Shown piece by piece: positions 1 to 64,000 of a stretch of 64,000 nt of DNA (position 1 is its first letter; the number at the start of each line of letters is the position of its first letter). The notes beneath the pieces were generated by a model. It was not told the DNA's origin and did no database searches. It saw nothing but the letters and a program-made list of their open reading frames with translations. The position numbers and the translations under genes were made by a program. Source of the DNA: Porphyridium purpureum (taxonomy: Eukaryota > Rhodophyta > Bangiophyceae > Porphyridiales > Porphyridiaceae); contig VRMN01000013.1 of assembly GCA_008690995.1 (NCBI GenBank), forward strand, positions 1-64,000. Direction: 5' to 3'.

Positions 1-1407
1 CGCTCGCGTGCGGCTCTCAATTCGACGACTTGAATCGTACTCAGCTTTGTCATATCCGTAGGAATGTATGAGTTACACAAATCACCAATCGTGTCTGATG
101 TATTATTCGAATAGTATGCATTGTACCACGCACCGCTCTTTTGCGTGATTGGTTTTGTCAAACCTTCGTCGAGCTTTGATGTGGATGAGCATGCCTTGGA
201 TTTGGATCGCTGTCTCATCGAATGTTCTGCATACGCTGGTTCGGATACCTTGCGGTTGTCGTCTTCATTTCTGCTATGCGCATCGAGTGCAGCCAAACAT
301 TCTTCGGTGATAGTCAGTGGTACGAGTGGTGCCGCTCCACTTCGAAAAAATGCGAGAAGATCCAAATCACAAATGCTGCCTGGAGTGTATGGTTTAATTC
401 GCGACGTGTTTCGCATCTTCAGTTTAGACTTCTGCTTGAACTGTGAACGGGTATTCGATAACGTGAGCGCGACCGTTGCATCTGAGTTGGTCATTGTTAT
501 TGTCGCAGCGCCGTCGAATACCGGAGTAGGACGATGAGTCTCAAAAACTGCGTCATTCGCTTGATCCGGATACGTATTATTCGGATTATCATCGCATAAT
601 ACGTTTGCCTGTGATGGACTTTCATCCTTGTCCATCGGCGACTGCATTACTTCGGTCTCACTTTCGCGAAGTGGTGGTAGCATCGGATGTTGCGGATCAA
701 CAGTCTGAGGAAGACCAGTGCATTCAATCGCAGCATATGGTGGGAAACCAGCATCGAGAAGAGTCAATGACTCATACGGTTCGTCATCTGTACTCGCAGA
801 ATTCGTTGGTTTGTGTTTGATCCGAGCAGCCGTTGTCGTCGGTGCCCGTGTTTCCGTGTGAAGCTGTTGAATCCGCGTGGTATTTGTGTTCGTTCTTGTT
901 GCCAGGTTCGCGGATTTCTTTCGACACTTGCGCTTATTCGGATGGTTGAAGGGCGAGTCATTGTCTGTATCGTCAATCCTTTGTGTTGCATTCTTTTCTG
1001 TTTCGGCGAATGTATCATATGTGTGGTCAGCGCATGTATTTTTGCCGAACAATTTCAATGCAGCACAGGTCGTATGCATCGTCTTTTGGCATCCATCTGC
1101 TAGACATGTGATTGTGTCGTACTGGTCGTCGTCGGATGCGATTGTATTCGACGAATTCAAACGACTGCATTCTCCGGATATGTGAACTGCGAAACACGGT
1201 TGCCGATCACTGGCGGTAGTGGGTTGAAGAATCGCATCGGTCGACGCCTTGATGTACCGCTTTCTTTGAGCTGCCTTCCCGGTCTTGCTCGTTATCTTCT
1301 CCAAATCCGTGTTCCCTAGCAATGACGGTGCGTCAGCCTTTGACAGACATCCGGATCTTCCGCGCCCTTTACGCCGCCCTGAATCCACAGTTTCTTTGTA
1401 CATCCTT
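1..1407 (-). CDS. PHD-like zinc-finger protein, partial (runs off the left edge)
   Basis: On the minus strand one frame is open without a stop from 1407 down to base 1 (469 codons), so its C-terminus lies outside the window. The start is uncertain: an in-frame TAA at 1410-1408 precedes the open stretch, and the nearest upstream ATG in that frame is at 1473. The reading shows a basic segment, then a Cys/His cluster around 1190-1020: an early pair CFAVHISGEC, then C-x4-C-x4-H-x2-C-x10-C-x2-H containing DGCQKTMHTTCAALK. This spacing resembles the second half of an extended PHD finger, a chromatin-reader fold. After it come a short basic KRKCRKK run, possibly a nuclear signal, and a polar, probably disordered region. 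A short intron or one mutation could explain the TAA. The function as a chromatin reader is inference. Confidence 0.55.
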
Positions 1408-1473
1408 TTACCGATTCCGCGCATTCTCCAAATCCCTCCGCGTTGTCAATATCCGCGTTGACCTCATGCGCAT

Positions 1474-1978
1474 AGACCTTTGTCTTGTTCACCCGGATCC
1501 GCGTGCCACCCCGTCAGCGCTTTGTCCCTTCCGTCCCCTCCGCCTTCTCCGCTCCCTCCATCCCCTTCGCTCCTGTCTTTCTTCAGCCGGAATCTACATA
1601 GTCCCTCCCGCCCTCTGGTCTGCAGATTAGTTTCCTCGCTTGGCTTAATTTGCGCGCGCTCAGGCAATAAATCATCAAATGATGTTGTTTTATTATAATT
1701 TTGAATATGCATGAAAAGTCATCGAATTGTGATGAGGTATCCGGTTCATACTCAAATAGCTCTTTTTCATCCATAGCCATTCCTGACTTTGATGTGCATG
1801 GCTCACTTCGTTCGTGTGACGAAGTCGAGCATGGGCGTGGATCGTATGAAGGTGTCGAGGTTCGGGCTCTCTGTGCTTGTGTGTCAGAGGTGACGTTGCG
1901 CATGCGAATTGTCGGGCTACAACACACGGATAGGAACTGATACGCGGATATGCTGCCGTCTTACTCCTAAGCCCAGCA
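1474..1978. other. Divergent intergenic region of element 1
   Basis: Lies between the zinc-finger frame (-) and the coiled-coil gene (+), so it should hold two promoters facing apart. A pyrimidine-rich tract covers roughly 1515-1600. The ATCCG/CGGAT motif continues through it. No TATA box or open frame convincing as a gene was seen. Confidence 0.4.
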
Positions 1979-2935
1979 ATGTCGGATAGTGAAGAAGTCG
2001 ATCGACTGCGAACGCAACTCGCTTTGGCGCTTAGTTCGAATATCATTGCTCAGAATACTACCGAATTGAAGGCACGAGAATATGCGCTTTATTCGATGAT
2101 CACCGAGTCCAAGCTCATGAGCGTTGAAAAGGAAATTCAAGGTCTGCGGCGTGATATCGACGAGATAATCCGAATGCTCCGCGAACGCGAACGAGATCGT
2201 ATCGCGGATCCGATTGCTGTGCGGGAACCGAGAAGTGGTGAAAACATACAGGGTGCAGGCTTCAATACGGACGTTATCTGGATGCGTACGTCTATGATCA
2301 ATGCACAGCGCAATTTATCCGAGTTTCTGTCGCGGATCAATTGCCGTTACATGGCGTGCCAGAATTCGCATGTGGTTCCCGAATTGGTCATGGTGGATTG
2401 GCCAGTGCAACATTCGGATGGATGGCCTGCCAAGATCGAACGCATTGATGATTTGCAGTATCCAATTCCTGAACATGTTTTGTTAGAGCATCCGGCATTC
2501 GGTGTACGACAGAAGAGCAAGATTCAGCGTATAAGTCGAGTATACGTTCATTTCCAAGGTCAAGCGTTGACAAGCGATCTGTTGAAGTTCCATCCTCATC
2601 CGGATGCATCTACTGTCTGGTCCAATCTTTTATCGTATATTCTGGTTTGCTGGAATGTCACGGGGAGCCGTCGGTATCCGTGGGAGAACTTTTCGTGGGT
2701 GACAAAGGAAAAGATCCGTGGGGGTTTCGAATGCTACGAATCGACATACGGCTCTGCCTGTCTTCGTTTCTGTCATTTGTACGGGTTCGATGAGGTGGAC
2801 ACGGATCCTCCCATAGCGTGCTCTCGCGCATGTACACAAGGTTGCCTTCGTAGGCGTGGAAGAACCTTGCATGATTTCGCGACTGACTGTAAACGCATGC
2901 ACGATACGTTGATCCGTATGAAATGTAGCCTTTAA
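1979..2935 (+). CDS. Coiled-coil element protein, 318 aa (homologue of the 361-aa protein at 36.6 kb)
   Basis: The ATG at 1979 opens a 318-residue frame. Residues 1 to about 85 are rich in charged residues and leucine with heptad-like spacing and should form a coiled coil, suggesting a dimer. The rest is a compact domain ending in a Cys/His-rich tail. It is homologous over its length to the protein at 36,609-37,694: both share AQNT-x-EL and EYAL-x-SM in the coiled coil, LLVCWNV/ILVCWNV, PW-x-N-x-SW, R-G-x-FECYE and a C-terminal DC-x4-H. No known family was recognised. It faces the 344-aa gene with only 64 bases between the stop codons. A DNA-binding or transposition-accessory role, as for CACTA TNPA, is inference from its position and its conservation next to the transposase. 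Confidence 0.75.
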   Translation: MSDSEEVDRLRTQLALALSSNIIAQNTTELKAREYALYSMITESKLMSVEKEIQGLRRDIDEIIRMLRERERDRIADPIAVREPRSGENIQGAGFNTDVIWMRTSMINAQRNLSEFLSRINCRYMACQNSHVVPELVMVDWPVQHSDGWPAKIERIDDLQYPIPEHVLLEHPAFGVRQKSKIQRISRVYVHFQGQALTSDLLKFHPHPDASTVWSNLLSYILVCWNVTGSRRYPWENFSWVTKEKIRGGFECYESTYGSACLRFCHLYGFDEVDTDPPIACSRACTQGCLRRRGRTLHDFATDCKRMHDTLIRMKCSL

Positions 2936-2999
2936 TAAAACATCTTGGACGAAATCTAGGTCTACTTCACATTAAAATGTATGCTCATATCGGATCATT

Positions 3000-4034
3000 T
3001 CACTCGATCGAATGCGAGTCGTTGTCCAGCATTGCCATATCTTCAGCCAAAGTATCCGCCTCTTTATACGATTCCGCTGCTGCATTCCATTCGTCCCTGC
3101 ACTGGTCGTGGGCAAGCGTGAACGCTTCAAAGCTTCCGGATGAAGGTACAAGAACACAATCCTGGATTATCTTTTTCAATGCAATGTTCGACCTGCTGTA
3201 GCGCGTGCTCGGCGCGAGCTCTGCACGGATGACCTGGAGTATGCGGTGCTTGAATCCGATGAAACTCTTATTATGCTCCTCGGCCAATTCGAAATACTTG
3301 CTGGCAAGCTCCGTTCGGAGCTTGCGATTCATCTGACCGATCCTCATCGAGGTCTCTTCCCCCGTATGCCGCATTCTTGACCATGTCGTTGTTCTGCGCG
3401 AAATGAGTCCATCCGGTTCGAAGAGAATTCGAAGCTTGATCAGTTCATCCGATATCGTGCGCACTTGTCCGTAGTCAGCGTATTCGGACATAGCGTCAAT
3501 ATCAGGATCTCTCATACGTTGCTGAAAACCATTGTTGCTCAGATCCTTGGGCTCGACGAGGATCTGCCACGAATGCAAGAAATGTGGCGTCGGATTCAAC
3601 CACATCAATACTTCTGGCACATTTGCATATATCGCAGCCGTACAAGAATCCGTATGCATCGTCCTAGTGATTGAATCAATGTATCCGGGTGAGAGCCATA
3701 CGCGCGGTGGCATTTCCCATGGTCTTGCCGACGTTCGACGGCGACGCGAACCCACCTTGTATTCGTCTTCGTCATCTTCCACCGGATTCTCAGCACGACG
3801 AAATAGATCCCATGTAAATTCGACAATCGCTGGAACTGCACGAACGAAGTATTCGATGATATCATTCATTGCCGGATCATGCTTTTCGTAGTCCTTGAAT
3901 ACATATCGGCTCTGAAACTGGTCCACGATCTGCCGCGTGATACGAATTTGAGCTGCAAAGTAATGCCATGCGATGTGATAGCGTGCGACCCACAGTCGTG
4001 CATGAAGTTCGCTGAATCGATTATACTGGTCCAT
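3000..4034 (-). CDS. Element 1 orphan protein, 344 aa
   Basis: The ATG at 4034 starts directly downstream of the 865-aa gene's stop, with 24 bases between them, so the two minus-strand genes may be co-transcribed. The protein is largely helical by composition. An acidic DDEDEY run followed by RRRRTSARP lies near residues 85-105, possibly a nuclear signal. A decayed relative occurs in element 2 (29,985-36,623, +), with matching blocks VP-x2-LM / P-x-PHF-x3-W, then R-x-IS with LR and RR, then MN-x-x-(V/L). No catalytic motif was recognised. Conservation in both elements, next to the coiled-coil gene and convergent with it, argues for an element function rather than a captured host gene. Confidence 0.7.
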   Translation of the reverse strand: MDQYNRFSELHARLWVARYHIAWHYFAAQIRITRQIVDQFQSRYVFKDYEKHDPAMNDIIEYFVRAVPAIVEFTWDLFRRAENPVEDDEDEYKVGSRRRRTSARPWEMPPRVWLSPGYIDSITRTMHTDSCTAAIYANVPEVLMWLNPTPHFLHSWQILVEPKDLSNNGFQQRMRDPDIDAMSEYADYGQVRTISDELIKLRILFEPDGLISRRTTTWSRMRHTGEETSMRIGQMNRKLRTELASKYFELAEEHNKSFIGFKHRILQVIRAELAPSTRYSRSNIALKKIIQDCVLVPSSGSFEAFTLAHDQCRDEWNAAAESYKEADTLAEDMAMLDNDSHSIE

Positions 4035-4058
4035 TCGAAAGCTCCTTCCGTGTTTATC

Positions 4059-6656
4059 CTAATCAGCGTGATGGCGCGTTACATCGAATACAGGCCATTG
4101 CCTCCTCCATTCAATCACACTTTCTACTCGCACCTGGAACGACGGCCAGTAGGCACAGATCTCATGGAATGCAGTAATCGTATGCACGCTCGATAGGTAC
4201 GAACCACTCGGATAACCATTCATTGTATCCATTTCTGGCGAGAAGCTCGTGGAGGTATCCGAATATTTTCTGAGCACCTGGTCATACGCGAAAACATCAA
4301 TTTCCTTTGTTTCAGCGAGCAACATTCGCCGCGTCACTTGATTCCGACCGAATCCAACCCTGGCATCCATCGACCGTTTGTAATACGCATGTTCATATGC
4401 TGCTTCGATGCATCGTTGTTCTTGATCACCCCCCATCGTTTTCTTCCGGCACAACAAGAATCGATGTGCGTATCGGATGCCACGCAGCACATCCTGAAGA
4501 GGATGAACCGGAAGGCGCTCCACAGTGCCAATCGGATTCGTATACACATCTTCGTAAGAGAAATCATCGCATGAACATCCGTATCGAGAATCACATTTGT
4601 TTCCCATCGAAGCCGTATGCGTGTATCGACATGGTCTGTATGCCATACAGGCAAGCGCGCCTTGGACTGCGCAAGTCACCGCATACCATTCGTTGGCTAG
4701 AGATTCAAAGTGACCTAAGGCATCAAATCCACGTCGCATCTCCGCTGGTTGCATTAATTCCGTATTATCCATCGGATGTGCAAATCGGAGCCTTGCGTAC
4801 GCATTATTCATATTCAAGGCATTGATACGGATTAGATCCCAGAGCATTGCTGTATCTCTCAGCATCCATGAAAACATGCCGCTATCCGCTATCGTGAAGC
4901 CGGTTGGGTCTGATGGATGATTCATCACCCGAATAATATAATCCTCGGATGCAAACTTTCGTCCTCGGTAACCCGTCGTCTTCTTCGTCGCCAGGTGGGG
5001 TACCTCCTGAATGAGGTACGCACCGATATCCGCGTGCAGGAATTGACAGTCATCCGAAGTAAACGCGAATTCATCCGTAAAGTATTCGTCTACTGTGTAG
5101 TTGCTGAACAGCAGCGCATTCGGAAGCTCTGCACCGTTATAGTCTTCGCGTGGAGAGTCTTCGCACGGAGTGACTTCGAAAAATTCGAGCCCGGTCAGAC
5201 CGTCGGTGAAGTTCTGATGCGGATCTTTGTTCTCGAACGACCATGCCGTAAGCATTCGCATGTAGAAGTCGACGTTCAGAATCACATCCAAAAGATGCAG
5301 ACCCACCTTGTCATTTTCCTTGGCCTCTATGTGAATGGCCTTATACGTATTCTCACTTGCATCCTTGTACATCGCACTGAATCGATCTATGATGTCGTAA
5401 TGCGAAAAGCCTCGTCTGATGGACTTAGGTTGCTGCATCGGATGACTGCTTCGACCGAGAGTGCACGTATCTGTCCGTGCACGCTTCGGATCCTGACGTG
5501 AAGCAAATATCCCAGGCACATTTCGGATATCACTTCGAATTTCTCCTCGGATATAGCTAGGTCCCGGATCGTCTTCGCGGCTGTATGAAGCCGTGTCATA
5601 CTTGACATTCCCATATCCGCGGGGAATCTGTCCCGGGCGCGGGAGCGAACTGCTTCCTCGCCTTTCGAATGGCGCACGGTACGTTCCGGATCCAGAACCA
5701 CTTGGCATATCGATTCTACCATACCCAGGCGGGCCTCGTAGCGTTTTCTGGGTATTCGGATTCAGCGCAGCGGCCCCAAGTCGCAGCGAACTCGCCGAAT
5801 TACTACGGATGAGTCCACCACGAATGCGACGGCTGCGCTCATCAGCATCCGATGCTTCACTACTTTCGATCGAATCTGACATTCGTCGTTTCCCTTTGTC
5901 AACAGTCGAGACCCTTTTCGATCGCCGAGTATTCGGATTTACGTCAGACTCAGCATGCTGTCCTGAAGGTGCGTTCGAATCACGCAAATTCGTTTCAGGC
6001 GTTCTCTTGACACGCATATCCGTATCCATTTTCGCAGCGTCCAACGAATCTCCGGATGCATATTTCTCTGCACCAGCACCTGCTGCAGGTAGTCCGGTAT
6101 CCGCTGGAACGTGTCCGCGCAATGCTCTTGCCGACACACTCTGCGAATCCGACGACACAGAAACCGCGCGAATCGGAGATCGACGGCCAACACTGGACAT
6201 GGGTGTGGTCGACTTCTTCGCAGTATCCGAAGCCTTTCCCACGATATCGGACGGTTTCGCACCGACGTCCTTCACTGGATCCTCCTTCGGATTTGCACCG
6301 ACGTCCTTCACTAGATCCTCCTTCGGATTCGTCTCCGCGTCCGCGCATTTCGCACCAATCGGATCACCTACTGCAACCGTCTCAGCTGAAGCCGTAGCTG
6401 GCGCGGACTCCGACGGCATTTTTTCCACATCCCTCTCAACTTCATCATTCGGATGACCTCTGACGGCTGCCTTCAGTTTCGACGATGCTCCACGCACTGC
6501 CGAACCCTGACCCGCACCGGACGCACGCCCAGGCTCCACCTTTTTCGTCGCCGCCGGATTCGTCGCTTTACCCCCCTTGCCCTGCGCACTTCCGGATACC
6601 ACTTTCCTTCCTTTCGACGGATTCGGATCCGCCACTTTCTTCCCGGTGTTCTCCAT
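4059..6656 (-). CDS. Element 1 orphan protein, about 865 aa, disordered N-terminus and Cys-containing C-terminal domain
   Basis: The frame is open from a GTG at 6680; the first ATG is at 6656 and is preferred. Residues 1 to about 420 are low-complexity and rich in Ser, Pro, Lys, Arg, Asp and Gly, with a short tandem repeat of NPKED-x-VKDVGA type near residues 110-140. This part is probably disordered and nuclear. Residues from about 430 to the end look folded, with many aromatic residues and a Cys cluster (MGNKCDSRYGCSCDD) near residue 700 that could bind metal. No homologue was found in element 2, where this slot is empty. It is divergent from the transposase gene, so the two may share a 430-bp promoter region. 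Function unknown. Confidence 0.7.
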   Translation of the reverse strand: MENTGKKVADPNPSKGRKVVSGSAQGKGGKATNPAATKKVEPGRASGAGQGSAVRGASSKLKAAVRGHPNDEVERDVEKMPSESAPATASAETVAVGDPIGAKCADAETNPKEDLVKDVGANPKEDPVKDVGAKPSDIVGKASDTAKKSTTPMSSVGRRSPIRAVSVSSDSQSVSARALRGHVPADTGLPAAGAGAEKYASGDSLDAAKMDTDMRVKRTPETNLRDSNAPSGQHAESDVNPNTRRSKRVSTVDKGKRRMSDSIESSEASDADERSRRIRGGLIRSNSASSLRLGAAALNPNTQKTLRGPPGYGRIDMPSGSGSGTYRAPFERRGSSSLPRPGQIPRGYGNVKYDTASYSREDDPGPSYIRGEIRSDIRNVPGIFASRQDPKRARTDTCTLGRSSHPMQQPKSIRRGFSHYDIIDRFSAMYKDASENTYKAIHIEAKENDKVGLHLLDVILNVDFYMRMLTAWSFENKDPHQNFTDGLTGLEFFEVTPCEDSPREDYNGAELPNALLFSNYTVDEYFTDEFAFTSDDCQFLHADIGAYLIQEVPHLATKKTTGYRGRKFASEDYIIRVMNHPSDPTGFTIADSGMFSWMLRDTAMLWDLIRINALNMNNAYARLRFAHPMDNTELMQPAEMRRGFDALGHFESLANEWYAVTCAVQGALACMAYRPCRYTHTASMGNKCDSRYGCSCDDFSYEDVYTNPIGTVERLPVHPLQDVLRGIRYAHRFLLCRKKTMGGDQEQRCIEAAYEHAYYKRSMDARVGFGRNQVTRRMLLAETKEIDVFAYDQVLRKYSDTSTSFSPEMDTMNGYPSGSYLSSVHTITAFHEICAYWPSFQVRVESVIEWRRQWPVFDVTRHHAD

Positions 6657-7087
6657 CTCGTCCCGCTCACCACCACTCACGCACCCGCACTGTCCACCGC
6701 GCTACCGCCCTCTCCGCCTTGTCCGCCTTCCCAGCGCTTCCCACCTTCGCACAACCCACCTTCTCCGGATCACACCAACTTCCCCACACGATCTGCTCTT
6801 CGCCCCACGGCCACTGCGGCCTGCGCGTTTGACTTGTATCGAATTTGATGGACCCAAATGAAAAAAATGGCAGAATTGAATGGCATGTGGGGTTTTGTCG
6901 GGAAAATTACGCATTCACAGAGAGAAAGCTTTACATTAACTACCTCTTTGGCTTGCCGTGGTACAAACGCTACGCCTGCGTCCAGGAAAGACACGCGCAT
7001 CGGATGGACGGAAGGCTTTGGAGGCGGAACGGATACAGCGTGACGTGCGCGAAAACATACGGATAGGAAGACTTCCCCAAACCGCGA
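6657..7087. other. Bidirectional intergenic region between the 865-aa gene and the transposase
   Basis: About 430 bases separate two genes that start in opposite directions. It is C-rich at 6,660-6,780, with the motif ATCCG/CGGAT interspersed. It probably carries both promoters; no clear TATA box was seen. Confidence 0.35.
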
Positions 7088-10000
7088 ATGGACAGACAGC
7101 AAGGCCTCGAGAGCAACGCTTGGCATCGACGTAGAAACAAACGTATCCGATGCGATGGGACCCGATGCGACTTCACCGTACCAGAGGATGAGGGATTGAC
7201 TTACTCCACGCGACTTCACATGATGCAGTCACACAAGCGCAAGTGTAAACTTCGCATGCATCCGAATCGACTCCCGTATACGCAGGCCTACTTATTTGAT
7301 GCGGACGACGGTAGTTTGCAGAGGGAGGACAGTCCGGATGATACGGGAAGCGCAAATACAGAAACGCGGACTGGACGAGGCAGTGAGCTTCCTGATATCC
7401 GGATGGATGACGAGGACCCGGAAATGCAATTTCATTCGGATCGTGACATTGACAGCGGTTGCGAGAGCTTGCATGCAAACCTGACACAGGATGCGGAAAT
7501 GTATCTAAGACCGATGGAGCCGGTGCGTGGCGGAGAAGAAGGAGAAGAGCAAGTCGAATATATCTTAGGTCCGTATGCCAAGCACTTTAATGCGTTATTA
7601 AACCAAAAGACTTTACGAGAGCGCTTGCAAGATCGTGACGACGAGATGTCAAAATTCGTACGGAGTCTGACAGGCGCGGGTGAAATGGAAGATGTTGATC
7701 TGGATGAAGCAATCGAGATGATACGATTTAAAAACGACCAGGAAGTATTCATCCAGAAGCATGGGATATCCGTACGTCATGCCACGGACTTAAAGTCGAT
7801 TGAAGCCAAACTCTTACGAATTGCTATCCGTATGACTCTGCGCCAAGTAAGCCAGCTGACAAAACACTCATTTACCATGTTGAAAAGGTATCCGTTAAAC
7901 CACGAGGCGTCTCGAATCGACGCTGTATACGCTGCATTACAAAGCAAATTGAACATAGCTTCCTCTCACGTGCTGAAACGAGCAACAAAACTTCTTTTCA
8001 CATTCAGATCTTCGAAGCGGATGTCTTCGCTTCTTGGCAATCCGAGTATTAAACCTGTTGAGACGTACGTCGAGTATGGTCGCGGAATCCGACTGAGACG
8101 AAACACCCTACGCCGGAACGTGAAGCAAACGATCCGATTTCGTGAACCGATGGACATCGTCATGCGTTCAGCTGCAGCTATTATTGATGAATACGGATTG
8201 GAGCCATTCGTTATCGACTTATTCAAAACCCGGGATCGCGAAATAGTGATGCATCCGCAGGATGGAAACCTCTGCATCAGCGCAGCCCGTCGGATAGAAT
8301 TTGAAGTGAATCGAAAACATGGACCGGATCCACCTCAGGTTGTAATTCTTCCAATACAGATATTTGCGGATGAGTCCCATATGACCCAGAATGGACGACA
8401 CACAGTGACGCCACTGAAGATACGAATAGTACATCGAAGGCTGTTTGATACACACTCTTCCCGTATTCCTCAAGTCGTCGCATACTTACCACCTGTGGAT
8501 ACCCGAAGTATTGCACGAGCATTTGGTGAGGAAACAAGTATCCGCATTGATCCGAAGCTAGCCAAAAGAGAGCTCGAATCGTCCATGTACCATGCAATTA
8601 TGAAAAAGGCATTCCACCATCTCATGATCGCGAATAAATTCGGAGTGCCAGTCCTGTGGAATCATCGCCGCTTGCTTCTTTTTCCTATTGCATACAAGTT
8701 GTCAATGGACATGCCGATGATCTCAAAATGCTCATTTACGAAAGCTTCTTTTGTATCCGGATCCCGTGCTCGAACCATGCCATGCCATCAATGCATGGTG
8801 ATAGCGCCAGAGGCCACAACTCGAGCAGTCGAAGCAGGACCAAATTCGGATGCATCCAAGGCAGAAGAGTTCTGGATTACGCGTATTCCTCTGCAATATC
8901 GCTGTGAGAAGCAGGTTGAACCTTTCATCACGCAGAATTTATCTGCATGGGGCACGCTACAGAGAAAAGAACAATCTCTCCACTTTCTCGGTGACTCAGC
9001 GGCTATCGGATGGAATCGATTTGATGATGACGATGACGTTGCATTCAATGCAACGATATCCGCATTCAAACACAAAATACATCTGCGCAACCGCGGGAGA
9101 TTTCAACTGACAGGCATAGATGGCTTGCACGGATTCCTTGCATTTTGGCTTCGAGGTATCACAATCGCTGGTCTCAAAGCATTGCTGAGCAAACCGAATA
9201 CTGTACACGAGGTAGGCCTCGTCGCTGAGAGACTCACGGAAGCGCAGCAGCGAGCTACGCGACACTTGAACGAAGTAGAACATTCGGATTTTCCACGCAT
9301 GTGGGCTTCACTCGATTTCGATGAACAAAGACATGGAAGTGCATCCGAAGATACCAGTGGCGATGATTCAGAGTCGCATGACGAATACTCTTCGGATGAT
9401 GACATTGTCCGCGCGAATGAAAGAAATTCGTCACAAACGAATACACGTCAAAGACCAAAGGCCAAAGCAAAGACGAACGACTCTCACATCAATCCGAGGA
9501 GGGCAGAGTCCGACAGAAAGGGCAGCGTATCTGACCAACTTCGAGGTATCATCGACTCAGCAGCAGGTAAAGCTTGGAACCAAATTGCGACGGAGATAAC
9601 GGATGAGGCGAGGTTCCGGCGACCAGCGACATACTCTCCGATACGATTATCTTCGTTTTTATCCGACTTAACCAAATTCGCAGAACAATCATATTCGCTG
9701 GGCTTTCTACTTCAAATGATTGTTCTTGTACACCAGGAGCATTTACTCTCGGATCGTACACGTGAAAGCTTTACCGAACTTGCAACCAGATGTATCCGAC
9801 TGTATGGCGTACTATACAAAGAAAAGCTGCGTCGACCATGGCTTGAACTCATCCCAAGGCTCACATCCGACTTGCAATCCCGACTCGATTCATACAAGCG
9901 GCAGATCAATCTACGTTGGAATGCTCCGAAAATACATGCACTGTCTCACTTCGGGGACAACTTGACGGATCTGGGACCGATAAAGTTTTGGGATACTACG

Positions 10001-10954
10001 GATGGAGAGAAATCGTTTCAAATCGACAAGGCGTGGTTCAAATCACTGGTCAGCGCAGATACGAATATCCCACATAATGTCATGCTGCAGCGCGCAGAGG
10101 TGTTCGAAATCGGATCTTCTTCTTCGTACTGGTTTGATAAGCTTGCAAGGAACAAGGATTCGAATGCAATTGCATACACACACGAACAAGTATCCGATGA
10201 AGCATACACACATACACGAGAATCGGATGCCGCTCGAGCGTGGTACCGGCACCGCTCGTCTTCTGTGAACTGTTCATCGATCCTTTTCGGAATCTGGCAG
10301 AACGCGTGCACTACTCTGAGGTACAGCAGCGAATCCGGATTCGAGGCTGCCCCTTCATGGCGACCAACATCGTGGAACCCTTCTATATCATTCGAATCCG
10401 CTGATGACGAAGAAACGAACATGCTCTGGTTGCACACGGATACGGCTTTGAAGACGTATGCATCCGAGAAACTCCAAACGGCTGTGAATGATGGTACTGC
10501 AACCTTCCAAGCTTTCAGACAAGTTCAACTGAAAAAGCCTCGCGACGAAGCCGAATGCATTGTTGCACATCCGAATCACTATCGTTCTCCGAGATGGGAC
10601 ATTCTCGAATACGCACTACAAACTGGTCACCCTGAACGCCACGGATATGGAAAATGCATCCTAATTGTCCGGATCAAATTACAGGGACCTTACGACGAAT
10701 CCTTTGACGTGGTGGTGATACAAGATTTAGAGGCGCACGATGGAGAAATCGAAAAGTCAGAGTGCAAATGCAAATGCAAGCGCCTAGATCCGGTGTTTCA
10801 TCATTACCGACTCAGTAATAATTCGGTAAAAGTATTGGACACAGAAACGATAACCGGGCGAGTGACAGCATTCAAGGATATCCGCATGAAGGACAGCCGA
10901 TGGTACTACCTTTTAAACCCAAGCACATTCGAAGGCGTACTAGAATACAATTAA
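7088..10954 (+). CDS. CMC/Plavaka-like transposase, 1288 aa, apparently intact
   Basis: ATG at 7088. Near the N-terminus is a C-x4-C-x-(14-16)-H-x-(4-6)-C type pattern, a likely zinc finger, also present in the element 2 copy. The core has blocks shared with element 2: FADE(S/A)HMT-x-NGRH, then KLSMDMPMI with MPC-x-QCMV, then DGLHGFLAFWLRG, then FAE-x2-YSLGFLLQMI, then WNAPKIHAL-x-HF and KFWDTTDGEK. The Asp of FADE, a later Asp (DMPM or DGLH) and the Glu of DGEK are candidate DDE residues. The arrangement, with a C-x2-C knuckle and a late helical region, resembles Plavaka and other CMC transposases. The superfamily assignment is by motif resemblance, not by search. The conserved C-terminal block ends in NPS-x-FE-x-VL-x-YN in both copies. 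No disabling change was seen. Confidence 0.75.
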   Translation: MDRQQGLESNAWHRRRNKRIRCDGTRCDFTVPEDEGLTYSTRLHMMQSHKRKCKLRMHPNRLPYTQAYLFDADDGSLQREDSPDDTGSANTETRTGRGSELPDIRMDDEDPEMQFHSDRDIDSGCESLHANLTQDAEMYLRPMEPVRGGEEGEEQVEYILGPYAKHFNALLNQKTLRERLQDRDDEMSKFVRSLTGAGEMEDVDLDEAIEMIRFKNDQEVFIQKHGISVRHATDLKSIEAKLLRIAIRMTLRQVSQLTKHSFTMLKRYPLNHEASRIDAVYAALQSKLNIASSHVLKRATKLLFTFRSSKRMSSLLGNPSIKPVETYVEYGRGIRLRRNTLRRNVKQTIRFREPMDIVMRSAAAIIDEYGLEPFVIDLFKTRDREIVMHPQDGNLCISAARRIEFEVNRKHGPDPPQVVILPIQIFADESHMTQNGRHTVTPLKIRIVHRRLFDTHSSRIPQVVAYLPPVDTRSIARAFGEETSIRIDPKLAKRELESSMYHAIMKKAFHHLMIANKFGVPVLWNHRRLLLFPIAYKLSMDMPMISKCSFTKASFVSGSRARTMPCHQCMVIAPEATTRAVEAGPNSDASKAEEFWITRIPLQYRCEKQVEPFITQNLSAWGTLQRKEQSLHFLGDSAAIGWNRFDDDDDVAFNATISAFKHKIHLRNRGRFQLTGIDGLHGFLAFWLRGITIAGLKALLSKPNTVHEVGLVAERLTEAQQRATRHLNEVEHSDFPRMWASLDFDEQRHGSASEDTSGDDSESHDEYSSDDDIVRANERNSSQTNTRQRPKAKAKTNDSHINPRRAESDRKGSVSDQLRGIIDSAAGKAWNQIATEITDEARFRRPATYSPIRLSSFLSDLTKFAEQSYSLGFLLQMIVLVHQEHLLSDRTRESFTELATRCIRLYGVLYKEKLRRPWLELIPRLTSDLQSRLDSYKRQINLRWNAPKIHALSHFGDNLTDLGPIKFWDTTDGEKSFQIDKAWFKSLVSADTNIPHNVMLQRAEVFEIGSSSSYWFDKLARNKDSNAIAYTHEQVSDEAYTHTRESDAARAWYRHRSSSVNCSSILFGIWQNACTTLRYSSESGFEAAPSWRPTSWNPSISFESADDEETNMLWLHTDTALKTYASEKLQTAVNDGTATFQAFRQVQLKKPRDEAECIVAHPNHYRSPRWDILEYALQTGHPERHGYGKCILIVRIKLQGPYDESFDVVVIQDLEAHDGEIEKSECKCKCKRLDPVFHHYRLSNNSVKVLDTETITGRVTAFKDIRMKDSRWYYLLNPSTFEGVLEYN

Positions 10955-11040
10955 AAGACAAAGTCCGATGAAGTCTCATCTTCTCATGATTGAAATTATT
11001 CGCTACCACCCATCTCGCAAACTTTAAAGTTGCAGACAGT
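10955..11040. other. Right end of element 1 / junction with the next repeat cluster
   Basis: A short non-coding stretch after the transposase stop. The last motif-like sequence is near 10,970. The exact element end and target duplication could not be defined. Confidence 0.3.
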
Positions 11041-11290
11041 ATCGAGCAGTTTTTCGGGCAGTTTTTCGGGCACTTGATTTTGCAGCCTTTCTTTATTGCC
11101 TAGTAAATCGCTGTACGCACGGAAAGTCTACTGTACCTACAGTTTTTCGATCAGTTTTTCGATCAGTTTTTCGACACTTCAGTATGACAGTTTTTCGAAC
11201 GCTGCGAGAGAGGTACAGCAAATAGCTGTACTTTACATGCTTACATCAATTTCAGTTTTTCGTTTAGTTTTTCGGTCAGTTTTTCGCTCC
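11041..11290 (+). repeat. Cluster of about nine direct (C/T)AGTTTTTCG repeats
   Basis: The decamer CAGTTTTTCG recurs at about 11,046, 11,060, 11,140, 11,152, 11,164, 11,186, 11,250, 11,263 (TAG variant) and 11,275, all in the same orientation and often 12-14 bases apart. It lies between the transposase gene of element 1 and the Gag start of the first Copia. It may be a subterminal protein-binding array of element 1 or an enhancer or leader array of the Copia element. The sequence alone does not decide. Confidence 0.7.
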
Positions 11291-11346
11291 ATTTGTGTCA
11301 CGGACTGTCCACTTCTAATGTGCAGGCTACATTCGAGGTGGGGAGT

Positions 11347-14300
11347 ATGGAAATCCAATCTGACAACGACAGGTCCGACGTGCCATACACTGATGGTACA
11401 TCTCAAGGAGCGCGCGTTGCTATGAGCAAAAGCGAGGAAACCTTCATGAGACGCTACAGTGCATTCACCAAGGCATATCAGAGTGTAGATTCAAAGTTCT
11501 ACGGTACCGACGAGGAAAATTTCGCCGCATGGCGAATGCAACTCGTAAATCATTTAGCTCTACACAATCTGGATGATCAGTACACTGCACAGGTGATCCA
11601 AGCCTGTCTCGCAGGCGATGCTCTGACGTTTTATCTTGGGACGTATGTTGACGAAGATTTGACAAAGTTCACCATAGCAGATGTTCTGGTGGGCTTAAGG
11701 GACCACTTTTACACCATCGAGAAGCTTGAACGCCTGCAGGAGCAGTGGGAAAAGGCAAACTTCGCGGAATTCCAGGCTAACAATTCCAATATCTCTGAAG
11801 TGGAAAATTTTAAGTCTTTGACCCAAAGACTCAAAAGAATCCAGCCAAATTTGAAAAAACCATACAGATCCCATGAAATGCTACGTGACAAGTATAAGCA
11901 AATCATGTTCAGACATCCTGTATACGAGCGCCTCGTCATGACCCCGCTGCCAACATCGGCTGACGCACTATGCAGCAAAATTGAAGCCTTGCTTCTGCAT
12001 ATGCAACCCAGTACAGTCTCGCCCAAGCCGCAGCTTGCTTTCACTGCGCAGCAGACGTCAAGGGCACCTATGGCTCAGCCGAATCACTCGGTGACTCTGT
12101 ATCAAGAGCGATACAGGCGTTCGCGTGCAAAACCGCAGGCTAATCGGGCAAGATCTACTCCTCGACCGATTAGCATCGCATCCGCCAGCAATCCTCGTAC
12201 GGCAAACGGCACACAGCTTCTTTGCGACATTTGCCAATCCGAAAAACATTTTCGGCGGTTCTGCCCCGACAAGGAAGCCAAAAGGAAATTTTATACTGCA
12301 AATTCAAACTACATGGTGGCAGATTTTCTAGGCTCCGACTCTTCTTCGGGTGCAGACGCAAGCGACAGCACCGACGATGTCACTCACACAGACCTCGTTT
12401 GGCTTTCGCCAAGTCTTGTTCTTTTTCAACATGACACCGCTTTTGTTATTGTCGACAGCGGCGCTAGCGGTGGAAACTTAGTGGGTGAACGATTCTGTCA
12501 AGCCCGACAAACCGTCCAAGTTACAGCCCCGCCAAGACGCGTAAAAATGGGCACAAGTGTCTTCGACACTCGCGGTCAAGCCAAAATTGTCATGCTAGAC
12601 ATAGGTGGAGCAAAGCTCGAATTCTTTGCTGATGTCATACAACTTGACATCCCACCACTTCTTGGATGGCGCGAGCAAAAGGCGCGACACATGACAGTGG
12701 ACGCGGGCGCCGGCATATTAACGGCCCTTGCCGACAGCGAACAGCTCAAATTTAGGGTCCACACAATTGCTGGTCTCCCTTGCATTTTACTTCCAAATCC
12801 AGAAAATCCAGATTCGGTCAAAGAGCAACGTGATGATATAGTCCTGTTCACTGCTACAGAATTGCGCAGATTACACGTGCACTTTGGGCACGCACATCTC
12901 GACAAAATCCGCGATCTGTTGCAGCGCAGTGGTCAACGTCTGACTTCTGCCGAAATTCGCTGGTATGCAGATATCGTACAGAAGTGCAAAGCTTGCCAAT
13001 TCTACGCGGATGTACCACGGCGCCCCATTGTGGCCATGCCAGTCAACCCTTTCTTCAACCGCGATATCGCCATAGACACTGTATACTTCGACGGCCTCGC
13101 TGTGCTACACATTGTGTGCAAAGGAACCAAATATGCCAGGAATCCTATTTTACGACGCACGGATGCGGTAACCGTCATCAGTACGTTCTATACTTCTTGG
13201 ATCACCATCTTCGGCATTCCGGCCACATTATCCATGGACCGCGGTACTGAGTTTCTGAATGCAGCTTTACTCGAATTCTGTGATGGACTCGGCATTGTGA
13301 TGCGTCCAGCCGCGACTGCAGCAGCCTGGTCGATAGGTATCGTGGAACGACACCATAAGCCCCTGAAAACTGTGTAATTCCGCTTGAAAACAACATTCCC
13401 AGACCGCGATTGCGAATTATTGCTCGCACAAGCAGAATTTGCACTGAATGCCACGCTTGGCAACCGTGACACATGTCCATTTTTACTGGTCTTCGGTCAA
13501 TTACCCGTGTTCACGCTTGGCACAGTCCAGGACCAACACAAAATGACTACAGACCGCCATATGGCTATGGAAGTCGCGCGTAGAACGACCGAAGGTATCA
13601 TTGCTACCAGGCGCATTCGCGAGGCAACGCACATAAGCGTTTCAAAAAGCGCACCAGCTTTGCTGAGCCGTGGAGACCGGGTGCTGTTCTGGCGCCCAAG
13701 TGAGAGAGCTTGGGTCGGACCCGCGACCGTGGTCCATGTACACGGAGATGCGAAAACGGTAAAAGTTGAATACAAAACGCGGAACTACCACCCAGCTCTC
13801 CACCAAGTCAAATTGTTCGTCGCGGATCAAGTGCTATGGGCCGACGAGACTGAGACTTTCTCCAAGATTCTGCAAGTATCAGAACATTCACTCAGAAGAA
13901 AATGTGACTTTACGATATCGCGCGCCAAAGAAATCGATGGATGGCATGCAAAGGGCGTAGTGGAAGCCGTTCGCACGACAGAGCGCGCGAATCTAGACAC
14001 GCGGTGGGTGGACTCCATCAAACTTTCAGATGGAAAAGAGTTCCCGAAATCACGTCTCGCCTTGCGAGAGTTTGCAAAATCGCAACCACATGGTTCCATG
14101 CTTCGAGACTCACCTACGACATCACGATGGACTGTGCGCGTTCTGCTCTCAGTAGCACTTAATCAATCATGGTCCATATCATCCTCGGACGTCGAACAAG
14201 CCTTTCTTCAGAGCCAGCCTCTGAAACGTCGCGTTTTGGTGCAACCTCCAAAAGAAGCTGGTCTACCATCTGGTGTCCTCTGGCTTCTGAAGAAAGCCGC

Positions 14301-15345
14301 CTACGGTCTGGTGGATGCTGCGTACATCTGGTACGAGTCTCTCCGCGACGTGCTCGTCAACAAAATGCAAATGAAAGAGTCCATGGTAGACCCGTGCTTG
14401 TTTGTTGCGAACGAGGGTGCATGCACAACCCAAGTCGACGATATCTTAACCGTGGGCACGCCCCAATTTCTCGAAGCTCAAAAAGAAATTCGCAAGTATC
14501 TACAGCTCCATCGAGAAAAACGTGAGAAGTTCATTTTCAACGGAGCCCAGCTCACAGTCAAGGAGAACTGTGTCAGTATTGATTTACGAGCGTATATCGA
14601 GAAATCTCGCATTGTGGCAGTGAGAATCACCACTTATAGTGACTTCCAGCGCTTCCGCGGCCAACTGCTATGGCTTGCTGCAAATTCGAGACCAGACTTA
14701 GCGTATCCTGCTGCACAACTCTCGCAAATCTCACAAGACATGTTCGACCATAAGGTGTACAAAGAGTTAGTAGACCAAGCGCGGGGTGCAGTCTGCACAA
14801 TGCCATATTTGCACTTCAACCGCCTTCACGGCACCGTGGCAATTCAAGTATTTGCGGACGCCAGTTTCGCAAACAATGTTGACTTGAGCAGCCAGCTCGG
14901 CTTTATCATCTGTCTCGCGGACAGCCAAGGCCATTATAATATTGTGCACTGGCGCTCGGGAAAATCCCGCCGTGTTGTCAAATCGACTCTCGCAGCCGAG
15001 ACGCTCGCAGTCATCGACGCATTCGACCACGCCGGTGCAGTGAAGCATATGCTCCAGGAACTAGGAATTCCCAGCCCGGAAGTTATTCTTTACACGGACA
15101 ATCGATCCGTATTTGACGCCATGTCCAAGCGCACGGCCTGCACCGAGAAAGCCGTACAGATATCTGTCGCCATCCTGCGACAAGCATTGCAAGAAGCAGC
15201 GCTCACCAAAATCGGACTTCTGTTGTCTGCTGACAATCCAGCCGATGCATTGACCAAAGCGCGCGGCAACTCTGAGCTAGACTCGCTCCTGCGTGCTGAA
15301 GTCTATCACCCTAAGGTTGTGGAATGGTTTGAAGTGAAAAAGTAA
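11347..15345 (+). mobile_element. Copia-type LTR retrotransposon body 1 (gag-pol), broken
   Basis: Coding body with the Copia order: Gag with a CCHC-like knuckle, aspartic protease (VDSGAS), integrase with the HHCC zinc motif, reverse transcriptase, and RNase H at the C-terminus. The reading frame is interrupted about once, so the copy looks inactive but not very old. Flanking LTRs were not recognised by eye on either side. The element follows the CAGTTTTTCG cluster directly. Confidence 0.8.
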
Positions 15346-16365
15346 AGTACACTGCACTTTATGGGTGTTCACTTACACACCAATATAGATTCTGACGGAA
15401 ATTGAACTGTTCCGTGGGTCTGAAGGAAGGTGAACAGGAAGCAACAGTTTTCGTCGATTACGCTGTCTGTCGTCGTGTCCCACGCGGTGGTTACGTGTTA
15501 CAAGCCAAATGCGCTTCGCCCACAAGCTTGTGCGGGCATGAAGGGCAACGCGTGAGGGTTTGATGTTTTATTCTTTTTCTTTGTTTGTTTGAGTCTGTTG
15601 AATTCAGCAATTTTCGAGTGCGTGTTTTTGTCCTGAGAAGGTTTTTCCGCCGTGCTGATTTGAATTTGTTTCTTCTGTTCTAAGAACTCCATTTCGTTGT
15701 CCAAGACTCACGTTGATGTAACAATTCCGTGTCGCCTCGGTTGATGCGCTCATGCCACAAAAGGAAAAGGGTTGTGTGTCGCTACCGAGGTATGTGGGTA
15801 CAGTTGCCTGCGATATAAGATAGCGGCCGGTCTGGCAAACCTGTGGCGACAGTGGTGGAGAGAGAGAGAGTGGACAGAGAGTAGTAAAGAGGACTTATAG
15901 TTCCCGGCCCATGGTAGCGGGTGAGAGCCCCCCAAAGCTGACTACTCGTCCACACGGAAGATAGCAACAACAGTTTACTAGCTTATCTTCTATCATTTTG
16001 GCAGAAAATAATTTGAAAGCGAAAATCATTTCTAGGTACTGTGATAGTAAAAATCATCTGTTTTCCTATGAAATTTACTTATCGCGTCGCTTCGTGTAAA
16101 GTTGAAAACTATTGTCTGTGGAAATGATAGAAGATAATTTACATATGCCAATCTCCTGTTTTATAAGTAAGACGTTACCATCACTCTTTTGGGTTGCGAT
16201 TAAGCAAGTCAAGCAAGTGCCAAGCATTGAGAGAAAAAAGAGGCGAGTGGGCGAGCCTGTGTGAGGCGAAGTGCGCCCTTTGTTTTTGTGTTTGAAGCGA
16301 ATCGCGGTGAGAGTAGACGAAGTGGTGCGAGTTGATTGCCGCAGAAGAGCGAACTGGGCGGCGCC
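15346..16365. other. Non-coding stretch between Copia 1 and the Crypton
   Basis: No gene recognised. It contains a TATA-like GCGATATAAG near 15,810, a GAGAGA run near 15,860-15,870 and a TGGTAGCGGGTGAGAGCC segment near 15,912 that loosely resembles a tRNA-primer site. This could be part of an LTR and leader, but no second copy was found. The last 300 bases should contain the Crypton promoter. Confidence 0.3.
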
Positions 16366-18531
16366 ATGGACTTGAACGAAAGCGCGGCATTGATCAACGC
16401 GCTCGTTGAGCAAGAAGAAACCGTCGACAACGACTGGAGACAGGATGCTCAAGAGTATGCGAGAGCGAGGATAGGCGAAAGTTCGAGGAAAACTTATAAG
16501 ACGTACTGGAAGCGCCTCTCTGACTTTTTAGTCCAGCATTATGCGAATACTGGCGCTATCAGCCTTACTGATGAACGAGGCTCTGCTGAGACGCACTTTG
16601 GTATCCAAGCCGGCGCATTGACGAAAGAAATGGTTACAAGATTCCTCGTGACTCTCAAGAAGAGCAAGTCAGGTGCTCCTATCGGCCCTGATGGCCTAGC
16701 ATCCGCAAAGTCGGCTTTGCGAGCACTATTCGCCGATCAAAAAGTCGCAGTGCGTGTCTTCTTCAAGACAGAAATCAGCCAGCTGGCGCGCGGAATGAAG
16801 AAAAAGAGGTTGCAGGACAAACATAAGGGAAAAGAAAAGGATGACGACGGTAAAATGTACCTGGCGTACTCTTTGTATGTTTTCCTTTGCTCTTTCTTAA
16901 TCTCTAACGTCTCCACCCCCGCGCGGGCCGCAGGTCAGAAGGGCAGAGCATCAGGCTCCAGTGATACAACAACTGCTCCGTTTACTCACTTGTTCTCCAT
17001 TCTCTGTTGGAATCTGATGTGCCGAGGAGATAGTACGTAAGACGTTACATTCAGACACCTTCATTGGGCGGGCGATGCTCTTGGTGTCCATTTTACAACG
17101 GCCAAAAATGATACGGACGGAGAAGGCCTCGCACGGGAGACAAAACACGTTTATGCAAACCCGACCGAACCACGGATCTGCGCAATCCTTTCGCTGGCGA
17201 TATACTGCGTGCGCGGGCTAACCGCAACCGGCGTCGAACTATTTCCTGGAAGTCATCAAGCCGAGCGCGTCCGTAGAGGCATGCAAGATGCATTTTCAAG
17301 CCCTTCTTGCTCTATCCTTCTTTCGACATTGGGCACAAAACCGAAGGAGTTTGGACTTCACTCATTGCGAAAAGGTGCAGCAATGTACGCGACATGCGGT
17401 TCGGTTGGTGGGTCAAGCTTGATATCGATCCTGCGCAGAGGAGGCTGGTCAGTTGGGGACACGCTCCCGAGGTACTTGGGGGCAGACAGCGCTGGTGACC
17501 AATTTGTGGGTCGTTGCCGCGCTGGCCTTCCGATAAACAAGGCTACCTTTGCCCTGCTTCCGCCGCACTTTAAGACTGAGTCTCTGTGTAACCAGTTGAT
17601 TAGCACGAAGATCAACACTGCCATTCACATGGTTTTTTCGTTTGTCGACCTAGCTGAGTACACGAACATGCGTGAAATTCTGCTCATGCGTCTGGCCTCT
17701 TTAATATTTCATCGCGAGTGGCTACAAAGTACGCTACCAGCCAACCATCCTTTAAGGCAAAAGTTTGTCACGACTGCACCGGAGCTTACAGAGCTTGCAG
17801 ACTACGTAGTCACATCGAGTGAAAGTGGCATGACGGCGACAGGTATCCCGCCTCAGACTGCGATCCTTAAGCAGCTTCAAGAGTTGCGTCCAGAAAACTT
17901 GTTGGACGGAGTGAAGCGCATTTTAGAGGAATGTGCCGTAAGCGGAGACCGCGCGTACCTGGAGCAGCGGCTCGTCGCGATGGAGCAAAGAATCTAGAGC
18001 TCGCTGGCCCGCCTTCTGAGCGGCCATCGTGTGAATAAAGATGAGCGTCGACATGATCGCCCGGTTAAAGCAGAGTCTCTTCTGCACTTCTGGAAAGGAA
18101 AGTACCGCCTTGTGCCCAAGAAATGGCCCGGCTTGCCCACTGTCTCGCCGGCAGCAGATTGGCAACTCTGGTGGGAAGGATATCAACACAAGTTCTCAGA
18201 AACAGAGTCCGTACGCATTCCTGCCTTCCGGCTGTTGAAAGCGTCTGACTTCGCGACCAGGTCCCGTCAATGCGCACTGAGTGAGTGGCGCAACCTGATG
18301 ACGTATTACACGGATACGGTACGCGTCTTGGAGCCTGCGATGGATCACACACATCCAAGCCTAGCCGACATGCAAAATATGTGGAAGGCTCTTGAAAAGT
18401 ATGGCATCGCGCCAAAGCTTGCTGAAAAGATAACGCAGCGCACAATTCGTGCGTCGAATCGCACAGTCCTAACCACTGCAAAAGTCATTCGAAAGCCGAG
18501 GCGTGCTGAAAATGTATCCACACTGCCTTAA
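16366..18531 (+). pseudogene. Crypton-type tyrosine recombinase (DNA transposon), one frame with two in-frame stops
   Basis: From the ATG at 16,366 one frame runs to the TAA at 18,529-18,531, broken only by TAA at 17,038-17,040 and TAG at 17,995-17,997. The N-terminal half is helical and core-binding-like. The catalytic part shows the tyrosine-recombinase set: Arg in MCRGDS, a KND...KHVYANP block, H-x2-R in HSLRKGA, and the nucleophile candidate Tyr in LPRYLG. There is no reverse transcriptase, so this is a Crypton and not a DIRS element. About 178 codons after the TAG remain open in the same frame and may be a C-terminal domain. Cryptons integrate by recombination and lack terminal inverted repeats; none were seen. 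The copy is probably recently inactivated, or the stops are read through. Confidence 0.7.
16850..16933 (+). other. Putative 84-nt in-phase intron in the Crypton gene
   Basis: GTAAAA at the 5' side, a branch-site-like CTAAC near 16,905, a pyrimidine-rich stretch and GCAG at the 3' side. Its translation is a hydrophobic segment out of place in the recombinase, and removing 84 bases keeps the frame. RNA evidence would be needed. Confidence 0.45.
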
Positions 18532-18647
18532 CAGGCTCGCACAGCGCCTGGTGCGTGAATCAAAGGAAAACATTTAGAATAAAGCTACGTTGCGCATTGA
18601 TCACTTGACTCGAACTGCTTACGTTCCTCTGTGAGACAATTATGAAT

Positions 18648-18895
18648 CCATCATCCCCCTCCCGCTCCCTCCCTCCTTCCCCCTCCGCCCTCCGCCCTCC
18701 GCCCTCCGCCTCCGCTGCCCTCCGCCCTCCCGCCCTCCGCCTCTCCGCCTCCGCCCTCCGCCCTCCGCCCTCCGCCCTCCGCCTCCGCCCCTCCGCCTCC
18801 GTCTCTCCGCCTCCGGCCCTCCGCCTCCGCCCTTCCCCTTCCGCCTCCGCTCCCTTCCCCTTCCGCCCTCCTCCTGCCCCCTCCCTCATTCCCTT
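18648..18895 (+). repeat. Pyrimidine minisatellite of CCCTCCG-like units
   Basis: About 250 bases consisting almost only of C and T with regular G. Imperfect units of CCGCCCTCCG and CCGCCTCCGC are repeated in tandem. The purine strand would be GA-rich and prone to triplex or slippage. Open frames across it are repeat artefacts. Confidence 0.85.
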
Positions 18896-18999
18896 TCTTC
18901 GTACCTTGGACCACACACAAACCCGATATCGTTAAAACATGCCATTTTACTATATCTTTATCGTCTGTCATTTTGATATACAATAGTGATGGATAATTG

Positions 19000-19026
19000 T
19001 GTTGCAAACATCTTGGCCAGGACTGT
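19000..19026 (-). repeat. Solitary Tc1-type terminal inverted repeat
   Basis: Matches the 3'-facing terminal repeat of the Tc1 element at 37,811-44,846 (GTTGCAAACATCTTGG followed by CCAGGACTGT). The AT-rich sequence just upstream (18,935-18,999) weakly resembles the subterminal sequence of the intact left end in reverse. There is no TA after it and no partner end was found nearby, so it is the remnant of an old copy. Confidence 0.7.
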
Positions 19027-19226
19027 CCCCTATCCGATTTGGTCGCACCTCAAGAAGGAGAAGAAGAAGAAGAAGTCGAAGGCAATGTTATAAGCTTTGG
19101 ACATCACGGATGATCATTTTGTTGATATTTTTCTTGGTGAGAGGGAAGGGGGGAATGAAAAAGAGACAGTAGGTTCTGGAAAGGGTTGGGGTTGTGGTGT
19201 GGGTGTGGACGACGGAAGATTGAGCG

Positions 19227-20111
19227 ATGTGTCGTGTGTTTGTTGGTAGGGTGGCGGTGATGGCGATGGTATTGATGCTGGTGGTCGTCTTGGCGGCGCT
19301 GGTTGGTGCCGTGGCTGAAGGAGCCAGAATCCCTGCCAGCTCGGCCGCAGCGGCGGCGCCGCCGCGGCATGGCGTGGTGCGCTTGAACGCCACCCCCCGT
19401 CGCGCACAGACAGATGACAGCATGCTTGATATGTGCGACGGAATCATCGTGCGTAAGTCCAAGAAGACTGGCTCGTCGTCATTCGCTTCAATTTTGAAAC
19501 GGTACATTACAAGGACGGGCGTCATCGCGTTAGATACCATATGGAAAAATCCCGGTCTTGGGTTGGGCAACCATCGCTGGGTGCTTCTCAATCATAACTC
19601 GTTGACACGCCAGCAGATGTGGATGGACGCGGGTAAGACAGTTTGCATCACGGATACGTTTCGCAGCGCGGCAAAGCAGGTCACTTCGCATTGTGTATTT
19701 TTTTACAATGTATCTGACTGCGGTGACGCTCTGATTCGCTGCATGAAGGACCCGAAAGTCATCGAAGAGATTCTCAATTATAGGTACCCGCCCGCAGGCA
19801 GGCTCGATGCTTCCAACCGGATCGATTTTGTTTTCAACTTTGACTATCCCGAAATGAATCGCCGGGTCATCAAGCGCGTGCTCGGCGAGGAGCTGCACGT
19901 TGATGTGCATGGAAGACCCAGTCGATTTTCGTGCACGGAGTCCTTTCGGGTGCGCAGTGTGATCGACAAGTATTACAGTGCGCTTGAGAAAGAGAACGAG
20001 GCCCTTGCGCATACGTTTGCTGGGCTCCTTGGTTACTCTTTCAATGATACGGGTGTACATTGGGAACATGTTTTATGGTCCATTGAGAGCCTGCTTGAAG
20101 GTGGTCGTTAG
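19227..20111 (+). CDS. Secreted or Golgi protein resembling carbohydrate sulfotransferases, 294 aa
   Basis: The ATG at 19,227 is followed by a hydrophobic stretch at residues about 9-30 (VAVMAMVLMLVVVLAALVGA), a signal peptide or type II anchor. An Ala-rich stem follows, then a globular part. KKTGSSSFASILKRY at about residues 76-90 matches the PAPS-binding loop of Golgi sulfotransferases (PKT-x-SST type). TDTFRSAAKQVTSHCVFFYN at about residues 143-162 resembles the second PAPS motif (R-x5-R-x2-S-x-Y). If right, it would transfer sulfate from PAPS to a glycan in the Golgi. The length fits a small family member. No intron was seen. It could instead be a related P-loop-like glycan enzyme. Confidence 0.5.
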   Translation: MCRVFVGRVAVMAMVLMLVVVLAALVGAVAEGARIPASSAAAAAPPRHGVVRLNATPRRAQTDDSMLDMCDGIIVRKSKKTGSSSFASILKRYITRTGVIALDTIWKNPGLGLGNHRWVLLNHNSLTRQQMWMDAGKTVCITDTFRSAAKQVTSHCVFFYNVSDCGDALIRCMKDPKVIEEILNYRYPPAGRLDASNRIDFVFNFDYPEMNRRVIKRVLGEELHVDVHGRPSRFSCTESFRVRSVIDKYYSALEKENEALAHTFAGLLGYSFNDTGVHWEHVLWSIESLLEGGR

Positions 20112-20632
20112 ATGGAAGCCGTCATGCTGGGCGTCATACGCATGCAAAGAAATGTGTGCGCGTAAAGCTTGGATCTCGCCCTGCTTGTGAAAGCACGTAC
20201 ATACTCATATTTTTTTTGATAATGCTCGGCGATCTTGGCCGTTTCTATGGTGCGCATGTGTGGCAGACACAGCGTCGTGCATCGAGTGGTACATCCCCAC
20301 TACTCCTATTGCTGAGAAAAGCTCGGCGCTGGGTGATTAGCATTTATGATCAGAATGAATTTGGTTCCTTCAAGAGCTCGAAAGAGGAAAGACGAACTCA
20401 GCCTGCTTTTCACGTGTGGATGTGCGGACTCGCGTACCATGAGCATTCGTCATTTGTGACGGATACAAAGTGCTCCTACTGTTTTTGTGCCGACCGCAGG
20501 ATCGTTTTTGGCTTAGAAGCGCACACACACACACGATCATGCTCGCAAAGTCCGCGAGCTCCAGAAATCCTTTCATTGACAAGACGTGAAGGCGCGAAAG
20601 CGTTCATTCTAAAGCCCGAGTGGCGCGAAGAA
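20112..20632. other. Intergenic region before the aldehyde dehydrogenase pseudogene
   Basis: A frame is open here and continuous with the pseudogene downstream, but its translation resembles nothing known. It has a (CA)n run near 20,521-20,533. Promoter or leader sequence is most likely. Confidence 0.3.
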
Positions 20633-22058
20633 ATGCGAGACGTGAGTCTGGTGGAAGCGTCGGCGCAGTGTGGGATGGGCGAATACGCCGAGCTGTGCGC
20701 AGATCTCGCACGGGCATTTGAGCGCGGCCGGAGCGTGGATTTGGGTTGACGGGATGGTCAGCTTGCCGCGTTGCAGAGGATGATGAGCGAGTGCGAGAAC
20801 GCGTTGGCTGAAGCTCTAGCGGCAGATTTGGGTAGGTCGCACATGGAGGCATGGTTTACTGAAACTAGGTATGTAGCGCAGGACGCCAAATACATGCGCA
20901 GGCACTTGCGAAAGTGGGCGGGACCTCGCCATGTGAGTACGCCATTGGTGGGCTTCCCTGGAAGGAGCTGGACGCAAGCCAGGCCACGGGGCGTCGTTCT
21001 GATCATAGGTGCATGGAACTATCCCATTCAGACTGTATTATCAGGTGCGGCCGCCGCTATTGCGGCAGGGAATTGCGTTGTGTTCAAGTCATCGGAGAAA
21101 GCTCCAGCTTCGTCCGCATTGCACGCACGGATCGTTGCTGAGTACCTGGATGAGCAGTGCATCAGAATTATGGAAGGGGGTGCCGCCGAAGCTGCATGCT
21201 TGCTCGAGCTTCCTTGGTATTATATCATGTACACGGGCGGTGGGTGCGTAGTCCTACAAGCCGCTGCCAAGTATTTGACGCCAGTGACCCTTGAGCTTGG
21301 GGGGGAAGGGCCCCTGCGTGGTGGTGGCCGACGCAGACCTTGGTGTTGCGGCAAAGCGTATTGCCTGGGGCAAGTTTGTGAACGCCGGGTAGACGTGTAT
21401 TGTGCCTGACTATGTCATTGCTCTGGGTACAGCGGCACAGCAGTCATTGGTCGCTGCGCTGCGGCTGGCGATCACGCGAATGTTAGGATATCAACCGAAG
21501 TTTTGAGACAGCTTTGGTCGGATTGTGAATGCGTTCCGCTTTGGGCGCTTGCAGGCGTTGGTTAGCGACGCGAATGCACACGTAGCCATCGGGGGCCAGA
21601 CGAATGCCGAGACGCGTTACATCGCACCCACTGTTCTGACAAGTGTGCAGGAGGACAGTGCGGTCATGGAGGAAGAGCTTTTCGGGCCAGTGCTACCCAT
21701 TCTTTGCTTTGAGAATCTGGATAGCGCTATTCACCTCATTTGTGCACGCGATAAGCCGCTTGCCAGCTACCCTTTCATCAAGGACTCGGCGACCGAGAGG
21801 CGTTTTGTTGAGCGCGTGAGCTGTGGGAACATGTGCATCAATGACACCATGTATTTCGCAGCCGTACATAAATTGCCATTTGGTGGTGTAGGTGCCAGTG
21901 GCATGGGCTGCTGGAGCGGCGAGCAGGGTTTCAAGACATTCAGCTACGTCAAAGCGGTTATTAAGCGTGGTTGGTGGCCTGACTCTGACGTTCGTTTCGC
22001 GCCGTACTCTCAGAAAAAGCTCGCGCTGTTCAAACTGATTTTTGAACTGTCATCTTGA
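20633..22058 (+). pseudogene. Aldehyde dehydrogenase, class 3 type, decayed
   Basis: Recognisable parts in order: ARAFERGRSVDLG, then LAEALAADLGR, PLGVV-like [37 protein letters not shown], and at the C-terminus APTVLTSVQEDSAVMEEELFGPVLP and KLPFGGVGASGMG. This is the ALDH3 (fatty-aldehyde dehydrogenase) order; such enzymes oxidise long-chain aldehydes with NAD(P)+. Breaks: TGA at 20,747-20,749, where family members have Trp; an extra G in the G-run near 21,300 shifting the frame; and TAG near 21,391 just before the catalytic Cys, where Gln is expected. Further decay follows between about 21,400 and 21,510. The NAD-site FTGS-x-x-VG is altered to YTGGGCVV. It was a host gene, now non-functional or a dead duplicate. 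Confidence 0.85.
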
Positions 22059-22195
22059 CGTGCTTGTCATGAATCGATGATCAAACCACGCCGCGCAGCA
22101 GCCACCGTGCTCTGTCTGCCTGACGGATGATTACTCTAGGGTTACTCTGAATCGAGTTTATTTTTAGAATTTAAACAATTCAGTGAATTGGCGAC
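22059..22195. other. Junction between ALDH pseudogene and LINE 3' end
   Basis: Short AT-rich stretch at the 3' side of the minus-strand LINE, with repeated GCTGAATTTGG-like words around 22,200-22,245. No clear poly(A) tail or target duplication was found. Confidence 0.3.
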
Positions 22196-25100
22196 TCAGC
22201 CGGATCGGAGCTGAATTTGGATCAGCTCAGGAGCTGAATTGGAGGGCGCCGACCTCGTGAATTGGGGGTGCTCGGTTCGGATGAGCTGAGCGCCCGCGTC
22301 ACGTGGGGGAGCCAGCGCAGGCCGCTCGCCGTCAGGGCCGAGTGTCCGGCCGGGTACCGCAGGAGGATACCATGTGCGGCGGCGCGGTACACCGCTAGGG
22401 ACACGGCCCGCGAGAGGACGGTCAGCGCCCAAGCGGGGCGGGACCTGGCGCACGCGGGCAAAGTCACGCGCGAGCCCGGAAAGAAGCGCACGTGCGGGCA
22501 CATCCACGTTGCTGTACGTGGTGACGATGAAGGCCACCATGTTGGCGGCGTGGCCCGAGGATCCGACTGGCGACGCAGCGCGGGCGGCAGCAAAGGAGCC
22601 GCGCTTGCGGGAACGAGCAGCGGCAACCCCGTCGGGCGCGACCACGGCAACGTCGACGACATTGTTGTCGAAGGAAAAGTCGCCGGGTCGTGCGCTCGTT
22701 ATGCCGGGCACGTCCTCGAGGCGCACCTCGCGGCGGACCGTGTGTCCCGCTGAGGTCGCAAAGCGGACGAGCACGTCAATGACCGCGGCATGGCGGCCGT
22801 ACCGGGTCGGCCCCAGTGCGCAGTTTTGTGCATGGTGACCGAGCGCGTCCAGGAGTGCATCGCACGTGGCCGTTGTCCCGCGGACAATGGCCGGGCAGCG
22901 GAGGCCCGCAGAGCTCGCCACGCCAGCTACAGGCAGGCCCAGGAAGTGGCGCACTGCGGTGAACCAGGTGTCGCGGCCCAGGGCGGGTGACCACGGGATG
23001 CCACCGAGCACTGTGCCGGACGGCATGCCCAGCCAAGCCGCTGCATGCGGCGACGACAGGCTCTGGCGGCGGAAGCGTTCAGACGGCGTGGAGCCAGGCG
23101 CCGAGACCCAGTCTTTCTTCAGCAGTGAATAAAAGCGACTGAGGCCTCGGGCCTGGGAATCCAGCAGATCTTCGACTTCGGCGTCCGGGACGCCCGGCAC
23201 CTGTTGCAGCCACGCCTCTTCGAGGTCGTGGAACTGTCGCCACCTCGCCAAATGCGACGGACGAGCGCGCGGCGGCGGCGGGGGCTCCGGCGGTTGCCGC
23301 GACTGAGGCGCCACCGGAGGCGCGGCTTCCCGCTGGGCGCGTAGCACCTCACCTTCGTCCAGTGTGCGAGCAGCAGCGCGGCTGCCGGCAACGAAGCCTG
23401 GCAGGCTCATGTCGCGCAGGCTGGTCAGGCCCAGGCCGCCACACCGCAGCGGCAGGCGCCATTCTGCGCGCCAGGAGCCATCTGCGTTCTGGCCGTCGGC
23501 TGCCGTTACGCCGAGCGTACGCGCCACAATGTGCCGCCACGCGTCATCAAACGCGGCGAACCGGTCCAGCACCGCCTCTGGCGGGAGCGTGCGGGCCAGA
23601 TGCACGACTCGCGCGGGCCCCACGCTTGCCCGGAGCAGGTGGTATGCCTCCTCGGGCTCGTGGATGCCGGCCACCTTGTCGGCGAGCTCGAGCGTCGCGG
23701 CCAGCGTCCTGTCCACGCAGCCAATGTCGCCGCCGGTATCCAGGACGGTGCCGAGCAGTGTGACACGGCTCCACGGCACCACAGGTAAGCCATGCAGGCT
23801 CGACAGCGCCGTAATGTCTGTCTCACAGCTACCCGGCGGCAGGACTAGCTCCGACTTGCGCCGATTAATCGACAAGTCGATTTCTCGCGCAGAGTGGTCC
23901 AGAGCCTCCAGGAACGCCACCAGGGAGCGGACTGGACCTGCAATGGCGCCGTCATCCAGGTACCAGCATTGCACCAGCGCCTGGCCGGGTGCGTGCGTGA
24001 TGTCTCTGGTCTGACGGTGCAGCGCCAGTGAGAAGAGGAGTGGGGCCAGCGGGTCGCCCTGCTGCACCCCAGACTCGCTCTTCAGGACGTGTTTGCCTGC
24101 TCGCAGCGGCGCAGGACAGGCGTAGCACGTGCGAACCAGCGGCCACAGGTGCGGAAACTGGGCCTGTACCAGTCGCATAAAGGCGGGGCGGCGCACCGTA
24201 TTAAAGGCGTTCGAAATGTCCACCTTGAGCACGCCCCACCCGGGGTTGTCGAGCACGGCGAGGCGAGTGCGCATCACCATAGCCTCGAGCCCGGCCTTGC
24301 GGCCCACGCCATACTGGTCCGGGGCGAGCGTCTCCACTGCGTCATGTGCGAGGCTCGTCACGGCCAGGCGGCCCAGCACGCGGCGGAAGATCTCGCCGAT
24401 GGCAATGGGCCGCACGCCCCCATCTGGCTTGCGCAGAGGAATGAGCCTGGCGTGCGCCCAAAGCGCGCCAGCCTGCGGCTCCAGGCCTCGATGCACCACG
24501 CGGTCGAACAGCCCACACATGGCCGTCAGCACTTCAGCACCTGCGGCTGGCAAGCTGAGCGCCTGGTGCAGGAGGCTCGGAGACCACCGTGAGGGTCCCG
24601 CTGCACTGGTGTACGGGATACCCATCACTGCATTTTTCACCACTGCACGTTCGGCCAGCGGTGGCTGCGCATCGCGCGCCTGGGCGCCCGCGCCGGGGGC
24701 TGCAAGCGGGCAGCCGCGTCGGTCGCTGGCGGGTGCAATTCCCGGAGCCGAGCGAGGACTGCGTCCGTAGTGTCGTGGACACCGGCAGACTCCACCAGCC
24801 GTGCCGCCGCGCCGAGGTGTCGGGCGCGCACGTGCTTGACCACCTTGCTGCTGACCGTATGCCACGGCAGGTCGGTGGGCTGCCCGCCAGTCAGCTCTGG
24901 CACGGACGCCAGCAGCGCGGTCAGCTCTCCCTGGCGCCACTGCTTGAGCCGCGCCGTCGTGAGCCGGACGCGCTCACGGGACGGCTGCTGGACCCCGGGC
25001 AGACACAGCACGAGTGTCGGAAACACCCACAGGCGTGCAATGGCGCGCACCTGGTCCGCCTCGGTCTCGGCCTCCTGCACGCCGGCCAAAAGACCAGCCA

Positions 25101-25593
25101 GCTCCAGGGCCACGTGCGTCGCCAGAGCCGGCGCCATGCGCTTCCACAGGTGGACCCGCAGTGCGAGTATCCTGTCCAGGTACTCGTGCACCACGGGCAC
25201 CGGCAGCCCAGCAAAGATGCGCTCCGTATCGTTCGCTGCATCTTCGTCACCAAGAGGGGCGGGTGGAGCAGGTGCAGCATCTTCCTCGGCATCAGTCCGT
25301 GTGCTGAAACCCCCAGGAGACCTACGAGGAGACCAGAAAACGCTGTACATCCACAGTACATCAGGTATGTACAATCGTGGTTGAACCGTGTATACACCGC
25401 CCCACCGACCTGCTGTACCTTGTTGTCGTCGCCGTCGTTTGCGCGTCTGCGAGGATGTATAAGCGGCGAGGTAAGAGCGGCGCAGAGCGCGACCCGATCT
25501 AAGAAAGGGTAAGAGAGATGTTAGTGTGATGGAGGTAAAGTTGGTCCTGTTTGCTTTGCTTCTTCCTCTCCACCGTAACAATACGGTACACAC
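22196..25593 (-). mobile_element. LINE-type non-LTR retrotransposon with C-terminal endonuclease-like domain, frameshifted
   Basis: Read on the minus strand, an N-terminal frame (25,593-24,637) and a second frame (ending 22,196) overlap; homologous sense passes from one to the other near 24,660, so one frameshift is likely. The second part has reverse-transcriptase blocks: a GPSRWSP-like entry, RPIAIGEIFRRVLGR, VLKVDISNAFNTV with the first Asp, GVQQGDPLAPLLF, and the catalytic WYLDDG. The tail carries C-x-(10)-H-x-(4)-C (GHHAQNC), then RH and RPGDF...VVDVAVV. This is the order of a restriction-like (PD-(D/E)-x-K) endonuclease domain as in R2/CRE-type LINEs and relatives. The whole element is much more GC-rich than its surroundings. 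No APE endonuclease was seen at the N-terminus. The exact ends are unknown. Confidence 0.8.
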
Positions 25594-26130
25594 GTGGTAG
25601 TAGTATCATTGACAATAGTGGTACTGTGAGTTACTGTGGCGGTTCTGTGTGGGAGGTGCCTAGGTACAGCGTTTTGCAGGAGACTTCTTAGTCTGTTCTG
25701 GGGAGACCTTCCTTACACCACTGTACTTAACGATGGTACTGTGGCTGTACGGCGGTTGTACAGCGTATTGCTGGAGACTTGTCAGTCTGACCTGAGGAGA
25801 CCTACCGTACACACACGTAAGGTCTTGCGACGGGAGGAGAAACATGTGTTGGAGCGGGAGTAGGAGGCTGTTGCTCGACAAAAGAATGGAGAGAATAGTA
25901 TCTCATGTATGAATGTATCTTTGGATTCCCGCAAAGATTTTGGCGAGAGCTTTCTGAACAGTTTAGTGATTTACGCTATATCGGCTTCTGTTGTTTTGTC
26001 GACGGTACGAACCGGTCTGGCCGCACGGAGTATTACGCATTTAGCATGCGCTGTATACACGGCAGAAGATAGGACGTGGATTGCAGATTCCATTTTGTCG
26101 AAGCGAAGTCCTAACGTGCGTGTGTGGTCC
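25594..26130. other. Junction between LINE 5' side and element 2
   Basis: Contains the duplicated GTAC-rich segment (listed separately) and, from about 25,880, the terminal region of element 2. The first GGANTCC motif is at about 25,922. Open frames here are antisense to the transposase or small. Confidence 0.4.
25632..25826 (+). repeat. Imperfect tandem duplication of about 105 bases
   Basis: Two units start near 25,632 and 25,736. Each contains TTGTACAGCG or GGTACAGCG, then TGGAGACTT or AGGAGACTT, GTCTG, and GGAGACCT, ending in TTACAC or GTACAC. It is probably part of the LINE leader, since similar GGAGACC and GTACA words occur in the LINE 5' coding part near 25,310-25,375, in the opposite sense. 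Confidence 0.55.
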
Positions 26131-29100
26131 TTAGTTGTACGTCAAAACATCTTCGAACAGAGACGGATTCACGATGAAGTACCAGTTGCGCGAAGAATTT
26201 GTGGAATCCAAGAACGCAGTGATTTTTCCTGTAACATCTTGTGCATGGACCACGGACACAACGTCGGGAGTCCATTCCGTATGCACAAACACTGGCTTGA
26301 GTGTCTAGCATTGACTTGCACATGTCTGACCGCATACATCGTCCGCAAATCGCTGTATTACCAAAGCACTGATCGTCTTTGTATGGATTCCAGACGTCAA
26401 GACAATTTTGGCTATGAGGATACACTTCCCGTACGCAAATTCCGTGAGGTCTGTCGTTGGATTCCTGATTTCCACCAAGTCCCATCTTGGACAGCCGTAG
26501 TGGTTCGGATATGCTACGATAGTCTCCACGGGAAGGGAGTCCCGCGCTTATTTGTCTGTATGCGTATATTTCCACGCTAAAGGAGTTCGCGTCCATCCTG
26601 TTCAGCATCACGAATCGACGGAGTTCTTCGTCCACGTTATGCCACAATACTTCGTTTGGGTTGGATGTACCCACCGGCGTTTCAGCTGGATTCCAGTCTA
26701 CTGGCATCCATGAGACATCAGGCTGTGTCTGCGTGCTTCCGCATACATCAAACCGAGTGTGCGCACCCGGCCATTTTCCATACGCTTGCAGATTATCGTT
26801 GTTGTTTGTGCCGCCGAACCTGCGCCATACTTGTGTTCCATGTTTTGTGGATTCCCAAAGTTCAGAGAAAGGTTCCACACTGCTTGTTGAAATTTGGTCG
26901 CAACGTTCCGTATACATGTAATCCAGTTGTGTTTCTTCATCCTGCTGAACGCGTCGCATCATTCTTGAGATAAGATCTCTATGGTTCCACACGCCGGTGG
27001 ACTTAAAGTGTTCCTTAATTTTCTTGAATGCTTTCTCGCCGTCAGTGGTATCCCAAAATTTCAGGGGTCCGCAGTCTGCAATGGATTCCGCAAAGTGGGT
27101 GAGGGCATGGATTTTTGGTGCATTCCATGGGAGTCCAACGACCTTCTTAAACAAATGAAGGCTTTTCTGGAGCTCGCGCGCGTGAGTTGCAACCTTTGCA
27201 ATGTCTTCGCTTTGAAATCCTTCACGATACAGGAGAGTGTATGTTTGGATAGCCTTGCAGCCAAGATGGACATATGCCTCGCGAGAAGCGGGCGACAAAA
27301 TGGACTCCTGGGAAACGACCATGATCATCTGTAAAAGGAATCCGAGTGAGTATGTATGCTCTGCGAATTTGGTGAGTTCTTGCAGAAACGGTGACTGACG
27401 CATAGGTGTATATACAGCGTGTCGACGATGGAGTCCCTCCGCGAATATTACCCTCGCGATCACTTTCCACTTTTTACCGGCCCCGGAGTCAATGATGGCG
27501 CGCAACTGGTCCGCGCTGCTGCCCTTCCGTTGCGATACTGCGAGTTCGCGGGGCGGGCCAACCACTTCGGCATCTGGGTCGTCGCCTGATCTACCAGCTG
27601 CCCCTTTGCGCTTCTTTGTTTGCCTTGTTGCACATAGATTCCAATTATCTTTTGAAGGTAAATGGCTTGCAGACATGTTTCCATCGCTTCCATGCACATT
27701 ATCTGTGTCCGAATTCTCATCGTCTGTATCAAGTGTCCACAAGAGAGAAGATTCTGGATTCTTTGGAGCACGTTTCTTGGTCTGAAGCGTTGTGAGGCGT
27801 TGCATGATCTTCTTAACTTCCGTTTGTGTGTCTGGGCGTGTCAGCAACGCCTTGGGTGCTGCTGCGCAAACGCCTCGCAACCAGAAAGCAAGGAATCCAT
27901 GGAGTCCGTCAACGCCGCAGATCTGAAAGCGCCCGCGGGGGTCGAAGCGATTCCATCCCTCTGCAACTGGGCGTCCGATAAAGTGGAGACTTTCAGCGCT
28001 TCTTTTGGACTCCCCAACTGCGCCGAAATGATTCTTCACAACGTTGAGACTTTCAAGCTCGTTTCGATACACAACCGGTTTGGTCGTAACCCAGAAATCA
28101 TGGATTCTATCCTGGTTGTCATCAGGTGGGTCAATATCAACCGTCGGGCTTCCGACCATACATTGTTGACATGGCATCTTCTGCCCTCGAGTCCCGGAAA
28201 TCATTGGAAGTTTCGTGAAAGACATTTTTGCAATCATTGGCATATCCATCGACAGCTTGTAAAACATGGGTACGAGCAGAAGCTTCGTATCCCCCAGGTT
28301 GACGGGGATTCCCAATACGTTTGCTTTCAGTACATGCCGGAATACCTCGTGCTGGATTCTATGCCACAATGCAGAGTTTAACTCATTCTTCAGGTTCTTA
28401 TCGTCTAGAGACGGATGGGTCTGCCCAACCACCTTCTGCACGGATTCCCTGCTTACGTTAGGAAGGAAAGTGACCACCGTAGGGTCTCGTACAGAGTCCT
28501 TGCCGAACATTTCCCTGTGCATGACACGGATCTGCAGTGGAGTTAAGGCGTGTCGTCCGTTTTTGGTCATGTGCGCTTCATCTGCAAAGACTTGAATTGG
28601 AAGAAGTACAGCTTTTGGCGCGTCTTGGATACCATACCTCGTCTCAATTTCTGCTCGAATTTTTCGACCTGCGTTCCTTACAAGGTGTCCGTCCTGCGCG
28701 CACACTATTTTGTCAGATGTAGCACCGCTGGATACATCTACGTGGAATGTCCGCAGTCCGTGACGCTGTATGATGATGGCAGCGGATCTTACTATAATCT
28801 CAAGCGGTTCACGATATTGCACCTGCTCTTGGATTCCATTCTCAAGTTGGATTCCGCAAATATTTCGCCCCTGTGCGAAGGTCACATTCGTCGTGCGTGT
28901 TTGTGTGCGCTTGTTCCCTATCGCCTTGGACATCTTTTCCCGTGTTCTTGGATTCCACTGAAGCTTCGCAGCGAGCTGCATTTCGCGATCGAGCATTTTG
29001 GGAATCCGCGCCCTCAACGCGTCGCGTATTCTACAAATGGAATTATCCTGCAATGCCTCACGTCGAAGCTCTTCACCGACAACGCTGGTAACTCTACCTA

Positions 29101-29875
29101 GCGCCCTCCGTAAACATATTCGTAATAGCTTGGATTCCAGCTTCTTCAGTTTCCCCGCTGTTCGACTTGTGATGCCACAACCACTCATCACAGAATTCTG
29201 TGTACATTTAAATCGAAGCATCTCTATGGAATCCTCAACGGCTTGTGTATCACTCGATGAACTCTCACTGAAAGCACAAGCGAGCGCTGTGAGCGGATCT
29301 TTGGGATTTCGTAGGCGAGTGCGGAGCGATTTCGTTGACATCGTAAACTCCCAAATATCCTGACACTCTTTGCTGACTGCCTTAAAGCTGGATTCCGCGA
29401 CATCTTCGTCCAAATCGGTTTCGAACGGATCCTTGCGTGCAACGTCCAGCTCTGTGTCCAATCCATCTTCGACCGAATCTGGCGCGTGCCCGACATTTGT
29501 GGAGTCCCTGTTGCCACCACTGTCGTAACCGTAAATAGACTCTTCCCCATCGTCCATGGAATCCTCATCGCTGTTGATGTCGAAGTAGTCTTCATGCTCT
29601 CCATTGATGCGCTCCTGGACATTGAGCTCGTTGTGACCGCTGTCATGCGTACATGCGTACGCCGGCTTCGCGATTTGAGTGGATTCCGCAATCACACGAG
29701 CCGATGCTTTGCGGGCCTCTACCATCTCTGGAGTCGGATAAAAACAGAATTTTTTGTGGATTCGCATTTCAGCATGCACAAGCTTTTGCGTCTTCCACCG
29801 CGTATCCTTGATGCGAAACCCGCATCCTTCGTTGACGCACGGGTGCATGTCACCGAACTCGAATCTTGTCGCCAT
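26131..29875 (-). pseudogene. CMC/Plavaka-like transposase of element 2, frameshifted near its C-terminus
   Basis: The ATG at 29,875 (MATRFEFGD) is chosen because the zinc-finger-like N-terminus (C-x4-C and H-x-(4-6)-C) aligns with element 1 from there; the frame is open further upstream but resembles nothing. All core blocks of the element 1 transposase are present: FADEAHMTKNGRH, KLSMDMPMIAK, MPCQQCMV, DGLHGFLAFWLRG, AGK-x-WK, FAEHTYSLGFLLQMI and KFWDTTDGEK. Near 26,530 the homologous sense leaves this frame: the matching PNHYGCPRWDLVEI...YGKCILI block is in a neighbouring frame, which also has one TAG near 26,300 and ends at TAA 26,131-26,133 after VNPSLFEDVLTYN. So there are one frameshift and one stop, all near the C-terminus. 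Confidence 0.75.
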
Positions 29876-30568
29876 GCTTTTTCCTTTCGCCCTCCAACAA
29901 GTATACTCGCGAGCGCACACGTTCACGCACTCTTGCAGACAAAATTTTAGGCCATGTACCGCGTCGCGGGATTCTAAATACTGACGGTTTAAGGTTGCGG
30001 GACTCCACCATCCGGATGATCCAGTCAGTGGGATTTTTCGCGACGTCCCACAGCTCCTGATGTTGCGCTCACCAAGCCCGCATTTTTCGGCCGAATGGAC
30101 AGTGGTCGACTGGATTCCCGTAGATTCGAACGAGCCAACGCATGGCGTATCGCTGCGGACACACAGGTTTGAGTGCGCTGATGTGCGCACCGGTGAAGGC
30201 GACGCAAGAGACATGCGATACATCAGTCTCGCCCGAGAGAGCTTGCGTCTCGCTCGGCGTCCCGAATCGCATCTCCTCAGACGAATGAATGAGCTGAGTT
30301 GGGTGCCAGCTCGCTGGATTGGGAGTCCACTGTGGTTGAACATGAACCACGCTGTGAGTGACTTATACAAGGCCTACCTGGAGGAATCGGAATGCTGAGA
30401 TAAGGATATCACTGAGCGAGTGGACTCCATCCGACCGATAGAGTGGAAGGCAGTGAGACAAATCAGGACTCCCTTGGTCGTAAAGGGTTGACATGGCATT
30501 GATGATTCCAGACATGTCCGGGACCTCGAGGCGCGGTTTGTGCAGTGGATTTTGAGCATTGAGATGTT

Positions 30569-30790
30569 TGTCAATTATTCGTGTGAATAATTGACCAAGT
30601 ACAGGTGTAGCTGTACCAAGTTACTTTGAGGGTTACCCGAACCCTCAATTTCTTGACCAGCGTATAAATACGCGGCGAACGGCGGCGGGAAAGTAGCACT
30701 AGAACAAAAATAAAAGGTTAAGGGTGTATGAAAAAAGAACAAACCTTCCGCCCCGTGGGATAGCCTGACGGGGGATAGAGATGAACGACA
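30569..30790 (+). repeat. Left LTR of Copia 2
   Basis: 222 bp, starting TGTC and ending GACA. A near-terminal hairpin has an 11-bp stem (GTCAATTATTC / GAATAATTGAC, loop GTGT), a second short stem is GAGGGTT / AACCCTC, and a TATA box TATAAATA lies at about 30,663-30,670. Confidence 0.92.
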
Positions 30791-33700
30791 GTGATCACTC
30801 GGGATCTCTCCAGTGTTAGAAGTGTGGTGTCTGACTTAAGATGACTCGTCGGGGTGCTAACGTCGCGGCGGGTGCGAGTGGCGAACGTGAGAGAGAAGTG
30901 TCTCCCGCTGGAGAAGGGATCGATGCGGGACATATGACGCAAATCAGTCGCGACGAAGGCTCCACGGAGTCCAGCGACCAGTTCGATCCCTCTCTTCTAA
31001 TTAGCATGGATCTTGGTAGTTTTTCTACCGAAAAGAGGCTGGCGATTGAGGACTTACGGGACTTCGTCGTCATGTTCCGAACCTACAGCGGTGTGGCCTT
31101 GATGGTGCAGATGACTCGCCGTCTTCCTCGTTCCAGTATCCTGGATTGTGGCCTCTTTGCACGCGAACAGTTTGCTTCATTTCTGACAGCAGCACAAGTA
31201 CCAGGTTTTCGTCTATCTGACCCCGGTGTACCCACGATTGATCGTTTTCGCCGGATTTATGAAGACAGCAATGATTCCCGATCTTCTGCGACGGTGCTAG
31301 ATGCGAACGGACGTACTCCGCAACGGGGAGCCGCACCTGTGACGGATACTTGGCAGCAAGACTCTGGCCGATTGCAAGCAAGTACCGTAGGTCATAGTTC
31401 TCAGCCCGTGGTGCCACCAATCGTTTCTGTGCCCGGCAACGAATATGGTCTTGCAAGAAACTCATCCACAGTTTCGAAAATGATTAGATCGGAGGACATT
31501 TTTTACATGGACGAATACAAGGATAAGATATCATATTACCGGTGGAAACAAGAAGCCCTTCTTACGTTTGCGCGAGCTGAAGTCACCGAACACCACCGTG
31601 CTCCGATCCTCGGCATGATGCTGGGCGGAACGATCAAGATGTTTTATACCGACAAAGTCCAGTACAATAAGAGCCTGAACGATGCTTTCGAATTACTTGA
31701 TTCCAAAGTTTTTACCGGGGAATTTCATGAACAGATGGTTGATTTATTTGACGGGGTGAAGTTCCGCCACATTGCGAATCGCATGCGTAATAGCGGCAAC
31801 AAAGGGATTTTACATGTACTGTACCATGATACTCTGAAGTACGCGCAAGGCTGCTTACCGACGGAATATCATGGCGAACGCCGCCTCCTCCGGGCTCTGC
31901 GCAATGCAGTAAGAGATGAAAGTTTCGCATCTGCAGTCCTGCTGAAGGATTTCAACACTGCCGATGACCTATACGCTCATCTGGTGGGATGCATCAATAT
32001 ACAGTCGCGGATTGTACGACCGTCTTTGCCTGCATCCCAGCCACGCGCCCAACATCAGTTGTTCACCAGAGATTTACGTCATCAAGTGTCTTCCTCCTCT
32101 GCCGCTGGATCGCACGCGAAGAAATCCAGTGCGCCGTTTTGCCGCAATTGCAGCTCTCCTGAGCACCTTGCCATGCAGTATCCAGAACCGCCCAAATGTC
32201 ATAATTGTGGCTCTACAAGTCATTTCATTACACAGTGCTCGGAGACATTGAATCAAAAATTGCAACGAGCGCCTGTTCGAAATATTCGCGCGCTTCTCTT
32301 CAGTAATGAGGATATGCAAGCGTCCGATATTGATCCAGTGTTGGAAAGGGTTGAGTCGTTTGAAGAACACAATGCTTCAGGACACGACAACAGCATAGAG
32401 GACGAACTATTTTATTCCGCTGTCAACGACATGCATATTAAGTATGAACATCTGCAAAGTATCGCGTCAGCAACTCGCTCGTCAGGAGCCATCGGGCTTG
32501 CGCTACTTTCGCAACGTATGATTTCAGACTTCTGGGGTGTATGCGTTGATACCGGAGCAAGCTCCAACTTTTGCTCACTACCACAGTGGCAAGCGTTTTG
32601 CGCATTATCGAACAGCCCGTCTTCGCTGCGTCCAGTCACAACGCGCTCCGTCGGTCTCGATATCGGCATATTTCGGATCATCGGAACTGGAGAGTTTCGT
32701 CTTCCGGTCTCGTCTGATGTGTTTTTGACCGTGGATGTGGACGTTCTTGATACTTCCAAAGCAGAAGATCCTCAGTGGCCTCCACTGGTCTTGGGACTGT
32801 TGACCATGGATCATCACTCATGCTTTCCGAACAATTTGACCGACGCGTTGGTGTTTCCAACGCTTCAGATTGAGATACCTCTTATCCGCAAATTTGGAAA
32901 ACTTTTCATCGACCCTGCCATTTTCGCTCGAGCGTCTCCGCTGTTGACGTACGCGGAGCTGCGAGAAATTCACAGAAAGTTCAATCACGCGAGCAGCGAA
33001 CGCATTCAGAGAATATTTGATATCGCCGACCAACCTTTGTCCGAAGACGAGTTCAGTATTCTAGCAAGACTATCGCGCCAATGTCACATCTGCCAGCGAT
33101 TCTCGAAAGCACCCGCGACGTTTCGCCTGTCCGCCAATGTCGAAGTCAATTTCAATCATACTGTGCAGCTCGATACATTCTACCTGCCGCACACCCAAGG
33201 CGAACGACCTATGCCCGTGATGCATATCGTATGCGAAGGCACCCGTTTTATGTCTGGTCAATGGTTGAAGCACGACTCTACATCGGGTGCTTTATTCGAG
33301 ATTTTCTTCCTGTGCTGGATTTCCGCGTACAATGGCGCACCACACATCGTCAAAGTCGACGCAGGATCCGCTTACGCAAGCCGAGAATTTCAGGCCCTTG
33401 CAAATGTGCACGGTATTCACGTCGACGTACAGCCTATCGAAGGGCATCAATCGATCGGACGAGTGGAACGCGCGCATGGTATAGTCGGTATTATGTACGA
33501 GAAAATGATACTTGAAGATCCAGACGCAGACGCAGATGAAACGCTTGCACACTGCTTCTTCGTCGCAAACTCATCCTGTGGGCTTTCGGGAATCCCACCA
33601 TGCCTTATGGTGTTTGGCTCGATGCCTCGGATGGTAATCAGTTCGATTCAAGATGTTCCCTCTCAAGCCGCGCGGATCAATGCCCTTGTTCTCGCACGTC

Positions 33701-36101
33701 GTGTGTACGAAGAATTCATCGCGAAACAGTACTTAAACATCGCGCTGAGCCGTCGCCACGCAGCGCTCGGTTCCGAAATGCAAGACACCGGTCCTCCTGT
33801 GCCTGGCGACCTAGTAATAATCGCCCGGGAAAGAAACCGCAGACGGAATTATGATGGGCCCTATCTGTGCGTCGCTGTTGATGGCCATAAGGTCTCAGTT
33901 CGAATGCCGCCCACCGGTGCCGTCCGGATTTTTCATGTTGCATGTGTACGCAAATATCGGATCGAACCCGCTGCTGAGCTGCTAACGCAGCCCATATCTG
34001 CCCGCGAATATCGCTTGAATCCAGACCTGCAACTTCGCTTCAAGAGTTCTGATGAGGAGGAGCTTTCCTGGCTTTACAACCAGGGAGCTTTTATTATTGC
34101 AGAACGTGTACCCACCAACGCCGTCATCGTCCCTGCAAAAATGGTTCGTGTTCTCAAAAACTACCGTACTGCTCACGAGACCACAAAATCACGCTTGGTC
34201 GCACTCGGACATGTGGACGCTCAGAAACGCTCTCTTATTGTCGAGTCTCCGATGCTGTCGCAGTGGGCACTCAAAGTTATTGTGTCCACCACAGTTCAAT
34301 TCGGCTGGACAATTCATACTCAGGATGCGAAAAAAGCCTACTTGCAAGCAACGAAATCATTGCAGCGCCCCGTATATATTGTCTTGCGTAGCGTCTTGTG
34401 CAATCTATTCTGCAACGCGGTCAACATTCCGCCCCGTGACATCTTGTACCTGCTCGTCGTCAAACCGCTCTACGGCCTATCCGAATCCGGCATGTATTGG
34501 TGGTTTTCCGTCCAGCACGCATTATCAACACTGTCGCTTGTTCCGACACCAATGGATCCGTGTTTCTTTATTCAGGCTTCAGATGGCCTGGTAGGCGTCC
34601 TATCGGACAATATCATTTACGCTGGAACGCGCTCATTTCTCGGCTCCTTGCAGCAAAAACTCGCAGAATTTATTATGTCACCAGCTGAAACGCCTCCGCT
34701 CGAATACAATGGCGTACGCCTTGAGCAGAATTTGCGCATGCACCAAACTGAATACCTACAAACGCTGCGCCGCTCCGCATTGGAAGCGCTTACGCCTGAG
34801 CAATTTTGGGACGCATTCGTTGGCTTGGTCAAACTCGCCCAGATTTACTACCTCTTTCGCCATCGGCGCTCGATCTAGCGGATACCGCGAAACGTGTTGG
34901 CAAATACCTCGCTGAAACCAAACGTTGGTATCTGCCGTACGACCGCCTTGATGCGGATTTCCGCGTTCATGCGTACAGTGATGCAAGCTTCGCAACCGAT
35001 GGCACCCGGTCGCGCCTGGCTTTCTGCATTTTCCTGGTGGACGGTGTGCACCGTGCTCATCTTCTTCATGCAAGGAGCTATTTATCTCCGCGGGTTGTAC
35101 GCAGTGTCCTTGCCGCCGAGCTGTATGCCGCAAGTGACTGTTTGGATTTCTGTCTAGCCCTGCAGCCCACGCTGTGCTCCGTGCATGTACGTGATGTGCC
35201 GATCACTTTATTCACCGACAGCCAAAGCATTTTTGATACGGTGCACAAGGCCAAGGTTTTCACTGAGAAACGGCTGATGGTTGATGTCGTGCAGCTGCGA
35301 GAGGCGATCGCCACGGGCGAGCTACAAGACCTCGCTCACCTTCGAGCTTCCTCAAACATCGCAGATAGCCTTACGAAGTTTGATACTCGCCGTCTAATGT
35401 GGCACCAGTACTTCATGACGGGAAAGCTTGACCACGATGTACACATGGCAACCCAGCGGTATTCTCCGGAACTGTAATGTTGACCTGTAACCTGCCTGGT
35501 CGGTGAAAGGCCTTGAGTTTCATATCACATTCGACCAGTATACTATACACATGTGTGCAACAATATCTCGGCCTACCGCTTCCCAATCGCGTCCTCGTTT
35601 TCGTCGGCACAACTGCCGCACTGTGTACTATGCGTCACCAGAGCGTCAAGTCATTCCTGCGCGTTGTCTTTGCGTCAGAGCTCGATGCAAATTTACAAGG
35701 CCATTCAAGTTCAGCAAGTTCCTTCGCTCAGTGTGGCGAATTATTGCGCGCCATCGATCATTCAAGCTATCAACAACATATTGGTGCTCCCACAAGCTTG
35801 CGCCTGACTCGTTTTCTCTCGTCATTTCATCTGCCAAGTCTCGACATGTCGTTTTGCCCGTTTCGGTACCGTACAATGACCAAATGCCGCCCATTTTTTG
35901 CGAGGGCGCCGGTCAATTGGTTTTTTTTACAATCTCCAGTCCGCATTTCGCACGCTGTTTTTCGTGCTCCGTGCCTGCTTGAATGTCCCGTCGACTTCCT
36001 CCTCTTCGCTCGCGCACGTGTTTTCACACTCGCTCTGTGATTCAGCATTGCATTCTGGAGTATGTCATTCGTGTGCCATCCCAGAAAGAAAAATAAGGGA
36101 A

Positions 36102-36323
36102 TGTCAATTATTCGTGTGAATAATTGACCAAGTACAGGTGTAGCTATACCAAGTTACTTTGAGGGTTACCCGAACCCTCAATTTCTTGACCAGCGTATAA
36201 ATACGCGGCGAACGGCGGCGGGAAAGTAGCACTAGAACAAAAATAAAAGGTTAAGGGTGTATGGAAAAAGAACAAACCTTCCGCCCCGTGGGATAGCCTG
36301 ACGGGGAATAGAGATGAACGACA
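36102..36323 (+). repeat. Right LTR of Copia 2
   Basis: Matches the left LTR with about three differences and is followed by the target duplication ATGTT at 36,324-36,328. The same hairpin and TATA box are present. Confidence 0.92.
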
Positions 36324-36608
36324 ATGTTCACGCGCCGGGTCACGATTCTAGACTGGCGGCGTGCGATTGAAATGAACGTAGCGCGGTGGAACAGGCAGGT
36401 GAGTATGAACAAAGTCGCCGAGCCGAGTGGGTTGTACGACGTGTATCTCGAAGATTCCCGGCTGGCTGGCGCTGTGCGAACGCAGAGGAAGTCGGGAATT
36501 GAAGAAATTGACCAGGAACAGTGGAGGACTCCAGTCTCACCAAAAAAACTTAATAATGAAAGACATCGTGTTGATCTCTTTGATCTCGTCAACGTCGACG
36601 GATCCAGA

Positions 36609-37694
36609 TTACTGCAGTATTAATTGTGTGTTGATGACGTTGTGTGCCACGAGGCAGTCTGCGGCAAACTGTCCCGCCTTCCCACGAGAAGCACGTACCT
36701 TTCGGACTCCATGACAGAACTCCGAACAAGGGCCTCGTCCAAATCGAGCACAACTGGAACCCCATACCTTTTCGTAACACTCAAACGCGCCACGAACCTC
36801 GGCCTTTGGAATCCAAGAATAGTTTGACCACGGATACAATGGATTAGCTTCAACATTCCAACACACTAAAAGATAGGACTCCATCTTTGCCCATACACGG
36901 GTCACGACAACATCAGCTACCGACTCAACCGATGAGACATTCATTGGCACACACTTCAGGCGCTGAATTACATGCCCAATGCTTGCATTCTGAGAGACTG
37001 TTTTCCTGTCGAAGATGGGATGGGCTAGCAGAATATCATTTGGAATCCCCACGTCTAATGCATTAACTCTCTCGATACGGCATGGCCAGAAGTTCTTGGA
37101 GTCCCAGTCAACGATGACAATCCAGGATGCGCGGTGCCATTCTTTTTCTTCCACACTTTTCCTCTTGACGCAATTGAAGGTACAATCATAGGAATCCAAA
37201 TACAGATCCAAGCCACTTTGGGCGTTGGCCAACGACTGACGTACCCAAGCGATTTCCCGGATACCTTTATTCCCGAGTTCCTTTGGCAAATGTACAGCTG
37301 GACCAACTCTGGGCTTAGCCAACTCACTGAGCTCGCCGAACTGGGTCCCGCGCACTTCCACTAATTGCACCAAACGTTGCAGACTCGACTCCATGTCTCC
37401 GACAACGACCCCCAATTGCGTGATCTCGGCCTGTAGCTGAGCCATGCGGTTCTCGGCATACATAGACTGCAAGGCGTACTCCTGCCTATTGGAATCCCTA
37501 TCACGCCTGGCCAACTCTGCGGTATTCTGTGCCAGAACTGCAGAGTTCAACAAGGATGCGACCCGTGCCCGCAAGACCTTATTCTCGTCTTCAGCGGAGA
37601 CCGCTGGGGACTCCGTCGACCCGCCGGACGAGACTTCGGGACTCCCTATACCGCCCTGCCCGCGGACAACATTGCGTCCTTCTCCCGGTTCCAT
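36609..37694 (-). CDS. Coiled-coil element protein of element 2, 361 aa (homologue of the gene at 1,979)
   Basis: The frame is open from a GTG at 37,760; the first ATG is at 37,694 (MEPGEGRNV) and is preferred. Residues from about 40 to 125 form a predicted coiled coil with AQNTAEL and EYALQSM, as in element 1. The C-terminal domain has SYLLVCWNV, PWSNYSW, R-G-AFECYE and a Cys/His tail ending DC-x4-H. It looks intact, unlike the other genes of element 2, although it contains about ten GGANTCC motifs. The tail-to-tail overlap with the broken 344-aa homologue mirrors the 64-base gap in element 1. Function unknown; an accessory or site-binding role is inferred. Confidence 0.7.
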   Translation of the reverse strand: MEPGEGRNVVRGQGGIGSPEVSSGGSTESPAVSAEDENKVLRARVASLLNSAVLAQNTAELARRDRDSNRQEYALQSMYAENRMAQLQAEITQLGVVVGDMESSLQRLVQLVEVRGTQFGELSELAKPRVGPAVHLPKELGNKGIREIAWVRQSLANAQSGLDLYLDSYDCTFNCVKRKSVEEKEWHRASWIVIVDWDSKNFWPCRIERVNALDVGIPNDILLAHPIFDRKTVSQNASIGHVIQRLKCVPMNVSSVESVADVVVTRVWAKMESYLLVCWNVEANPLYPWSNYSWIPKAEVRGAFECYEKVWGSSCARFGRGPCSEFCHGVRKVRASRGKAGQFAADCLVAHNVINTQLILQ

Positions 37695-37810
37695 CTTGAC
37701 TTTGTGTGTAGCTTCACGTACATCACGTACGTGCGCGCACCAGCCCGCAGTTCGGTCCACTCATACAACGCTAAGCCAAAACCGATTGAGACTTTATCTT
37801 TTGGAGAGTA

Positions 37811-37838
37811 CAGTCCTGGCCAAGATGTTTGCAACACC
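37811..37838 (+). repeat. Left terminal inverted repeat of the Tc1 element
   Basis: CAGTCCTGGCCAAGATGTTT and eight further bases match the right end in reverse complement. It is preceded by TA. Confidence 0.9.
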
Positions 37839-38109
37839 TGCATTTTGGTCCCAAAAAATTAGATCGTATAGTAAATTAGCCCATTTTAATAGAAAACTTT
37901 TTTTTTACTCTTTTTTAACATTGTTAACATCGAGCATGACGATGAACCAAGGCGCGGCGCGCGCGTCTTTGTTTTCCCCAGACCATCAGAAGGTGCTCAA
38001 AGGATCTTCGCTCGCTCATCCATCTCGTCGTGCGCAAGTGGAGAGTCTCCAGATCGAAATTGAGCGCGCAACGGCCGAACGATGGCGCCGTGACTGTCGG
38101 AACACGAAA

Positions 38110-39097
38110 AAGGGCAGATCGACGCCCTTGCGGGCCAGGAGCTGTCGGCACGAGCAATTGCGAAGGCTTCATGACGCGCCCAGATCGCTCGCGGCCATCC
38201 TATGCAACTGTCAGTCATTTTCTTGTGCCAACGGGGCACCGGATCGTCCGCAAGAAGCCAGGTCCGAAACGGCTTTTGAGTCGCAAATCGGAACGCCGCA
38301 CCATTCGCGCCGTATCTGTTGATGCACTGACGTCCGGACAGGTGGTTCACGAGCTGCACTTGCAGTGCTCGGCCAGGACAGTGCGTCGGACGCTTCAAGC
38401 AGCAGGCTTTCTTCGCTACAAGCGAGTCTCGCGGAAACCTTCGCCGTCGTCTGACAACATCAGGAAGCAATTGGCGTTTGCCACCGCATTCATTGCAAAA
38501 CCAATGGCTTTCTGGTATCAAGTGGTCTTTTCAGACGAGAAGATTTGGAGCTGCGATGGCCCGTTCGGCTCCTCACAGCGATGGGTCGACTGTCGCGCCA
38601 AGTCAAGTTCGTACGCCAGGCGCCAGCAATCTGGAGGTGGCAAGGTTCACATGTGGGCCGGTATGTCCCTGCGCGGCCTAACAATGGCCGTCTTCGTCGA
38701 GGGTGGCTTGAATGCCGTGAAGTATCAACAAGTCTTGCTGGAAGCCTTGCTTCCGCTTGGCCTGGAAATGTATGACTTCAATTTCACTTTCCAGCAAGAC
38801 AATGCCCTGGCACATACGGCCAACTCGACCAAGGCGTGGCTCGACGCACTCGGCGTCACTGTGCTGCCGTGGTCTGCAAGGTCTCCGGACCTTAACCCAA
38901 TTGAAAACATTTGGGGCGTCTTGTCGCGCGTGGTTTACCGAAAAGGCCGCCAGTTTGCACGCGTCGCAGAACTTAAGGCTGTCGTGCTTGCGGCGTGGGC
39001 GACCGTGGCCCAAAAGTACGTAGTTCCACTCTTGGAGTCCATGCCTCGCCGTCTTCAAGCTGTACTAGACGCGCGCGGCCACCACACCAAGTACTAA
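38110..39097 (+). pseudogene. Tc1-type (DD34E) transposase with a frameshift in the DNA-binding part
   Basis: The catalytic part is in one open frame to the TAA at 39,095-39,097 and shows the Tc1 signature: VFSDEKIW (first Asp), FQQDNALAHTA (second Asp), and WSARSPDLNPIENIWG with Glu 34 residues after the second Asp. The linker RKKPGPKRLLS resembles the GRPR hook. The helix-turn-helix sense (GQIDALAGQELSARAIAKAS, about 38,115-38,178) is in a different frame, so at least one frameshift lies near 38,175. A further upstream break is possible because a stop precedes that segment. The element is probably unable to make its own transposase but could be mobilised if another copy supplies it. Confidence 0.85.
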
Positions 39098-39193
39098 AGT
39101 CTCATCCTTCTTGATTTTCGTGTTTCTTTCTTACGTTCCAAAACTCGCGTCCCCCGCCGAATCCCTCCTTTTTGCCGTCTCCATTGCCCACCC

Positions 39194-39502
39194 TGTTACC
39201 AATGCTGTGCCTTTTACTCTGCTTCTTCTTCTTCTTACCTCTTCTTACCTCTTCTCTCTCCGAGCAAGACCTGACCGGCTAGTCCGGGCAGGCGCGTCGC
39301 CTTTTTATACCCTTACTTCCGCCAGGGACAGCAAGGCGCCAAGAGAAATGACAATGCAAACCATTGGCATTTCTGCGCGCGTCTAGAAGGTTCTGGAACC
39401 TCTAGAAGCTTCTCGAAACGGTTAAACGGTCTGCCGGTTTAACGGCTTACCGGTTTCGGATTAACCGAACCGTTCTAGGTGACTGGGGTCGAACGGATAA
39501 CA
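39194..39502 (-). repeat. LTR of the Gypsy element (downstream copy in element sense)
   Basis: 309 bp; identical to the other LTR by eye outside a CTT-rich stretch near its plus-strand start. The adjoining GA-rich run on the minus strand at 39,503-39,515 is the likely polypurine tract. Confidence 0.92.
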
Positions 39503-42500
39503 TCTCCCCCCCTCTTGGCTCGACGTCTCGGCGAGACTCCAAACTAAGTTGCATTCTTGGCTCGAGGAACCCGCGCTCCGGGAGAAAACCTCTGCCTAGC
39601 AAACTTCTCACAATTCCCAAGTCATTCAGAGTCAGACTCTTCGATAATTTTCAACAAGTCTGGCTTAGAATCGGACGCTGGCAGGCCGTCGGGTACTTCT
39701 TCATCATTTTCCCCTGCCATGTAGTCTTCGCGTCCATAGTATGGCTTCAGATGTTGGATCGGAAAAACATCATGACAAGCCACACCCTCGGGCAAAATCA
39801 CTCGGTAAGCATGCGAGCTTACCTTCTCAATGACAGGCACCGGACCAAGAAACTTTGGTGCCGCCAAATCACTCTTATTCGGCCGCAATTGCGGCGCCGT
39901 GATCAACACTTGATCACCAACTTGAAACTCCCGGGCATCCTTGCTTCGATCGAAGAACTTCTGCATTCTCCCTTGGGCTTCGATCAAATTGTCGCGGACT
40001 TCTTCATGGACTTTGCACAGGCGAAACCAGTGCTCCGCCATGTCCTTCGTCTGTCCGTCACGCGCAGGCCTCCACCCTTCGCTCGGCGGAAACCACGGAT
40101 CCCTTCCATATACCACTTTGAACGGCGCGAATCCAGTGGCACTGCTTGGTGCAGAGTTGTACGCAAACTCGTACAACGGCAAGTCTCGCACCCAGCCACT
40201 ATTCGTCGCCATTAACTTGAGCATTTCCCGAATCACGCGGTTCACTCGCTCAGTTTGGCCATCTGTCTGCGGGTGGTTGGCGGTAGACATTGCCAACTTC
40301 ATGCCCACCCGCTTGCTCAGCTGCTGCCAAAACGTGGACGTAAACAGCGGATCTCGGTCCGACACAATCGACTTGGGGTATCCGAAACGGCTCACGACGT
40401 GCTTCACGAACAAGTCAGCACAACGTTTTGCTGTCAAGTCCTTGCGCGTCGGGATAAACAGCGCCATCTTCGAATAGCGATCCACCACAGTCATGATTGC
40501 ATCACAGCTGCCTTCGCTCCGAGGCAGCTCTGTCACAAAGTCCATCGAAATGTCGACCCAAGGTCCTTCTGGGATCGACAAGGGCTTCAGCTTTCCAAAC
40601 GACCGATTCTCTGACTTTGTCACTTGGCATGCGTGACAAGTCTTCACAAAACGGCTCACGTCTCGCTTCATCTTTGGCCAGTAGAAGCGAGTTATCAAAG
40701 ATGCATAAGTTGTGTCCGCTCCACGGTGCCCTGCTGTCGGGATATCGTGGTGGAGTTGCATGACACGCTCTCTGAACTTCCTCGGTACGCAAACGCGATT
40801 CCTCAAGTACAAGAGCCCAGCTTCGGTTCGGAAACCTTGGTGGGTCGGTAAGTCACCCATCAAAGTATTAAAGTCTGGGTCACTCGAGTACGAACCCACG
40901 AATGCCTGGAAACCTGTACCAAATTCATCACACCGAACTTGGTACTCTAGCGCATGTAACTCCGGCTTCCTCGACAAAGCATCGGCCACCACGTTCGACT
41001 TTCCCTTCACATAGTCGATTGTGATATCAAACTCGGCTAAAAAGTCCAGCCACCGTGCCTGTCGGCCACTCAGCTCCTTCTGCGTCATCAGATGTTTCAA
41101 CGCCTCATGATCCGTATGAAGCACAAACTTTGCTCCGTACAGATAAGGTCGAAACTCTCGCAGACAATGAATGACGGCCATGAGCTCTCCTTCATAGCTG
41201 CTGTACCTGGTCTCTCGGTCCAGCAGCTTCCTCGACGTAAACGCGACCGGTCTGCCTTCCTGTGCCAGCCATCCCCCCACCGCGACTTCAGAGCGGTCCG
41301 TGTACACCTCGAATGGCTTTTCAGGGTCTGGCAAGGCCAACACCGGCGCTTCCGTCAACATGCTCACAATCTTCTTGAAGGCCGACTTGCCTTCATCTCC
41401 CAGTTCGATCAGCTGCTTCTTCGACTTTGCGTTCTGCAACAGCGAAGTCAGCGGCGCCACGACAGTAGAGTATCCTTTGACAAACCTGCGAAACCAGTTT
41501 GTCACTCCCAAAAAGGATCTCAACTCTGTCACCGTCTTTGGCACTGGCCAATCTTTCAAAGCTTCCACCTTCCGTGGATCCATGTTCACGCAACCGTTGC
41601 CGACAATGTTCCCCAGGTATTCGACTTCAGAAACGAAGAAGCTACACTTCTTGTGCTTCAAACGATACCCCGCCTTTTGCAAGCGCGACAACACTTCCTT
41701 CAGGACCTCGCCGTGCGACTGCCTATCCTTGGTGAAGACCAAAATATCGTCCAAGTAGACAATGACGGTCTTGTCCAGCAGATCTGCAAACAGCTCGTTC
41801 ATGGCCCTCTGAAAAGTTGCCGGCGCGTTGCAAAGACCAAACGGCATCACACGGAACTCGAACTGTCCGTACCTGGTCTGGAACGCGGTCTTCGGCACGT
41901 CCTCTCTCCGAACACGCAATTGGTGGTACCTCGATGCCAAATCCAACTTTGAGAAACAATGAGCTGCGCCCAGTCGATCCAGCAACTCATCCATGTTTGG
42001 CAACGGATACCGGTCCTTCACAGTTGCGTCGTTCAACGCCCGATAATCAACGCACATCCTCATGCTGCCGTCTTTCTTCTTCACGAACAGCACGGGTGCT
42101 CCAAACGGGCTCTGACTTGGCTGGACGAATCCTTTGTCCAGTAAGTCATCCAAAGTCTCTCGGAGGACTTTCAACTCCGCAGGGCTCAGTCGGTAGACCC
42201 TGCCCACTCTCACAGGCTTTTCATCTTTCAGCCTAATCACATGCTCCACTGTTCGGCTCTCAGGCAGCCCTCGCGGCTCCTCGAACAGATTTTCGAAATC
42301 CTTGAGCATCTTTCTCACAGAGTCATCTCCTTTGCGCTTCACTGAACAGGGCTCCTCCCTTCCTTTCAGCACGCCGAGGTAGCACTCTTCTACCTCCTGA
42401 CTCTTCAACAGCCGACGGAGCTCTTTCCGCGGCACCAGCATCTGCGTCATGCTCCAGGCCCTCTTCTTTCCGTAGGCCAACATGCCAGACTGCCAATCAA

Positions 42501-44375
42501 TCACTGGGTTCTCCCGCTTCAGCCACTCCATGCCCAAGATTGCGTCTTGTCCCGCAATCCGGCAAATGGCAAAGTTAGCGGCCCCTGAGTACCCATCGCT
42601 CAGTTCAAACTTGACATTGGAGACTTCTCCGGCTGTTTCCAATACAGACCCATCCGCTAGGGTCACATGATCTCTCTTCCACGACGCCTTCTGCTTCAGG
42701 CCGTCGGATTTCTGCACAAAGTCCACGCTCATGAAGTTGTCCGTCGCGCCACTGTCAATCAAAAACGTGGCCTCTCCGTCGGACTTGTGCACTTTTCCTC
42801 GAACTCGAAGAAGCATGGCAGCTCCCATCCCTCCAAGTTCCTTGATCACGGGCTGATTTGCGCTCGAGTTTCGCCCACAAGGTGTCGGACAGCCAGACCT
42901 TGGCTTACCAAGGCCACCACAGCGGTCTTCATTACCGCCCCTAGAAGTTTCGTAACGTGTGCGAGCCTCCTTTCCCTCTGACTGTCCGAGGAACCTCTCT
43001 ACTCGAGCTCCTCGTTTTTTGACTCCAGCGAGTCTCCCTCCAGCTGCTGGATAGTCTTACTTGCCTCGGGACACGTCCTGGCGATGTGCCCCGGCTTTCC
43101 ACAATTCCAGCATTTGAGCTCGCTTCGAACACGCCTCTGACCCTGCACATGTCCCAGCTCCATCGGGACGGGTCCTTCCTGCGCTGCACGACCGAAAAAT
43201 GGCGTCCTCACACTTGAATCACGCACGCCGCGGGTCGCATGAATGGCGTCGTCCACGACCACCGCCACCTGCGCAGCCTCCGCGAACGTACTCACTCCTC
43301 GCTTGTACACTTCCAAGCGGACCTCGGGCTTCAGACCCCTCACGAAGCGGTCCATCATTTCTGCGTCCGACAAGTCCGGAATCACAAGTGCCGCGTCCTG
43401 AAAAGCCGCCACATACGCATGGGCCGGGCCTTTCTGCGAAAGACGCGTCAACTTGTCCCTTGCACGCCTGATCGAATCCTGCGGCGTGAACCGAGCACTC
43501 ACGAGGGCAGCAAAATCATTCCACGTCGTGGGGATCTCCTGCGGGTAGCGCTCGCAGTTCAGAACCCACCAATGAAGCGCCTCTCCCTCGAAATAGTCAG
43601 AAGTCAAGTCCACAGCACGCCTCTCCGCAAGCAGACGTTTCTCCAAATCGTCCGGGTGGATGCTCTCCAACAGCCGGCCCAAGATCTTCTTTCTCGCCTG
43701 GAACAACCACGTCTTCACAACCAGAAGGTCACGCTTCCCGTCGAAGCTCATCAGACGGGCCTCCTTCGGGCCACGTGGTCCCAGCGTCTCCGAATCAATC
43801 TCCATGCTTTCTGAACTAAAGCACGCTCAACGATCACGACAACGACACAAACAGCAAGCCTCCGATGCTCACGTTCTCCAACAGCTGCGCGCAACACGAA
43901 CGGGCTCGGTCGCCCTCAGGACCACAAATCGACACACGAAGCGGTCCTCTCACGCACACGCACGCACAGCAATCTTCTCACGCACACACAACAAAGCACA
44001 CAGCAATCCTCCTCTGTTGCGCTGGATGGGGAGCGGCCCGGGCCTTTGCACTGGGGCGGGGATTATAGATGCGATCTTGTATGGAGGTGTTCGGCGCCTA
44101 CCTTCGCAAAGGTGGTCGTGCGACACTAGGATGAATCCTAGTGAAGGCTGACCGTTACGGCTCTTGCCTACTAATACGTGCTAAGGCAGAGAGCGAGTCC
44201 GCCGTCAAGGCCTAGGCCTATCGTACAGCCAAGACTGAGACCCGCTTCCACCCGTCGCACCCTCCGGATCGACTTACTCGAACCCCCTTACCCGCAGACT
44301 CTCCCACCCAGGCAACCCCAGAGAAACTCTAAGAGAACCTTAGAGCAACCCCAGGTAACCAGCGATGATACCAAA

Positions 44376-44679
44376 TGTTACCAATGCTGTGCCTTTTTCT
44401 CTTCTTCTCTTCTTCCTCTTCTTACCTCTTCTCTCTCCGAGCAAGACCTGACCGGCTAGTCCGGGCAGGCGCGTCGCCTTTTTATACCCTTACTTCCGCC
44501 AGGGACAGCAAGGCGCCAAGAGAAATGACAATGCAAACCATTGGCATTTCTGCGCGCGTCTAGAAGGTTCTGGAACCTCTAGAAGCTTCTCGAAACGGTT
44601 AAACGGTCTGCCGGTTTAACGGCTTACCGGTTTCGGATTAACCGAACCGTTCTAGGTGACTGGGGTCGAACGGATAACA
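44376..44679 (-). repeat. LTR of the Gypsy element (upstream copy in element sense)
   Basis: 304 bp. Next to it inside the element, on the minus strand, is the primer-site-like TGGTATCATCGC (about 44,362-44,373). Confidence 0.92.
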
Positions 44680-44818
44680 CACCCGCTCTTTCCTTGCCTT
44701 TCCCTCCCGGTTGGACGATTCCCAGTGTTTCGCGGGACGTGCAATCGATTGGCGTGCTCAAAACACACCCTTGTCTATCAAGATTCTTCACTTTTACACG
44801 AACTTCACTTTTTATGAG

Positions 44819-44846
44819 GGTGTTGCAAACATCTTGGCCAGGACTG
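44819..44846 (-). repeat. Right terminal inverted repeat of the Tc1 element
   Basis: Reverse complement of the left end, followed by TA at 44,847-44,848. Confidence 0.9.
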
Positions 44847-44848
44847 TA

Positions 44849-45196
44849 CTCACAAACCCTGAACTAGAAGAAACAACAGAGTAAGAGAGGAAGAGCGGCG
44901 GGCCAAAAATCTCGTGCGGGCTAAAAGTCCCTCCTCCCTTGATAGGCAGCTTTGGCGCCTCTTTCCAAACCTGAGGGGTCGCCCTTTCGTGCCTCTCCAC
45001 ATTCCAAACCTGCGCGGGCTCAGATTGCGACCCTTCGCTTTCGACCAAAGAGATCGAAACCTGGTCATCGCTCGAAACGGGCGCTGCGCCCGGTGGCGAT
45101 CCGTGAGCTGACGTGTGGATTCGTCACAGGGACCGGTAGTGCGCGGAGGCGACGGTGGTGAAGAATTTTTGTGTGGGGATTGGTTGGGTTGGCAGT
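44849..45196 (+). promoter_or_regulatory. Upstream region of the HEAT-repeat gene
   Basis: About 350 bases from the Tc1 end to the ATG of the next gene, non-repetitive by eye. The Tc1 insertion therefore lies very close to the promoter. No TATA box was recognised. A minus-strand frame covering this area is antisense to the gene and is not supported. Confidence 0.4.
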
Positions 45197-47374
45197 ATGG
45201 CGGATATTCGTCTTCAGGCGGTGCACTCCGTGCCTGCCTCCGGGCCGCGGGGCGCTGGCGCTTCCGATGGTGGGGCGCTTGACATGGCAGACTTGCTGGC
45301 GGGGCTGGGTGACGAGAAGCAGCTGATGCGCGAGCGTGCGCTTCTGGCGCTTCGCAAGTGGTTGGGAAGCAGTGGCGCCAACGAGGATCTTGGGACGGTT
45401 GTGGATGCGTTGCTTGGCGCGCTGGAGAAAGAGGCCGGGGCGGGGCATGCGGAGGAACAGATGTGGCAGCTACGATGCGGCCTACTTTTGGCGCTTCGCG
45501 ACGTCGTGCTGTATTTGGAAACCCATCGTGTGGATCCTGCGAACGGAAAGGACGTGAGTGCGGTCTTAAAGCCGCAGGACGAGGAGAGGATGGTCCAGCA
45601 GGCCATGATCGGGGTGGGCCGCGCAGAGCTGCGAGAGAGGCAGGCCGGTGCCCAGCTGCTCGGCGCAATGGCCAAGCTTCGCGGTGCGATTGTTTGGCGA
45701 CAGACGGGTGACGCTCTGCTAGGGAGCGTCGAGGCGTCGTTTGAGCTGGACGAGAAGCAGCGCTCGCAGGAGAGTGCCGAGCTAGTGAAGCGTACCGCAA
45801 ACGACTCAGCTCTGCAAAAGTCCGGCACGCAGCTGCTGCATGACACGGAAGGCTGGCGGAATCTTGAGACAAGCCTCAGCGCGGTGCGCTGCATTTTCGA
45901 GGCGTGCGGTGCGCAGATCTTTATGATGGCTAGTTCCGAGTCGCCGGCTTCGGGCGACAATGTTCACGCGCGGCTTCTCCCACTTGTGCTGCGCGCGCGC
46001 GAACACACCAACCGATTTGTGCGTGAGACGGCGCTGTTTGTGCTGACGGCGCTGGTGGTGGGTGCGTCTGAATGCGATCAGGCGAAGAAGGATGCACAAG
46101 ACACGTCCCTACTGGCCCTCGCCGAGCGTGTGGCCGAGTCCATTGCGCGCGGGCTCGATGACAACTGGAGCCAGGTGCGCTTTGCAGGTTGCGTGTGTGC
46201 GCGCGAGTTCATGTCGCGACTGGATCCTTCGCACCGCGAGGCATTCTACCCGCTTCTGCTGGCGCGCATGTGCTTGAACCGCCATTACGTGGCGGAGGGC
46301 GTGCGGTTGTACTCGCAAACGAGTTGGAAGCTTGTGATGGGTTCGCAGGGACGTCAAACGCTCACAGAATACATTGCGAATGTCGTGGCATATTATACGA
46401 CGCAGTGTGATGCAGACAACCACGCGGTGCGCGAGGCAGCTTGTCAGGCCTTTTCTGAGCTCGCCACGAAGCTTCCGGACGAGGCGGCCGTTATTCCGTT
46501 CATCCCAAGCATGCTTGGCGCACTTGTCAACTGCTTCAAGGATGAGAGCTGGCCAGTGCGCGACTGTGCGTGCACGGCGAGCGCGCAAATTGTGTCACGC
46601 TTTGGCGCTTTGTCTGAAAATGGCGGCGCTGAGGCGTGCGCATCGTTCTTACCAGAGCTGCACAGCCTTTGGGTGGCGCATCTAGCCGACAACATTCCGA
46701 CTGTTCGTGCCAACTCGGCACGCGCGCTCGCGGAGCTTGCCGCAGTATTTGATGGGGATCATGCGCTTTGTGGGGCGAAGCGCGCTGTTGCAGAATGCCG
46801 TGCGCTGCTGCCGCGCGTACATGAGCAGCCGCGCGACTCGAAGAGATACGCTGCCGCACAGGACACACAGTTTGGCGCTTCGCACAAGCTGGCGCGCGAT
46901 AATGATCCCCAGTTGCACGAGAACCAAACCATGTATTCGTGTGGATCGCTCGCGCCAAAGCTAAAGCGCGGTGGCGGGTGCATGGACCACGGTTTTGCGC
47001 GCCACAAGCAGCCATGGGAGGAAACCGACGGAGCTCTGCGCCTGTTTGGCGCACTCCACCGCGTACACAATAAGAGCATCCACCCATGCGCCGAGCTGCT
47101 CGGCGACTTTGTGCAGCTCGCAGCTCAGATGAACACTGAATTTGCGCACGCGCCGTACCTGATCGAAACCTTATGGCTCTCACTGATCGAAGCGCTGCCA
47201 GCCATCTCGAAGGAGCAGCTCGAGCCTTTCGTTGCGGCACTGCTGTCGCCGCTGCACGCGGCGGAAAAGTGTAATCATCCGTTGGCTGAGAACGCGGCGC
47301 GCAGCGCGGGCACGAAACTTCGTTCCAAACTTGGCTTCACGGCGTGGAAGCAGGCACACGAAGCCGAACAGTAG
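45197..47374 (+). CDS. HEAT/ARM-repeat protein, 725 aa
   Basis: The ATG at 45,197 (MADIRLQAV) is chosen over an upstream non-ATG extension. The protein is a helical solenoid: repeated helix pairs with Ala/Leu-rich consensus such as LMRERALLALRKWL, NHAVREAACQAFSELATKLP, DESWPVRDCACTASAQIVSRF and NIPTVRANSARALAELAAVF, spaced about 40-60 residues. An insertion rich in charged and polar residues (about 550-610) interrupts the repeats before the last helices. Such proteins act as scaffolds or transport adaptors. Importin-like or other uncharacterised algal/plant HEAT proteins are the nearest impression, but I cannot name the family. No intron or break was seen. It begins a block of host genes after the transposon cluster. 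Confidence 0.75.
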   Translation: MADIRLQAVHSVPASGPRGAGASDGGALDMADLLAGLGDEKQLMRERALLALRKWLGSSGANEDLGTVVDALLGALEKEAGAGHAEEQMWQLRCGLLLALRDVVLYLETHRVDPANGKDVSAVLKPQDEERMVQQAMIGVGRAELRERQAGAQLLGAMAKLRGAIVWRQTGDALLGSVEASFELDEKQRSQESAELVKRTANDSALQKSGTQLLHDTEGWRNLETSLSAVRCIFEACGAQIFMMASSESPASGDNVHARLLPLVLRAREHTNRFVRETALFVLTALVVGASECDQAKKDAQDTSLLALAERVAESIARGLDDNWSQVRFAGCVCAREFMSRLDPSHREAFYPLLLARMCLNRHYVAEGVRLYSQTSWKLVMGSQGRQTLTEYIANVVAYYTTQCDADNHAVREAACQAFSELATKLPDEAAVIPFIPSMLGALVNCFKDESWPVRDCACTASAQIVSRFGALSENGGAEACASFLPELHSLWVAHLADNIPTVRANSARALAELAAVFDGDHALCGAKRAVAECRALLPRVHEQPRDSKRYAAAQDTQFGASHKLARDNDPQLHENQTMYSCGSLAPKLKRGGGCMDHGFARHKQPWEETDGALRLFGALHRVHNKSIHPCAELLGDFVQLAAQMNTEFAHAPYLIETLWLSLIEALPAISKEQLEPFVAALLSPLHAAEKCNHPLAENAARSAGTKLRSKLGFTAWKQAHEAEQ

Positions 47375-47739
47375 ATCTCAAGACTGACATCGATACTGAA
47401 TCCATTGACGCCACCACGCGAACGAAACGTTCTGGAGGTCGTAGCTCGCAGTTCGCAGGTCACACGTCTTTGCCTGCATTGTTTCTGCCCTCGACCCAAA
47501 ATTCAAAACGAGGAAATCGAGTGAAGTACAGCGATTAGGTACAGTGATAGTGTACTCTTTTACTGTACCCTCAGCCACTGATTAAAACAGGAGTTTCTGG
47601 CAGGAACGCATTTTCTGATGAAAACACGGGTTTCCTGCGATTTTTGAGAGAGACAGAAGAGATGCGGTGTGTGTGCTGGCGGTTGTGGGAGCGGGGGAAG
47701 AAGGCTCAGAGAGCGTGGTGCGTTGTTGGGCGTGTCGCG
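47375..47739. other. Intergenic region between HEAT-repeat gene and UBX gene
   Basis: Terminator of the first gene and promoter of the second, both on the plus strand. It has a short GTACAGTGATAGTGTAC near-palindrome around 47,536-47,552. Nothing else was recognised. Confidence 0.35.
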
Positions 47740-48975
47740 ATGGCGGATCAGGGTCAGGATCCGGCGCGCGTGGATAAGGTGGTGCAGTTCATGTCTGTCA
47801 CAGGCGCGGATGTGTCCACCGCGAACTTTTTCCTGGAGAGCGCCGCGTGGGATGTGAGCGCGGCGGTGGCCGCGTTTCTGGATCACGGCGCCGCTGGCGA
47901 CGCGCCGGGCTCTGGCGCTGGACCGACAGCCGCGCCGCGCGCAAGTGCAGGTGTCGCGGCTCCTGCCGCCACGCCGGCGCCATCGAACCAGGCGGAGCGG
48001 TCCGCAGCCACATCTGCCGCGGGCAAGAGCCGATTCGCGACACTAGCCGACGTGATGGCACGGAATGAGGACGACGAAGAGGACGATGACGAGCCGCAAG
48101 GGTACTACGCCGGCGGGGAAAAGTCTGGGCAGATGATTCAGGACCCCAGGGATATTGACAGAAGAAGAGGTGAGAAGCAGAGGCGCGAGCGGGCAGCCGC
48201 AGCGGGTGAACGCACCGATATCAGCGAGTCAATCATGGAGCGCGCGAGGCAGATGGCCTCGCAAATGGACACCGAGCTGCAAAAGGCGCGTGATAATCAA
48301 AAGTTTGTTGGTGCAGGCTATCGGCTGGGTGACGAAGCCGGCGCGTCGGACCAGGCCCAGGCGCCGAGCCAACCCGCCGCATTGGGGAGGAAACTGATCA
48401 CGAAACGCCTTGTGTTCTACCAGAATGGCTTTGTCATTGAAGGACCGAATGCCGTGCTGCGTGCGTATGACGACCCGTCCAACGCAGAGTTTCTGCACGA
48501 TGTTGAGCGAGGCTTCGTGCCGCGCGAAATGGAGTCAGACGAGGTTGCGCAGGTAGACATTGAGCTGGAAAATCGCCGCAATGAAGAGTATGTTCCGCCA
48601 AAACCGCAAGTCGTGCCGTTTAGCGGCTCCGGGATGCGGCTCCGTGACGCGAGCAGCAGCACCGTCGCCGCTGTCACGGCGCCGACCGCATCGGCTGCGT
48701 CAGGCTCGAACGCACGCGCGCCCTCTGTCGATGAACAACTGCCTGTCTATTCGGTCCAGGTGCGCCTTGCTGACGGCCGCCGACTTGTTGCGCGTCTGAA
48801 TGAATCGCATACGATTGCGGACCTGCGGGCGTTTGTGAACACGTCAGACCCAGCAAGCAGCGCCCACGCATACGACCTGGCCCTCACCTTTCCGAAAAAG
48901 GTGTTGGCGGACACCAGCAAGACGCTCAAGGACGAAGGTTTGAAAGGCGCTGTCGTAGTACAGACAATGCGGTAA
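47740..48975 (+). CDS. p47/Shp1-type UBX protein, cofactor of the p97/Cdc48 ATPase, 411 aa
   Basis: The ATG at 47,740 (MADQGQDPARV) fits the family start. Domains in order: a UBA-like domain at residues about 5-50 (VDKVVQFMSVTG... AAVAAFLDHG), a disordered Ala/Pro-rich and acidic linker with DEDDEEDDDE-like runs, a SEP domain at about 225-285 (RLVFYQNGFVIEGP... FLHDVERGFVPREM), and a UBX domain at about 330-410 (VQVRLADGRRLVARLNESHTIADLRAF... LTFPKKVL). This set and order are those of p47/NSFL1C/Shp1, which links p97/Cdc48 to ubiquitinated or membrane-fusion substrates. In the UBX loop the sequence is FPKKVL, close to the family FP-x-(K/R)-x-L. No intron was seen. Confidence 0.92.
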   Translation: MADQGQDPARVDKVVQFMSVTGADVSTANFFLESAAWDVSAAVAAFLDHGAAGDAPGSGAGPTAAPRASAGVAAPAATPAPSNQAERSAATSAAGKSRFATLADVMARNEDDEEDDDEPQGYYAGGEKSGQMIQDPRDIDRRRGEKQRRERAAAAGERTDISESIMERARQMASQMDTELQKARDNQKFVGAGYRLGDEAGASDQAQAPSQPAALGRKLITKRLVFYQNGFVIEGPNAVLRAYDDPSNAEFLHDVERGFVPREMESDEVAQVDIELENRRNEEYVPPKPQVVPFSGSGMRLRDASSSTVAAVTAPTASAASGSNARAPSVDEQLPVYSVQVRLADGRRLVARLNESHTIADLRAFVNTSDPASSAHAYDLALTFPKKVLADTSKTLKDEGLKGAVVVQTMR

Positions 48976-49393
48976 CTTTATGTGGCTGTTACGCTTGCTC
49001 AACATGCTTTCCCCTTTGTACCTCCATGAGTGGTTTTCTTTTGCAAATACCGAATCAAACATCTGCTTTACAAAAGGCAGTGTTTTCGAAAACGCATGCA
49101 TGCTTCATGACGCGTAGGATGCATGCGCGCGGACAGGCTACCTCAATCAGTATTTTTGTTCGACAAAGCGCGAACCTCTCTTTCACAAGGAGAGGGATAC
49201 GCGAACTTGACATTCTAAAAAAATTGATGTCCTCAACACAACGTGGCAAATCCTGTTAGCCGATCGGTCGCTCACACGAGGGGCCCAGTTCGAGCTTTTT
49301 CGGAAGGGTGGAATGACCTGTCCAAAGCGTACCATGCATCGTACTAGACCTCCTGCATCTCGCTTACGCAGTCGGCGCTGGCGTCTCGCTCAC
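48976..49393. other. Convergent intergenic region
   Basis: Between two genes that end towards each other. It should hold both 3' ends. It has short ATGCATGC-type runs near 49,095-49,130. No other feature was recognised. Confidence 0.35.
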
Positions 49394-50839
49394 CTACTCA
49401 ACGCGGGGCTCCTCAGTTGAGTCGTCAATCCCTTCTAAACCGCGTCCAAAGATTTCTTCATCTGGCTCCTCGGTTGGGGACTCGGTCTCTTCTGCCCCTC
49501 GATCAAATATCTCGTCATCTCCTGTGGGCTCCTCTGTTGGCTCTTCAGTCGGCTCCTCAGTCGGCTCTTCAGTCGGCTCTTCGGCTGGTCCCTCGGTCGT
49601 GTCTTCCACTTGCCGCTCCAGGAACTCCAGCTCGAATCCTGGCTCCGGGGCCTCGGACGGCTGTTCCGACGGCTCGATGTCAAAAGGATCGAAAAAGGGT
49701 AGATCAGAAGGATCCGCCGGCGGTACAACGTCGCCGATTTCAGTTTGACGCCGGGCGCCGGTGCCAGATTCCACCAAATTCGGCTCGACACTCACAGCCA
49801 CATCGTTCGACCCTGCGAAGAGATTCGCTAAGACTTGGCCCAATTGCGACAGAAGATTGTTGATCACGTCCAAAATCGACGCGCCACCATCCACTTCGTC
49901 TTCTTGACGCTGAGTCAAGCTCTGTGTCTCCTCCAACAAAGCCGGTCGAATTGAGGTCAATGTTTCCGCTCTCACCGGGGCCTGGGGCACGTCGATGGAC
50001 CCCACTGGTGTCTCGGTCACATCAACACCGCCGCCGCGCTCGAAGTCGGGCTCTTCCGCCTGAATTGGTGGCTCATTTGGCGGGAGTTCCGCAAGTTCGG
50101 GTCCCTCGGTCAAATCAGCGTCAATGTCAAACCCGAAATCAGGCTCTTCCGTCAGTCCCGCTTCACCTGGTAATTCGGTTTCCGAAAGAGCGTCGAATGG
50201 GTCCTCCGGCCCGTCAAATCCGAGCGCTTCCTCAAGTTGCTCGGCTGTTAGGTCGAAAGGATTTGCCTCAGTGTCCGATGCTGGAGCGCCATCATTCATG
50301 TTGAGGATCTCTTCCATCATGGCCAGAAACTCGTCCTCCTCACCGGCTTGCCTCAAGACCATTTTCCGCATGCGCGAGCGCGTCTGAAACGGGTCGTTTG
50401 GCTCAAGGTCCTCCGTAAACTCCTCGACAACATCCTCTGGGATTGCAGACGTCCCAATATCATCGACCAGAGGCTTGGAAGGCAACGAAAGCAAGCGCCT
50501 TGATACCGCAGGGTCACTGGTGATATTGTCCAAGGGATCTGGCACATCGTCAAATTCGAGATCCTTTTCCAGATCCTCAATGCTGGTGTCCGTGAACGTG
50601 CCATTCATATCGGGCGGCTGATCCAGCTGAATCCCCAGGATATCTTCGAGCTCGCTCATAAAGTCATCCACGGCGTCACTTGCCGTCTGCCTTTCGGACA
50701 CAACAACCTTGGAGGCTCTCCCAACCGCGGCGCGGTCGTTCTCCACGGGCTTGTGGTTCACATCCTGCAGGACCGCCACGACCAGCAGCAGAAACACCGC
50801 GCCGACACCTGCGGCAACCGCCAGTCTTCTATTTGCCAT
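49394..50839 (-). CDS. Acidic single-pass membrane or secreted protein with EEPT repeats, 481 aa
   Basis: The ATG at 50,839 (MANRRLAV) gives an N-terminal basic residue cluster followed by AAGVGAVFLLLVVAVL, a signal anchor or signal peptide at about residues 7-23. The frame is open further upstream but only into a (CA)n-rich leader. The rest is strongly acidic and low in aromatic residues, rich in Glu, Asp, Pro and Thr, with segments PFD(A/L)... repeated. Near residues 425-450 there are five consecutive EEPT units, then E-S-P-T-E-E-P. It is probably disordered and extracellular or luminal; Thr in EEPT may be glycosylated. No known family was recognised. Cell-wall or Golgi localisation is a guess. 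Confidence 0.65.
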   Translation of the reverse strand: MANRRLAVAAGVGAVFLLLVVAVLQDVNHKPVENDRAAVGRASKVVVSERQTASDAVDDFMSELEDILGIQLDQPPDMNGTFTDTSIEDLEKDLEFDDVPDPLDNITSDPAVSRRLLSLPSKPLVDDIGTSAIPEDVVEEFTEDLEPNDPFQTRSRMRKMVLRQAGEEDEFLAMMEEILNMNDGAPASDTEANPFDLTAEQLEEALGFDGPEDPFDALSETELPGEAGLTEEPDFGFDIDADLTEGPELAELPPNEPPIQAEEPDFERGGGVDVTETPVGSIDVPQAPVRAETLTSIRPALLEETQSLTQRQEDEVDGGASILDVINNLLSQLGQVLANLFAGSNDVAVSVEPNLVESGTGARRQTEIGDVVPPADPSDLPFFDPFDIEPSEQPSEAPEPGFELEFLERQVEDTTEGPAEEPTEEPTEEPTEEPTEEPTGDDEIFDRGAEETESPTEEPDEEIFGRGLEGIDDSTEEPRVE

Positions 50840-51369
50840 GTCTGAGCCCTCCGCCTTTCCGCACACACACACGCACACACGTTCACGTCGCCAGCCGCCT
50901 TGTCTGCCTGTGCCCGCCCCACGCCGGCGTTCCGAGCTCTACACGCACCGCTTCTGTCACGCACACTTCCAACTTCCGCGCCGGTCCGACAGCCGTTTTA
51001 TACCACGCACTTTGTCTGAATACCGACGCCGCCGCTCGTTGTTTACTTGGCTGGGGAGCGCTGCGCTGAAGGCAAGCGCGGCAGATGGTTTGACCCACGC
51101 AGAACAGGAAAACCCGTGACGCAACGGCCAAACAAGTCCAAGTCGCCACATCGCCACATCGCTCCATCGCTCCATCTTGTCGTCCGTAGCGTTCAAATAC
51201 CGGGCGAGATCCGGCACATTACACCGGATCGCGTGTTTGTTTCCATGCCGCGACCTCGGTGCGCCACTTGAACCGCGCCTCGACCTTCACGCGCACAACC
51301 ACCACGCCTCCAGGCGCGCCCGCGACAACGCCACCCTCCCAAAACCCACCACACTGTACCTCCTCCGAT
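50840..51369 (-). promoter_or_regulatory. Upstream region of the acidic-protein gene, up to the Copia 3 insertion
   Basis: Begins with (CA)n/(TG)n repeats at about 50,862-50,885, then unique sequence. Copia 3 starts at 51,375. The promoter of the gene should lie in this 530-base interval, and the leader of the ferredoxin gene on the far side of the element probably began here before insertion. Confidence 0.35.
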
Positions 51370-51374
51370 CAAAC

Positions 51375-51676
51375 CGTGGGTTTTCTGTTAACGATCAACG
51401 AAGAACCCTTTTACTATTCCCCTTCCCTTACCTTCTCTCTTTTCTTCTAGGCTTATCCGTCTGCCATCTCTGCGCGACCGCACCCACTATATAGACGCCC
51501 GCCGGGTCCTTGTTGATGCAATCTGACCACATCGAGTCACGTCACATCGGCATCCGGCGGGACGCTAGTCGAGTCACATCGCATTACACCCGCTGAATCC
51601 CCGTCACGACGTCCCGGTACGTTCGCACTCGCCCTTCCGCACGCCCATCGACGAGTGGGACGGGCAACTTTCCACG
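51375..51676 (-). repeat. LTR of Copia 3 (downstream copy in element sense)
   Basis: 302 bp, with ends CGTGG...CCACG, an inverted pair but not TG...CA. TATA-like TATATAG at about 51,487. The Pol frame ends within it at 51,584. Preceded by target duplication CAAAC (51,370-51,374). Confidence 0.92.
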
Positions 51677-54600
51677 CGCCCCGTGCACGTCTCGCTCTCG
51701 ATCGTTGGAAGCGCCCTTCCTAAGGTTGGCAATAGCACGTGTAAATGCCACTCGTTCCATCGGCTTCGTGAAGATGTCTGCGCAATTCGATATTCCGGGG
51801 ACAGACACGAGGTTCGAGTCTTCTCCATCAAAAGCGTCCGAGAGGGTGGCTACAGTGACGCCGTGTGTCTTCCCGAGACTTGCCATCTTGGCGGAGTATC
51901 CTCGTCGAACGGCCTTCACCGCTGCTTCGCTGTCGCAACACACAGCGAGCGGTACGCGCGTTCCAACGAGCCCTCGGATTACAACTTCGGCGTTAGGAAT
52001 CGTAGTTCGCATGATCCTGCCAAGGGCGGTGAGTTCCGCCTCCGCGGTGGATAATACCGAGGCCCGTTGTGCTTTCGAAAACCAATCTACCAAGTAGTTC
52101 TCTTCTCCGTTTGAGAAGTATACGCAACCGCCGGAAGTTGACCGCCGCGTCGCGGGACAGCCTGCATGGTCGCTATCTGAAAAGGCGACTATTCGTACCT
52201 GATCTCCCAGGCGCCCCGCGCTGCCGTATTCCAAGACACTATCCTGGCTCCCGTGCACGTACCGCACGATTCGGTCGAGAATCGCCGATGCTGCCTTGCT
52301 CCACTTGTCCACAAAGCGCGAGACATATGCGACCGAGTATGCTATTTCGGGCTTTACCGTGCGTGCGAGCCACATTAGGCGTCCGACGTGTTGCCGGCAA
52401 GTCGTACTGACTTCCGCTTCGTCGTAGAGCGCCGCCTCTGGAAATACCATGGGGGTTGCCGCATCGCGCGTGCCCCTCGTCCTCACAGTCGAGTCGCGCT
52501 CGTACTCATCTATAATGGTCTTTGCGTAGTCCGTACCATCAATCTTTACCCTTCCGTTCGTTCTGGAAATCCGCATGCCAAGGTGAAGGACCGGGCTCTC
52601 GCCGAGCCACTGCGGTTGCTCGTCGATCACGAATTCTTGATATAACTCACTCATGGCATTCCGTGCCTCGTCTTTCCGCCCCGCTAAGACCACGTCGTCA
52701 ACGTACATTACCAAGACGAGTCCTGCCGCGTTCCCCTCGAGGCTTCTACGGATATACACTCCTGCTGTGACCTCCACCCATCCGAGACGCAACAAGCGAC
52801 TACGAGCTTCGCGCGCGAAGTCCGCTCCCGCTCTCGGTAATCCGTACATTGCCTTGCGGAGATGATGGGCGGTGCCCGTCTTCCCGCCTGCCTCGCTGGG
52901 AAGGATTACATACACCGGTCCCCCGCTGCACTCGGCCTGCAGGTAGGCGCTGGTGATGTCAACAAAGCCCACTTCTAATTCGTTCATCTGCGCCCACGCC
53001 AGCACGATCCTTAGCGCAGCTAAAGATGCCGGCGCCTCGTAGGGAACGGTAAGAGACACTGGGACCCCCGTCATGTCCGTAATGCGATCCCCCCCGGCCA
53101 CGAGCCTTGCCTTGATCTTGCGCTCCTCAACAGGACGCTCCGTGTGCTTTTCGGCTACCACCATGTGCGCCCTTACAATAAGTCCCTCGGTAATGGAGTT
53201 CAGAGTGACCGGTTCCGGATCCCACACGCCGAAGCGCCGCATTTGCCCGAGCTCATTCTCAATGGCCTCAGCTGCCCTTCCATCCGTGGTGGCTTCTCGT
53301 CTGCTCATTACCCTGGTAACATTTATGGTCACGGAAGGAAAGCGCGCCGCTATTCGGGCCGAGCGACGGGCGTTCTTCTTTGTACGCCTGATTTCTTTGC
53401 CCTCCTTAGCCGCCCGCCGCGCCGCGACCTCCTGGCTTAGCTGCTTTTCCCGCTCGTCGATGGCCTTCAGGCGTTCCGTGATTGCTTCAACCCTCGCTTT
53501 GATTCCCGTCTCTTCCGACGCGACGTTGTCGCGCTGTGCGACTGCCAAATCCCCGTCCGGATCGTACGCGATCACCTTTTCCATTTCTGCGAGCGGTTCT
53601 GCGCCCGGCACGCGCATGGTGAAGTCTTTGAATACTCTGAAATCTCTTGTCCACGTCGTCGCTCCAGACCCTGTCTCGAGAACTTCGAGGGCGGCGGGGT
53701 GGTCCCGAGCCCCGACGACCACTCCCTCGCGCGTGGTAGGAGCGAACTTGTTGGCTACGTCGTCCACTTTATAGACCACCCGCGATCCGAATGGAGCCAT
53801 CAGCCATGGCTTGCCGCTCTCGACCCATCCCTGTCCGTATCTGCGCTCAAAGGGAGTTAGTCCGTCCCTACCCAGGTGCACCCGATTGTACCAGAACGCG
53901 AAGAATTTGGCTGCTCTGAAAAACCAGACGACGTGCAAACCCGATTGCCATAAGAGGCAACGAATGACGGCATTCAACGTGTGGTGCAGTCTTTCCAGTC
54001 GCGCGTGTCCGTTCGGTCTATGAGGGATGCAGAGGGTATGTTCAACGTTCCTCTCGCGCAGAACGCGCGCGAACGCGCCCCTAAACTCGCTGCCCGAATC
54101 TGTGCGCATCCGTTTCGGCCAATCTCTCCCAGCTTGGCACTCGACAAGCGCCTCGCGGCAGGCCAGGGCAGTCTTATCGACGACTCCCGCGACTTCTATC
54201 CACCCCGTGTGCTCGTCGACATGTGTCAGGATGTATCGATATCCTTCCCGCGAACGGACCTTGGCGCCGGCGTCGACCAGGTCCACCCCTATTTCTTCGT
54301 CAAAGCGTGCAGCGACCCCAGGTGCTCGCGCGTGCGCGTCGACATCAATTCGGTAAGACGGCCGCATTTTCAGCTTCGCCCTTGTACAAACCTCGCACGA
54401 CGTGCGAGCAGGCATGTGCAGGAGCGCGTGTCCGTCGGGCACATTTGAAACTGTGGTGCCAAGGGCGAGACGATCGACCCATGTCATTGCGCGTCGAATA
54501 CCTCGTATCGCATTTGGCGCTCCATCGTCGCTTGAACTTGACGCTATGTCGCCGGTTTGTGCCTCCCCCGGCGAATCAGGTTCTGGGATCAGGCTACAGT

Positions 54601-55090
54601 CTCCGGAAGGGTATGCGGTTTCCTTCAACGCACTGCCGCCATGCCGCGACCCGATTTTACTCCTGACTAGCGAGTCTTGCGCAGGGTCCGTGTTGCTCCT
54701 CGCCTTCGTTTTGCCCATCACTTGGTCCCTTCCTCGCGTCCGTACCTCCGTTTCGCGGCACTCAGCCGACTTCGCCAACGGGGTGCCTTTGCATGCTTGG
54801 TTCGAATGGACCTCGACATTCGCCCCCATGTTCGGCCTATCTGTTTCGCAATCTACGCGCTCCGGGCTCATATTCCCGTTCTCGTAACCGTTCGCTCCTG
54901 TCGAGCATGCGTTGGAGCTCCCCGCGCTCTCTTCATCGCTCAGCCCTGATGACTTTCCGACGTTCTTTTCATGCACGCGCCCCGCGCTTGTGTCTCGGTT
55001 CACGCATGGCCCGTCCACATGTACGCTCGAGCGCCCCGCGCTCCGTCCTTGATTTCGCGGCTGCGGATTGACAGAGCTTGCTTCCACGTG

Positions 55091-55270
55091 CCCTGCGCTC
55101 CCGTTCTGCTCTCTGCCCGGCCCAGCCGTTCGTCCGCTCGTGCGCCCTGCGCTCCCGTTCTGCTCTCTGCCCGGCCCAGCCGTTCCTCCGCTCGTGCGCC
55201 CTGCGCTCTCGTTCTGCTCTCTGCCCGGCCCAGCCGTTCCTCCGCTCGTGCGCCCTGCGCTCCCGTTCTG
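55091..55270 (-). repeat. Three-and-a-fraction 54-bp tandem repeats inside Copia 3 pol
   Basis: Units start near 55,091, 55,145, 55,199 and 55,253. Each encodes 18 residues of the type SAGRTSGGTAGPGREQNG, a Gly/Ser-rich linker between protease and integrase. Units are nearly identical, so the expansion is recent. Confidence 0.88.
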
Positions 55271-56472
55271 CTCCTTGTCCCTTTTCAAGTTCATATCTTC
55301 CCGCTTACGCATGAAAATGCTCCCGTCCTCGTAATCAATGACCATCCCAGTACGCGTCAGGAACTCCATACCGATGACGAGGTCGGTCATCAGTGCCGGA
55401 CATACAATCGCACGGCAGCGACGTGACCCGATGCCGTTCAGCTCCAAATGACCGAGAAGGCTCCCGACAACATTAGTCTTGCGCCCGTCGGCAAGGACGG
55501 CCTGAAGTCCCGGTGTCGCTTCGCAAAATGATAATAACCCTGAATGGCGCACCCATGCCTTATCCACAAAGACATGTGTGGCGCCACAGTCTACGATTGC
55601 CATCGCACGTTTCCCGCAGAAGCGAACGTGCAACGTCAGAAGTTCTGACGGCTCCCGCGCCGACACCTGCCCTAGTCTCGGCGCGGGGCGCCTTTTCCCG
55701 GCTGCGCCTGCGCTCGCGCGCGGTGCGGCTTGGGGCAGTCTCGCGCAAAGTGCCCGCGTTCCTCGCAGTTGTAACAGGTTACCTCCATAGCCTGCGCCCC
55801 GATTTCCATTGGTGCCGAGCTCTCTCCATACGGCACGTCGAAAGCGCGCGTCGGGCCTGAGCGATGGTGGATCCCAAGACCCTGGGATGATGGCGAACCG
55901 CGACGCGCCGCCACGAATGCGTCCTCCGCGCAAAGGGCAACTCGGCAGGCCTCATCGAGGCTACTTGGATTCTCCTTCATAACTTCGAACGCTATGGCGG
56001 GCTTAAGTCCACGCGTGAACTTGTCCAACGCCTCCGCGGCACCCACGTCCTCACACGCTAGGACCAGGTCCCTGAACTCGGCCGCGTACACCGCTACGCC
56101 CCTCGTCTGGCGCCATCCATGCAGCGCATCTCGCGCGCGACGCTTGTAGTCCGCCGGCAAGAACTGTTCCATAAACACCGTTCGAAACCCGGCCCAATTC
56201 TCTGGACGGACCGGCAGGCCACGCAACCACTGCAATGCAGTATCCGTCAAGTAGCTCATGGCTACGTTGACTCCTTCGCGCTCAGAGCTGGCGAACGGCA
56301 GAACCTTCGTCTCCACTTCGAACAACCAGTTCATCACCACTCGCTGGTTCCGCTGCCCCGCGAACTGGCTGAGCCGCGCCGGCCTCACAACTGGCCCCGT
56401 CTCCTCGTCCATCCCGACAGGCCCCGCACCAGAGACTACCGCTCCTCACCCGCCGAACCGGCGATGATACCA

Positions 56473-56774
56473 CGTGGGTTTTCTGTTAACGATCAACGAA
56501 GAACCCTTTTACTATTCCCCTTCCCTTACCTTCTCTCTTTTCTTCTAGGCTTATCCGTCTGCCATCTCTGCGCGACCGCACCCACTATATAGACGCCCGC
56601 CGGGTCCTTGTTGATGCAATCTGACCACATCGAGTCACGTCACATCGGCATCCGGCGGGACGCTAGTCGAGTCACATCGCATTACACCCGCTGAATCCCC
56701 GTCACGACGTCCCGGTACGTTCGCACTCGCCCTTCCGCACGCCCATCGACGAGTGGGACGGGCAACTTTCCACG
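56473..56774 (-). repeat. LTR of Copia 3 (upstream copy in element sense)
   Basis: Same length and sequence by eye as the other LTR. Followed by CAAAC (56,775-56,779). The primer site lies at about 56,461-56,472 on the minus strand. It ends 129 bases before the ferredoxin ATG. Confidence 0.92.
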
Positions 56775-56779
56775 CAAAC

Positions 56780-56902
56780 AGTGTACCGCAACGACATGGG
56801 ACTGTACCCGGTATGGAGTACAGTGCAGAATGGAGGAGCCGCGGGGGACAGCGGGGTGTGCATGGGAAAGGATGGAGTGAAAGTGAGCGGGGTAGGGGAG
56901 AG
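56780..56902 (+). promoter_or_regulatory. Short leader between Copia 3 and the ferredoxin gene
   Basis: Only about 120 bases of host sequence remain between the LTR's target duplication and the ATG. It is G/A-rich. The native promoter was probably pushed 5.4 kb away by the insertion; transcription may now start in this leader or from the LTR's antisense side. Confidence 0.45.
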
Positions 56903-57370
56903 ATGTTACGGAGAGCTGTGGGTGTATGGCGTGCGACGCGGGTGGGTAGCTCGCGTGCGCGGCTAGCGGGTTACCGCGCCAATGCGAGTGTCGCGACGGG
57001 GGACGCCGCGGAGGGTGGCGAGAAGCGAGACACGATTCGCGTGCGCTTTGTTGATCGCGACGGCGGAGCCGGAAACGTGGATGTGCGCGTGCCCATCGGC
57101 ACGCATATGCTCGATGCGGCGCATCAGAATAACGTGGACCTGGAAGGCGCGTGTGAGGGAACCCTGGCGTGTTCCACGTGCCATGTCTACGTTAGAGAAG
57201 ACTTCGTGGACAAGCTGCAGCCCCCCGCCGAGGACGAGCAGGATATGCTTGATCTCGCCTTCGCGCTCAAGGACAACTCGCGCCTCGGTTGTCAGATAAA
57301 AGCGTCACCCGAAATTGACGGAATCGAACTTACGCTCCCACCGAACACCCGGAATCTGCTGGAAAAGTGA
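56903..57370 (+). CDS. Mitochondrial adrenodoxin-type 2Fe-2S ferredoxin, 155 aa
   Basis: The ATG at 56,903 ([14 protein letters not shown]) gives an Arg-rich amphipathic presequence of about 30 residues, typical for mitochondrial import; an upstream non-ATG extension into the LTR is rejected. The mature part has the cluster ligands C-x5-C-x2-C and a distant Cys: [14 protein letters not shown] at about residues 88-101 and LGCQIK near 133. It also has EEDMLDLAF-like [12 protein letters not shown], the partner-binding acidic helix of adrenodoxins. Such ferredoxins pass electrons from ferredoxin reductase to iron-sulfur cluster assembly and to haem A or ubiquinone synthesis. The frame is intact and intron-free. 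Confidence 0.95.
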
Positions 57371-57889
57371 TGAGCGACGCTGCGAATGCCTGGTTGAGAA
57401 CCGAGATGGCGCGGCCAGCACGGCATCAACGAGCATTCTCGCGCGGAATGAACACAGCACCGCGCATTTCTCTCTTGCAAAGAGCAGCGGTTGCCCCACT
57501 GTCGCAGCACCCGACGTGTGTTCAACCAGTTTTGCTCATATCAGGTCTCTGGGGTGCCTCGGGCGTGCTGCACCTCATTAATTTGCCCAAGCAAAGACGT
57601 TTCTTTACTCTGTAGTTTCAGTATTTTTTAATTATTCTCGTTGTGTTGCTACGAGGAGAGCTTGGCCTTATGTAAAAGGATGCCGACCTTATTTACATTG
57701 CATGCACATCGATCATCGATCGAATCGGGCAACCCATGTGATGGGGCGGTTCTCGCCACCGTCGTCTACCCGCCGCTACCAGTGCCGAATGATCACCTGC
57801 ACCGGCGGAAGTCGCTGCGGCAGCAACATTACCATCACTACGATCATCAATACCTGCCCACCTCCATCCCTGTCCATTTTCGTGCCCTT
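57371..57889. other. Convergent intergenic region between ferredoxin and MYB genes
   Basis: About 520 bases holding the 3' ends of two convergent genes. It includes an AT-rich tract near 57,610-57,650 and CA/AT-rich stretches before the MYB stop. No independent gene recognised. Confidence 0.4.
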
Positions 57890-58996
57890 CTATTGGGCGT
57901 CCGGATCGCTGCTTTCCGAGTCATGCTGATCTATTTCATTTCCCCGGAAACCTTGGGCTGCATCATACGACGCCAGCCGCTTGCTTCGGCGTGCAAGCAC
58001 ATGATATCTGTTTTTGACTGCTGTGTAACTGCGCCCCATGTCGCGCGCGACCACCGACCACTTTCGCGACCCTTGCTGTCCAGCTTCCATGATGATGCGG
58101 TCCTGCTCAGGCGTGAACATGGCGTGCTTTTCTTGCTCCGAGTATCGCAAATAATTGTTGTATCGCAGTCGAACCTGCTGGCCCGTGCGAAGCGGAAAGT
58201 GTGTGGCCAGCTGGTCCCAGTTTCGTGGCCCATGCCGCTCCACGAGCTCCAGCACCAGATCGTCCTCCTCAGGCATCCAAAAGTGCTTTATGCGACGCGC
58301 GTTCTTGTTGGAGTCCATGCACGGGCCGCTTCCGCCGGGCGAGCGCTCCTGTTTGATCATGCCGTCACACGCTGCTCCAGGGTGCGATGCCGAACTGTCT
58401 CCGCTTCCCAGCCGCCCGCGCCCATCAATGCCACCAAAGTCTACGGACGGCAGCCGCGACTGCTGCGCGTGCTGATGATGAGCATACTGCGATGAGGGCA
58501 CTCCTGAACCACTGTTTTGTTTGCGGAGAGCTCCGGGCATGGCGGTGGATTCCTGCTCGGTAGGCGTCGCGCCCGAAGTCATGCCCGGGTTGAGCAGCAT
58601 GGCTATCGGGATGCTTTTGAAGCCGTCCTTCAGCATCGAATCAGGCGGCGAGCACGTCGAAATCTCTCTGAGCTTCGGTGCACCCATGTCCATGCTAACC
58701 GCGGCGGGCACAGAGGAGCCCACGTACATCTGCGCAAAGCTCGTCGCGGCGGAGCCGGCCGTGCCTGTGTCGCTCGATACGCTGCGTATCGCTGGCGACA
58801 GGAGCGGCATGCTACCACTGTGTGAATGGGCGTTGTACAAAGGCGGATGCGGCAAACCTGCTCGCATGCTTGAAGTGCGCGGCTCCTGCGTCGCCACTGA
58901 CATCACGGGATTCCCGCGACGAGCCAGAGAGCCGCTCGGTGGAATTTCCATGTGCGAAAACTGGTGCTTCTCCGATCCGCGCAGCGCGCCGAGCAT
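57890..58996 (-). CDS. R2R3-type MYB transcription factor-like protein, 368 aa
   Basis: The ATG at 58,996 (MLGALRGSEKHQF) is preferred: the frame is open upstream, but a TATA box at 59,212-59,218 lies inside that extension. The first ~230 residues are Ser/Pro/Gly-rich and probably disordered. Near the C-terminus there are two adjacent MYB repeats: KHFWMPEEDDLVLELVERHGPRNWDQLATHFPLRTGQQVRLRYNNYL with Trp anchors, then FTPEQDRIIMEAGQQGSRKWSVVARDMGRSYTAVKNRYHVL. In the second repeat the first Trp is Phe, as in plant R3. Repeats at the C-terminus are less usual than N-terminal ones. It would bind DNA in the nucleus. Target genes are unknown. Confidence 0.88.
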   Translation of the reverse strand: MLGALRGSEKHQFSHMEIPPSGSLARRGNPVMSVATQEPRTSSMRAGLPHPPLYNAHSHSGSMPLLSPAIRSVSSDTGTAGSAATSFAQMYVGSSVPAAVSMDMGAPKLREISTCSPPDSMLKDGFKSIPIAMLLNPGMTSGATPTEQESTAMPGALRKQNSGSGVPSSQYAHHQHAQQSRLPSVDFGGIDGRGRLGSGDSSASHPGAACDGMIKQERSPGGSGPCMDSNKNARRIKHFWMPEEDDLVLELVERHGPRNWDQLATHFPLRTGQQVRLRYNNYLRYSEQEKHAMFTPEQDRIIMEAGQQGSRKWSVVARDMGRSYTAVKNRYHVLARRSKRLASYDAAQGFRGNEIDQHDSESSDPDAQ

Positions 58997-59211
58997 ACTG
59001 CCTCGTTCGCAGGCGGTCACGTCGCTCAGTAGCGCGCGCGCGCGTCGTCCACGCCCCGCGAGCCTTCCGTTCTGCACGGTCTGCTCAACCTGGTTCCTGT
59101 CTGCTTTCCACGTCCCGCTGCTGTACGTTCCAACTCTGTGTCCACGCCGCACACCTGCGTCGCACCATATGTGCGCGCGGCGGTGCTCGATAAGACCGAC
59201 CGGCGCTCTCA

Positions 59212-59218
59212 TTATATA
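59212..59218 (-). promoter_or_regulatory. TATA box of the MYB gene
   Basis: TATATAA on the minus strand, 216 bases upstream of the chosen ATG. It implies a leader of roughly 185 bases. It falls in sequence that would be coding if an upstream start were used, which supports the later ATG. Confidence 0.5.
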
Positions 59219-62200
59219 GGCGCGCGCACGTGATCTGGCTGTCGCGCACGCGCGCGGAAGATGTGGTGTGTGCGTGCGTACGCATGGCTGTGATGATGAA
59301 ACACGGGCAAACGGGCTGGAGCTCCTCACTCTTGCTAGTTGGGATACGTAACCCCGCGAACGCAAAACTCACTCGACGTTTACAAGAAACAACGAGCGTG
59401 CAACGAACGTATCATTCTCGCTTCAATTTTATTTTCGCTCTTTTTTTTTTCTTTTTTTTGGTTTTTGCGGAGCGTACGCGTACACAGACGTGGTTTGATA
59501 GGAAAAGGGGGGTTTCCTCATGTCCATGATGACCGACACACGACGCGCACGTTTGGCGCAGCGCGGAGCTTGTGGTGTTTGGCGTGTCGTTGAAGTCGAG
59601 CCACGTTCGCCGTGAAACTTTGTGTTGCTGTTCTGCGCTCACTCGTCTGATCGTGTTTGAAAATAAGGCGCACGCACGCATGCAGACGGCAATTCAAACG
59701 CTTCGTGCAAGCAGATATGAGAGAGTGTGTGGAGGTTGGGTGAGTGGGCGGAGAGAGGTTGCAAGTCTGTTGCACGCCACTTCGGCCGATGATTTTCGCA
59801 CGCGCCGGCTCAGTCCGCCTACTTACCTTCGGAAATGGCGTGATTTCAGGTGGTGTCCTCGACGGATTCGTGTGAACGTCACGCGGACTTGCGCCACACC
59901 TGGATTCGCGTCTGACGTGGGCTTTATCCGAGTCTAGCAAACCAGCGCGCTTTACGAAGCGCAGTGTTGTATTTCACACCGTGTAACCAACGCGTTTGTG
60001 TGCGCGTGCAAACACGATGCGGTGACGTGCGATTACTAGTGGTGGATGGATTCCAAGGAATGTGCGCAGCGGGGGGGGCATGCGCGCGTGTGACGCCACG
60101 AGGATTCTCGCGCGCGTAACCCTTATTTCATCTTTGTCGCATCGGGGGTTATTCATCCTGCACCTTGCGATACCCACACGGTCCCGGTTTGTGGCTGGAA
60201 AAGGGGGAAGAAGGAAAATAAACTTGTCAGAATGTGGTTTGACACGTAAGCTGCCGCGCTTGGATCGACCGCACATGTTGGCTGGCTCACGTGAACGTGC
60301 ACGCCGAAAGTGGGTGCGCTCATCGGTTGCCGGAGGTTCGCGGTTGATCCGCGTACGTCTCACAGACGACGATACGCGGCACTTGACACGTATGAACACA
60401 TGCTTGCCGACGAGGAGGAAAGGGGCATTTCCCCTTCCGCGCGAAATTTTCGAGTCAATTGTCAGAAAGCATGGTCGGACCGAAGGGGTCCGGCACGCCG
60501 GGCTTGACTTCGGCAGCGCCCATCTTGTGGCTGCGAAAAATCGCACGTGACTATCCTCGAGGGCCGTTTCTGATTTGCTATCGCCAGTGCCAGTCACTGC
60601 GTCGCAGCGTGGCGCGTCGAGCGACGAGGCGCCGGTGAGCCAGCTGGACTGTCTCGTCGACTGTCCGTTCTGCGTTTTCGCGTCGAGCGAACGACCGCAG
60701 CTAGTAGAACGCCACGCATTAAGTTTGAAACCTCTACTCTGTCTTGACGCGCGCCCTCAAACCCACGACGCCTCGAAGCTGGCCCGGTGCCCCACCTGAA
60801 CTGGAACGCCTACCTTTGCGAGACGTCGGAATGGTGTTGTTTGCGTCCAGTCAAGCAACACCGAGTGCGACTTCTCGCGCCGAGAGCTCTTGGCATCAGG
60901 CGAGATAGATAATGTGTCGCCACGAGCCCACGGCTTTGGTGCAGATGTCCGCAAATTCAGCAGGAAAGGTTTCGTGTGTCCTCCGTCCACCTGACGCGTC
61001 GAACGAATGCTCAAGCTTTTGCCTGCGAATGCCCTGCTCGACTCCTGCTGTCGAGATAAGACCCGCGGGTTCCGCGGCGCGATGGGCCCAAGACCTGTTA
61101 GAGATGAAAGAGATGGGCTGGGACTCGACCATACCTTTCTTTCACGGGCTCCTGCTTCTTCTCGATGCGTATCACTGGGACAGGCATGGGCCCGGTTAGG
61201 AAAAGGACGGACCGTTTTCTCATGCCCTTTCCGGACTTTGTCACAGATAAGATGGTGGACGTCAGCGTTCAGCGTTGGCAGCGTCGATTGAAGGTACGAC
61301 AATCATGTATTCCAGCATGAAGAGGCCCTTGAAGGTGCAAGTCACAGATGTTGCACGTTGCGATGGCGTCGCTGAAGTGTTTCGTGTTTTGGCCAAAGGC
61401 ACCCGCGATCATGAAAATATATCTCCTGCTACAAAGGCTGGTGCCTGCTGCTGGTGCAGCTGGGGCTGATCAGGTGGATCGACGCCACGTGACCTTTAAA
61501 ACTGGTGCGCGCCGTGCACGAAAGCACGAAACATGAGCGCGTTGTCAGGCACGGAAAATTATGCAGAAGCCGTCTCTCCGCGATTTTCTGGTTGTAAACT
61601 GAAAGTGTTGTAGGGGGCCGTTATTCGTGCGCGTGTCATGGCTCGACGCCAGCTCGCAGCGCAAAATGTCCGCGCGTGCATCAACACGTGGTTCATGTCA
61701 CCATGTCGATGAAAGACGTTGAATTCGAATTCCGTCCGCTTGTCGAGATTGTTCAAAACGTGATGAGAGTACAGTTACTGTACGTTTGCGATTATGGCGA
61801 AACCCTGGACGATTTGTCGCCCCGTTCTGTGAGAACCACAGCGTCGGAATTTTCGATCAAGGCCGGTTGTCTGACCATCATTTCTTCGTCATCCTCGTAT
61901 CGTCGTCCACATTGCATTTTTTTAGAGGATATGTAATGCGGGAATAAGGTACAGGCACCGTCCCTTGAACCGTTAAACCGAGGGACCGACGAACCGGTTT
62001 GTTGCCAACATTCTTGCCGAGACGCGCGTGTTCGCGGCGCTCAGTGACATTGTTGGAGCGCGCGCGGTCAGTGCTCACGTTTGATGTGCAAGAACATGGC
62101 GCACTGACCTGCAGGCAGACAAAGCGAACAGTATTTCGAAGCCAATGGTAATGTTGAAAGCAGACCGTGCGTCTGTCGTCACACCATGTGCGTTCGGCAA

Positions 62201-64000
62201 GGTCTGAGGCCTGCGGCGAGGAATGACTGTTCGACTGGCTGAAGAAAGGAAAATCATCTTGGTTTTGCTGAGCACCGCTTCTGATTGCAAAAGAGAAGCT
62301 GTCTTATGTTGTGGCACGGTGGAATAGTCAGTCGGGAGACAGAAGAGTGGCTGGAAGATCAAGTAGAAGACGCTCAAGCAGGTTTGAAGGTACAGACCTG
62401 GTAAACATACTCACCGCTCAACAACGGAGAGGCTTCGGATGCTGCATTAGAATGCTTTACTACGAGGTTTACTGAAATCCCGTACTCCGACATTGCCGCA
62501 TTGAGCTGACGCGATACATAAGCGTGACAGGGTCACAATGACACTGTCGGTACTGATTTCCTGTCTGGTCCGCCGGGAGACAGAACATTTACGTGCTCAG
62601 CGCTCTTGCCACTCTCGGGTGATGCGCATCAATCTTTAAGCATAGTGCTTAGTTGAAGACTACAGAATTATTCGGAATCCAATGGATGGTCTGTGACTGC
62701 ACGAGCGTCTAGACTTTGTGGTGGTCCCGGTATGGCATCAAACGCATCGCGGGCTCACATACTTTGTTTGAAAGGAGGCATACGCCAGTTCACATTGTGA
62801 TGCTGCAAACGAAATCAATATTCTCTGCAGAAGCAGCTTTCCGCAAGTGCGACGCACCAGATCTCGGGGCCTGCATTGCATCGAATGGCACTCAGATGGC
62901 CCGCGCAACTGATTCATTGCATCACACGTTTCGGCTGGCCACGCGCTGCCGCTCCCGGCACTTCAGCACTGCGAGCATATTGCAGCAATTGGGCTCAGGG
63001 CAAGGTGGCTCTTGCTCCAGCACACCATGGCGCGACACCATGAGGATACATCACGCGAAGAAACGGCGCAGCAAGGCGTCTCCACTGGCCCTCGTCTTCG
63101 GCAGCCAGGTATCGCAGTCAAGTATTCGGAACCGAACTTGGCGGCATCCATGTCGGTCAAACCACAGCACCAAGTCGACTCGCAGAGATCTATCCAACGA
63201 CCGCATCCGCAAACAGAGTCTAGACTTTCCGCGGGGTCCTCGTCCTCGTGGGAGCTGCTTTGCAGAGCTGGCACCGTGCTCCCTGCGCCTTCCCGGCCGT
63301 ACAACACGCTTTACTATAAAACGGCTCTTCCGCACCGCGGAATTCCCCGCACCGGTCGGTGGGGTTACATCCAGCTCGTCCGGCCGCCGGCGTGAGTGCA
63401 GCCGCACACGATTGCGAATCGCCGCGTCTACGTACGAGCCGTGACAACACGTGTGCATCAACCCATGGCGCCCGAAACCAATGACCGCGTGCTCAGTGCG
63501 CTGTCAGGCCATTCAGCCTAAGAGGCGCGCTTTCTTGCCAGCCTCACTTGCACGCCTGCTCGCGTACCAAGACAGCACTTACGTTCTGGGCCGACATCAA
63601 AGCTGCGCGCCGAAGATCCGGCGGCACGGGTGAGTACAAAGCTCAATCCACGAGCGAGGATTGCGCTTTCTGCGGTCGCGTGAAATCCCCGCCGGCGTGT
63701 CAGCCGGGTGCTTTTTCGCGTTGTGTGGAGCAGAAGTGATTACAGTTTATTGGCGGGTGCCGTTGACACGAGCGCGCTCGTCCTAGCAAAACGCCCTGAA
63801 ATGGTGCATGTCCCGATTGGGCAAGAACGCAAGAAAAATTACGACACGAAATTCCGATCGATCTTCTGCTTTTCGTTTTATTCCTGTGGTCTTTGACAGC
63901 TGCTTTTGCTTTTTCGGTCGGTGGTGGTGCCGAAGTGTTGAGAGATGTAGATAGAAACGGGATCCGAGAATGAGGCGCTTGCCCAAAACATTCGATATTA
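59219..64000. other. Long region without a recognisable gene
   Basis: About 4.8 kb. Open frames exist on both strands up to 242 codons (62,716-63,444, +), but none resembles a known protein, and they overlap each other on opposite strands. A T-run lies at about 59,438-59,460 and the GC content falls slightly from about 61,000 on. It may hold an intron-rich gene, non-coding RNA or decayed repeats. I see no tRNA, rRNA or LTR. Confidence 0.4.

Follow-up and report, generated by a model that had tools for sequence, protein, structure and literature searches.

Two related transposons of Porphyridium purpureum, each dense in a different short palindrome within a 64-kb window

The stretch of DNA analysed here (64,000 nucleotides of the red alga Porphyridium purpureum, hereafter the window) holds a transposon, element 2, in which the palindrome GGANTCC recurs inside the genes as well as outside them. 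The locus raises the question of whether so short a word is maintained in coding DNA by selection on the DNA itself and, if so, what reads it. The parts of element 2 are listed below.

25923..37645, no strand: element 2, taken as the span of 43 GGANTCC sites (first start 25,923, last 37,639) and interrupted by a Copia element
26111..29875, minus strand: transposase reading, its start being an ATG picked by comparison with element 1
29744..29839, minus strand: C-x4-C-x21-H-x3-C motif close to the transposase N-terminus (invariant C178, C183, H205 and C209 in alignment A1)
30009..30392, plus strand: putative broken-gene remnant with a weak match to the 344-aa ORF of element 1 (25% over 132 aa, E 4e-5)
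30569..36334, plus strand: Copia LTR retrotransposon inside element 2 (233-bp repeats, 97% alike), with 2 GGANTCC
36609..37760, minus strand: 383-aa protein P0006, with 9 GGANTCC and 30% identical to P0005 of element 1 (E 5e-46)

The ORF of the transposase opens further upstream, at 30,370 (TTG). Homology to the element 1 transposase leaves the frame near 26,530 and continues in another frame from 26,529 to 26,134, a change which suggests that the 3' end of this copy is damaged. Over its whole span the transposase contains 27 GGANTCC, and the one-frame part (26,534-29,875) contains 23. The remnant is apparently a broken gene beside the Copia insertion, without a long open frame. P0006 has a predicted coiled coil near its N-terminus and a conserved W/C-rich C-terminal part. 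No terminal inverted repeat was found around element 2, and a Tc1-like element adjoins its right side.

Density and distribution of GGANTCC

The word, a palindrome with six fixed bases, occurs 58 times in the window by site count, and 43 of the sites lie in the 6.1 kb (6,133 bases) that element 2 comprises without the nested Copia. A first-order Markov simulation of these bases yielded a mean of 1.48 sites and a maximum of 6 in 500 simulations, making the observed number around 29-fold higher. The original prediction, which was made from the letters of this DNA and described element 2 as saturated with the word, genes included, at about thirty times chance, is thereby confirmed. Its counts were exact (18 sites in 28.0-30.5 kb, 10 in 36.5-37.65 kb and two in the Copia, the latter at 30,966 and 33,589), and another 15 sites are found at 25,923-27,901. 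The density amounts to 7.0 per kb in element 2, compared with 0.27 in element 1 (3 sites in 11,000 bases) and 0.28 in 35.9 kb of background (10 sites). No other region of the 64-kb window reaches an equal density, the nearest being a spot of 3 sites at 58-59 kb. No mention of GGANTCC was found in the literature searched.

The sites are spaced more evenly than random (CV 0.71; 1.1% of 5000 random placements were as even) and, as had been predicted, use several codon phases; in the long transposase ORF all three are in use (12/5/13). Spans counted as coding hold 36 sites in 4,917 bases versus 7 in 1,178 noncoding bases, where the codons of the long ORF upstream of 29,875 and those past the frame change near 26,530 are counted as coding, although both sets probably do not encode protein. 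Part of the 'noncoding' DNA of element 2 is the broken gene. The flanks of the sites carry no information beyond one base, and copying of a longer repeat was rejected on this ground. The nested Copia served as an internal control for the density, and since it is at background, regional mutation bias was rejected.

Element 1 and its own word

A related transposon, outside the coordinates of the original prediction, occupies the left end of the window and is dense in a different palindrome, ATNCGNAT.

1..11030 (about 11,000), no strand: element 1, with 47 ATNCGNAT; right end approximate, set by the drop in word density, left end beyond the window
3..1424, minus strand: ORF P0003, exiting the window (474 aa seen), with 7 ATNCGNAT
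1979..2935, plus strand: 318-aa protein P0005, homologue of the 383-aa protein of element 2, with 5 ATNCGNAT
3000..4034, minus strand: 344-aa ORF P0004, no known family, with 2 ATNCGNAT
4059..6680, minus strand: 873-aa ORF P0002, no known family, with 13 ATNCGNAT
7088..10954, plus strand: 1288-aa transposase P0001, with 17 ATNCGNAT and 2 GGANTCC

The 47 copies extend from 105 to 10,880, with 5.8 expected, at a density of 4.3 per kb. Like GGANTCC, ATNCGNAT has six fixed bases; it contains a CpG and lacks GANTC. Its half-word ATCCG occurs 140 times in element 1, both strands counted. Again the spacing is more even than random (CV 0.72; 1.7% of 5000 random placements were as even), and the sites divide into 44 in 9,903 coding bases versus 3 in 1,125 noncoding bases. 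P0003 contains a weak PHD-like stretch, below cut-off.

The transposases of the two elements are homologous (35% identity) and so are the coiled-coil proteins P0005 and P0006 (30% identity), yet the words of their elements differ. Cross counts are at background, with 3 GGANTCC in element 1 versus 2.7 expected and 3 ATNCGNAT in element 2 versus 1.9 expected, and in the alignment of the two transposases no codons carry both words at aligned positions. Within the 64-kb window, which provides one copy of each of the two elements, each word is therefore confined to one element. Short tandem arrays number 4 and 11 in the two element regions and most are without a word; GGANTCC and ATNCGNAT are not tandem-repeat units.

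Among viral contigs no relatives were found of either transposase, of the two-transposase alignment or of the coiled-coil alignment, and among prokaryotic genome contigs none of the two alignments; considering that the searched collections were viral and prokaryotic, this says little about algae. A search of PDB sequences with an E limit of 1 recovered nothing for the transposases; the coiled-coil pair had a single match there, at E 3.7. In NCBIfam, P0006 had two sub-threshold matches of coiled-coil type (E 0.0045 and 0.092), far below the cut-offs. Two structure predictions of element proteins were of low confidence (mean pLDDT 49.0 and 30.7). PADLOC returned no matches, and no Rfam families or tRNAs were found in the window.

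Selection beyond protein constraint

An excess of this kind could arise without selection on the word, if codon or amino-acid composition were biased, if the word had once expanded in tandem or if mutation were biased in this region. The codon use of element 2 does favour the word, and a 36-bp tandem repeat in the 873-aa ORF of element 1 (6,252-6,331) holds the half-word CGGAT. Shuffles that keep both the protein and its codon use nevertheless fall short in both genes of element 2. The long transposase ORF, including the codons upstream of 29,875 and those past the frame change, has 30 GGANTCC versus a mean of 6.7 and a maximum of 15 in 2000 codon-preserving shuffles. For the 383-aa ORF these numbers are 9 versus 2.3 and 7, and for the one-frame transposase part 23 versus 4.9 and 11 (2000 shuffles each). 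In none of the three did any of the 2000 shuffles reach the observed count, so that the codon-preserving shuffles by which the original prediction was to be judged failed to reproduce the density. When only the one-frame part of the transposase was tested, the conclusions held.

In element 1 the shuffles reached the observed number of ATNCGNAT in 0/2000 cases for the transposase, 0/2000 for the 873-aa ORF and 1/2000 for the 474-aa ORF. The 344-aa and 318-aa ORFs are not above their shuffles (1567/2000 and 425/2000 reach the observed number); when codons were resampled from the background, the former was again not above expectation (723/1000), and 13/1000 resamplings reached the observed number for the latter. 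The half-word ATCCG is above shuffles in these two ORFs (0/1000 and 1/1000, respectively). Chance, composition and codon use were rejected on the basis of the Markov simulation, the within-gene synonymous shuffles and the background-codon resampling. Considering in addition the uninformative site flanks and the background density in the nested Copia, an origin without selection is hardly credible.

The same conclusion follows from the positions at which the word could be written synonymously. In element 2, 36 of 55 such positions for GGANTCC are filled, a count that includes codons past the frame change, and 32 of 50 when the one-frame transposase part and the 383-aa protein are used, compared with 10 of 144 over 13 control CDS (6/105 in nine and 4/39 in four more). 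For ATNCGNAT, element 1 has 44 of 106 such positions filled, compared with 7 of 117 over ten control CDS (7/89 in six, 0/28 in four). Fisher tests yielded 6.5e-16 for GGANTCC (36/55 versus 6/105) and 7e-8 for ATNCGNAT (44/106 versus 7/89). A Myb gene among the controls has 3 of its 11 permitted GGANTCC positions filled.

Amino acids look to have been recruited to the word as well, since the one-frame element 2 transposase offers 37 permissive GGANTCC positions versus 13.3 +/- 3.3 (maximum 25) in 500 shuffled proteins. The element 1 transposase, which has no excess of GGANTCC, also offers extra permissive positions (24 versus 16.2 +/- 3.6 in the shuffled protein), and part of the signal may thus reflect shared ancestry. 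Between the two transposases the motif codons of element 2 are as conserved as the others (23/69 versus 347/1009, Fisher p 0.90), and those of element 1 are somewhat less conserved, though not significantly (10/44 versus 360/1034, p 0.11). Taken together, the sites are under selection beyond protein constraint. The original prediction had interpreted the density as selection for protein-binding or modification sites; a site acting at the DNA level is strongly supported by the shuffles, the filling of around two-thirds of the permitted positions and the motif codons of element 2 being as conserved as the others, and the choice between bound and modified cannot be made from sequence.

Possible readers of the words and known systems

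We lean, with slightly better than even confidence, towards the view that each word is recognised by a dimeric DNA-binding protein specific to its element, which the element most likely encodes, and that this protein marks the whole element. The dyad symmetry of the words suggests a dimeric protein, and the fact that related elements carry different words points to a binder encoded by the element. Such a binder would occupy sites all along the element, and word density would tell self from host DNA. Its occupancy would keep the host from silencing the element, the role that VANC plays for VANDAL, or confine transposition factors to the element they belong to, or both, so that the benefit may lie in anti-silencing or self-recognition. 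When the specificity of the binder drifts, point substitutions would rewrite the words throughout the genes, synonymously if possible and with amino-acid changes where tolerated, and related elements would thereby end up with different words. Candidate binders are the coiled-coil 318/383-aa protein and the C2HC motif of the transposase. The latter is a putative zinc finger and thus a candidate DNA reader; its spacing is identical in the element 1 transposase (7,151-7,246, plus strand) and its other residues differ, and no profile matched it. Counting against a binder, the noncoding parts are no denser than the coding parts, though freely evolving DNA should gain sites most easily.

Sites for a modification enzyme or for a host factor would look the same in the DNA. 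Methyltransferases typically recognise short palindromes of six fixed bases; both words are of this type and contain an adenine, with a CpG in ATNCGNAT. They could then be recognition sites of an element or host DNA methyltransferase, dense marking serving to hide the element or to label it for the host. The six element proteins had no match to a methyltransferase family in Pfam or NCBIfam, but as element 1 exits the window and the right end of element 2 is undefined, such a gene could lie outside. By subtraction, GANTC outside GGANTCC occurs 20 times in 4,257 nt and 3 times in 1,149 nt of element 2; the Copia has 14 such sites in 4,035 nt and the element 1 transposase 28 in 3,864 nt. GANTC as the enriched unit was rejected, there being no enrichment outside the heptamer. 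This, together with the absence of GANTC from ATNCGNAT, weakens the hint of adenine methylation at GANTC in the original prediction, and we consider a methyltransferase unlikely.

Selection inside and outside genes does not name the binder either, and the words might attract abundant host DNA-binding proteins, for instance chromatin openers, with different elements using different ones. A shared factor predicts a shared word, however, and the two homologous elements differ completely; furthermore, GGANTCC is rare elsewhere in the window (12 sites in 47.0 kb, element 1 included). A host factor therefore seems improbable to us.

Alternatively, the sites might serve transposition only, being bound by the transposase or a TNPA-type protein and spread through the element for end synapsis, cis-preference or self-repression. 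The presence of the C-x4-C-x21-H-x3-C motif in both transposases, with different residues in between, would suit such a role, as would the use of TNPA-bound short motifs by CACTA elements. Terminal sites alone suffice for end recognition, though, and the regions just beyond the word-rich parts, which may belong to the elements, contain other repeats (11,035-11,298 and 25,664-25,812) and no word. We hold this explanation to be quite unlikely.

Returning to an element-made binder, the pattern of words looks like an address label by which the element, or its protein, recognises its own DNA. A broader claim, to which we give somewhat less than an even chance, is that a lineage of multi-gene transposons uses a self/non-self code, each family having a private palindromic word written along its full length, genes included, rewritten codons and amino acids, and a self-encoded reader that coats and recognises its own DNA and diverges along with the word. 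The system makes it testable how a binder and dozens of dispersed sites change together, and private words would offer an alignment-free way of finding and classifying members of such families.

The closest parallel is found in the VANDAL transposons of Arabidopsis. In related VANDAL elements, a short motif that differs from one element to the next is described as recurring many times, at an element-specific density; this motif is bound by the element-encoded VANC, with loss of DNA methylation (PMC5735166, PMC10398659). Elements 1 and 2, with one copy each, are likewise related and each dense in a short motif of its own, so that the VANDAL parallel drawn in the original prediction is strengthened by the second element. 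VANC motifs are reported to lie mainly in noncoding DNA, in one orientation and often in tandem repeats (PMC5735166). The words described here, in contrast, are palindromes scattered through the elements at fairly even intervals, and most of the copies lie within genes (36/43 sites of element 2 and 44/47 of element 1 lie in spans counted as coding; tandem arrays are short), where codons and probably amino acids have been bent to them. Turnover of tandem repeats, as has been proposed for the targets of VANC, cannot account for the change of word here. The transposase signature, moreover, is that of another superfamily, and no ORF matched a Mutator-like transposase or a VANC-type family in Pfam. 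The two elements may resemble VANDAL/VANC in their working and are not filed as members. Apart from the known VANC paper, a literature search for transposons that carry binding motifs throughout their coding DNA recovered nothing relevant. If the binder is element-encoded, this would add to the cases in which a transposon marks itself in a sequence-specific way, with a transposase apparently not of the Mutator kind and with sites imposed on coding DNA.

In CACTA elements the TNPA-bound motifs are subterminal, whereas here the word covers interior coding DNA. EnSpm/CACTA transposases within CMC(T) are defined by a C(2)C and an H(3-4)H that follow the second catalytic D and precede the last E, and the elements are described with CA..TG termini and a target-site duplication of 2-5 bp (PMC12730594). 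Both transposases fit the C(2)C/H(3-4)H signature, with invariant D709, C734/C737, H1088/H1092 and E1112 (A1 numbering), the catalytic residues being judged by eye from two sequences. The layout of several ORFs resembles that described for the EnSpm families of the red alga Chondrus crispus, which are 16-20 kb long with 4-5 ORFs (PMC6431247). Neither such termini nor target-site duplications were found in the flanks of element 2. As no transposase profile matched at the curated cut-off in Pfam, or in NCBIfam for the element 1 transposase, the only one searched there, the elements are not filed as certain EnSpm/CACTA members.

Outside transposons, a short word that runs through coding DNA and is tolerated by the proteins is known from the DNA uptake sequences of Neisseria and Pasteurellaceae and from Chi sites, where it acts as a self-label or recombination signal. 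In bacteria such words are spread over the entire genome, with about one copy per kb; the words described here label individual transposons, at densities of 4.3 and 7.0 per kb, and the related element uses another word.

Distribution of GGANTCC in and around element 2

The window contains 58 copies of GGANTCC, the palindromic word of element 2 (a transposon whose sites span 25,923-37,645, split by a nested Copia LTR retrotransposon at 30,569-36,334): 43 in the element, 2 in the nested Copia and 13 elsewhere. The sites of the element lie in two blocks, 25,923-30,466 and 36,526-37,639, with the Copia between them. The original prediction had counted 18 copies at 28.0-30.5 kb, 10 at 36.5-37.65 kb and 2 in the Copia; the recount was exact, and 15 further copies were found at 25,923-27,901. 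A Markov simulation of element 2 yielded 1.48 expected copies and at most 6 in 500 runs. Among the palindromes tested in element 2 (3- or 4-base arms, gaps of 0-8), GGA-N-TCC was by far the most enriched. The flanking bases are barely informative: T is mildly preferred before the word and A after it. The word is strict, given that element 2 is scarcely enriched in its one-mismatch variants (6.7 per kb, vs 5.7 in the related element 1 and 3.9 in the background).

A Myb-domain gene (57,890-59,365, minus strand) has three copies, at 3 of its 11 permitted positions, i.e. places where synonymous codon choice could write the word. Codon shuffles attained this number in 37 of 2000 cases, and the small excess is possibly due to chance. 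Just beyond the stretch of element 2 that is rich in the word, two 55-bp repeats that are 84% alike (25,664-25,812) each open with GTACAGCG. The window also has long uninterrupted ORFs of host type (HEAT, UBX, Myb), as well as the following features.

Other mobile elements and a coding repeat in the window
22,196-25,593, minus strand: reverse transcriptase ORF (RVT_1) with an overlapping second ORF upstream, in GC-rich DNA adjoining element 2
37,811-39,097, plus strand: Tc1/mariner-like element directly adjacent to element 2, matching DDE_3
39,238-44,679: Gypsy, 265-bp end repeats, 100% identical
51,375-56,772: Copia, 300-bp end repeats, 100% identical
55,090-55,280, minus strand: small coding minisatellite (83-nt unit, three overlapping copies, one every 54 bp), inside the Copia ORF at 51,584-55,933

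The Gypsy and this Copia look like very recent insertions, and the RVT_1 ORF pair looks like a non-LTR retrotransposon. No matching inverted repeat of the Tc1/mariner-like element was found at 38,900-39,400.

Selection on GGANTCC within the genes of element 2

GGANTCC in element 2 is selected at the DNA level, as had been proposed from its density within genes. When protein and codon usage were held fixed (2000 shuffles per gene), none of the shuffles reached the 30 copies of the long transposase ORF (mean 6.7) or the 9 copies of the 383-aa ORF (mean 2.3). As the homology to element 1 starts only at 29,875 and leaves the frame of the long ORF near 26,530, the test was rerun on the one-frame part, 26,534-29,875, which has 23 copies against a shuffle mean of 4.9 and a maximum of 11. 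Codons resampled from seven background genes gave 4.5 and 1.5 expected copies for transposase and 383-aa protein, vs 27 and 9 observed (reached in 0 of 1000). The clearest measure is the occupancy of permitted positions: 23/37 in the one-frame part, 27/42 in the whole transposase reading from 29,875 and 9/13 in the 383-aa protein, vs 10/144 in 13 control coding sequences (nine with 6/105, four with 4/39), of which the Myb gene supplies 3/11.

Amino acids of the transposase seem to have been recruited as well, since the one-frame part offers 37 permissive positions, vs 13.3 +/- 3.3 in the shuffled protein (maximum 25, n=500). A similar but milder surplus exists in the transposase of element 1 (24 vs 16.2 +/- 3.6), so that part of it may reflect shared ancestry. 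With gap columns excluded, residues in motif codons of element 2 are identical in the element 1 homologue as often (23/69) as residues in other codons (347/1009).

Judging from its reading frames, the copy appears somewhat decayed: beyond the frame shift near 26,530 the transposase homology meets a stop downstream, and the gene resembling the 344-aa ORF of element 1 is broken beside the Copia. The persistence of the words in such a copy fits activity not long ago.

A related element with its own word

Element 1 was seen from position 1 to about 11,000, its left end lying beyond the window. It contains 47 copies of its own palindromic word, ATNCGNAT, vs 5.8 expected, and its half-word ATCCG is in wider excess (140 on both strands). 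Although ATNCGNAT was discovered by a scan of many patterns on the same data, its enrichment is far above what such a scan could give. Each word is near expectation in the other element (GGANTCC 3 vs 2.7 in element 1, ATNCGNAT 3 vs 1.9 in element 2), and none of the codons in the aligned proteins carries both. Three of the five ORFs have more copies of ATNCGNAT than codon shuffles give: the transposase (17 vs a mean of 5.7; 0/2000), the 873-aa ORF (13 vs 5.5; 0/2000) and the 474-aa ORF (7 vs 1.5; 1/2000). The 344-aa (2 vs 2.3) and 318-aa ORFs (5 vs 3.6) do not. The half-word is above shuffles in all five (reached by 0, 0, 0, 0 and 1 of 1000). Occupancy is 44/106, vs 7/117 in ten controls. ATNCGNAT is the looser word, its one-mismatch variants being raised more (13.4 per kb in element 1, 6.4 in element 2, 3.9 in the background).

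Site spacing is evener than random placement in both elements (CV 0.71 and 0.72; such evenness arose in 1.1% and 1.7% of 5000 random placements), and the words are somewhat denser in coding than in noncoding DNA (7.3 vs 5.9 per kb in element 2, 4.4 vs 2.7 in element 1). The two elements have few tandem arrays, 4 and 11, and these are short; a 36-bp array inside the 873-aa ORF includes the half-word. The stretch from element 1 to a Copia-like pol region contains three clusters of CAGTTTTTCG units spaced 12 bp apart (11,035-11,298), which may be subterminal repeats of element 1 or the leader of the adjoining Copia-like element.

The transposases of the two elements share 35% identity over 988 aligned residues, and the 318-aa protein of element 1 and the 383-aa protein of element 2 share 30%. 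The layouts agree in part, as the 344-aa ORF and its weak match in element 2 (30,009-30,392) both lie on the strand opposite the transposase. No known family was matched by the 873-aa and 344-aa ORFs or by the ORF of at least 474 aa, and the transposases gave no significant match in Pfam, NCBIfam or PDB. In both transposases, a candidate second D and candidate last E enclose C(2)C and H(3)H, the signature by which PMC12730594 describes EnSpm/CACTA, Plavaka, Transib and allies. The five ORFs of element 1 fit the EnSpm families mentioned for the red alga Chondrus crispus (16-20 kb, 4-5 ORFs; PMC6431247); taken with the long host-type ORFs, this would suggest a red alga as the host.

Candidate readers of the words and comparison with VANC

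Both words have dyad symmetry, which suggests a symmetric dimer as their reader on double-stranded DNA. Two homologous elements in one genome differ in their word, which makes it probable that each element encodes its own reader and that the two have diverged together; a modification enzyme acting at the words, a host factor binding them and a role in transposition only are live alternatives. For an element-encoded reader, the two proteins common to both elements are the candidates. The transposase could act via a C-x4-C-x21-H-x3-C motif near its N-terminus, identically spaced in both elements, and the 318/383-aa protein via a predicted long, coiled-coil-like helix at its start (pLDDT ~60-70 there, 49 overall).

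By analogy, the closest precedent for such word-saturated elements is VANC, the anti-silencing protein of the VANDAL transposons of Arabidopsis. VANC is described as element-encoded and as binding motifs that differ among related VANDAL families; its action depends on motif density and causes silencing marks to be lost (PMC5735166, PMC10398659). The rapid change of VANC motifs is attributed there to tandem-repeat turnover, as the motifs lie mainly in noncoding tandem repeats, whereas the words of elements 1 and 2 are dispersed in genes and must have changed through many point substitutions.
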